From contig JAQBNP010000237.1 in the NCBI GenBank assembly GCA_028288515.1, forward strand, positions 1-35,424: a stretch of DNA of 35,424 nucleotides, written 5' to 3'. Shown here piece after piece: positions 1-35,424 of the stretch. The number at the start of each line of letters is the position of its first letter. Position 1 is the stretch's first letter. This DNA comes from Flaviaestuariibacter sp. (GTDB lineage Bacteria; Bacteroidota; Bacteroidia; Chitinophagales; Chitinophagaceae). A program made the position numbers and the translations under genes. The notes beneath the pieces were generated by a model that searched no databases, was not told the DNA's origin, and saw nothing but the letters and a program-made list of their open reading frames with translations.

Positions 1-652
1 GCTGGACAGCTTCCATTCGGGCAACCTGATTTACAGCGCCTGCGTCCTCTGGGGCGATATCTGGTTCTTCCTCATTGGCGTCCCGCACCGCAATTCCTAC
101 GAGGAGCCGCTGTCGAGGGAGGCCTGCATCTTCGTCTCCAACCACGTATCGTATTTCGACATACCTGTCATCGTCAAAACGTTTCGCAAGCCAGTTCGGC
201 CACTGGGCAAGGCCGAAATGACAAAGGTTCCCGTCTTCGGCTACATCTATAAGAACGCCATCGTAACGGTGGCGCGGAGCAGCTCGGCGGACCGCGCGCG
301 CAGCGTCAAGCTGCTCAAGTCAACACTCCAGAAAGGTATCTCGGTTCTCGTCTTCCCCGAAGGCACCTTCAACCAAACCGGGCATCCACTGAAAGAATTT
401 TATGACGGCGCCTTTCGCATCGCCATCGAGACCGGCGCTCCGATCCGCCCGGTGCTTATGCTCGACACGTACGACCGGCTCCATCCCCGCAGCATCTTCT
501 CGGCGACGCCGGGCCGCAGCCGCTCCATCTTCCTTGCATCCATTCCGACCGCGGGACTCTCCCTGGCCGATCTCGACGAGCTGAAGCAGCGCGTGATCGA
601 CGAGATGAGTCGCAAGCTGAGGGCCTACGGCGCATCCTGGATAAATGAGTAA
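1..652 (+). CDS. plsC: 1-acyl-glycerol-3-phosphate acyltransferase (PlsC/LPLAT family), 5'-truncated
   Basis: The reading frame is open from base 2 and ends in TAA at 650-652; the start lies outside the window. The family transfers an acyl chain to lysophosphatidic acid at the inner membrane to give phosphatidic acid. Both signature motifs are visible: the HX4D catalytic motif in NHVSYFD (about bases 140-160) and the substrate-binding FPEGT motif in VFPEGTFNQTG (about 350-375). A hydrophobic stretch before HX4D (WGDIWFFLIGV) suits the membrane-associated N-terminus of this family. The frame must be read upstream of the Met codon at 218, because a start there would remove HX4D. priA follows 14 bases later on the same strand, so the two may be co-transcribed. 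The LPLAT family is clear; exact acyl-acceptor specificity cannot be read from the sequence. Confidence 0.88.
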   Translation, partial: LDSFHSGNLIYSACVLWGDIWFFLIGVPHRNSYEEPLSREACIFVSNHVSYFDIPVIVKTFRKPVRPLGKAEMTKVPVFGYIYKNAIVTVARSSSADRARSVKLLKSTLQKGISVLVFPEGTFNQTGHPLKEFYDGAFRIAIETGAPIRPVLMLDTYDRLHPRSIFSATPGRSRSIFLASIPTAGLSLADLDELKQRVIDEMSRKLRAYGASWINE

Positions 653-666
653 TTTGCAGCCCCTTC

Positions 667-3111
667 ATGACGTACGCCGAGATCATCATCCCGCTCGCCC
701 TTCCGAAAAACTATACGTGGGAGATCCCTCCGCGCCTGGCCGCCGGCCTGCTGCCCGGATGCCGCGTGGAAGTGAATCTGGGCAAGAACAAGAAGTACGC
801 AGGGATCGTGAAGCGCTTGCACGATGAGAAGCCCACCAGCTTCGAAGCAAAAGAGATCCTGAATGTCCTCGACGCCGAGCCGGTGATCCATCCGTTCCAG
901 TTGAAGCTGTGGGCCTGGATCGCGGACTACTATATGTGTTCCGAAGGAGAAGTGATGGCGGCAGCCCTTCCGGCGCATTTCAAGCTGTCGAGCGAGACGG
1001 TGCTGGTGTACAACGATGAATTCGGTGACGATTTCTCCACCCTCGACAACGAAGAGTACCTCGTTGCGGAGGCCCTCCTCATGAAGCACGAGCTGCGGCT
1101 TACTGAGGTCCAGCAGATCCTCGACGTCACCCACGTTTACCCGATCGTAAACCGCCTGATCGGTAAAAAGGTCTGCTTCGTGTGGGAGTCCCTCAAGCAA
1201 ACCTATGCGCCAAAAAAAGAGAGCTTTATCCTGCTCGATCCCCAATATGGAAATGAGGACAAGCTGGCCGACCTGCTGAACAACTGGAGCCGTGCACCGA
1301 AGCAAATGGACCTTCTTCTGAGCTATCTCCACCTTGTCCGCACGGAAGGCGAGGTGACCAGGAGCGAGCTCCTCAAGAAATCCAATGCGAGCGAAGCCCA
1401 GTTGAAGGGACTTGTTGAGAAAGGGATCCTGAGAACAGAACGACGCGCCATCGACCGGCTTCATACCCTGCCGAAAGACGTACACGTAGACTTTACTCTC
1501 AGCGATGCCCAGGAAGCGGCGCTGGCAGGGGTTCGCACCAGCTTCGAGACCAAGCCCGTCTGCCTGCTGCACGGCGTAACGTCGAGCGGAAAGACGCTTG
1601 TGTATATCAAGCTGATCGAGGAGCAGATCCGGCAGGGCAGGCAGGTACTGTATATGCTTCCCGAGATCGCGCTGACCGCGCAGATCATCCGCCGCCTGCA
1701 AAAATATTTCGGAGGCTTTATCGGCATTTATCACTCGCGCTTCAATCAAAATGAACGTGTCGAGATCTGGAATAAGGTCCGCAGTGGCGAAATGAAGGTG
1801 GTGCTTGGCGCCCGTTCCTCTCTCTTCCTGCCGTTCCGTGACCTGGGCCTCGTGATCTGCGACGAAGAGCACGACACATCGTATAAGCAGCAGGACCCGG
1901 CGCCCCGCTACAATGGGCGGGACGCGGCGATCTATCTCTCGTCGCTCAGTGGAGCTAAGGTGTTGCTGGGAACGGCAACGCCTTCACTGGAGACCTATCA
2001 CAATGCGAAGACCGATAAGTTCGGGCTCGTCGAGCTCATGGAGCGCTACCGCGATGTGAAGCTCCCGACCATCGAGATGATCGATACGCGCGCGATCCCG
2101 AAGAAGCCCGGCGAGAAGGTAATGTTCTCGGTGCAACTACTTGAGGAGATCAAAGCAACGGTGGCGCGCGGCAAGCAGGTGATCCTGTTCCAGAACCGCC
2201 GCGGCTATTCGCCCTACCAGGTCTGTGGTGCCTGCGGCTGGATCGCCCAGTGCCGCCATTGCGATATCTCGCTGACGTTTCACAAGTTTGCCAATAAGCT
2301 GAAATGCCACTACTGCGGCAATATCTACCCGCCCGTCAATACATGCATGGCCTGCGGAAGCGATAAGCTGAGCCAGCGCAGCTTCGGCACGGAGCGCATT
2401 GAGGAGGTGCTGGAAACAGACCTGCAAAATGTCAGGACGGCCCGCATGGATTTCGATGCGATCCGCAACAAGAACGCTCATGATGTGCTGATCCAGCAGT
2501 TCGAGCAACGCAAGGTCGACGTGCTCGTCGGCACGCAGATGGTGGTGAAGGGGCTCGACTTTGAGAACGTCGAGCTCGTTGGCATTCTCGATGCGGATGG
2601 CCTTTTGCATTTCGCGGACTTCCGGGTCAACGAGCGTGCGTTTCAATTGATGGAGCAGGTCAGCGGCCGTGCGGGCCGCAAGGAGGGGAAAGGCACGGTG
2701 ATGATCCAGACGTCCACGCCAAACCACCCGCTTCTGCTGCATGTTGCCCGACATGATTATATCGGGATGTATGCAGAAGAGATCGAAAAGCGAAAGCAAT
2801 TCTTTTACCCGCCCTTCTCGCGCATCATCCACTTGTCGTTTCGTGACAAGGAAAAAGACATCGTATTCGAGGCTGCGCACCGCTTTGCAAAGATGATGCA
2901 GATGGCTTATGGCGCCTATATGGTTGGTCCTGCCGAGCCCGTCGTGAGCCGTGTCAGGAACCTTTACCTGATGGAGCTCCTGCTCAAGCTTCCCCGAGAC
3001 AGCAACCTGATCGCCCGCTGCAAGGAAGACATCGCGAAGCACACCGCCGGCCTCCATGCGGAAGCGAGGTTCCGCAAAACGACGATCGTCCCGGATGTAG
3101 ATGCCTTATGA
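667..3111 (+). CDS. priA: Primosomal protein N' (replication restart helicase PriA)
   Basis: 814 residues, close to usual PriA length. PriA binds stalled or collapsed forks through its N-terminal 3'-DNA-binding domain and reloads the replicative helicase via the primosome. Visible in order: an N-terminal domain starting YAEIIIPLALPKNYTW; Walker A GVTSSGKT (within residues 300-310); Walker B DEEH (399-402) followed by DTSYKQQ; the zinc-binding insertion from about residue 520 with CxxC-type pairs (CGACGW, CRHC, CHYCG, CMACG, eight Cys in all); then motifs V/VI including GTQMVVKGLDFENV and QVSGRAGRKEGKG. The ATG at 667 puts the start 14 bases after the acyltransferase stop. The 3' end overlaps the convergent NAD(P)-binding gene by 6 bases (TTATGA holds both stops). 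Large open frames antisense to this gene are reading-frame shadows. Confidence 0.97.
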   Translation: MTYAEIIIPLALPKNYTWEIPPRLAAGLLPGCRVEVNLGKNKKYAGIVKRLHDEKPTSFEAKEILNVLDAEPVIHPFQLKLWAWIADYYMCSEGEVMAAALPAHFKLSSETVLVYNDEFGDDFSTLDNEEYLVAEALLMKHELRLTEVQQILDVTHVYPIVNRLIGKKVCFVWESLKQTYAPKKESFILLDPQYGNEDKLADLLNNWSRAPKQMDLLLSYLHLVRTEGEVTRSELLKKSNASEAQLKGLVEKGILRTERRAIDRLHTLPKDVHVDFTLSDAQEAALAGVRTSFETKPVCLLHGVTSSGKTLVYIKLIEEQIRQGRQVLYMLPEIALTAQIIRRLQKYFGGFIGIYHSRFNQNERVEIWNKVRSGEMKVVLGARSSLFLPFRDLGLVICDEEHDTSYKQQDPAPRYNGRDAAIYLSSLSGAKVLLGTATPSLETYHNAKTDKFGLVELMERYRDVKLPTIEMIDTRAIPKKPGEKVMFSVQLLEEIKATVARGKQVILFQNRRGYSPYQVCGACGWIAQCRHCDISLTFHKFANKLKCHYCGNIYPPVNTCMACGSDKLSQRSFGTERIEEVLETDLQNVRTARMDFDAIRNKNAHDVLIQQFEQRKVDVLVGTQMVVKGLDFENVELVGILDADGLLHFADFRVNERAFQLMEQVSGRAGRKEGKGTVMIQTSTPNHPLLLHVARHDYIGMYAEEIEKRKQFFYPPFSRIIHLSFRDKEKDIVFEAAHRFAKMMQMAYGAYMVGPAEPVVSRVRNLYLMELLLKLPRDSNLIARCKEDIAKHTAGLHAEARFRKTTIVPDVDAL

Positions 3112-3783
3112 CGCAGTCAAATCGGCAGCAAGCTTGGTGATCTCGCCGTATTCGTACACATGAACGCCGGGCGCAGGCTCTTTGCCTGCCTGCAGCATCG
3201 CAGCGGCAACGTCCTGTGCCGACACAGGCTTCAGACGTTTGGGAAGAGCGAACGAAAACGCTTTCATCGCGATTTGTCCTGCGCGCTCGGCAGGACGGGA
3301 TTCACCGCGCTGCCCGAGCAGCATCGAGGGCCGGAAAAAAGAGACCGAGCTCAGTGAAAGTGCAGTGATCGCTTCCTCGATCTCCCCTTTGAGCCGCAGG
3401 TAGAAATTGCCTGACCGTGTATCGGCGCCCACGGAGGACACCAGCACGAATGTCGGGCAGCCCGTGTCGCGACAGTGGCGTGCCGCACTGACCGCGATGT
3501 CAAAGTCGATCTTGCGGTACGCATCACGGTCGCCATTGACCTTTTTCTGTGTCGTGCCAATGGCGCAGAAGACGACGTCGCTGCCATCAATGGCGAGCCG
3601 GAAGGCTTCGGCGTCGGTGAAGTCAAGAAGTTTGTTGACCGTTTTGCGATCAGTGCCCGCGAACGGACGGCGCACCAGCAGTCGGATGTCCGTGAAGAAC
3701 GGATCAGTCTGCAGGCGCGCCAGGAGGTGGCCGCCGACCAGGCCTGTTGCCCCAATGAGCGTAGCTGTTCGCGTCTTGTTCAT
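3106..3783 (-). CDS. NAD(P)-binding Rossmann-fold oxidoreductase (atypical SDR, HTATIP2-like)
   Basis: 225 residues. The N-terminus has a beta strand and the glycine-rich dinucleotide loop GATGLVGGHL (about residues 11-20), followed by VVFCAIGTTQKK, and later FVLVSSVGAD and FYLRLKGEIEEA, where the YxxxK of classical SDRs would lie. The pattern matches the NAD(P)H-binding/NmrA-like families and resembles the CC3/HTATIP2 group of atypical SDRs. The substrate is unknown. It is the last gene of the minus-strand set that starts at 10930: only 2 bases separate its ATG from the stop of the DUF3857 gene upstream. Its stop overlaps the convergent priA stop. The fold is secure; a role related to the upstream secreted proteins is not shown, and it may simply be carried along by the operon. 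Confidence 0.85.
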   Translation of the reverse strand: MNKTRTATLIGATGLVGGHLLARLQTDPFFTDIRLLVRRPFAGTDRKTVNKLLDFTDAEAFRLAIDGSDVVFCAIGTTQKKVNGDRDAYRKIDFDIAVSAARHCRDTGCPTFVLVSSVGADTRSGNFYLRLKGEIEEAITALSLSSVSFFRPSMLLGQRGESRPAERAGQIAMKAFSFALPKRLKPVSAQDVAAAMLQAGKEPAPGVHVYEYGEITKLAADLTAS

Positions 3784-3785
3784 TG

Positions 3786-5738
3786 TTATTTTTTACGGTC
3801 GAGCACCAGCACAACCTTGTTGAAATCAGCAGACGCATTGATCACTTTTTTGAACGCGGGGTACTGCTCCATGGGGTAGTAGTACTTGTTGTATGATTCG
3901 CTGATGACGATATGCAGGATGTTCTTGTCGAGAGAGTACGTGGAAACAAAACCCATGGTCACCTTGCCATTGCTGGTCACGACCTCGTTGAAGGCGAGGT
4001 CTTTCAGGTTCTTGATTTCGTAGCCGTCCGGGATAACGATGTCGATCGTGCGGTCTAGTACGTGGGGGAAGGGAAGCTCGATCGGTGTGGTGCGCTCTTT
4101 CTCGTCATACATCTGCACTTGCTCGCCGATGAGGTCGCCCACCTTGATGATGATCTTTTCCCCCGCCTTTTCAACGAGCTCGGGCGCTTTCAATTTTGCT
4201 TTGATAATAAACGGCTTGTAGGGATCGGCCTGCTCGAGCTCCTTGTTCTCGAAGCTGCTCGACAGGAGGTTGTCTTTGCCGCTGCCGTATTTGACGAGCT
4301 GCCGAAGAATTTTATCCTGCTCGTCTGCCGGGTAAAAGACGAATGGCGCGCGGTAGGTTGCAGCCGTGTAGCCTCCATAGATCTGCTTCACATCCAGGAG
4401 AAGGGCGTCCATGTCCTTATCGAGCTCGGCCCGCAGCTCCAGGTTATGGAAGGAGTACTTCATGTCTTCCATCGTGATGGGCTTGATCTCGCCGATGGCC
4501 GATTGAAACGTGCCGAGCTTCGTGACAACGCAATACAGGCCGTTCGTGCCGGCCCATGTCGGCGGTATCCACGGGTAGCGGTAGGCATTGGCCGAGGGGG
4601 CGAGGTATTTCTGCTGCGATGGGAAGTAGAATAGCAGGTTCTGCGCGTTGTTCCAGTTCTCTATATTCTTCTCGATCACGAAATCGGAGCGGTCGCCGCT
4701 GAGCACGATCTCAAAGTCGATATTGCTCACTGCCAGCGCCGTGGCAAAAAGCTTGTTGAAAGCCCGCTCGCTCGACACCTTTGTCTTGATCACTTTCACG
4801 AGGTCGCCGGCGTCCTCGTTGTCGATGTCTGTGCGGGTCTGGAAATTTTTCTTCAGGTAATTCTCGAGACGCGTGATCTTTTCAGTTTCTGACGAAGCGG
4901 ACAATATGCCCGCGTCGCTAACAAGGTCGCGCACACGCTTGGTCTCCTTCTCGCTGGCGTCCGAATAATTATCATACACTTTCTTCGCCAGCTCGTTCCA
5001 TGTGAAGAGACGCTCCGACGTGCTTTTGGCGACATTGTAGCTCAGCTTGTATTCGACGCGCTTCAGGTTTGCGTCCTGCATGGAGTAGGTCTCTTCAACG
5101 GGCGCATCGAGGTTTGCAGCGTCCAGGGAGAGGTAGCGCTTTTCGCCGTAGCTTGTATCCCTGAAGGCTGGCAGGTTGTTGTACGTGCGGGCATCGAACT
5201 TCAGGTGGTCCGGCGAGATCAGCTCAAAATGGCTGGCCATGACCGGCACCCGGGCCGTCATATATTCTCTTCCGAAGAAAGAAGCATACTGTTTCATGGT
5301 GTAATAAAATTCCACCTCGCATCCTTTTGCCAGGCCTTCCAGGGCAAATATCTTGTAGGTCCGGTTGTCTTCCTGCAGGTCCTTGATATTCTTTTCGTCG
5401 AGCTCTATGACTTTTCCGGACGGAAGCGTCGTGCGCGCTTTCACGGTTACCATCTGCAGGGCCTGGTCAAACGGCAGGTAGATGCGGTTAAAATACTCAA
5501 TGCCCTTGTCCGTATTGATGTGGATCAGCCGGTGCACCGTTTTATAGAGGAAGATGCCGTCTTTCTCCAGGGAATATTCGTTGATCTTGTCTTCCTGGAC
5601 ATAGACCGCTGCCTCGTCCTTATACTTGTCGGCAACCGCGTGAAGCGCCGGGCGTTCCTGCCAGTGAAATGTTTTGATCGATGTTTGCGCAGTCGCGGAG
5701 AGGCTCGTGGCGAGGCAGAGAAGGAGGAATGATCGCAT
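3786..5738 (-). CDS. DUF3857 protein with a degenerate transglutaminase-like domain
   Basis: 650 residues with an N-terminal signal peptide (MRSFLLLCLATSLSATAQ), so probably periplasmic. The DUF3857 beta-rich region follows (about 40-230; KTVHRLIHINTDKGIEYF, LPSGKVIELDE), then a helical region matching a transglutaminase/protease core (about 250-400) and a C-terminal beta-rich part. Aligned by eye with its neighbour at 5742-7649, the catalytic Cys position falls in VSSERAFNKLF (residues 321-331, Glu324 in place of Cys), and neither the His nor the Asp of the triad is evident in NWNNAQNLLFYF and YLAPSA. It therefore looks like a non-catalytic paralogue. Only 3 bases separate it from the intact paralogue upstream and 2 from the NAD(P) gene downstream, so all are likely co-transcribed. 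Function is unknown; a binding or scaffold role is inference. Confidence 0.85.
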   Translation of the reverse strand: MRSFLLLCLATSLSATAQTSIKTFHWQERPALHAVADKYKDEAAVYVQEDKINEYSLEKDGIFLYKTVHRLIHINTDKGIEYFNRIYLPFDQALQMVTVKARTTLPSGKVIELDEKNIKDLQEDNRTYKIFALEGLAKGCEVEFYYTMKQYASFFGREYMTARVPVMASHFELISPDHLKFDARTYNNLPAFRDTSYGEKRYLSLDAANLDAPVEETYSMQDANLKRVEYKLSYNVAKSTSERLFTWNELAKKVYDNYSDASEKETKRVRDLVSDAGILSASSETEKITRLENYLKKNFQTRTDIDNEDAGDLVKVIKTKVSSERAFNKLFATALAVSNIDFEIVLSGDRSDFVIEKNIENWNNAQNLLFYFPSQQKYLAPSANAYRYPWIPPTWAGTNGLYCVVTKLGTFQSAIGEIKPITMEDMKYSFHNLELRAELDKDMDALLLDVKQIYGGYTAATYRAPFVFYPADEQDKILRQLVKYGSGKDNLLSSSFENKELEQADPYKPFIIKAKLKAPELVEKAGEKIIIKVGDLIGEQVQMYDEKERTTPIELPFPHVLDRTIDIVIPDGYEIKNLKDLAFNEVVTSNGKVTMGFVSTYSLDKNILHIVISESYNKYYYPMEQYPAFKKVINASADFNKVVLVLDRKK

Positions 5739-5741
5739 GTT

Positions 5742-7649
5742 TTATTTTTTGCTGAGTACGATTGTTTGTTTGTAATGGGGGACCAGGTGGGAGAGGACTT
5801 CGTTCCAGGCCGCGAACTGGTCCTGCTCCAGCAGGAGGTGGTCTGTGTCAAGCTGCTGGGTGAGGATGATCGCATCCTTTTCCTGCCGGTACTGCAGGTC
5901 AAAGCCCCAGGTATTATTGGCGAAGTGCTCGCTGCGTGGCACGCTCGACACCTGGTACCCGGGAGGAAGGCTGAGGATCGCGGTCAGATTTCGCGAAGTG
6001 AGGTAGCGGTATTCAACCGGTGACTTTCGCTTGTCGGTCTCGATCGCCTGGTCCTCGAACAGCTTAAAAAGGTTGAGGTTCATGATCCATTCGTCTCCAA
6101 GCTTGCGCGCATAATCGGGCAGGGAGAAACGAGCGGTGACCCAGGCACTGTTGTGGTCCGGCGATTGGTCAACGGCCCAGTCCGAGAAGCGGATCTTGTT
6201 GCTCCCGCGGGCAAAGCGCGTCTGGAAATCATCGTCTCGTTCCTTCGTGTTCTTGTAGTTCAACAGGCCATACATATCGGACGAGTAGTAGCCGGTCAGG
6301 TGGATGCGGATCTTTCCAACAAGTCCTTTATCTGTGAGCTCGAGCCATGTGGTATCGCGATATAGGTTGGCTTCTTTCGGCACGATCTCCACGGGCACGA
6401 TCTTGTATTCTTTTTCGGAGAGGGCCACCAGCGCTTCCTTTCCCTGTATATGGCTTGAGGGCATTCCGAAGACGCAATCGCTGTCGGTGCCGTCCAGGAA
6501 AATGAAGCGGCCGTCAATCAGGATCGCGCAGATCATGTGGTTGTCGACGATGGGCAGCGGCGTTTCCGTGTAGCGGTAGGGCAGGTGGCGCGTGCCGATC
6601 CATGTGTAGTATGCCTTCACGCCCGCGTGGGTCAGCATGGCTGTGAGGATGCTTGCCATGTCTTTGCAGTCGCCAAAGCGCCGCGTGCACACGAGGCTTG
6701 CCTGGCGCGGCACGAAGCCTTCGAGGCCCTCCTCAAAGGCAACATACTTGATGCTTGCCTGGACCCACCGGTAGATGCGCTTTGCTTTCTCCAGGTCGGT
6801 GGCGCCTTTTGACAGGGAGTCCGTAATATGCGCAAGGTCGGCGCTGATCTCTGTGTTGAGTCCTTTCAGGAAGCCGTAGTTATACCGGTAGAGGTCGTCC
6901 GGCGTTGACAGGAATGGCTTCCATGTTCCATCGTCCTCAACCTTGTCGATATAGAAGATAACGTGCGTGGCGAAGTACGAATGGCCCGGCGCGTTATCAT
7001 AACCCGGGACGCTCTGCGCATCGCGGAGCGAAAACGTATACGTGGTCCTGTCCTTTCGCCGCGTTTCCTGCACCTGCACCTTTGACGCGTTGGCGCCCTT
7101 GACCAGGTACTTGACCTGGACATCGGAGGGGAAGACAACCTTCAGCTCCCCATCGCGGACCGGGAAGTAGCGGTCGAAATAGAACGGGGTTAGAAGATGC
7201 GCGTCGCTGTGAAAAAGCTCGTATTCAATATGGCGTGTGGCGCCCGGGGCAATACCCGTGAAATCGAAGGAGGTCTCTTTCGCATCGTCGTAGAACACGT
7301 AGTCCTGGCGGCTTGCGCCCGTGTTGACATGGGATACTTTCAGCTTCTTATTTTCTGCCGAGCGCGTGTAGGCGTCCCAGTCCTTCAGCTCGTTGAAGCT
7401 GCTGTGGTAGATGGCGCCATGTCCCATCATCTTCACGCCCTTGTCCGTGGCCAGGAGCATGTCTTCAGCATAGTTGGTGCGGGCCGTCAGCTTTCCCTTG
7501 TCGTTGTGGATCGTGACCTCGCAGGACAGCTTGGTGTAGACCGCCTCCGCATCAGGGAAGGGCTGGGCGGGCGACTGGCCCGCAACCGATTGGCTGGTCA
7601 AAAAGGCGAGGCCTGTCAATGTGGCCGCGGCCAGGTATATTCTTCTCAT
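5742..7649 (-). CDS. DUF3857 / transglutaminase-core domain protein, intact catalytic triad
   Basis: 635 residues. The N-terminal signal peptide (MRRIYLAAATLTGLAFL... SVAG) indicates export. DUF3857 occupies about residues 40-270, followed by the transglutaminase/protease core. The triad is complete: Cys328 in RFGDCKDMAS, His371 in DNHMICAI, Asp386 in FLDGTD. Such domains in bacteria act as cysteine peptidases, amidases or cross-linkers; which applies here cannot be told. The C-terminal 200 residues are beta-rich. Its ATG overlaps the TGA of the upstream TPR/MORN gene (ATGA at 7646-7649), implying translational coupling. The neighbouring paralogue at 3786-5738 lacks the triad, so the two may act as an enzyme and pseudoenzyme pair (inference). 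Confidence 0.9.
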   Translation of the reverse strand: MRRIYLAAATLTGLAFLTSQSVAGQSPAQPFPDAEAVYTKLSCEVTIHNDKGKLTARTNYAEDMLLATDKGVKMMGHGAIYHSSFNELKDWDAYTRSAENKKLKVSHVNTGASRQDYVFYDDAKETSFDFTGIAPGATRHIEYELFHSDAHLLTPFYFDRYFPVRDGELKVVFPSDVQVKYLVKGANASKVQVQETRRKDRTTYTFSLRDAQSVPGYDNAPGHSYFATHVIFYIDKVEDDGTWKPFLSTPDDLYRYNYGFLKGLNTEISADLAHITDSLSKGATDLEKAKRIYRWVQASIKYVAFEEGLEGFVPRQASLVCTRRFGDCKDMASILTAMLTHAGVKAYYTWIGTRHLPYRYTETPLPIVDNHMICAILIDGRFIFLDGTDSDCVFGMPSSHIQGKEALVALSEKEYKIVPVEIVPKEANLYRDTTWLELTDKGLVGKIRIHLTGYYSSDMYGLLNYKNTKERDDDFQTRFARGSNKIRFSDWAVDQSPDHNSAWVTARFSLPDYARKLGDEWIMNLNLFKLFEDQAIETDKRKSPVEYRYLTSRNLTAILSLPPGYQVSSVPRSEHFANNTWGFDLQYRQEKDAIILTQQLDTDHLLLEQDQFAAWNEVLSHLVPHYKQTIVLSKK

Positions 7650-10600
7650 TTAATGATCTCTAGGATTGTTCCGTAAAAACAGCGGCGCTGCGCGATGCGC
7701 TTGCCTGTCTCGTCATAGTTCGTGATCAGCCCGTGCTCGTCACCGTTGACGTACTGGCCTTCTTCTTTCACTTTGCCGTTCTCGTGATATTCCTTGTAGA
7801 GACCGTCGAGTACATCGAAAGTGAGGAGATAGTCGGACTGCGGGTTCCCATTGTTGTAGAACTCTTTTTGGTGGCCCTGCGTGAGCCCGTTGGCATTGGT
7901 ACTTTGGTAGGCGATCTTTCCGTTCGAGTGGTAAATGGTGTACAGGCCATGAAAGGCGCCGTTGAGGAATTCCATCTCGGCTGCCTTGCCTCCGTTAGCA
8001 AAGAACGTCGTCATCTTGCCCGTACCGCCTGGCAGCGCGATCCGTGGCAACAGCTTGCCGTCGCGGCCTTCGTACGACCAGGCCCTGATCTCGCCCTCCT
8101 CGTAGTATTGCACATAAAGAAGTAGGCCGTCTTCGCTGTAACGCTTGTAAATGCCGTGCATGGACCCGTTCCGGTACTCGATGGCGCGGGCAACCTTGCC
8201 GTTCGGATGGTACATCATCACGGTACCGGCCACGTCACCGTCAATATACGGCTCATCTTTCCAAAGCTTTCCGTCGGATGAATAATATTTCCATGTGCCA
8301 GTGCGCTTTCCAAGTTCCATTGTGCCCGTTGCGGCGACCTTTCCGTTGGAGTGGTAGTCGGTGTACGTTCCGTGAAGGAGCCCACGGTCGTATGCTTTCT
8401 TTTGCCGGATAGAGCCATCAGGGTAATACAGGGTGAAGTCTCCGTCGAAGTCGCCCCCCTTATAGGCCCCTGTATAGCGCGTGCGGCCGTTCGGGAATTT
8501 GCTTTCGTAAACGCCGTTGCCGTTTTTAAAGGTCGTGGCGAACAGGAGCTTTCCGGACGTGTCGAACTGGTTGAGGCCAGTGAGCCACCCGCCCGTATAA
8601 ACCAGCTCGTAGTCGATTTTGCCATTGCCGTGGTAGTATTCGTAATAGCCTGCGTAGTCGCCGTTCCGGTATGTATAGCGTTCCTCGATCGCGCCGTTGA
8701 GGTAGTACGTCGTCCAGTCTCCATTTTGTTCATCCTCGAGGTAGAAGCCCGCAGACTTCAGCTTTCCGTTGGGGTGATAATAGGCTGCCGGGCCGTTCTT
8801 CTCGCCGTCCTCGTAGCTGATCTCGTACTGCTTTGTTCCGTCGTTGTAATAGCCGATGCACTTGCCCTGCAGCTTGCCGTCAACATAATCGTTCACCTCC
8901 TGCACATTGCCGGACGCGTAATAGAAGGTGCGCGTGCCGTGCACGTTGCCATTTTCGTTGTAGACAGCGGAAGATTTCCGGATTCCTTCAGGCGAGTAGG
9001 TGGTGAGGTCGATCGTCTTACCCTTGCGAACCGATGTGTGGGTCACTTTTCCCTCCTTATCGAGGTAGGTTGCTTCGCGGCAGATGTCCTTATCGAAAAG
9101 GAGTGTGGAGTAGAGCTTGCCGTCATGGTCGTAATAGGACGCGAGGCCCGTGAGCTTGCCTTGTTTGAAGATCGATTTCGCAGTCAGGACGCCGTCCTCA
9201 TCGTACTCGAGGTCCTCGCCTTCGCCAAGACCGTCGACGAATGCGCGGGCTTCTTTCAGCTTCCCGTTGGCATGGTAGGAGCGCACGGCGCCCGTGAGCT
9301 TGCCGGCCGCATAGGTGGCTTCAAAGCTGAGCCGGCCGTTCTCGAAGTAGCTTTGGAACAGTCCCGTCAATTCTCCGCTGGCGTACGTGCAGCGCTTGGA
9401 CAGCCGGCCATTTGCGTACCATGCAGAATACGGACCGTTGAGCTTTCCGTCGCTCATGGTGGCCTCAACATGTTTCCTTCCGGAGCTGTATGATTCGCGG
9501 TAGGGACCGTTCTCAACGTCGTCACGGTAGGTGGTCGTTGACTTATGCTGGCCCGTCAGGTAGTTCATGACCTGCTCACCATTGATCTTTCCGTTGACAT
9601 AGGTCGACCTGGTGCTGACCATGCCATTGTGGAAGTACACAATGTCTTCTCCGTTCTCAACGCCATTGGTCCAATGCTCGATCCCGCTGCGGTCGCCGTT
9701 GTCATAAAAAAAGATCCACTCGCCGGTCTTCTTGCCATCGGGCGTATACATGCCGCGCGCCTTCACGTTTCCGTTCTCGTGATAGAACTCCCAGTTTCCG
9801 GATTGATTGTCGGCCGCATCGATCGTGCCCTTGCCGATAAGCGTATTGTCGTTGTCGAAATGATACTGCGCCGGCGCTGTTTTGCGGGTTGTGAAAGGGA
9901 GCAGGCGGGTGGCGCGAATCTGGTTGAGATAGGAAACGATCACCGACTGGGCCTCTTTCACATCCTTCGCATTCTTCTTCATATACTTCTGGATCTGCTC
10001 GATGTTGATCTGGGAAAAGGCCTGGAAGACGGATGCCTCGAAGTGACCTTCCTCAAACACCTGCTTGTACAGCGGCACATAATACTGCATATAAAAATCC
10101 GTGCTGGACGGGTCATATTTCACGACCTCCATCAGGGCTTGCAGCTGCCTGATGATCGGGTCATCGAGAGAAGCCTGCTGCTTGTAGCTCTTGTCCAGCG
10201 CGATCTTCGACAGGATGACCTGCTCGGCGCGGCCAAAGGTTTCCTCGGGCACGGACCGCTTTTCCACCGCGTCCGAAATCGACTCGTCATTTTTGCAAAT
10301 GGCGCTGAGGCTTTTGATGGCCGTCGACTGGTGCCGTCCGCCCGGACTGATAATGAGGTATGTCAGCAGCGAGAACATCGCCGGTACCGGCCGCCCCTGC
10401 GAAATGGCAATGCTCGCCAGCTTCATATGTGCGCTTGCATAATATGGATTGGTGATGACCAACTGCTTCAGGATGGTTTCGGCTTCTGCGAGCTTTTGCT
10501 GGCGCATCAGGGCGATGGACTTATTGAGCAGCAGCACCTGTGAGGCCGGGTATTTAGCGAGGGCCAGGTCGTAGAAGACCACAGCCTCGGGGCCGCGTCC

Positions 10601-10930
10601 CATATCGTCCAGGGTACTGGCTTTAGAGACCATAAGGTCCAGCTCATAGGGGCTGTTTTCGCGCTTTAGGCCTTCATCGCAGGCTGCGAGAGCGGCGTTG
10701 TAATTGCTGTCATAATTGTAGGACATGGACATTTCGTACAGGGCGCGCACATAATTCGTATCGTTGCGGGGAATTGTCCGGAAAAGCTGGATGGCTTTCT
10801 TGTATTCTTCCTTATCATGAAGCTGGATGGCCTGGCTGATGACGAGGCCGGAGTTGAGGGCGGCGGGCAGCTGGCTGGAGGCAGGGCGGGCACAGAGGAG
10901 CAGGACGAAGCCCAGGACGGCGTTTCTCAT
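7646..10930 (-). CDS. Secreted TPR protein with about 30 tandem MORN_2 repeats
   Basis: 1094 residues. A signal peptide (MRNAVLGFVLLLCARPASS) is followed by a TPR-type helical solenoid (about 25-200; DKEEYKKAIQLF, NYNAALAACDEGL, LAEAETILKQLV) and a helical linker (200-370). From about residue 380 to the end come some 30 consecutive 22-24 residue units of the type YHxNGKxKxxxxYxxGxxxG, the MORN_2 (YwqK-like) repeat. Databases often label such proteins 'toxin-antitoxin system YwqK family antitoxin', but nothing here supports a toxin-antitoxin role; the signal peptide and length suggest an exported scaffold or binding protein. It is the first gene of the minus-strand set, and its stop overlaps the next start by 4 bases. 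The 99-base divergent gap to murB holds a near-consensus minus-strand -7 element (TTACTTTG, 10955-10962) but no well-spaced -33 box. Confidence 0.9.
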   Translation of the reverse strand: MRNAVLGFVLLLCARPASSQLPAALNSGLVISQAIQLHDKEEYKKAIQLFRTIPRNDTNYVRALYEMSMSYNYDSNYNAALAACDEGLKRENSPYELDLMVSKASTLDDMGRGPEAVVFYDLALAKYPASQVLLLNKSIALMRQQKLAEAETILKQLVITNPYYASAHMKLASIAISQGRPVPAMFSLLTYLIISPGGRHQSTAIKSLSAICKNDESISDAVEKRSVPEETFGRAEQVILSKIALDKSYKQQASLDDPIIRQLQALMEVVKYDPSSTDFYMQYYVPLYKQVFEEGHFEASVFQAFSQINIEQIQKYMKKNAKDVKEAQSVIVSYLNQIRATRLLPFTTRKTAPAQYHFDNDNTLIGKGTIDAADNQSGNWEFYHENGNVKARGMYTPDGKKTGEWIFFYDNGDRSGIEHWTNGVENGEDIVYFHNGMVSTRSTYVNGKINGEQVMNYLTGQHKSTTTYRDDVENGPYRESYSSGRKHVEATMSDGKLNGPYSAWYANGRLSKRCTYASGELTGLFQSYFENGRLSFEATYAAGKLTGAVRSYHANGKLKEARAFVDGLGEGEDLEYDEDGVLTAKSIFKQGKLTGLASYYDHDGKLYSTLLFDKDICREATYLDKEGKVTHTSVRKGKTIDLTTYSPEGIRKSSAVYNENGNVHGTRTFYYASGNVQEVNDYVDGKLQGKCIGYYNDGTKQYEISYEDGEKNGPAAYYHPNGKLKSAGFYLEDEQNGDWTTYYLNGAIEERYTYRNGDYAGYYEYYHGNGKIDYELVYTGGWLTGLNQFDTSGKLLFATTFKNGNGVYESKFPNGRTRYTGAYKGGDFDGDFTLYYPDGSIRQKKAYDRGLLHGTYTDYHSNGKVAATGTMELGKRTGTWKYYSSDGKLWKDEPYIDGDVAGTVMMYHPNGKVARAIEYRNGSMHGIYKRYSEDGLLLYVQYYEEGEIRAWSYEGRDGKLLPRIALPGGTGKMTTFFANGGKAAEMEFLNGAFHGLYTIYHSNGKIAYQSTNANGLTQGHQKEFYNNGNPQSDYLLTFDVLDGLYKEYHENGKVKEEGQYVNGDEHGLITNYDETGKRIAQRRCFYGTILEIIK
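7680..9793 (-). repeat. Tandem MORN_2 repeat-coding region (about 30 units of 66-72 bases)
   Basis: Counting units by the Y-x-NG-K core between Trp380 (codon at 9791-9793) and the C-terminus gives about 30 copies. Most are 24 residues; two or three in the middle are degenerate (for example around ATYLDKEGKVTH and YEGRDGKLLP). The repeat is conserved in protein pattern rather than in DNA, so it looks old and under selection rather than a recent array expansion. Confidence 0.8.
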
Positions 10931-11029
10931 TGCGTTTGTTCGGTTTAGTCAAAACAAAGTAATAAAAAAAATGATACAATGCCGTTTCTTTTTCTCAGGA
11001 GCGGCGCAATAAGAAACTAGTTTTACACC

Positions 11030-12043
11030 ATGACGCTCCGGGATAACGTTACACTGCAACCGTTAACGACATTCGGCATCCGCGCAACCGCCCGCTGGTT
11101 CGCCTCTTTTGCGTCCGTGGACGAGCTCCAGGAGCTGCTGGCACTGGCCCGCGAGCGTCGCCTGGACACCCTGATCCTTGGCGGCGGCAGCAACATCCTG
11201 TTCACCACCGATTTCGAGGGCCTGGTGCTTCGCAATGAGATCGCGGGTATCGACGTCGTCAGCGAAGACGAAGACCATGTGCTGGTCCGCGCCGGGGCTG
11301 GTGAAAGCTGGCATGGATTCGTACAGTATTGCCTGCGCAACAACCTCGGTGGCGCCGAGAACCTCTCGCTCATCCCGGGCTCGGTTGGTGCGTCGCCGAT
11401 GCAGAACATTGGCGCTTATGGGGTCGAGATCAAAGACATCTTCCACGAGCTCGAGGCCGTTCCGCGCACCGGCGGCGCACCCCGTAAATTTTCGGCCGAT
11501 GAGTGCCGGTTCGGCTACCGCGAGAGTGTCTTCAAGAACACGTACCGCAACCAGTATGTGATCGCCTCTGTCACCTATCGCCTTCACAGGAAGCCCGTGC
11601 TCAATACATCGTACGGCGCCATTACGCAGGAGCTGGCAGCCATGGGCGTTACGACGCCTTCCATCCACGACGTGTCGGAAGCTGTGATCCGCATCCGCAC
11701 CTCCAAACTTCCCGACTGGCACGAGGTCGGCAATGCCGGCAGCTTTTTCAAGAACCCGCAGGTGTCCATTGAAAAATTTGAATCGCTGAAAGAGTCATAT
11801 CCATCCATCGTCGGCTACCCGCAGGGGGAGGGGCGCAAGATCGCTGCGGGCTGGCTCATCGAGCAGTGCGGCTGGAAAGGCTTTCGCGAAGGCGACGCAG
11901 GTTGCTACCCGAAGCAGGCCCTGGTGCTGGTAAATTATGGAATGGCCACCGGGAAACATATCTTTGACCTGAGCGAGCGCATCATCGCATCGGTTCGCGA
12001 AAAATTCGGGGTCGAGCTGGAGAGAGAAGTGAACGTCATTTAA
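11030..12043 (+). CDS. murB: UDP-N-acetylenolpyruvoylglucosamine reductase (MurB, type I)
   Basis: 337 residues, matching the type I (E. coli-like) enzyme. MurB is the cytoplasmic FAD enzyme that uses NADPH to reduce UDP-GlcNAc-enolpyruvate to UDP-MurNAc, the second committed step of peptidoglycan synthesis. FAD-binding motifs are clear: LGGGSNILF (about 49-57) and IPGSVGASPMQNIGAYG (about 115-131). FGYRESVFK holds the conserved Arg, and NAGSFFKNP carries the catalytic Ser at residue 238. The C-terminal ELEREVNVI matches the region bearing the conserved catalytic Glu. The ATG at 11030 fits the N-terminal pattern LQPLTTFGI. A perfect 10-base palindrome, AAACTAGTTT (11014-11023), lies 6 bases before the start; its meaning is unknown. 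The gene diverges from the TPR/MORN set. Confidence 0.97.
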   Translation: MTLRDNVTLQPLTTFGIRATARWFASFASVDELQELLALARERRLDTLILGGGSNILFTTDFEGLVLRNEIAGIDVVSEDEDHVLVRAGAGESWHGFVQYCLRNNLGGAENLSLIPGSVGASPMQNIGAYGVEIKDIFHELEAVPRTGGAPRKFSADECRFGYRESVFKNTYRNQYVIASVTYRLHRKPVLNTSYGAITQELAAMGVTTPSIHDVSEAVIRIRTSKLPDWHEVGNAGSFFKNPQVSIEKFESLKESYPSIVGYPQGEGRKIAAGWLIEQCGWKGFREGDAGCYPKQALVLVNYGMATGKHIFDLSERIIASVREKFGVELEREVNVI

Positions 12044-12099
12044 CAAATTGGCTTTGCAGCGCAATCCTTCCGGCCCTTGTCATAAAAAAAACCTACCGC

Positions 12100-12585
12100 A
12101 TGTTTAAGAAAACCGTCCTGTCCGCCCTGTGCACTATCGGTATCTCATCCGCCCTCTTCGCCCAAACCGCTGCAAAGTCGATGTATGTTGAGCTTGGTGG
12201 CCCTGGCCTCGCGTCGATCAACTATGACACCCGCTTCACCAAGAAGGAAGGCGGCATCGGCGGCCGTATCGGCCTCGGCTATTTCAGCGTTGACGGTGAG
12301 CGCCTTCTGACCGTTCCCATCGGCATCAATTACCTGCTGAGCAAGGACCAGCGAAATTATTTCGAGGTCGGTGGCGGCGTCACCGTCGTGAGCTACAAAA
12401 GCGACTACTACGATTACTATAACGACCCGAGCACATTCACCGGCACGTTCGGGCACCTGAACTTCGGCTACCGCCTGCAGCCAAAGAACGGCGGATTCAT
12501 GTTCCGCGCAGCGATCACGCCGGTCTTTGGCAGAGATGGGTTTATCCCGTACTACGCGGGGATCGCCTTCGGGTACAAATTCTAA
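12100..12585 (+). CDS. Small exported beta-barrel-like protein, probable outer-membrane protein
   Basis: 161 residues with a clear signal peptide (MFKKTVLSALCTIGISSALFAQ). The mature part alternates hydrophobic and polar residues with Gly and aromatic residues (YVELGGPGLASINYDTRF, GIGGRIGLGYFSV, HLNFGYRLQ, YYAGIAFGYKF) and ends in an aromatic residue, as outer-membrane barrels do. At this size an eight-stranded barrel is plausible. I cannot assign a specific function. It lies 56 bases after murB, and its TAA shares bases with the TAG of the convergent AAA+ ATPase gene, leaving no room for a terminator between them. Confidence 0.75.
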   Translation: MFKKTVLSALCTIGISSALFAQTAAKSMYVELGGPGLASINYDTRFTKKEGGIGGRIGLGYFSVDGERLLTVPIGINYLLSKDQRNYFEVGGGVTVVSYKSDYYDYYNDPSTFTGTFGHLNFGYRLQPKNGGFMFRAAITPVFGRDGFIPYYAGIAFGYKF

Positions 12586-14114
12586 TTGAAATCTTCTTCT
12601 TCAGCGTCCTCGTCTTCAAACGAGGACGTTTTCATGTTCAGCATGCTGCCCATGAGGTCCTTGAATTCGACCGAGGTCTCGAGGATCTTTTTCGAGATGA
12701 GTGAATAAGAGGAAAGACCGTGCAGCACGAACTCCATCAGCAGGGCGGTCTCGAGCTCGTCCGCTGTTCCGAACTGCTTCGTGACGAGAGCGTGGAGCCC
12801 GTCGACACGGTACAGCGCATTTATCTTTTCCCTGTCCTTTGTGCCGAACAGCAGGTTTAGGTGATTGCCCTTGTCGAACCAGGAGATGATCGAGCGGTAC
12901 GGATTGTCCACGGGCTGCGGGGTTTCACCCTTGCGAGGCGACCGCTTCTTCAGCGTGTCAGGGTTCGGAAAATACTGGACGAACTGCGCGCGGATGGCCT
13001 TGTCAAGGAGGTTCATGGCCACCTGGTAGGGACCTTCCTGCTCGCCTTCGTACACCAGCTCGATCTTTCCTGTGATCGAGGGGATGATGCCCACGAGGTC
13101 GGAGATCCACACCTGCGTCTGGGCTTCTTTGTTGAGGATCGAGCGGCGCTCGGCGGAGCTGACGCAATTCTCATACGCGGAGATCGTCAGGCGGGCGCTG
13201 ACGCCGCTTTTCTTGTCAACGAATTCGCTGGCGCGTGCTTCGAAAGCCACCTGCTCCACGAGCCTCTTGACAAGGTCGCTGATGGAGATCGCTTCCGCCT
13301 GGGCTGTCACATCTGCTTCCTGCTCCGTGATGGCGAGGGCGTGCTCGATCGACTTGGGGTAGTGGGTGAGTATCTGGCTCTGGATGCGGTCCTTCAGCGG
13401 TGTCACAATGGAGCCGCGGTTTGTATAGTCTTCCGGGTTGGCCGTAAAGACAAACAGAATATCGAGGGGCAGCCGCAGCTTGAAACCGCGGATCTGCACG
13501 TCGCCTTCTTCCAGGATATTGAACAGTCCCACCTGGATGCGCGCCTGGAGATCGGGCAGCTCGTTGATGACAAAAATGCTGCGGTTGCTTTTCGGAATGA
13601 TGCCGTAATGGATGACACGCTCGTCGGCGAAGCTGAGCTTGAGGTTTGCAGCCTTGATCGGGTCCACGTCACCAATGAGATCGGCGACACTGACATCAGG
13701 CGTTGCCAGCTTCTCGCCATAGCGCTGGCTGCGGTGCATCCATTCGATGGGCGTGGCATCGCCCTTTTCGCGGATCAGGTCTGTTGCAAACTTTGAGATG
13801 GGCCGCATCGGGTCGTCATTGATCTCGCTTCCGCCGATGACGGGAATGTATTCGTCGAGGAGCTCGGTCATTTGCCGCGCCATGCGTGTCTTGGCCTGGC
13901 CCCGCAGGCCGAGGAACAGGATATTATGCTTGCTCAGGAGGGCGCGCTCCACGTCTGGAACCACGGTGTCCTCGTAGCCGATGATGCCCGTAAAGGTTGG
14001 ATCGCCTGCCTTCAGCTTCCTGACCAGGTTTTCCCGGATCTCCTCTTTAATGCTGCGGGAAACGTAACCGGATTCTTTCAGCTCGCCAATTGTGTTGATT
14101 CGTTTAATGTCCAT
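12582..14114 (-). CDS. MoxR-like / magnesium-chelatase-type AAA+ ATPase
   Basis: 510 residues. AAA+ features: Walker A GLRGQAKT (69-76), Walker B-like FVINELPDL with Asn184-Glu185 where most AAA+ proteins have Asp-Glu, sensor 1 in FTANPEDYTNRG (Asn226), and a probable arginine finger in TPLKDRIQSQ (about Arg243). The NELPDL form is, as I recall, usual for this Bacteroidota clade. MoxR ATPases act with VWA-domain partners in protein maturation or metal insertion, and magnesium/cobalt chelatase subunits share the fold. The VWA partner is the gene directly upstream (14156-15253), 41 bases away, supporting a two-component chaperone-like complex. The C-terminus is acidic (SFEDEDAEEEDFN). No chlorophyll or cobalamin genes are nearby, so a true chelatase role is unsupported. 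Confidence 0.88.
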   Translation of the reverse strand: MDIKRINTIGELKESGYVSRSIKEEIRENLVRKLKAGDPTFTGIIGYEDTVVPDVERALLSKHNILFLGLRGQAKTRMARQMTELLDEYIPVIGGSEINDDPMRPISKFATDLIREKGDATPIEWMHRSQRYGEKLATPDVSVADLIGDVDPIKAANLKLSFADERVIHYGIIPKSNRSIFVINELPDLQARIQVGLFNILEEGDVQIRGFKLRLPLDILFVFTANPEDYTNRGSIVTPLKDRIQSQILTHYPKSIEHALAITEQEADVTAQAEAISISDLVKRLVEQVAFEARASEFVDKKSGVSARLTISAYENCVSSAERRSILNKEAQTQVWISDLVGIIPSITGKIELVYEGEQEGPYQVAMNLLDKAIRAQFVQYFPNPDTLKKRSPRKGETPQPVDNPYRSIISWFDKGNHLNLLFGTKDREKINALYRVDGLHALVTKQFGTADELETALLMEFVLHGLSSYSLISKKILETSVEFKDLMGSMLNMKTSSFEDEDAEEEDFN

Positions 14115-14155
14115 TGTGCTCTTCTCTTAGTGCCGATCGGTGACCGGTTGCTTGT

Positions 14156-15253
14156 TTAGTAAAGTGTTTTTCGTTTGCCGCTTTCAAAGTCCTTGAAGAT
14201 AAAGGCGCCGAGCTTGTCCAGCGATGCAAAGAAGGCCTTGCCATTGTTCGTTTCTGTGAACTCCTGCACGAATCGCTGGAGGTAGGGATCGGTGGCGATC
14301 ATGAAGGTAGTGATGGGGATCTTGAGCTTCTTGCATTGGGCGGCGAGGTTCATGCAGCGACTGGTGACCTTGCGGTCGAGGCCGAAGCTGTTCTTGTAAT
14401 AGCGCCGCCCGATCTTGAGACAGGTCGGCTTGCCATCGGTGATCACGAAGATCTGCTTGTTTGGATTCTTGCGTCGCCGAAGAATGTCCATGGCGAGCTC
14501 GAGACCCGCGACCGTATTAGTGTGGTAGGGGCCGACCTGCAGGTAGGGAAGGTCCTTGATCTCAACAGGCCACGCGTCGTTGCCGAACACGACGATATCG
14601 AGCGTATCCTTCGGGTATTTCGTTGTGATGAGCTCGCTGAGCGCCATGGCAACCTTCTTCGCCGGCGTGATGCGATCCTCGCCATAAAGGATCATCGAAT
14701 GCGAGATATCGATCATCAGCACGGTCGAGGTCTGCGCTTTGAAATCCGTCTCCCGGATCTGCAGGTCGTCCTCCTGCATCATGAAGGAATCGAGGCCGTG
14801 GTTGATCTGTGCATTGCGGATGGACTCGGTAAAATCGATCTGCTCGAGAAGGTCGCCAAACTGGAACGGACGCGTATCTGGACTGATCTCGTCACCGCCG
14901 CCGGGCTTGAATGTCTGGTGCTCGCCGCTCTTGGTTTTTTTCAGCTTGCCAAAGATTTCTTCGAGGCTCTTCTTCCGAATGCCCTGCTCTGTTTTCGGGG
15001 TGATGCGGATCTCGCCGTTCTGCTCGTTGTCGGCGATATAGCCTTTTGATTTGAGGTCGTCGATGAAATCGCCCATTCCGTATTCGTCATCCGTCAGCTC
15101 GTATTTTTTGTCCAGCTCGTTGAGCCACTGGAGTGTTTCGCCGACGTCGCCGCTGGTGTAGGTCAGCAGCTGCATGAAGAGGTCGAGCAGTTGCTCGAAC
15201 CGCGTTTTTCCGTCTGCGTTGGGGTCGAAGCCCGAAAATTGAAAGCCTTGCAT
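14156..15253 (-). CDS. VWA-domain protein, partner of the MoxR-like ATPase
   Basis: 365 residues, no signal peptide, so cytoplasmic. The N-terminal 170 residues are helical and charged. The von Willebrand A domain (about 175-360) has a complete MIDAS metal site: DISHS (Asp182, Ser184, Ser186), a Thr near TNTVAG (about 245-247) and Asp273 in VITDGKPT. VWA proteins next to MoxR ATPases are taken to recruit substrates in a metal-dependent manner. The gene lies just downstream of the terminator at 15305-15332, so this pair needs its own promoter in the roughly 50 bases before the ATG. A 7-of-8 match to TAnnTTTG (CATTTTTG, 15269-15276, minus strand) is present without a convincing -33 box. Confidence 0.88.
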   Translation of the reverse strand: MQGFQFSGFDPNADGKTRFEQLLDLFMQLLTYTSGDVGETLQWLNELDKKYELTDDEYGMGDFIDDLKSKGYIADNEQNGEIRITPKTEQGIRKKSLEEIFGKLKKTKSGEHQTFKPGGGDEISPDTRPFQFGDLLEQIDFTESIRNAQINHGLDSFMMQEDDLQIRETDFKAQTSTVLMIDISHSMILYGEDRITPAKKVAMALSELITTKYPKDTLDIVVFGNDAWPVEIKDLPYLQVGPYHTNTVAGLELAMDILRRRKNPNKQIFVITDGKPTCLKIGRRYYKNSFGLDRKVTSRCMNLAAQCKKLKIPITTFMIATDPYLQRFVQEFTETNNGKAFFASLDKLGAFIFKDFESGKRKTLY

Positions 15254-15304
15254 AGTTCCTGTAATCTACAAAAATGGTGCGCTACTTGTTCAGCCCGGTG
15301 GTTT

Positions 15305-15332
15305 AAAAAAACCCCTGCCGAAGCAGGGGTTT
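15305..15332 (-). terminator. Rho-independent terminator behind the GT117 gene
   Basis: On the minus strand, AAACCCCTGC, a TTCG tetraloop and GCAGGGGTTT form a perfect 10-bp stem followed by a run of T. It starts 5 bases after the GT117 stop codon (15337-15339) and precedes the VWA gene, separating the two transcription units. Confidence 0.93.
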
Positions 15333-15336
15333 AGCA

Positions 15337-18300
15337 TCACTTGTGGCGGCTCGTATCCGCTGCGCGGGCAGGCGCTTCAGGTACGATCGTCGCCGGTGCC
15401 GACGCATATTGTTTGGTCAGTGCCGGCAGCAGCGAGCTGAGCATGAATTCATTCAGCTCGTCCTCGCGCTCAACCCCACCGTAGAAATCGGGCTTCTCCG
15501 TTTTCAGGTAGGTATAATAGGCTTTCTGATCCTTGAGGTCTTTTTCGATCGCCGTCCGGAGCTTGGTCGCCAGTGCCTGGTCGCCGGCCTTATAGGCGGC
15601 CTCCAGGTAGAGGAGCGACGTCTGGTTGTGCGAGTTGTAGCGGCTCACCATGGCGTAGGGCAGGTTCTCCGGCGAGATATTGCTTTCGGCGCGCTTGAGC
15701 AGGTTCAGCGCTTCGGCCTTGCGGCCTTTGTCGGCGAGGTTTCCGGCCGCTTCGGCAAATACCGAGCGGATCGAAAGCAGGTGACGGCGGTTCTCTTCAT
15801 CGAAATAAATATTCTTCAGGTTTGCGCCCCCAAATTCGAACTTGGTCATGAGGTTGCGGTACATCACGTCGCTGTTGTTGTCGCGAATGGTGGAACCGCG
15901 CAAGGCCTGGTCAACCAGCCATTTTTGCTGGGGAAACTCGTTCTTTACCGGCACAAGGCGGTAGGTCATGCCATCCTTGCGGAGGTATTGGCCGAAGCCG
16001 AGCTCACCATAAGGAGACGTGAAATAGATCGGGCGCTTCCAACCGTTTGAGGCGATCACGTTGAGGATCGTCAGTTGGTCGAGCGTGAGGTAGCTGCGCT
16101 CCGGAAGGTCGAACTGCAGGTCGCTGTAAGCGCTGTCGGTCGCATTGACCGCGCCGGAGGCTTTCGCTGCTGCCATGTCTACCGGCACTGTGAAGCGCCG
16201 CGTGGGGAAGGTTGCCTGCACGTTCGTCTTGTCTTCAACATTGAGCATGCTGCCCACCTGGTCCTTCATAACGGAAAGCAGGTTGCGCGGCTGTGTCTGG
16301 TCGCCTTCGGGCCGGAACATGATATAGGAGAGACCGGCGATCTGCTCCGGGGTCCAGGGCAGGTCGATGGCAGGACTTTCGTTGACCTTGTACCGCATCT
16401 GGTTCACATACCAGTCGATGCCGAGAAGACTTGTGTTGATGATGCGGATATCGGGGCGAACGCCTTCCACTTCCTGGGCATACCAGAGAGGGTAGGTGTC
16501 GTTGTCGCCGAAGGTAAAAAGAATGGCATTCGGCGCGCAGCTTTCCAGGTAGTCCTTGGCCACCGAAGGTGCCAGTGTCTTCTGGCTCCGGTCATGATCG
16601 TCCCATTCGGAGGCGGCCATGAGGATTGGCGCGGACATACAGAGCAGGAATGCCAGGATGGTTGCGGGGCGCAGGTTTCCTTTGTTTCCGGCAACGGCTC
16701 TCGTGATGAAGTGGATGGCTGCCACAACAACGGCGTAGATCACGGTAGCGATCAGCGCGCTGACGAAAGCGCCGCCGCCTGTCGTGTTCGTGTTGCTCAT
16801 CAGGGTGATGATAAACGTCGCGGCGCCGCCATAGGTAAGGCAGTTCATGAATGTTTTCTTGTCCTCGCGCTCGCGGGCCATCCGTACAAAGCCGATCACG
16901 GAAAGGCCGATCCAGATCGCATAGGCATAGAAGGACCCGGCGTACGCGTAGTCTCGTTCACGCGGCTGGTTGCCGGGTTGATTGAGATAGAGCACGATCG
17001 CCATGCCGGTGAAGAAGAACAGCAGGAAGGAGACGATCCAGTCGCGGCGGTCCTTCATGAAATGATAGACGCATCCGAAGATGCCCAGGATGAATGGTAT
17101 CAGGTAGAGCTTGTTGTTGGCGCCATTGTGCTTGAGGCTGTCCGGAAGCTTCGACTGGTCGCCGAGGCGGGCGTTATCGATCGCTGAAAAGCCGGAGATC
17201 CAGTTGCCGTCGCGCTTGTTGCCATAGCCCTGGATATCGTTCTGCTTACCGGCGAAATTCCACATGAAATAGCGCCAGTACATGAACCCTGTCTGGTAGG
17301 TGATGAACCACCGGATATTGTCGCCATACGTGGGGCGCTCCCATCCTTCGGGGATGCCTGCCTGCGGGTTGCCCTGCACGCGTTCAAGCCCAAGCCATTC
17401 GCCGTAAAAGTCCGCGTGGTTCTGGTCGTTGCTCCGGTCCCAGATGCGGGGGAACAGAACCTCGTCCTCGCTTTTGTAAACAGGATCCTGTGCGCGGCCT
17501 ACCTCGATATAATGGTCTTTGCCGCGCGTGTATTTCATCTCGCCTTCCTTGGTCACAACCTGGCCATTCTCATCCCGCTCGAAGTCGGCGGTAAAGTACG
17601 CGCCATACATCAGAGGGGCGGAGCCGTATTGCTCGCGGCCGAGGTAATAGTTCAGGCTCATCGGGTTGTCGACGTTGTTCATATCCAGTGCCGGGTTGGC
17701 GCTGGAGCGAACAAGGGTTGTCACGTATGTCGAGTAGCCGATCAGCATGAAGATCAGGCTCCACAGGCCGAGGCGCAAAAACGAGTAGCCCTTCTGGCGT
17801 GCCTTGCGGAGGCCGAACCAGATGAGGAAGGCAAGGAGAAGGAAGAAGAAAATAAAGCCGGAGAAGAAGGGCAGGCCGAAGCTGTTGACGAAGAGGATAT
17901 CGAACTTGCCCGCGAACTTCACGGTCCACTGGATGATCACCAGCTGGATGATGCCGGTGATGATGCAGCCGATGATAAAGGCCCAGATCGCGCCCTTGCG
18001 GGTATAGTTGTAGCGACGGTAATAGTAGATCATCACCATGGCCGGGATCGTCAGGAGGTTCAACAAGTGAACGCCGATGGAAAGACCCATCATGAAGGCG
18101 ATAAAGATGATCCACCGGTCTGCGTAGTTGCGTTGCTGCCGGTCAGTACCGGCGGCTACGTCCGCGCGCTCCCATTTGAGCATGGCCCAGAAGACGAGCG
18201 CCGTGAAGAAGGAGGACAGCGCATAGACCTCGCCTTCAACCGCGCTGAACCAGAATGAATCGCTGAATGTATACGCCAGTCCGCCAACGATGCCGGAACC

Positions 18301-18663
18301 CATGATCGCAAATGTTTGCGCGCTTGTGGGCTCCTCGGTGAAGCCTACCATCAGCTTGCGGCCAAAATGCGTGATGGTCCAGAAAAGGAACAGGATGGTG
18401 AAGCCGCTCGCCAGGGCGTTCATGATGTTGACCGCTTTCGCCGCCGTATCCGGATGATCGCCAAAGAGAATGATGAAGAACCGGCCGAACAACGTAAACA
18501 CGGGGGCCCCTGGCGGATGCGGCAGCTGCAGCTTGTAGGCCGCGGAAACGAATTCGCCGCAGTCCCAGAAGCTGCCCGACTTTTCGGCCGTCAGGATATA
18601 GACCAGGGAAGCAATCGCACACACGACCCAGCCGGTCATGTTGTTCACTTTTTTGAAATTCAT
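15337..18663 (-). CDS. GT117 / DUF2723 membrane glycosyltransferase (TMEM260-like)
   Basis: 1108 residues. The N-terminal half has many hydrophobic segments (for example WVVCAIASLVYILTA, WIIFIAFMMGLSIGVHLLNL, AIWAFIIGCIITGIIQLVII) typical of a GT-C polytopic fold. The family signature SFWDCGEF with acidic residues Asp34 and Glu37 sits in the first loop, the usual place of the catalytic acids in polyprenol-phosphate-sugar-dependent GT-C enzymes, followed by LPHPPGAPVF. A large soluble region comes after the last membrane segments; it includes FTFGDNDTYPLWYAQ, and its last 150 residues look TPR-like. DUF2723 is widespread in Bacteroidota and related to human TMEM260, a protein O-mannosyltransferase, so extracytoplasmic protein glycosylation is a reasonable inference. 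A lipid-phosphate-mannose synthase homologue lies at 34687. It has a likely promoter at 18710-18717 and a strong terminator. Confidence 0.88.
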   Translation of the reverse strand: MNFKKVNNMTGWVVCAIASLVYILTAEKSGSFWDCGEFVSAAYKLQLPHPPGAPVFTLFGRFFIILFGDHPDTAAKAVNIMNALASGFTILFLFWTITHFGRKLMVGFTEEPTSAQTFAIMGSGIVGGLAYTFSDSFWFSAVEGEVYALSSFFTALVFWAMLKWERADVAAGTDRQQRNYADRWIIFIAFMMGLSIGVHLLNLLTIPAMVMIYYYRRYNYTRKGAIWAFIIGCIITGIIQLVIIQWTVKFAGKFDILFVNSFGLPFFSGFIFFFLLLAFLIWFGLRKARQKGYSFLRLGLWSLIFMLIGYSTYVTTLVRSSANPALDMNNVDNPMSLNYYLGREQYGSAPLMYGAYFTADFERDENGQVVTKEGEMKYTRGKDHYIEVGRAQDPVYKSEDEVLFPRIWDRSNDQNHADFYGEWLGLERVQGNPQAGIPEGWERPTYGDNIRWFITYQTGFMYWRYFMWNFAGKQNDIQGYGNKRDGNWISGFSAIDNARLGDQSKLPDSLKHNGANNKLYLIPFILGIFGCVYHFMKDRRDWIVSFLLFFFTGMAIVLYLNQPGNQPRERDYAYAGSFYAYAIWIGLSVIGFVRMAREREDKKTFMNCLTYGGAATFIITLMSNTNTTGGGAFVSALIATVIYAVVVAAIHFITRAVAGNKGNLRPATILAFLLCMSAPILMAASEWDDHDRSQKTLAPSVAKDYLESCAPNAILFTFGDNDTYPLWYAQEVEGVRPDIRIINTSLLGIDWYVNQMRYKVNESPAIDLPWTPEQIAGLSYIMFRPEGDQTQPRNLLSVMKDQVGSMLNVEDKTNVQATFPTRRFTVPVDMAAAKASGAVNATDSAYSDLQFDLPERSYLTLDQLTILNVIASNGWKRPIYFTSPYGELGFGQYLRKDGMTYRLVPVKNEFPQQKWLVDQALRGSTIRDNNSDVMYRNLMTKFEFGGANLKNIYFDEENRRHLLSIRSVFAEAAGNLADKGRKAEALNLLKRAESNISPENLPYAMVSRYNSHNQTSLLYLEAAYKAGDQALATKLRTAIEKDLKDQKAYYTYLKTEKPDFYGGVEREDELNEFMLSSLLPALTKQYASAPATIVPEAPARAADTSRHK

Positions 18664-18709
18664 ACAGTGAGATGGTTGGTTAAAAACGCCCGCCTTTTTG
18701 CGAGACAGG

Positions 18710-18717
18710 CAAAAATA
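18710..18717 (-). promoter_or_regulatory. Probable -7 promoter element for the GT117 gene
   Basis: An exact TAnnTTTG match, TATTTTTG on the minus strand, places a start about 40 bases before the GT117 ATG. The -33 region is weak: TTTTC about 22 bases upstream rather than TTTG. The rest of the 223-base gap (18664-18886) shows no gene I can support; GGCGAGGCC-type GC-rich inverted bases near 18812-18826 lack a T run. Confidence 0.45.
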
Positions 18718-18886
18718 GGGAAGCCCCTAAATTAAGCGGGAAAAGAATTGCGTAAATGTTAAACAGGGAGATGTGCTGCAAGCGGCTGTGGCAACGGGTT
18801 GGGGCGCATCGACCGGCCTCGCCGGCAGCACGAATCACGACAGTGCATATCACGGTTCGATCCTGGATTCTTCGCGGCAATGAAAC

Positions 18887-19183
18887 TCATGGCAACCGGT
18901 GCATCGCATCAACGGTCCAGGCTTCGGCGCGTTCGGCAAACAGCGCACGTGTCATCGTCCACGTCTCTTCAAAAAAAGGGGACCGCCTGTACGCGTCCAG
19001 AGCGGCCTCGTCATCCCACCGGCTGAACGTAAAAAAGACAGATGGCCTCTTACGATCCTGCCACAGCTCGAGGTGGCTGCAACCGGGGCAGGCGCGGATG
19101 CGTTCCTTCCGCTCGTCGAACAGCGCCGTGAACGCTTCGACGGCCTCGTCACGGAAGATCATTTTCACGATCCTGGTCACCAT
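18887..19183 (-). CDS. Antibiotic biosynthesis monooxygenase (ABM)-fold protein
   Basis: 98 residues, the usual size of a single dimeric alpha+beta ABM domain. Features seen: an N-terminal strand MVTRIVKMIF, a helix VEAFTALFDERKERIRAC, a strand HLELWQDRK, then VFFTFSRWDDEAALDAYRRSPFF, the characteristic 'W-x-D-x-x-A-L-x-x-Y-x-x-S' core of the family, and a C-terminal EAWTVD strand. Members include heme-degrading and quinol monooxygenases, but many are uncharacterised; the name does not imply antibiotic production. The ATG overlaps the stop of the SAM-hydrolase-family gene by one base (TAATG), so the two are co-translated. Confidence 0.8.
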   Translation of the reverse strand: MVTRIVKMIFRDEAVEAFTALFDERKERIRACPGCSHLELWQDRKRPSVFFTFSRWDDEAALDAYRRSPFFEETWTMTRALFAERAEAWTVDAMHRLP

Positions 19184-20004
19184 TATTCGAAAAACACTTT
19201 GACGGTTTGGTAAAAGAGCCGGTTCTGCACCATGGTCGACACCTGCTGCTCGTTGTAGCCGCGCAGGCCGAACAGCCCGGCCGCATTGCCCTTATTGATC
19301 GCGATCTCCATATAGCCGGCGCTGTTGAAGAGGACGAGCTTCTCGCCCTGCGGCACATCGGCATAAGAGCCGCTGATGCGCTCGATGACCTCATCGCGTT
19401 TGAACACGATCTTGAAGCGTCGACCACGGCGCTGCTGCTCAAATTGCTCCTGGGTGATATTCACCACTACGTTCTCGAAATTGTCGATGAAGATGATCTG
19501 TCCTTCGATCCAGCCCTCGCCGTGGAGGGGCTTGAGAGGGTTCTTTTCAATATAAGAGACATCAGGAAGCCCGATGTTCTGGATCGGCTCCCCGTTGACA
19601 AGCTGCGTGATGGCCTTCGCGGCCACATCGATACAGTACAATGTATTCTTGATGGCCGTCTTATCGAGCGGGATCCCGATCACCATTTCAGGTTTTTCCT
19701 CGAGGATCATTTCTAGCAGGCCGTTGTCGGCACAGAGAACATACTGGTCTTTATGAAACGCGAAGAGGAGCTGGTCGGGCTTGGACTCGAACAGGTTGAT
19801 GAGGACGATATGGTGCGTGAACTCCGGGAAATTCTTAATGGCGCTCCGGCTGACGTATGCCGCCTGCGGGTAATTGAAGGGAGAAAGGTTATGCGAGATG
19901 TCGACGATCTGGAACTGCGGGTTGATGCGCAACAAACGCCCTTTGATCGCGCCGATCAGGTAATCCTGATGGCCAATATCCGATGTGAGCGTTACCAGTG
20001 GCAT
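19183..20004 (-). CDS. SAM hydroxide adenosyltransferase / DUF62-family protein (divergent)
   Basis: 273 residues from the Met in MPLVTLTSDIG, chosen because the family begins within a few residues of the TSD(F/I)G motif; an in-frame ATG 33 bases upstream (20037) would add unrelated residues. The family converts S-adenosyl-methionine and water to adenosine and methionine and is related to fluorinase/chlorinase. Seen: TSDIGHQDY (7-15), DISHNLSPFNYPQAAY (about 35-50), CADNG, the C-terminal-domain strand IIFIDNFENVVVNIT, and LVLFNSAGYMEIAINKGNAA. Two usual active-site segments are changed: the VxDPGVG region reads LINLFESKP, and FHGRD(I/V)F, which carries the proposed catalytic His, reads TLYCIDVAAKA. 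Activity is therefore uncertain. It is coupled to the ABM gene downstream. Confidence 0.82.
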   Translation of the reverse strand: MPLVTLTSDIGHQDYLIGAIKGRLLRINPQFQIVDISHNLSPFNYPQAAYVSRSAIKNFPEFTHHIVLINLFESKPDQLLFAFHKDQYVLCADNGLLEMILEEKPEMVIGIPLDKTAIKNTLYCIDVAAKAITQLVNGEPIQNIGLPDVSYIEKNPLKPLHGEGWIEGQIIFIDNFENVVVNITQEQFEQQRRGRRFKIVFKRDEVIERISGSYADVPQGEKLVLFNSAGYMEIAINKGNAAGLFGLRGYNEQQVSTMVQNRLFYQTVKVFFE

Positions 20005-20091
20005 GTGTGGGGACCGGTGTAAAATTGCCTGTTTCAAGCGAGAATATGGAGACAGGCAGCCGGTTAATTTGTTAAGATACGCCGCAGCCCG

Positions 20092-20901
20092 CTATTTTAC
20101 GAGCTTGCCTTCCTGAAAGAAGAACTTTTGCACAAGCGAATCCGCCCAGCCGGGAAAGAATTTGTTGAGAAAGACGGTTCTCTTTCCGGTGAATGTCAGC
20201 ACCAGTGTGCGCTTCCGGTGTGCGATCGCCTTGAGGATGTGGCGCGCGCATTCCTCGGCGGACATCATCTTCGATTCATCCATCGGGCTTTCACCCTGGG
20301 GAAGTCCGTCCGCATTCAGGGCCGCCTGCCTGATATTGGAGGTGGTGAACCCCGGGCAGACCCACATGACGTGGACGCCGGATGACAACAGCTCGGTGCG
20401 GATCGACTCGAGCCAGCCCTGCAGGGCAAACTTAGATGCGGAGTAGCCGCTTCGACCCGGCAAGCCGCGGTAGCCCGCGATCGACGACACGCCGACAATG
20501 CTGCCCTTGCTTTGCAGCAGCGCCTCCAGCGCGAAGCGCGTGCAATAAACCGATCCAAAGAAGTTGATGTTCATGACCTGGTGAAGCACGTCGGTCGACA
20601 GGTCTTTGAGCAGCGCGCGCATAGAGACGCCCGCGTTGTTGATCAGGACGTCAATGCCACCGAAGACCTCAACGGTCGATTGGATGAAATTGCGGCAGTC
20701 GTTCTCATTGCTGACGTCGGCAACAAAGATGTGCAGCGGATGCCCGGGGTACTGCGACTGCAGGCGATAAAGCTTATCGTGGTGCCGGCCGCAGGTGGCA
20801 ACCTTTGCCCCGCTTTCGAGCAAGGACTCAACGAGCGCTTTGCCGATGCCGTCGGTACCGCCGGTCACGACGACGACCTTGTTCTTGAAATCTTTCATCA
20901 T
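20092..20901 (-). CDS. Short-chain dehydrogenase/reductase (classical SDR)
   Basis: 269 residues. Classical SDR motifs: cofactor loop TGGTDGIG (about 14-21), NNAG in DVLINNAGVSM, the catalytic Ser in VSSIAG (about Ser140), and YSASK with Tyr153 and Lys157. CGRHHDKL, with a basic residue after the second strand, favours NADP(H), a tentative reading. The C-terminus (TFTGKRTVFLNKFFPGWADSLVQKFF) is hydrophobic and amphipathic, as in DHRS7-like or membrane-associated SDRs. Substrate unknown. Two adjacent ATGs (20899-20901 and 20896-20898) are possible starts. An exact -7 element lies 17 bases upstream (20918-20925), which would give a very short leader. Confidence 0.9.
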   Translation of the reverse strand: MMKDFKNKVVVVTGGTDGIGKALVESLLESGAKVATCGRHHDKLYRLQSQYPGHPLHIFVADVSNENDCRNFIQSTVEVFGGIDVLINNAGVSMRALLKDLSTDVLHQVMNINFFGSVYCTRFALEALLQSKGSIVGVSSIAGYRGLPGRSGYSASKFALQGWLESIRTELLSSGVHVMWVCPGFTTSNIRQAALNADGLPQGESPMDESKMMSAEECARHILKAIAHRKRTLVLTFTGKRTVFLNKFFPGWADSLVQKFFFQEGKLVK

Positions 20902-20917
20902 ACCAAAAATCCTTTCA

Positions 20918-20925
20918 CAAACCTA
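20918..20925 (-). promoter_or_regulatory. Probable -7 promoter element for the SDR gene
   Basis: Exact TAnnTTTG match (TAGGTTTG on the minus strand). No clear TTTG lies 17-23 bases upstream; instead a perfect inverted repeat ATGCGC-TG-GCGCAT (20935-20948) occupies the spacer/-33 area and could be an operator. Confidence 0.45.
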
Positions 20926-20970
20926 GGGGAATAAATGCGCTGGCGCATCGAAAAGAAGAGCCCAAAAACG

Positions 20971-20993
20971 AAAAAGCCTCCGTGAGGAGGCTT
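20971..20993 (-). terminator. Rho-independent terminator behind tRNA-Lys
   Basis: On the minus strand AAGCCTCC-TCAC-GGAGGCTT forms a perfect 8-bp stem followed by TTTCGTTTTT. It starts 3 bases after the tRNA 3' end. Confidence 0.9.
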
Positions 20994-20996
20994 TCG

Positions 20997-21069
20997 TGAA
21001 CCCGCTGGGACTCGAACCCAGGGCCCATACATTAAAAGTGTATTGCTCTACCAACTGAGCTACGAGTTC
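20997..21069 (-). tRNA. tRNA-Lys (anticodon TTT)
   Basis: A 73-base cloverleaf folds by hand: acceptor GAACTCG/CGGGTTC with one T-G pair, D stem GCTC/GAGC, anticodon stem ATACA/TGTAT around loop CTTTTAA (anticodon TTT), 5-base variable loop, T stem CTGGG/CCCAG with TTCGAGT, discriminator A. The 3' CCA is not encoded (CGA follows), so it must be added by CCA-adding enzyme. It has its own promoter (21091-21122) and terminator (20971-20993). Confidence 0.97.
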
Positions 21070-21090
21070 ATCCCGTTTGAATTGGGAGTG

Positions 21091-21122
21091 CAAAAATAAT
21101 CCCCTGTCGATTAGCTGCCAAA
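21091..21122 (-). promoter_or_regulatory. Promoter of tRNA-Lys (Bacteroidota-type)
   Basis: On the minus strand TTTG (21119-21122), a 20-base spacer and TATTTTTG (21091-21098) match the primary sigma-factor pattern of Bacteroidota exactly. The predicted transcription start is about 15 bases before the mature tRNA 5' end. Confidence 0.78.
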
Positions 21123-21154
21123 TTATTTTGCAACGAACCCGTATTTTTTTTGAA

Positions 21155-22012
21155 TCATTTAAGGACCTCGTCGACAGCGGCCATCAGGTTTTCCTGTGCG
21201 GCGCTGTGCCCGGTCTGTGTTTCGATGCTTACGTACGCACGATGAGAGCGGCCGCAATAAATGCTGAGAGAGCCGTCGTCCTTGACCATATTGTTTTGAA
21301 GAACAACGTTGACCTTCTTGTCTTTCAGGGCTTCAAAGATGGCCTTGTCCGTTGTGATGATAAAGTCGCTCGCATCCATGTCGGGGTTGCGGAAAGCGGC
21401 ATGGGCAGCGCGGTAGAGGACACCGCCTTTGAGGTACTGGTCGATGGATGCATCACCAGCCGTGTTATTGTGAAGGGAAACGATGGTCTTGTCAACGGGG
21501 ATCTCGTCGAGGATGAACTTGGAGAACTCGGCGATCTGCTGGGAGATAATGTGGTCCTTCTTCAGGTTCGCTGACAGGTCGTTCCAGCGTCCTTTCGGTG
21601 TGAAGATATTGTCCGGATCCACCGTCATATCCTTGTCGAAGAGGGTGAATTCGATATTGCGCTCGTTGTTATTCTGCAGCTCGAGGTAAGTGCCGCCCTG
21701 CTCGCTGACGAATTTACGCGCGCCTTCAGATGCAGTGTACTCGTTGTGATGCAGGGAGAGAAGCACGTAAGGCTGCTCATCGGTTGTGGAGAACCGGGCA
21801 AGAGCGACAACGCGCTCACCAAAGCGGAAATAGCTTTTGCGCGCGGCAACTGCCTTGCGGGCGACAGGCGCTTTCGCAAAAGAGGTCGATGTGCTGGTTA
21901 AATACGTAGGCTCCGTTGTGATGTTGGAAGCCATTGTCGCGGTTGTGGTTTCCTGGGCTGACAGCAATGAGATATTGCAGATGATCAGCATGGACGTAAA
22001 TAGGTGTTTCAC
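21155..22012 (-). CDS. Exported putative zinc metallohydrolase (M14 / AstE-like), tentative
   Basis: 285 residues with a signal peptide (MKHLFTSMLIICNISLLSAQ) and a low-complexity Thr/Ser/Ala segment (20-60). From about residue 80 a hydrolase-like pattern appears: LLSLHHNEYTASEGA, holding a possible HxxE zinc motif (His88, Glu91); LELQNNNERNIEF and VDPDNIFTPKGRW; SLHNNT (His181, a possible third ligand); and a possible catalytic Glu264 in VSIETQTGH. This order (HxxE ... H ... E) resembles the M14 carboxypeptidase and succinylglutamate-desuccinylase superfamily. I do not recognise a named family, so the assignment is inferred from motif spacing only. It lies 42 bases downstream of plsX on the same strand and could be co-transcribed with it. 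Confidence 0.55.
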   Translation of the reverse strand: MKHLFTSMLIICNISLLSAQETTTATMASNITTEPTYLTSTSTSFAKAPVARKAVAARKSYFRFGERVVALARFSTTDEQPYVLLSLHHNEYTASEGARKFVSEQGGTYLELQNNNERNIEFTLFDKDMTVDPDNIFTPKGRWNDLSANLKKDHIISQQIAEFSKFILDEIPVDKTIVSLHNNTAGDASIDQYLKGGVLYRAAHAAFRNPDMDASDFIITTDKAIFEALKDKKVNVVLQNNMVKDDGSLSIYCGRSHRAYVSIETQTGHSAAQENLMAAVDEVLK

Positions 22013-22054
22013 GAAAAAATGATTAAAGGTGTTTTCTGCATTTCACTCCTCAAC

Positions 22055-22936
22055 TCAAACCTTCATCTTCTGCATTACCTCTGTGTAAATCATTTTCTGT
22101 GCCAATAATATCATGTTCTTGAAAGCTCTGCCTTTAGAAATGCCATGCCCGATGATCACCGGCTTGGCGATGCCGAGTACCGGCGTGCCGCCATATTCCT
22201 CAAAATTGAACCGCTCGAAATAGGGATTGTCCGAAGCATTTCGGGCCGCGATGCCATGGAGAGATTCGGCCAGCTTCAGGATGATATTGCCCGTGAAGCC
22301 ATCGCAGATCAGCACATCGGCCTTGTCAAGCAGGATGTCGCGTCCTTCAGCGTTGCCAATGAAGTGGATCGATGCATTCTCCCGCAGAAGGGGATAGGCT
22401 GCCTGCGCCAGGAGATTGCCTTTTCCTTCTTCCTCGCCGATATTCAGCAAGGCCACACGAGGCGTGGCGATGCCCAGAACCTCCCGTGCATATACGGTTC
22501 CCATGGTGGCAAACTGGTTCAGGTGCTCCGGCTTGCAGTCGGAGTTCAGACCGACGTCCAGAAGGAGGCCGGTGCCGCCACCCTCTTTCGGGATGATCGT
22601 CGAGATGGTGGGGCGAAGGATCCCCTCAAGCGGCTTCAGTGAATAGAGGGAGCCGACGAGCATGGCGCCCGTTGCCAGCAGGTGGAAACCAACGGAGATG
22701 GACGACCGCGGTTTTTCTTTCAGCGCGCGGGTCGGGTGCTCGTGCATGCCGATCGTTTCGGGCGCATGGACGATCTCGTATGAGCCGGGAACACCGGGCA
22801 GCAGCGGGGCGACCTGTCCTTCATCACCAACCAGGACGAGGTGGGCCGTGCCTCCTTCACCGGCGTATTGCCGGATGCCGTGAACCGCTTCCAGGGGAGC
22901 GAAGTCGCCGCCCATCATGTCAATGCCGATCTTCAT
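22055..22936 (-). CDS. plsX: Phosphate acyltransferase PlsX, with an internal deletion of a conserved segment
   Basis: PlsX makes acyl-phosphate from acyl-ACP and phosphate, feeding PlsY in phospholipid synthesis at the membrane. The start is taken at MKIGIDMMGGD, the family's N-terminus, giving 293 residues; an upstream in-frame ATG (22972) lies within the terminator hairpin and is unlikely. Family motifs seen: IDMMGGDFAP, RSSISVG, GLLLDVGLNSDCKPEHL, LLNIGEEEGKGN, HFIGNAEGRD, CDGFTGNIILK, YGGTPVLGI. Between Ala88 and Thr89 (HLLA|TGAMLVG) about 12 residues that normally read roughly xxGKADAFxSAGN are missing, without a frame change. The protein is therefore short even for Bacteroidota PlsX. 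It may be inactive, an unusual allele, or an assembly artefact. Context (DUF177-rpmF-plsX) is the conserved order. Confidence 0.93.
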   Translation of the reverse strand: MKIGIDMMGGDFAPLEAVHGIRQYAGEGGTAHLVLVGDEGQVAPLLPGVPGSYEIVHAPETIGMHEHPTRALKEKPRSSISVGFHLLATGAMLVGSLYSLKPLEGILRPTISTIIPKEGGGTGLLLDVGLNSDCKPEHLNQFATMGTVYAREVLGIATPRVALLNIGEEEGKGNLLAQAAYPLLRENASIHFIGNAEGRDILLDKADVLICDGFTGNIILKLAESLHGIAARNASDNPYFERFNFEEYGGTPVLGIAKPVIIGHGISKGRAFKNMILLAQKMIYTEVMQKMKV

Positions 22937-22944
22937 GTAGCGCC

Positions 22945-22991
22945 AAAAATAAAAAATCCATTGTCCCGCCAATCAAGGGGGACGATGGATT
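22945..22991 (-). terminator. Rho-independent terminator or attenuator between rpmF and plsX
   Basis: On the minus strand AATCCATCGTCCC and GGGACAATGGATT pair over 13 positions (one wobble or mismatch) around a loop of about 11 bases, followed by TTTTTATTTTT. The T run ends about 8 bases before the plsX ATG, so there is hardly room for a separate plsX promoter; read-through or attenuation is implied. Confidence 0.85.
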
Positions 22992-23012
22992 CGCTGAAAA
23001 ATGTGTTCCGTG

Positions 23013-23204
23013 CTATTTTATCGGGGAGATCTCGGCAACGACCTGTCCTTTATAGTACAACTTGCCTTCACTCACGTGAGCGCGGTGGCGTACATGGATC
23101 TCGCCAGTGGCGGAATCGGTTGAAAGCGTCGCGGCGACGGCTTTGTAGTGCGTACGACGCTTGGCGCTTCTTTGCTGCGAATGTCTGCGTTTGGGATTTG
23201 GCAT
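23013..23204 (-). CDS. rpmF: 50S ribosomal protein L32
   Basis: 63 residues, the normal size for L32. The N-terminus MPNPKRRHSQQRSAKRR is the family hallmark (MAVPKRRxSxxRxxxRR type), followed by the conserved RAHVSEGKLYYKGQVV region. The zinc-ribbon cysteines found in some L32 proteins are absent, so this is the Cys-free form. It binds 23S rRNA in the large subunit. It lies 97 bases downstream of the DUF177 gene, and a strong terminator follows before plsX. No promoter of the Bacteroidota type is visible in the 97-base gap, so it is probably transcribed with DUF177. Confidence 0.96.
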   Translation of the reverse strand: MPNPKRRHSQQRSAKRRTHYKAVAATLSTDSATGEIHVRHRAHVSEGKLYYKGQVVAEISPIK

Positions 23205-23301
23205 AACTAATTATTTACTGGTTGTTCGTTCGTTTATGTTTCTACTGTGAGGCAGCTTTGCTTCGCGGGTGCATCTCCCTGCGATCTTGCTGCCGCGATT
23301 G

Positions 23302-23856
23302 CTATTGTTCCGTGTCCAGGTCCTTGAATTTCTCCAGTCCTTTCCACAAGGGGTTCTCTTTGCGCTCCTCTTCTTCAACCCGCATCTTGTTCAACAGCTC
23401 GCGCGCTGTTTCGTTGCAATGCGGCCCGTCCATCTTCTCGTACTCACACATCTTCTGCATTGGGATGCTGAGGTTCACGAACTCGTAAAGCCAGACCTTG
23501 ATGTCCAGGTGGCTCTCACCCCGCGCAATATAGTACACGTCCGGGTCCTCTTCCTGGTCATTCATCATTTCGGGCTCTTCCACCATCTTGACGGTGATGT
23601 TGAACTCGTCGAACAACTGGAAGGGGAGGTCGTTGCTGCAGCGATCGCAGATCACGTCGGCCTTGCCGCCTACCTCGAAGCGCAACCGCATAAAGCCGTT
23701 GTTCTTCTCGAGGTACAGCCTGACATGTGCCGTCACATTGCTGAAATCCTGCTCCCCGTACTCTTCAAAGAATCTGTCGTCGATCTCGTAACTGAATTCA
23801 TGCACCCCCGGCTTCAACCCCACAAAAGCAATCTCATATTCCCGGCGGTTACTCAT
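23302..23856 (-). CDS. DUF177 / YceD-family protein
   Basis: 184 residues from the Met in MSNRREYEIAF. Upstream in-frame ATGs at 23865 and 23880 exist, but the one at 23880 overlaps the -7 promoter element at 23878-23885, so the later start is favoured. DUF177 (YceD, 23S rRNA accumulation protein) almost always precedes rpmF and is linked to large-subunit assembly. Seen: FVGLKPGVHEFSYEIDDRFF, LRFEVGGKADVICDRCSNDL with a CxxC pair, and a second pair in CEYEKMDGPHC, together a possible zinc site; acidic stretch EEPEMMNDQEEDPDVYYI. The C-terminus is charged (RVEEEERKENPLWKGLEKFKD). Confidence 0.9.
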   Translation of the reverse strand: MSNRREYEIAFVGLKPGVHEFSYEIDDRFFEEYGEQDFSNVTAHVRLYLEKNNGFMRLRFEVGGKADVICDRCSNDLPFQLFDEFNITVKMVEEPEMMNDQEEDPDVYYIARGESHLDIKVWLYEFVNLSIPMQKMCEYEKMDGPHCNETARELLNKMRVEEEERKENPLWKGLEKFKDLDTEQ

Positions 23857-23877
23857 GCCTTCCATTTTAAGAGTTCG

Positions 23878-23903
23878 CAAAGGTAACGGAAAATAGCCTG
23901 AAA
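23878..23903 (-). promoter_or_regulatory. Probable promoter of DUF177-rpmF
   Basis: Exact -7 match TACCTTTG (minus strand, 23878-23885), with a T-rich TTTTC about 15-18 bases upstream in place of TTTG. The predicted start is about 15 bases before the ATG at 23856. On the plus strand TATTTTG (23909-23915) is a near-match that may serve the divergent DUF3810 gene. Confidence 0.5.
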
Positions 23904-23947
23904 ACCGGTATTTTGCCTCCGGAATTTAACGAAATCTGTCCAAAAAT

Positions 23948-25042
23948 ATGCTCAAAAGCCTGCTGCGGGACCGAAAACTCCTGATCCTTCTCGTTCTCGC
24001 GGTCCTGGTAAAGCTTTTTTCCCTGAGCGAACGCTCGGTCGAACGCTATTACACCTATGGAGTCTACCCCGTGATCTCAAGGCTTCTGCGCGCCCTGTTC
24101 GGCTGGATTCCCATCAGCATCGGCGATCTTTTCTACATCGGCGCCGCTGTTTTTCTCATTGTCAAGACCGCCAGGCTCGTCCGGCTTCTCGCCCGCCGCA
24201 AGATCGGGGATTCGGTTTCCTGGGTCCTCTTCCGGAAATACCTCCGACTGGTCCTGTGGATCTATCTCGTCTTCAATTGTTTTTGGGGACTCAATTACAA
24301 CCGCCTCGGCATTGCTTCCCAGCTTGGTCTTGATGTGCGACCCTACACCCGGACCGAATTGTTCACCGTCACGCGCCTCGTGCAGGCACGCCTGAATGAA
24401 TGCGCCGCCCTCGTCGACACAGCCGCCCGCGCGCGGTTCGACCGGCTGTCCGTGCTGGCCCGCGAGGGTCAGGACAATTATGCGCGCATCGCACAGGACT
24501 ATCCCTTTCTGCGCTACCCACCCGCATCGATCAAGGCTTCCGTCTTCAGCCGCATCGGGCACTATTTCGGGTTCAGCGGCTATTTCAATCCCTTTACGGG
24601 TGAAGCCCAGATGAATGTCGCCGAGCCGCTCTTCCTGCAGCCCTTCGTCGTCAACCACGAGATGGCCCACCAGCTTGGCTACGGGAAGGAGAACGAGGCC
24701 AGCTTCGTCTCCTACCTTGCCTGCAAGCAGTCCGCTTCCATCGACTTTCGCTACTCTGTTTATTATGAGCTGTTCTCGAACGCACTGGCCGAATGCCGCA
24801 TGATGGGCGACACCTCATTTACAGGTGCGGTTCGCCGTGACCTACATCCAAGGGTCAGGCGCGACAAGCTCGCCGAATACCAATACCGGTTCCGCAAGCG
24901 CAACAGGGTGAGCCCCTACGTGACCGATTTTTACGATCAGTACCTACGTCTCAATAACCAGCCGAAAGGAATGGCGACCTACAACGAGGTTATTGCCTGG
25001 CTCATCGCCTACGTGCGGAAGTATGGGGCGGAAGCGCTCTAA
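23948..25042 (+). CDS. DUF3810 membrane protein with an HExxH zinc-protease motif
   Basis: 364 residues. Three hydrophobic segments lie in the first 120 residues (LLILLVLAVLVKLFSL, IGDLFYIGAAVFLIV, LVLWIYLVFNCFWGLNY), so the protein is anchored in the inner membrane. The soluble part carries VVNHEMAHQLGYGKENEASF with His237, Glu238 and His241 as HExxH and Glu248 or Glu250 as a possible third ligand, the layout of a gluzincin-like metallopeptidase. DUF3810 is common in Bacteroidota and Firmicutes and has no well-defined substrate that I know of. The gene diverges from DUF177 (91-base gap) and converges with dcd (101-base gap, in which I see no good terminator). Confidence 0.85.
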   Translation: MLKSLLRDRKLLILLVLAVLVKLFSLSERSVERYYTYGVYPVISRLLRALFGWIPISIGDLFYIGAAVFLIVKTARLVRLLARRKIGDSVSWVLFRKYLRLVLWIYLVFNCFWGLNYNRLGIASQLGLDVRPYTRTELFTVTRLVQARLNECAALVDTAARARFDRLSVLAREGQDNYARIAQDYPFLRYPPASIKASVFSRIGHYFGFSGYFNPFTGEAQMNVAEPLFLQPFVVNHEMAHQLGYGKENEASFVSYLACKQSASIDFRYSVYYELFSNALAECRMMGDTSFTGAVRRDLHPRVRRDKLAEYQYRFRKRNRVSPYVTDFYDQYLRLNNQPKGMATYNEVIAWLIAYVRKYGAEAL

Positions 25043-25143
25043 TGGCGCGCGCGTAAGAGAAGAAAAACTAGCGCCTCAGCAACGGCGTGTCCCGAGGTTG
25101 GAAGAAGCGAGTCAAAATCAGAATCCCAAATGGGAGATTTCCT

Positions 25144-25680
25144 CTAAAAGCTGTTCTTCCACATCATGCTTTCCACCGGCTTGTTCTTCTGGTCGCTGTA
25201 CTTGGCATTTGCCTTTTGATTGTACTTGACCTCGATCTCGCCATCCACAGGGAAGTAGATCAGCTGCCCGATCGGCATGCCTGCATAAATACGCACAGGT
25301 TGCTTCACCGAGATCTCGAGGGTCCAGTAGCCGCAGAAGCCAACATCACCCTTGCCGGCGGTTGCATGGATATCGATACCAAGGCGCCCGGTCGACGACT
25401 TCCCCTCGAGGAAAGGAACATGCGCGTGCGTCTCCGTGTATTCCATCGTAACGCCCAGGTAAAAGATATGCGGGTAAAGGAGAAAGCCATCGTCGGGAAT
25501 GTCGAAGTGCTCGATCTCGTTGTGATGCTTTGCGTCGAGGATGTGGTTGCGATACGTTGCCAGCGTGCGGCCAAGGTGTACGTCATAGCTGTTGCTGCCG
25601 AGGCAGCTCCGGTCGTATGGCTCCACCTTGATCGTTCCCTTTCCGATCTCTTCCAAAATGCGTGTGTCTGATAAAATCAT
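25144..25680 (-). CDS. dcd: dCTP deaminase
   Basis: 178 residues, the family's normal length. The enzyme deaminates dCTP to dUTP, supplying dUMP for thymidylate synthesis. Signature: MILSDTRI at the N-terminus, and EGKSSTGRLGIDIHATAGKG (92-111) matching the RSSxARxGxxxHxTA core with Arg99, then GFCGYWTLEI with the catalytic Glu122, and AGMPIGQLIYF. The mature fold is a homotrimer. I cannot tell from sequence whether it is monofunctional or also hydrolyses dUTP. The divergent 75-base gap to the phosphopantetheinyl transferase carries near-consensus -7 elements on both strands (TTATTTTG minus, TACTTTG plus). Confidence 0.95.
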   Translation of the reverse strand: MILSDTRILEEIGKGTIKVEPYDRSCLGSNSYDVHLGRTLATYRNHILDAKHHNEIEHFDIPDDGFLLYPHIFYLGVTMEYTETHAHVPFLEGKSSTGRLGIDIHATAGKGDVGFCGYWTLEISVKQPVRIYAGMPIGQLIYFPVDGEIEVKYNQKANAKYSDQKNKPVESMMWKNSF

Positions 25681-25755
25681 GCGGGGCTGGCGTTTATCTC
25701 GAATAACTATTTAACCGTACTTTGACCGGAGCAAAATAATTCAGAATTTCTCTCC

Positions 25756-26391
25756 ATGCCCATTTTTTTTGAAACCGAGCCCGCCACTGGAACAAAGCTG
25801 GCCGTCTGGAAGATCGAGGAGGACGAGGGGTTCTTTTCAAGCCGCGTGCCCCTCCAGCGAACGATCACCCACCCGCATAAACGCCTGCAGCACCTTGCCG
25901 GTCGCTGGCTCCTGCAACACCTGTTTCCCGAGTTCCCGCTTGACCTGATCCGCGTCGCCGATACACGCAAGCCCTACCTTCACGACGAAGCGTTCCACTT
26001 CTCGATCTCTCACTGCGGGGACTTTGCCGGCGCCATTGCCAGCAGGGATCATCGGGTAGGCATCGACGTCGAGATCGTATCGGAGAAGGTGCAGCGCATC
26101 CGCCACAAATTCGTGTCGGCTGGCGAAGAGCAGGCGCTCGATGCCGCACTCCCGGGGCAGGTGCTGGAACAGGCCACCCTGCTGTGGTCCTGCAAGGAAG
26201 CGCTCTTTAAATGGCATGGGAAAGGCGGGCTTGAATTCCGCGAGCACATGACCGCCACGGCCATTCAAACGCTGCCGGGGCAGGCCGTAGAAACACGGTT
26301 CGCGTTCACGAAGGAAAGGCCCGTCGATGTCGACATACGCTCGAAGCTCTTTCCCGGCTTATGTGTCAGCTGGATCGCTACGCCAGGGTGA
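25756..26391 (+). CDS. 4'-phosphopantetheinyl transferase, Sfp type
   Basis: 211 residues. The enzyme moves 4'-phosphopantetheine from CoA to a Ser of a carrier protein. Motifs: RKPYL, HFSISHCGDFA (about 81-91), the Mg-binding GIDVE with Asp104 and Glu106, and WSCKEALFK with Trp144, Lys147, Glu148 and Lys152. Length and the pseudo-dimeric layout fit Sfp rather than the short AcpS type. No PKS or NRPS gene is in the window, so fatty-acid ACP or an unlinked pathway is the likely client (inference). The last 14 bases overlap the 3' end of the convergent DUF2130 gene. Confidence 0.93.
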   Translation: MPIFFETEPATGTKLAVWKIEEDEGFFSSRVPLQRTITHPHKRLQHLAGRWLLQHLFPEFPLDLIRVADTRKPYLHDEAFHFSISHCGDFAGAIASRDHRVGIDVEIVSEKVQRIRHKFVSAGEEQALDAALPGQVLEQATLLWSCKEALFKWHGKGGLEFREHMTATAIQTLPGQAVETRFAFTKERPVDVDIRSKLFPGLCVSWIATPG

Positions 26392-27655
26392 CCAGCTCGT
26401 CCTCGTCATCCTCCAGGAGAGGGATGCTTCCGATCGAAGCGCCGGCGATCCCCTTGATGGAGCCATACATGCCCGACGTGCTCAGCAAAACTTTCTCCAG
26501 CTGCTTCTCGCGCTCTTTCCAGATCTTCTCCATCTGGATGCGCTCCTTGCTGATATTGTTCTTGAGCGATAAGAATCCTTCCACGATCGTTTCGATCTGC
26601 TGGCGGAACTCGGTGCCGGTCAGAAAGCCGTACAACAGCTGCATCTTCTCGCCCTTGTTCTCTTCCGCCTTCTTCGTTTCCGCGACGCGGATGATCGTGT
26701 GGCGCAGGGCCGACGTCAGCGCCAGCACTTCCTTGAACGAGCAGATCCACACGCCGTCGCGCAGCCCGAAACAGTTCATGTCCTTCGGGTAATTCTGTGT
26801 CACGATGATCGCCACATCGACCGCCTTGTTACGCATGTCGGTCTTGAGCTTGTCGATCCACACACTCTGGAACGCTTTTGTCCGCTTGCTCTCAAAAATG
26901 ATCTGGCCGCATTCCGCACCCAGGTGGTTTTTGACGGTCAGGATGCAGTCCGCGCCTTCCACGCCTTTACCCACCTCGCCGACGGTATCGTAGGGAAAAT
27001 GATCGCGCAGCATCTCTTCGAGAAGCTTTTCCTGTACCTCCCCCTGGAGCTGCATCGAGCCCTGGTCCGCCTTTCGCTTCATTTCTTCCACGAGGCGGCG
27101 CTGCTCATCAAGCTGCATCTGGAGCTCCTTCATTTTAAACAAGTGCTCCTCTTCCTTCACCGAAAGCCGCTGCTCTTCTTCCTTCCGGACCTGGTCGAGC
27201 ATTTGCGAGCGCGCTTCGAGAAGGCGCTTGTGCAGCTGGATCTCCAGCTCGCTCTCCCGGGTTTTCAACTCTTCCTCTTTTTGAAGGAATTCAAGCTCCT
27301 TGGCGCGCGCCACTTTCAGCCGCGCTTCGTTGTCATCCCGCGTCTGCTTCAATTGACGGAGCTCCGTTTCAAAATCGGCGGCAATGCTTTTCCGCAGCTG
27401 CTGCTGGAGCTCGGCTTCCATCTTTTGCTTTTCCTGAGCCAGCTTCTGGGCAAACAGCTCGTTCTCTTTTTTACGCTTTTCCTCGAACAGCTTCTGCTCG
27501 TCCTCGAGCTTTTTCTTTTCGCCCGCGAGCTGGGACAGCGATTGCTGGTGAAGCTTTTCATACTGCTGCCGGATCCGCGATTCCGCATCGGCCGACAGGA
27601 CATCCTCGACATCGAAGGCAGTGGCGCAATGGGGGCATTTGATCGGCGTGGGCAT
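26378..27655 (-). CDS. DUF2130 coiled-coil protein with a nuclease-like C-terminus
   Basis: 425 residues from the Met in MPTPIKCPHC; earlier in-frame ATGs would add about 35 unrelated residues and cover the promoter. Order: an N-terminal CPHC knuckle (Cys7, Cys10); a long, highly charged coiled coil (about 25-230; KKKLEDEQKLFEEKRKKENE); then the DUF2130 domain (about 235-400) with EEMLRDHFPYDTV, ADCILTVKN, CGQIIFESKRTKAF and VDVAIIVTQNYP. The D...ESK arrangement followed by a hydrophobic strand resembles a PD-(D/E)XK nuclease core; that is an inference, and the family's function is unknown to me. It converges on the phosphopantetheinyl transferase (14-base overlap). A DnaA-box-like site abuts its candidate promoter. 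Confidence 0.85.
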   Translation of the reverse strand: MPTPIKCPHCATAFDVEDVLSADAESRIRQQYEKLHQQSLSQLAGEKKKLEDEQKLFEEKRKKENELFAQKLAQEKQKMEAELQQQLRKSIAADFETELRQLKQTRDDNEARLKVARAKELEFLQKEEELKTRESELEIQLHKRLLEARSQMLDQVRKEEEQRLSVKEEEHLFKMKELQMQLDEQRRLVEEMKRKADQGSMQLQGEVQEKLLEEMLRDHFPYDTVGEVGKGVEGADCILTVKNHLGAECGQIIFESKRTKAFQSVWIDKLKTDMRNKAVDVAIIVTQNYPKDMNCFGLRDGVWICSFKEVLALTSALRHTIIRVAETKKAEENKGEKMQLLYGFLTGTEFRQQIETIVEGFLSLKNNISKERIQMEKIWKEREKQLEKVLLSTSGMYGSIKGIAGASIGSIPLLEDDEDELVTLA

Positions 27656-27668
27656 GTTCTTTTTTTTA

Positions 27669-27703
27669 CAAAGTAAAGCAGTCTTGCCAAACATTTTAGC
27701 AAA
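27669..27703 (-). promoter_or_regulatory. Candidate promoter of the DUF2130 gene
   Basis: Minus strand: TTTG (27700-27703), a 23-base spacer and TTACTTTG (27669-27676, 7 of 8 to TAnnTTTG). The predicted start is about 10 bases before the ATG at 27655. Confidence 0.4.
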
Positions 27704-27712
27704 TGTGGAAAA
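27704..27712 (-). promoter_or_regulatory. DnaA-box-like site (TTTTCCACA)
   Basis: Perfect match to the TTWTNCACA DnaA-box consensus, directly upstream of the -33 box of the DUF2130 candidate promoter and 40 bases from a second box on the other strand. Confidence 0.5.
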
Positions 27713-27752
27713 GATGTTTAATGTGTTCGGCGTTGGTGGCGCAGTCGACCGG

Positions 27753-27761
27753 TTATCCACA
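27753..27761 (+). promoter_or_regulatory. DnaA box (TTATCCACA)
   Basis: Identical to the high-affinity DnaA-box sequence. It lies in the 146-base divergent gap between DUF2130 and the VPS10-like gene, which is AT-rich at its left end (27656-27676). A near-match -7 element TACCTTTC (27780-27787) for the rightward gene follows. Confidence 0.55.
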
Positions 27762-27801
27762 ACATTCGGGGTGAACGCTTACCTTTCAAACAAAAACTGC
27801 C

Positions 27802-30800
27802 ATGAGACGTTTCCTCGTCCCGTTCCTGCTGCCTGTCCTGGTCTTTTTTGCAGCCCACGCGTTCGCCCAGCCGGATCCCTCTGCATATGGATCGCTTCGC
27901 TGGCGCATGATCGGCCCCCACCGTGGAGGGCGCACCGTCGGAGCGGTTGGCATTCCTCAGCAACCCAATGTTTTCTATATCGGCGTCAACAACGGCGGTG
28001 TTTGGAAGACCACGGATTACGGCCGTACCTGGATGCCCATTTTCGATGACCAGCCGACGGGCTCGATCGGTGATATCGTTGTGGCTCCCTCCAACCCGAA
28101 CGTGATCTATGTCGGCAGCGGCGAAGGCCTTCAGCGCCCCGACCTGTCCGTCGGAAACGGCCTGTATAAATCAACGGATGCAGGCCGCACCTGGTCACAC
28201 CAGGGACTTGCCGACGGCCAGCAGGTAGGCGGCCTCGCCATTGATCCGAAGAATGAGAACCGTGTTTTCGCGGCCGTTCTCGGGCACCCGTACGGACCCA
28301 ACACGGAGCGGGGCGTTTACCGAACCACCGACGGCGGCCTCACCTGGCAGCGCGTCCTTTATAAAGATGAAAACACGGGAGCGATCCAGGTGGCGATCGA
28401 TCCCGTGAACCCCGACATTGTCTACGCTTCCATGTGGGCAGGGCGACAAGGTCCCTGGGAGAACGGGGCCTGGAACGGACCGGAAAGCGGCCTGTTCAAA
28501 TCCACGGATGGCGGCTCGACGTGGACAAAGCTTTCCGGCCTGCCGACACCGCAACAAGGCCTTGGCCGCATTGGGTTTTGCATCGCTCCCTCGGATCCAA
28601 AACGCTTATATGCCACGGTCGATGCGTCACCGCAATACGGAGGCATCTATCGCAGCGACGACGCGGGCGCAACATGGCGCCGGATGACTGGAGATAACCG
28701 TTTCTACGGACGCGCATCGGACTTTGCGGAAGTCAAGGCCGACCCGGTCAACCCGGACATCGTTTATTCCGCAAACGTGGTGACCTGGAAATCCGTCGAT
28801 GGGGGCAAAACCTGGTCGGCATTCCGGGGCGCACCGGGCGGCGACGATTACCACCGCATCTGGATCAACCCTCTCGACCCGAAGATCATACTCATTGCAA
28901 GCGACCAAGGTGCCATCATCACGGTCAATGGCGGCGAGACATTCTCCTCTTGGTATAACCAGCCAACGGCACAATTCTACCATGTCAACACCGACAATGC
29001 CTTTCCGTACAATGTCTATGGCGGGCAGCAGGAGAGCGGCTCAGTGGGGATCGCCTCCCGTGGCAACGATGGCCAGATCAGCTACCGCGAATGGCACCCC
29101 GTGGGTGTGGAGGAATATGGCTATGTAGCGCCCGACCCCAGGGATCCCGATATTATTTATGGGGGGAAGATCACGCGGTACAATAAACGGACGGGGCAGG
29201 TGCAGAACATCGCGCCGGAGATCGGTCGCGGCGGCCAATACCGGTTCCTGCGCACCGCACCCGTGCTCTTTTCACCGGCCGATCAAAAGACGCTTTTTTA
29301 TGCCGGCAATGTCCTGTTCAAAACCACAACAGGCGGAGAGAAATGGGATGTCATCAGCCCGGACCTCAGTCGCGAAAGCTGGGACATCCCCGCCAGCGTT
29401 GGGATCTACGCATCGGAAGAAATGAAGAAGATGCCGCGGCGCGGTGTCATTTATACCGTGGCCCCATCGCCGTCAGACATCAATACCATCTGGTGCGGCA
29501 CAGACGACGGCCTGATCCACCTGACAACAAATGGCGGCAAGACCTGGACAAACGTGACACCACCCTCCATCACTTCCTGGAGCAAAGTGTCCCTGCTGGA
29601 AGCCGGCCATTTCGATGCGAAGACCGCCTACGCCGCTGTGAACAGGATCCGCCTCGATGACATGAAGCCCCATATTTACAAGACGCACGACGGGGGCCGC
29701 ACCTGGAGGGAGATCGTTACCGGCCTGCCCGCTGACCCGGTCAATGTTGTCCGCGAAGACCCGGTCCGGAAAGGGCTTTTGTATGCCGGCACCGAGCGCG
29801 CCGTCTATGTTTCGGCTGACGACGGCGCTCACTGGAGTTCACTGCGCCAGAACATGCCGGCCACATCCATCCGCGATCTTGTCGTGAAAGACAACGACCT
29901 GGTGGTGGGCACGCACGGACGCAGTTTTTGGATCCTTGATGATATCAGCCCGCTGCGTCAATGGGACGACGGGAGCCCATCACAGGCCAGGCTGTTTCGT
30001 CCCGCCGATACATACCGCGTGCGATGGAGCATCTATACCGATACGCCCGTGCCGCAAGAAGAGCCCGCAGGGGAGAACCCGCCCGATGGCGCGATCCTTT
30101 ATTACAACCTGCCCGCCGCAGCGCGCGACGTCTCTCTCGAAGTGCGCGATTCGAAAGGCTTGCTGGTCCGGCGTTATACAAGCGCCGACCGGGCGTCGGT
30201 TCTGCCGCCATCCAATGTGCCCGAGTACTGGGTGCGCCCGTTCCAGCCCCTTGGGGCAACGGCCGGCTCGCACCGCTTCGTGTGGGATCTTCGCTACCAG
30301 CCTCTCGATCTCCAGGCCGGCTTCCCGATGGGCGCCGTGTACCGCAACACCGCCACCAGTCCAACCTCCCCCCTGGTGTCGCCAGGAATGTACAAAGTCA
30401 GTCTCACCGTTGATGGCAAGACGGTGACGCAGCCGCTCATGGTGCGCCCCGACCCGCGTGTGAAGCAGTCGGCCGCAGGCATGCAGCTGATCAGCGACCT
30501 CTCGCGGCAGGCATACGAACACCGGCGCGCGCTGCTGGCTCTTTCGGCCCAGGTAACGGAGCTGCGCAACCGCATCACGGCAGCCAGTCAGGCACCGGGC
30601 GATACCACGCTGCTGCAGGTCCAGCGCACGTTACAGCAGTTTGAATCGGCGCCGACCGGCACGCCTTCTCTGAACCGATCGCTCTCCCTGGCGGCCTCCC
30701 TCTTTGACGTGATCGATGAAAGCGACTGGACGCCCACGCGGCAAATGAGTAATGGTGTACAAAAGTTGGGTTCTGACCTTGCCCTTCTCACGACACGGTG

Positions 30801-30852
30801 GGCAGCCCTGAAGAGCGCGGCAGAAAAGGCTCTTGGAGGCAAAAGCAGGTAG
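27802..30852 (+). CDS. Exported VPS10/sortilin-type BNR (Asp-box) propeller protein
   Basis: 1016 residues with a signal peptide (MRRFLVPFLLPVLVFFAAHAFAQ). About nine Asp-box/BNR units of the S/T-x-D-x-G-x-T-W type are visible: STDAGRTW, TTDGGLTW, STDGGSTW, SDDAGATW, SVDGGKTW, TNGGKTW, THDGGRTW, SADDGAHW and a degenerate TTGGEKWD. They span about residues 50-700 and imply one or two beta-propellers. The last 300 residues comprise an Ig-like region (DVSLEVRDSKGLLVRRY; GMYKVSLTVDGKTVTQPL, a FlgD/Por-like pattern) and a helical tail. Many Bacteroidota and Acidobacteria genomes carry such proteins, annotated as glycosyl hydrolase or sortilin; no catalytic residues can be assigned here. DUF92 follows 2 bases later. 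Confidence 0.9.
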   Translation: MRRFLVPFLLPVLVFFAAHAFAQPDPSAYGSLRWRMIGPHRGGRTVGAVGIPQQPNVFYIGVNNGGVWKTTDYGRTWMPIFDDQPTGSIGDIVVAPSNPNVIYVGSGEGLQRPDLSVGNGLYKSTDAGRTWSHQGLADGQQVGGLAIDPKNENRVFAAVLGHPYGPNTERGVYRTTDGGLTWQRVLYKDENTGAIQVAIDPVNPDIVYASMWAGRQGPWENGAWNGPESGLFKSTDGGSTWTKLSGLPTPQQGLGRIGFCIAPSDPKRLYATVDASPQYGGIYRSDDAGATWRRMTGDNRFYGRASDFAEVKADPVNPDIVYSANVVTWKSVDGGKTWSAFRGAPGGDDYHRIWINPLDPKIILIASDQGAIITVNGGETFSSWYNQPTAQFYHVNTDNAFPYNVYGGQQESGSVGIASRGNDGQISYREWHPVGVEEYGYVAPDPRDPDIIYGGKITRYNKRTGQVQNIAPEIGRGGQYRFLRTAPVLFSPADQKTLFYAGNVLFKTTTGGEKWDVISPDLSRESWDIPASVGIYASEEMKKMPRRGVIYTVAPSPSDINTIWCGTDDGLIHLTTNGGKTWTNVTPPSITSWSKVSLLEAGHFDAKTAYAAVNRIRLDDMKPHIYKTHDGGRTWREIVTGLPADPVNVVREDPVRKGLLYAGTERAVYVSADDGAHWSSLRQNMPATSIRDLVVKDNDLVVGTHGRSFWILDDISPLRQWDDGSPSQARLFRPADTYRVRWSIYTDTPVPQEEPAGENPPDGAILYYNLPAAARDVSLEVRDSKGLLVRRYTSADRASVLPPSNVPEYWVRPFQPLGATAGSHRFVWDLRYQPLDLQAGFPMGAVYRNTATSPTSPLVSPGMYKVSLTVDGKTVTQPLMVRPDPRVKQSAAGMQLISDLSRQAYEHRRALLALSAQVTELRNRITAASQAPGDTTLLQVQRTLQQFESAPTGTPSLNRSLSLAASLFDVIDESDWTPTRQMSNGVQKLGSDLALLTTRWAALKSAAEKALGGKSR

Positions 30853-30854
30853 GC

Positions 30855-31571
30855 GTGCTGACGATCCATCCATTCCTGGCCTGGCAGCTTGCCGTACTTC
30901 TGCTGATCCTGGTGGCCGGAGGGAGCTGGAGCGTCCGCACCGCGCGCCTCACACCCGCTGCAGCTGTGACCGGCGCGCTCATCGGCCTGGCGACATGGCT
31001 TGGCGCGGGCGCCACGGGCTTCGCGATGCTCACTGCTTTTTTTGTTCTCGGAACGGCAGCTACAAAATGGAAAGGAGACCGGAAGTACGGAGCGGAGCGT
31101 GGGGAGCGCCGCACGACGGGCCAGGTGCTTGCCAACGGCGGTGCAGCGGGTGTCCTTGGCCTGTGCGCCTTTTGGCTTCCCGCACATCGGGAACCCCTGG
31201 TACTCTGCATGGCTGCGTCGCTGGCATCGGCAACCGCAGATACGCTGTCCTCCGAGCTGGGAACCCTGTATGGAAGGCGGTTCTACAACATACTGACGTG
31301 GCGGCGCGATCGCTGCGGGCTCGACGGGGTGGTGAGCCTGGAAGGGATCCTGATCGGGATAGCCGGAAGCGCGATCCTTGCGCTTATTCACGCTGCCGGC
31401 TCTGGCCTGGGGTGGCCGTTCGCGGTCATCGTCGCTGCAGGAACGGCCGGAAACCTGGCGGATTCGGTGCTGGGTGCGGCACTGGAGCGGAAACACCTTC
31501 TCTCAAACAATGCCGTCAACGCGCTGAACACAGCCATCGCGGCAGCGCTTGCAGCGGTGATGGCCGCATAA
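30855..31571 (+). CDS. DUF92 / TMEM19-family integral membrane protein
   Basis: 238 residues from a GTG start (VLTIHPFLAWQL) 2 bases after the preceding stop. The in-frame ATG at 30798 would overlap the propeller gene by 55 bases and add a charged non-family leader, so GTG is preferred. Six or so hydrophobic helices are visible. Family signatures: GALIGLATW, FFVLGTAATKW, the loop ASATADTLSSELG, DGVVSLEGILIG and GNLADSVLGAALER. The plant member VTE6 is a phytyl-phosphate kinase, so a polyprenyl- or lipid-phosphate kinase role is possible, but the bacterial function is not established. A bidirectional terminator overlaps the stop codon. Confidence 0.85.
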   Translation: MLTIHPFLAWQLAVLLLILVAGGSWSVRTARLTPAAAVTGALIGLATWLGAGATGFAMLTAFFVLGTAATKWKGDRKYGAERGERRTTGQVLANGGAAGVLGLCAFWLPAHREPLVLCMAASLASATADTLSSELGTLYGRRFYNILTWRRDRCGLDGVVSLEGILIGIAGSAILALIHAAGSGLGWPFAVIVAAGTAGNLADSVLGAALERKHLLSNNAVNALNTAIAAALAAVMAA

Positions 31572-31600
31572 AAAAAGCCGGTCGGTGACCGGCTTCTCAT
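31570..31600. terminator. Bidirectional terminator between DUF92 and the secreted basic protein
   Basis: AAGCCGGTC-GGT-GACCGGCTT gives a 9-bp stem (31575-31595). On the minus strand it is followed by TTTTTTA, a strong terminator for 31600-31899; on the plus strand it is followed by the weaker TTCTCATT. It is the only signal between these convergent genes. Confidence 0.88.
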
Positions 31601-31899
31601 TAGCTCTTATTTTTCAGGGCGGCTGCTGGGACCGTATGATGACGGCCTTTCTTATCGATCCAGTAGTATTCGCCGGTCTTGCTGACATAGACCACTTCGC
31701 CGTTCGGTCCCATTTTGTCCTTCACGCGGGTGTTGAACACTTTGGATTTTCCCTTGGAGGCGAGCTCTGCCGTTTTGTTGCCGGCTTTCTTCGCGCCTGT
31801 CTTGACTGCTTTTCCTGCATGGTTCACTTCTTTTGCCTGGGCAAAGGAAGCCGTTGCCAGGAATAGGCTCAGTACCGTGATTCCAATAATCTTTTTCAT
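31600..31899 (-). CDS. Small secreted basic protein, function unknown
   Basis: 99 residues from the Met of a clear signal peptide, MKKIIGITVLSLFLATASFAQ; the frame is open further upstream, but those codons overlap YtxJ. The mature part is Lys-rich with a histone-H1-like stretch (HAGKAVKTGAKKAGNKTAEL, ASKGKSKVFNTRVKDK) and ends with GEVVYVSKTGEYYWIDKKGRHHTVPAA, which reads as a short beta-hairpin module. I do not recognise a family. It is third in a minus-strand cluster after the 41-residue lipoprotein and YtxJ, 52 bases from YtxJ, and is followed by a strong terminator. GTACAAAA lies 12 bases before its ATG, the same spacing as at the lipoprotein gene. Confidence 0.75.
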   Translation of the reverse strand: MKKIIGITVLSLFLATASFAQAKEVNHAGKAVKTGAKKAGNKTAELASKGKSKVFNTRVKDKMGPNGEVVYVSKTGEYYWIDKKGRHHTVPAAALKNKS

Positions 31900-31951
31900 C
31901 TGACTTACATTTTTGTACAAGACGATGTACCAAAATGATGCCACCGGGCTG

Positions 31952-32287
31952 TCAGGCCATTGCGGCCTGGTCAATGATGTCCCGCATGGAAATGCCCATG
32001 TGGCTGTCATCATAGACGCATTCGCCGTTCTTGATCACCAGGACCTGCGGTGATTCATGGTGCACGCCGAAAGTTTCCGCGATCTTGTTCGAAAGCGCGC
32101 GGTAGGCAAGAAGGTCAAGCAGGTAGAAGTCGATTCCGGAAGGCTGATCGGCTTTCTGCAGCCGCTGGTAGGCGACACTGCTGATGGAGCAGCGGGTGCT
32201 GTGCTTAAAGATGACCTGGGGATTTTCCGCAGACCTGGTCTTGATGGTATCCAGCTGCTCTTCGCTCGTCAGGTGATTCCAGTTCAT
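31952..32287 (-). CDS. ytxJ: YtxJ / BrxC-type thioredoxin-fold protein (bacillithiol system)
   Basis: 111 residues, single thioredoxin-like domain. The active-site segment FKHSTRCSIS has one Cys (Cys33), as in monothiol YtxJ/BrxC proteins, and SPQVLVI supplies the cis-Pro (Pro80). YtxJ/BrxC removes bacillithiol from mixed disulfides on cytoplasmic proteins; its presence suggests the organism makes bacillithiol, common in Bacteroidota. A second Cys (Cys90, NGEC) is of unknown relevance. No signal peptide. It begins 6 bases after the stop of the small lipoprotein gene, so co-transcription is likely. Confidence 0.9.
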   Translation of the reverse strand: MNWNHLTSEEQLDTIKTRSAENPQVIFKHSTRCSISSVAYQRLQKADQPSGIDFYLLDLLAYRALSNKIAETFGVHHESPQVLVIKNGECVYDDSHMGISMRDIIDQAAMA

Positions 32288-32293
32288 GCGCCG

Positions 32294-32419
32294 TTAGATT
32301 TTTGAGGAATGCTTGGCGGTATAGGCAGTGGCGGGGCAGCCGTACTTGCGCGACGCGCAGGAGGCAAGCGACGCCACGAGGACCGTCAGCAGGAGGAAGG
32401 TGGAGAGTTTGTTTTTCAT
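32294..32419 (-). CDS. 41-residue lipoprotein
   Basis: A very short gene: MKNKLSTFLLLTVLVASLASC is a complete type II signal peptide, with lipobox LASC and the lipidated Cys at residue 21. The mature peptide is only about 21 residues (CASRKYGCPATAYTAKHSSKI) with a second Cys in KYGCPA. ATG at 32417-32419, TAA at 32294-32296. It lies 6 bases before ytxJ in the same direction. A KYGCP-type tail after a lipobox is something I associate with small lipoproteins in related Bacteroidota, but that is recollection. Function unknown; the second Cys next to a thiol-redox gene is suggestive. Confidence 0.78.
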   Translation of the reverse strand: MKNKLSTFLLLTVLVASLASCASRKYGCPATAYTAKHSSKI

Positions 32420-32468
32420 ATTTAAAACTGTTTTGTACTAAACGATTTATTTTGCCGGATATTTCGCA

Positions 32469-32476
32469 CAAAAATA
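32469..32476 (-). promoter_or_regulatory. Possible -7 element for the lipoprotein-ytxJ cluster
   Basis: TATTTTTG on the minus strand is an exact TAnnTTTG match, giving a leader of about 40 bases. No TTTG at -33; the upstream bases lie inside mpl. Confidence 0.35.
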
Positions 32477-32479
32477 GCC

Positions 32480-33841
32480 ATGAAAATCCATTTTATCTCC
32501 ATAGGCGGAAGCGTAATGCACCAGCTGGCCATAGCATTGAAGCGAAAAGGATACCAAATAACCGGCACTGACGATGAGATTTTCGAACCAGCTGCGTCCA
32601 ACCTAAGGCGCGAAGGCCTTTTGCCCGAATCCGTTGGCTGGCAGCCGGAGCGCCTCACCGCCGATCTCGATGCCGTCATCCTCGGCATGCACGCCAAGGC
32701 AGATAACCCGGAGCTGCAGCGCGCGCGGGACCTCAACATTCCCATCTACTCATTCCCCGAATATATCTTTAAGGAAAGTGTAACAAAAAAGCGCGTCGTC
32801 GTCGGCGGCAGCCATGGTAAAACGACAACGACTGCCATGATCATGCACGTCCTGCGCGCACAGGGCCAGGCCTTCGATTACCTCGTGGGTGCCCGTCTCG
32901 AGGGGTTCGACCAATCGGTCAACATCACCGATGCGCCGGTCATTGTCTGCGAAGGAGACGAGTACCCCGCCTCGACACTGGAGCGCCGACCGAAATTCCA
33001 TTTCCTTTTTCCCCACATCGCGATCCTCACGGGCATCGCCTGGGATCATATCAACGTCTTCCCGACATTTGATAATTACCTGGAGCAGTTCGCCATCTTT
33101 ATCGGGAAGATCGAGCCGGGCGGCGTGCTGATCTACAACGAGACCGACCCCGTGCTCGCCGGCCTTGTGAACGCCAACCGCCGGGACGACATCAGCTACC
33201 TTCCCTACGGCATCCTCTCCAATCAGATCAACGAGGGCAGGACAACCATCACGATCGATGGTGTCGAGGGCGCCCTCAACGTTTTTGGCGCGCACAACCT
33301 TCTCAACATGCACGCAGCCTGGCTCGTGTGCCGTGAGCTCGGCATCGACGCCGCCGACTTCGTCAAGGCGATCGGGTCGTTCACAGGCGCTGCCAAGCGA
33401 CTGGAGCTCCTCGGCAGCAGCAAGCGCACGATTGTCTATCGCGACTTCGCGCATGCCCCATCAAAGCTTCGGGCCACCATTGACGCCGTCCGAACGCAGT
33501 TCCCCGGCAAGCGCCTCATCGCGGTTTTCGAGCTGCACACATTCAGCTCCCTCAATGAATCCTTCCTGACCGAATACAGGGGCGTGATGGATGCCGCCGA
33601 CGACGCCGCCGTCTTCTACTCCCGGCATGCGCTCGAGCTGAAGCGAATGCCCCACCTCCCGAAGGACACGGTCGCCGCGGGTTTCGGCACCAGTGGCCTC
33701 CAGGTTTTTAATGACCGGGAAGACCTGGAAAGATGGCTCGACAGCAGGGACTACGATAACAGCGTCGTCCTGCTTATGAGCTCCGGTACCTACGACGGTC
33801 TGGCCCTCGAGCCGTTTGTCGAAAGAATCACGGGAAACTGA
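32480..33841 (+). CDS. mpl: UDP-N-acetylmuramate:L-Ala-gamma-D-Glu-meso-DAP ligase (Mpl)
   Basis: 453 residues, close to E. coli Mpl. The enzyme attaches recovered murein tripeptide to UDP-MurNAc, so recycled peptidoglycan re-enters synthesis. Seen: the N-terminal Rossmann-like UDP-binding region KIHFISIGGSVMHQLA; the ATP loop GGSHGKTTTT (109-118); EGDEYPAS (central-domain Glu and Asp); TGIAWDHINVF with the metal-binding His; FGAHNLLNMHAA; and YRDFAHAPSKLRATI at the C-terminal ligase domain. IGGSVMHQLA and EYPAS distinguish Mpl from MurC. It diverges from the lipoprotein cluster and is followed by the exonuclease gene after 65 bases. Confidence 0.95.
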   Translation: MKIHFISIGGSVMHQLAIALKRKGYQITGTDDEIFEPAASNLRREGLLPESVGWQPERLTADLDAVILGMHAKADNPELQRARDLNIPIYSFPEYIFKESVTKKRVVVGGSHGKTTTTAMIMHVLRAQGQAFDYLVGARLEGFDQSVNITDAPVIVCEGDEYPASTLERRPKFHFLFPHIAILTGIAWDHINVFPTFDNYLEQFAIFIGKIEPGGVLIYNETDPVLAGLVNANRRDDISYLPYGILSNQINEGRTTITIDGVEGALNVFGAHNLLNMHAAWLVCRELGIDAADFVKAIGSFTGAAKRLELLGSSKRTIVYRDFAHAPSKLRATIDAVRTQFPGKRLIAVFELHTFSSLNESFLTEYRGVMDAADDAAVFYSRHALELKRMPHLPKDTVAAGFGTSGLQVFNDREDLERWLDSRDYDNSVVLLMSSGTYDGLALEPFVERITGN

Positions 33842-33906
33842 GAAGAATTCTCTCAACCGGGCGTCTAAACTTTTATCTTTACGCCCTACTCGAACCAACT
33901 ACGTGA

Positions 33907-34680
33907 TTGATGTTACAACTGAAGAAACCCTTAGCCGTCATCGACATTGAGGCGACCGGCTCCAACCCGAGCATCGATCGCATTGTGGAGATCGCCATGA
34001 TCAAGATCCTCATCGACGGCACGCGCACCGTGAAGCGCAAGCTGCTCAACCCGCAGATCCCGATCCCCCAAAATATCGTTGACATCCACGGCATCACGAA
34101 CGAGATGGTCAAGGATGCGCCCACTTTCAAGCAAACCGCACAGGAGATCAAGCAATTCATGGACGGTTGCGATCTTGCCTGCTACAACGCTTACCGCCTC
34201 GACCTGCCGATCCTCGTGGAAGAATTCATCCGCGCGGACGTTGAGTTCGACATGAAGAGCCGCCGCATTGTCGACGTGCAGAAGATCTACCACCAGATGG
34301 AGCAACGCACCCTGTCGGCCGCCTATAAATTCTATTGCAACAAAGCCCTTGAAGGCGCCCACGGCGCTGAAGTTGACGCTGCAGCCACCGCCGAGATACT
34401 TTCGGCGCAGCTCGAGCGTTATCCTCAATTGGGGTCAACCGTCGAATCGGTCATCAAGGCCGTCGGCGACGACCAGATCATCGACTTCGCCCGTCGCTTC
34501 GCCTACAACGACAAAGGCCAGGAGGTCTTCAACTTCGGCAAGCACAAAGGCCGTACCGTTGCCGAGGTGCTGAAGGCGGAACCGCAGTACTACGACTGGA
34601 TGATGAAGGGCGAGTTCCCCATGAACACGAAACAGAAGCTGACCGAGATCTATACAAAAGCAATGTTGAAAAAATCATAA
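33907..34680 (+). CDS. DnaQ-like DEDDh 3'-5' exonuclease with an extra C-terminal domain
   Basis: 257 residues. The exonuclease fold has all DEDDh residues: Asp12 and Glu14 (AVIDIEATG), Asp98 (YNAYRLDLP), His151 and Asp156 (HGAEVDAAAT). It resembles the proofreading epsilon subunit of DNA polymerase III and exonuclease X. The C-terminal 60 residues hold FNFGKHKGRTVAEVLK and YYDWMMKGEF, a small domain also found in exonuclease-X-like proteins. It may be a repair exonuclease rather than the polymerase subunit. The next gene starts 6 bases after its stop. An inverted repeat GGGCGT...ACGCCC (33859-33886) lies upstream. Confidence 0.9.
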   Translation: MMLQLKKPLAVIDIEATGSNPSIDRIVEIAMIKILIDGTRTVKRKLLNPQIPIPQNIVDIHGITNEMVKDAPTFKQTAQEIKQFMDGCDLACYNAYRLDLPILVEEFIRADVEFDMKSRRIVDVQKIYHQMEQRTLSAAYKFYCNKALEGAHGAEVDAAATAEILSAQLERYPQLGSTVESVIKAVGDDQIIDFARRFAYNDKGQEVFNFGKHKGRTVAEVLKAEPQYYDWMMKGEFPMNTKQKLTEIYTKAMLKKS

Positions 34681-34686
34681 CCAGGG

Positions 34687-35424
34687 GTGGAGAAGCTTGT
34701 CGTCATACCAACGTTCAACGAAAAGGAGAACATCGAGAAGATCCTGCAGGCGGTCTATGACCTGCACCAGGATTTTCACGTGCTGGTGATCGACGACGGG
34801 TCGCCCGACGGCACCGCCGACATTGTGCGCGGCCTCCAACCACGTTTCGAAGGAACGGTTTTCCTGGAGGAGCGCCATGGCAAGCTCGGTCTCGGCACGG
34901 CCTATATCCACGGCTTCAAGTGGGCGCTGAAGCGCGGCTACCAGTTCATTTTCGAAATGGATGCCGACTTTTCCCACCCGCCGTCCGAGCTGCCGAACCT
35001 GTACGCGGCCTGCAAGACCGGCGGTGGCGACGTGGCCATCGGCTCCCGCTATACCAGGGGAGGGGGCGTTCGCAACTGGCCAAAGAACCGCATCGCTCTT
35101 TCGAAGGGAGGCGCCCTGTATACGCAGCTGATTCTCTGGATGCCCGTTTCGGATCCAACTGCCGGCTTTATCTGCTATCGCCGCGAAGTGCTGGAAACCA
35201 TTAATTTCAACGAGATCCATTTCGTTGGCTATGCCTTCCAGATCGAAATGAAATTTGCCGCCTGGAAGCTGGGCTTCCGGATCAAGGAAGTGCCGATCCA
35301 GTTCGAGGACCGCAAGTATGGCGAGTCGAAAATGAGCAAAGGCATCGTCAAGGAAGGCATCCTCGGCGTATTGAAGCTGCGCTGGTACAGCCTTTTCACA
35401 AATTACCGCCGCCGCGTCCGCGAG
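34687..35424 (+). CDS. Polyprenol-monophosphomannose synthase-like GT2 (DPM1 family), 3'-truncated
   Basis: 246 codons are open to the window's end. A GTG start at 34687 (VEKLVVIPTFNEKENI) is chosen because it is 6 bases after the previous stop and gives the exact family N-terminus; no ATG is available. GT-A fold motifs: VIDDGSPDGT (about 34-43), the metal-binding DAD at 92-94 in FEMDADFSHPP, GSRYTRGG, SDPTAGFICYRR, GYAFQIEMKF and RKYGESKMSK. DPM1-type enzymes make polyprenol-phosphate mannose or glucose from nucleotide sugars at the cytoplasmic face, the donor for GT-C glycosyltransferases such as the GT117 protein at 15337-18663. The sugar and the lipid are not readable from sequence. Confidence 0.93.
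   Translation, partial: MEKLVVIPTFNEKENIEKILQAVYDLHQDFHVLVIDDGSPDGTADIVRGLQPRFEGTVFLEERHGKLGLGTAYIHGFKWALKRGYQFIFEMDADFSHPPSELPNLYAACKTGGGDVAIGSRYTRGGGVRNWPKNRIALSKGGALYTQLILWMPVSDPTAGFICYRREVLETINFNEIHFVGYAFQIEMKFAAWKLGFRIKEVPIQFEDRKYGESKMSKGIVKEGILGVLKLRWYSLFTNYRRRVRE

Follow-up and report, generated by a model that had tools for sequence, protein, structure and literature searches.

A trio of adjacent genes, referred to here as A, B and C, is common to many environmental Bacteroidota and is kept together across distant lineages. The genes encode, respectively, a long TPR and MORN_2 repeat protein, a transglutaminase-like protein with a DUF3857 domain and a paralogue of the latter without its catalytic triad. 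The three products probably work as one envelope machine, and it is quite possible, as a tentative reading, that this machine consists of an exported enzyme and its pseudoenzyme, together with a MORN_2 scaffold of fixed length that serves the pair.

Organization of the locus

Coordinates refer to the window, the whole stretch of 35,424 nt that was analysed, from contig JAQBNP010000237.1 (assembly GCA_028288515.1) of Flaviaestuariibacter sp. The features are as follows.

7646..10930, minus strand: gene A, 1094-aa TPR and MORN_2 protein with an export signal (signal peptide at about residues 1-19, TPR/helical part at about 25-352, about 30 MORN_2 hairpins at about 356-1093)
7652..9865, minus strand: MORN_2 array of A, the strands of the predicted model (residues 356 to 1093)
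5742..7649, minus strand: gene B, 635-aa DUF3857 and transglutaminase-like protein with an export signal and the residues Cys328/His371/Asp386
3786..5738, minus strand: gene C, 650-aa full-length paralogue of B with an export signal and no catalytic triad
3106..3783, minus strand: gene D, 225-aa NAD(P)-binding Rossmann protein

Genes A and B overlap by four bases (a gap of -4), the start of B and the stop of A sharing the bases ATGA, and gaps of 3 and 2 bases separate B from C and C from D, respectively. This spacing suggests a common transcript for A through D. The locus is bordered by murB (11030-12043, plus strand), which diverges from A, and by priA (667-3111, plus strand), which is convergent with D and overlaps its end by six bases. 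Proteins A, B and C each start with a signal peptide of the Q-rule type of Bacteroidota, and none was seen in D on inspection by eye. Both the four adjoining genes with these gaps and the signal peptides on three of the four products had been claimed in an earlier reading of this DNA made from its letters alone (the sequence-only reading), and both claims hold. Across homologs, an ad hoc Q-rule pattern finds export signals in 40 of 43 sequences of A, 37 of 41 of B and 41 of 43 of C.

Two other assignments were considered and rejected. With regard to T9SS cargo (A, B or C), no window protein matched a type IX C-terminal sorting domain family in Pfam or NCBIfam (E 0.001), and with regard to anti-phage defence, none of the four proteins A to D matched a PADLOC model at E 0.01.

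Conservation and distribution of the trio

The association of A with B was assessed in two genome surveys, both done regardless of neighbourhood. Among 98 relatives, the genome studied here included, all 12 genomes that bear A have B immediately 3' of the full-length gene (in one of these, just the first 87 codons of B precede the contig end), and C is next after B in 11 of the 11 genomes where this could be read. Among 395 genomes of the phylum, B is directly 3' of full-length A in all seven A-bearing genomes among the matches listed. When pooled, the two surveys show this arrangement in 16 of 16 different genomes, and no A without B was found in these 16, again among the matches listed; the position of C was counted in the survey of 98 relatives and not in the four genomes added by the phylum survey. 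The phylum survey scored two and three candidates per genome, compared with up to seven among the 98 relatives, so some copies of A or B may have been missed there.

Another set, of 80 named loci, comprises the best 80 of at least 563 confirmed relatives retrieved with B as the query, so that B is present in each by construction and only A and C are tested. Gene A is present in 48 of these loci, all 48 of which also have C, and a full A (>1000 aa) is found in 42. The other 38 comprise three in which A is cut at a contig end, three with fragments of A (L117 and L177, internally deleted, and L119, which begins near a contig end), 23 without A, seven in which A would lie beyond the contig end and two in which B was dropped by the ORF caller (L173 and L178). 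Confidence in the link of B to A is carried by the 16 of 16 genomes among the matches listed, and the 48 of 48 loci count for C only. The sequence-only reading had made its proposal depend on conservation of this neighbourhood in related genomes, and the neighbourhood is conserved. Its author also knew of no description of the combination, and no description of A-B-C was found among the literature matches listed, and there was no match for MORN, transglutaminase and Bacteroidetes together or for pseudoenzyme, transglutaminase-like and bacteria together, subscription papers and preprints being outside the scope of these searches. DUF3857 itself occurs in one paper of the literature searched, a passage of which names a neighbouring gene.

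The membership of the unit is limited to three genes. Protein D (NAD_binding_10, 52.6 bits; cut-off 27.2) has relatives in only four of the 80 named loci (L105, L107, L109 and L137), these being the best 80 of at least 563 relatives of B; the relative directly follows C in the first three, and another frame intervenes in L137. Thus, of the four-gene unit originally proposed, A, B and C are kept together as neighbours and D is not part of the conserved unit. No other recurring fourth partner emerged: among 229 flanking genes only murB (five loci) and priA (four loci), both housekeeping genes, reach the threshold of at least four of the 42 loci, and neither hints at a pathway, which weighs against the favoured reading. 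The flanking genes vary and the trio is constant.

Within the trio, loss of A need not entail loss of B and C. More specifically, C is kept in 15 of the 23 loci without A, from which it follows that A is accessory, and in two loci (L117 and L177) A is reduced to its two ends while B and C are full-length. In the 23 loci that lack A, the sequence preceding B, examined over as much as 1500 bases, showed no remnant of A at E 1e-3. Active/inactive DUF3857 pairs are more widespread than the MORN protein A.

Shared history of the three genes

Proteins A, B and C have much of one history in common, and this history conflicts with taxonomy. In FastTree phylogenies, 26 of 38 splits are common to all three trees and 12 are not; the common splits include those that put Mucilaginibacter and Pedobacter among the Chitinophagaceae, with support of 0.997-1.0. 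When the presence of A is mapped on the B tree (71 of the 80 loci, with the three A fragments scored as A), at least 10 changes are needed, which indicates that the link to A has often been made or broken. Among the B and C positions compared for the presence of A, the strongest highly conserved candidates are His559 (91% vs 21%) and Tyr621 (87% vs 21%) of C, which are confounded by ancestry and offer a hint at most.

The occurrence of active/inactive DUF3857 pairs without A would fit an alternative in which B and C form a peptidase/pseudopeptidase pair of the usual periplasmic sort, and A, although transcribed together with them, has a separate job of its own. This alternative is unlikely, however, in view of the constant position of B behind A in the 16 listed genomes surveyed regardless of neighbourhood, the persistence of the trio where the flanking genes change, and the splits shared by the three trees across orders.

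The putative enzyme and its triad-less twin

Protein B scores 53.6 bits for DUF3857 (cut-off 24.6) and 34.5 bits for Transglut_core (cut-off 23), and its triad, Cys328-His371-Asp386, is intact in 41 of 41 sequences, an alignment that leaves out two broken frames (L131 and L149). Protein C matches DUF3857 alone (56.3 bits; cut-off 24.6). The two proteins align over 617 columns with a probability of 99.8 (hhalign). At the aligned triad columns none of 43 C sequences has the Cys or the His, and three have the Asp, in an alignment of 14% identity in which single columns could be off. These results agree with the sequence-only reading, which had described a Cys-His-Asp enzyme followed by a triad-less paralogue. 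Column 328 holds Ser in one C protein and Thr in four, and a few C proteins may thus carry a weak nucleophile.

The closest solved structure is 3KD4, the putative protease BDI_1141 of Parabacteroides distasonis, which has a DUF3857/transglutaminase-like structure. It is the sole solved structure matched by the profile of B (E 3e-4), and 474 residues of the predicted fold of C align to its 505-residue chain (Z 23.9, rmsd 4.2), although it is a single solved protein with 11% identity to C; by sequence, C matched no solved structure at E 0.01. The TgpA and LapG-type enzymes are also extracytoplasmic members of the transglutaminase-like superfamily. Going by their descriptions they stand apart, as we know of no DUF3857 domain, inactive twin or MORN protein associated with them.

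A repeat protein of fixed length

Protein A scores 186.1 bits for MORN_2 (cut-off 29.6) and 33.9 bits for TPR_19 (cut-off 25), and by sequence it matched many TPR proteins among solved structures. Its predicted model has 62 strands from residue 356 onward, or about 31 hairpins, which bears out the figure of about 30 repeats given in the sequence-only reading. The array (residues 378-1076 of the window protein) is 693-703 residues long in 43 of 43 sequences at identities as low as 24%, a statistic that covers A frames of >1000 aa only. An array length held within ten residues while identity drops to 24% suggests that the task of A depends on length or geometry. Mean conservation is similar in the N-terminal part (0.35) and the MORN part (0.33), so any docking surface on A is a guess.

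Several known proteins resemble A in part. The MORN segment aligns to the MORN1 structures from apicomplexans and trypanosomes, over 202 residues for 6T4D (Z 13.9, rmsd 6.7) and 210 for 6T4R (Z 13.8, rmsd 6.8), scores that barely exceed what repeats reach by common arrangement. MORN1 is eukaryotic, whereas A is a bacterial protein that starts with an export signal, carries TPR before about 30 MORN_2 repeats and is linked to an enzyme pair. According to PMC7725318, the MORN1 proteins of known structure are elongated, bear a groove and serve as protein-protein interaction modules, and TbMORN1 has 15 repeats. The best Foldseek E-values for A belong to the YD-repeat shells of Rhs and teneurin proteins (5e-18 over 885 columns), with which it shares local beta hairpins; the TM-score of the best row is 0.08 with an rmsd of 33 Angstrom, and the predicted overall shape of A does not look like a shell or closed beta cocoon, although the overall shape of so long a repeat model may be unreliable. 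The best NCBIfam match, the LIC20035 family adhesin (NF033566), reaches 104.9 bits over the MORN_2 repeats, below the curated equivalog cut-off of 250.

MORN_2 proteins are often annotated in databases as immunity or antitoxin proteins of the YwqK kind, and such antitoxins have a toxin gene as their neighbour. That A belongs to this group is highly improbable: it is a protein of 1094 aa and fixed length with an export signal, the gene that follows it is B in every one of the 16 genomes among the matches listed, and the 24 window proteins scanned include no recognised toxin family.

Possible roles of the system

It is conceivable, though on balance rather doubtful, that A is the substrate of the pair, so that B, aided by C, would cleave, trim or cross-link A and so turn it into the functional end product, such as an adhesin or a spacer of the envelope. 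The lack of any A without B in the 16 genomes listed, the occurrence of B-C without A and its survival of A deletion, and the four-base overlap of A and B in 18 of 42 loci all fit this scheme, and protease-adhesin systems resembling Lap offer a known precedent (PMC13090378). However, B must have other substrates in the 15 A-less loci that keep B-C, and A bears no mark of a surface protein, as the Pfam and NCBIfam scans showed no type IX sorting tail in it and a lipobox-like pattern matches 1 of 43 A sequences.

In the scaffold reading favoured here, A, B and C would form one exported, soluble and probably periplasmic system. Protein B would be a cysteine acyl-hydrolase or acyltransferase (a peptidase, amidase or cross-linker), and C a pseudoenzyme partner that forms a pair with B, holding or regulating it. 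Protein A would be an elongated scaffold, about 30 nm long if its 62 strands stack at about 4.8 Angstrom. Its helical N-terminal part may dock a partner, and an extended polypeptide or polymer may bind in its long MORN groove and so be presented to B-C. The pair would also be able to work without A. A more specific version, which appears quite unlikely at present, makes A a molecular ruler. The exported MORN_2 rod, with its fixed length of about 30 nm, would span the envelope or act as a spacer in it, and would set the place at which the enzyme/pseudoenzyme pair acts or the length of the polymer that it acts on. As a variant, the array may close up to give a shell like that of Rhs proteins.

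These findings give DUF3857 proteins a concrete context, namely active/inactive pairs in several Bacteroidota lineages, in some of which the pair is linked to a MORN_2 protein of steady size. The A-deleted loci that keep B-C, together with cultured hosts (Niastella, Mucilaginibacter, Pedobacter and Hymenobacter), make the role of A a testable question. If the ruler reading were true, it would be the first ruler-type function of MORN_2 repeats known to us, and the envelope machine would be of a new kind.

Conservation of the A-B-C unit

Four successive open frames are found on the minus strand of the window:

10930-7646, minus: A, 1094 aa, Pfam MORN_2 and TPR
7649-5742, minus: B, 635 aa, Pfam DUF3857 and Transglut_core
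5738-3786, minus: C, 650 aa, Pfam DUF3857 only
3783-3106, minus: D, a Rossmann protein, 225 aa, Pfam NAD_binding_10

The frame coordinates bear out the spacings of -4 (A/B), 3 (B/C) and 2 (C/D) bases of the sequence-only reading, and from this spacing alone we infer that A to D may share one transcript. The run is flanked by divergent murB and convergent priA. Elsewhere in the window are an AAA_5 ATPase gene adjoining a VWA-domain gene (12582-15253), which we take to be reminiscent of MoxR/VWA pairs, and a TMEM260-like protein O-mannosyltransferase (15337-18663; 1108 aa, Pfam 240 bits).

It is A-B-C that is conserved as a unit. When 98 relatives, including the window's own genome, were searched with A and B and the gene maps of the regions were read, full-length A was found in 12 genomes. 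In 11 of these A is followed on the same strand by B and then C, and in the twelfth a B relative (52% identity, E 7e-28) is cut off by the contig end after 87 codons. A profile of A run over 395 genomes of the phylum returned seven full-length copies, scoring 887 to 1407 bits (218 for the next among the matches listed), each with B directly downstream; two first-look candidates were scored per genome, so that copies may be missed. The surveys overlap in three genomes, giving 16 different genomes with A, and B adjoins A in all 16. Among the ten of the 395 genomes with B above 570 bits, seven possess A.

Named loci were then obtained with B as query, such that B is present by construction and the loci test A and C.

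Gene content of the 80 named loci (best 80 of at least 563 confirmed relatives)
Full-length A and C: 42 loci
A cut at contig end, and C: 3 loci
A fragment and C: 3 loci
Contig ends before A region visible, C present: 7 loci
B-C without A: 15 loci
B without A or C: 6 loci
A absent, contig ends after B: 2 loci
B lost in ORF calling: 2 loci

Within this best-80 set, C is present in all 48 loci bearing A. Full-length A is carried by, among others, Niastella, Flavihumibacter, Parafilimonas, Mucilaginibacter, Pedobacter, Solitalea, Cesiribacter, Hymenobacter, one Roseivirga assembly and one Crocinitomicaceae assembly. The four-gene set proposed earlier holds for A, B and C, which are kept together across genomes, but not for D, whose relatives turn up at only 4 of these 80 loci, 3 of them with the relative immediately following C.

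A predicted enzyme beside a predicted pseudoenzyme

Every one of the 41 B proteins has an intact Cys328-His371-Asp386 triad. In C, the corresponding columns carry Cys in 0 of 43, His in 0 of 43 and Asp in 3 of 43 sequences. Aligned with each other, B and C match over 617 columns at 14% identity, with a probability of 99.8. The predicted C model (mean pLDDT 89.9, pTM 0.85) superposes on 3KD4 over 474 residues (Z 23.9, rmsd 4.2). Within it, residues 244-423 resemble chain H of XPC-TFIIH structures (Z 11.1), presumably XPC, a protein that carries an inactive transglutaminase-like domain. The absent triad, the alignment with B and these fold matches argue that C is an old, full-length pseudoenzyme. 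Cleavage, deamidation and cross-linking are all candidate reactions for B; many bacterial members of the transglutaminase-like superfamily are thought to be peptidases.

The active/inactive DUF3857 arrangement extends beyond the trio. More specifically, a full-triad protein stands beside a triad-less one in 15 of 18 further DUF3857 regions of related bacteria (L086-L103); in L103 the neighbour of the triad-less protein carries Cys-His-Glu, and the contigs of L094 and L098 stop before a second protein could be assessed. The DUF3857 genes of these regions, mostly of 680-780 aa, are a more distant version of B-C.

Signal peptides had been read on three of the four products, and those of A, B and C indeed end in Q-rule form, as described for Bacteroidota in PMC10653852. 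An ad hoc Q-rule pattern fits 40/43 A, 37/41 B and 41/43 C sequences and a lipobox-like pattern only 1/43, 2/41 and 5/43, which points to Sec export with type I cleavage for all three, rather than lipoproteins.

A repeat array of fixed length

The predicted model of A (mean pLDDT 91.4, pTM 0.76) is helical to about residue 351, with 62 strands from residue 356 on.

7652-9865, minus: MORN_2 hairpins of A, residues about 356-1093

The helical part matches TPR proteins (Z about 15), and the MORN part resembles MORN1 of P. falciparum (Z 13.9, 202 residues, rmsd 6.7) and of T. brucei (Z 13.8). Rhs/teneurin shells give the best Foldseek E-values (5e-18), yet with a TM-score of 0.08; thus the modelled hairpins would be like Rhs/teneurin YD locally but not in overall shape.

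Among 43 A sequences (frames over 1000 aa, 24-58% identical to the window's A), the array from residue 378 to 1076 is 699 residues long in 23 and 693-703 in all 43; other MORN_2 frames among the matches listed in the 395-genome survey span about 195 to 750 aa. When the 22 regular repeats are compared between sequences, a repeat finds its top match at the same position of the other sequence in 32% of comparisons versus 4.5% by chance, suggesting that individual repeats keep their identity.

Mean conservation is nearly equal in the N-terminal (0.35) and MORN (0.33) parts, and 25 of the 35 non-glycine positions with conservation above 0.75 sit in the N-terminal third (such as Asp57-Tyr60, His168, Gln262-Glu268 and Tyr284-Pro286), where we would guess a docking surface to lie. 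In 11 of 12 other regions inspected (L220-L228, L230, L231), the N-terminal part forms a separate protein of 338-395 aa. These stand-alone proteins, from other Bacteroidota and in differing contexts, have an export signal, with a lipoprotein-like start in 6 of the 11.

Evolutionary history

Unrooted FastTree trees were built for each of the three genes from 41 sequences, namely the window's own and those of 40 loci. They share 26 of 38 splits, and Spearman correlations between their tree distances lie at 0.88 to 0.94. Five Mucilaginibacter/Pedobacter loci (Sphingobacteriaceae) form one group in all three trees, nested with support of 0.997 to 1.0 in groups of 17 and 20 rows alongside Chitinophagaceae such as Niastella, Flavihumibacter and Puia; other Chitinophagaceae fall outside, as does Solitalea, another member of the Sphingobacteriaceae. 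Taken by themselves, these unrooted gene trees are most simply read as joint transfer of the three genes in one block. The flanks vary: among 229 flanking genes at 42 loci, only murB (5 loci) and priA (4) recur in 4 or more.

B-C without A is common among the loci, and no A without B was seen in the genomes surveyed. Upstream of full-length B and C, two loci retain only the two ends of A, in different frames:

L117 (metagenome assembly), about 5669-5966: A remnants
L177 (Hymenobacter psychrotolerans), about 5152-5894: A remnants

If the assemblies are right, these internal deletions represent apparent loss in place; no A remnant was detectable upstream of B in the 23 A-less loci. The presence of A on the B tree needs 10 changes, against 19.6 on average over 1000 shuffles, none of which needed fewer than 13, suggesting that A is inherited, yet often gained or lost. 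A thus looks like an accessory dependent on B-C.

Proposed mechanism

Each part of A, B and C falls in a known family. Neither the trio nor the active/inactive pairing nor the fixed-length array appeared among the open-access literature matches listed. Export signals, triad, pseudoenzyme, fixed array and shared history are computed results. B and C may pair as a heterodimer, with A as a long scaffold; at about 4.8 Angstrom per strand, its 62 predicted strands would make A roughly 30 nm long, the scale of the envelope. PMC7725318 describes MORN1 as twisting, elongated, dimerising proteins with a longitudinal groove, its authors favouring protein-protein interaction over membrane binding, and reports a myosin tail bound by the groove of MORN4. 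By analogy with these grooves, that of A could accommodate a chain in extended form for B.
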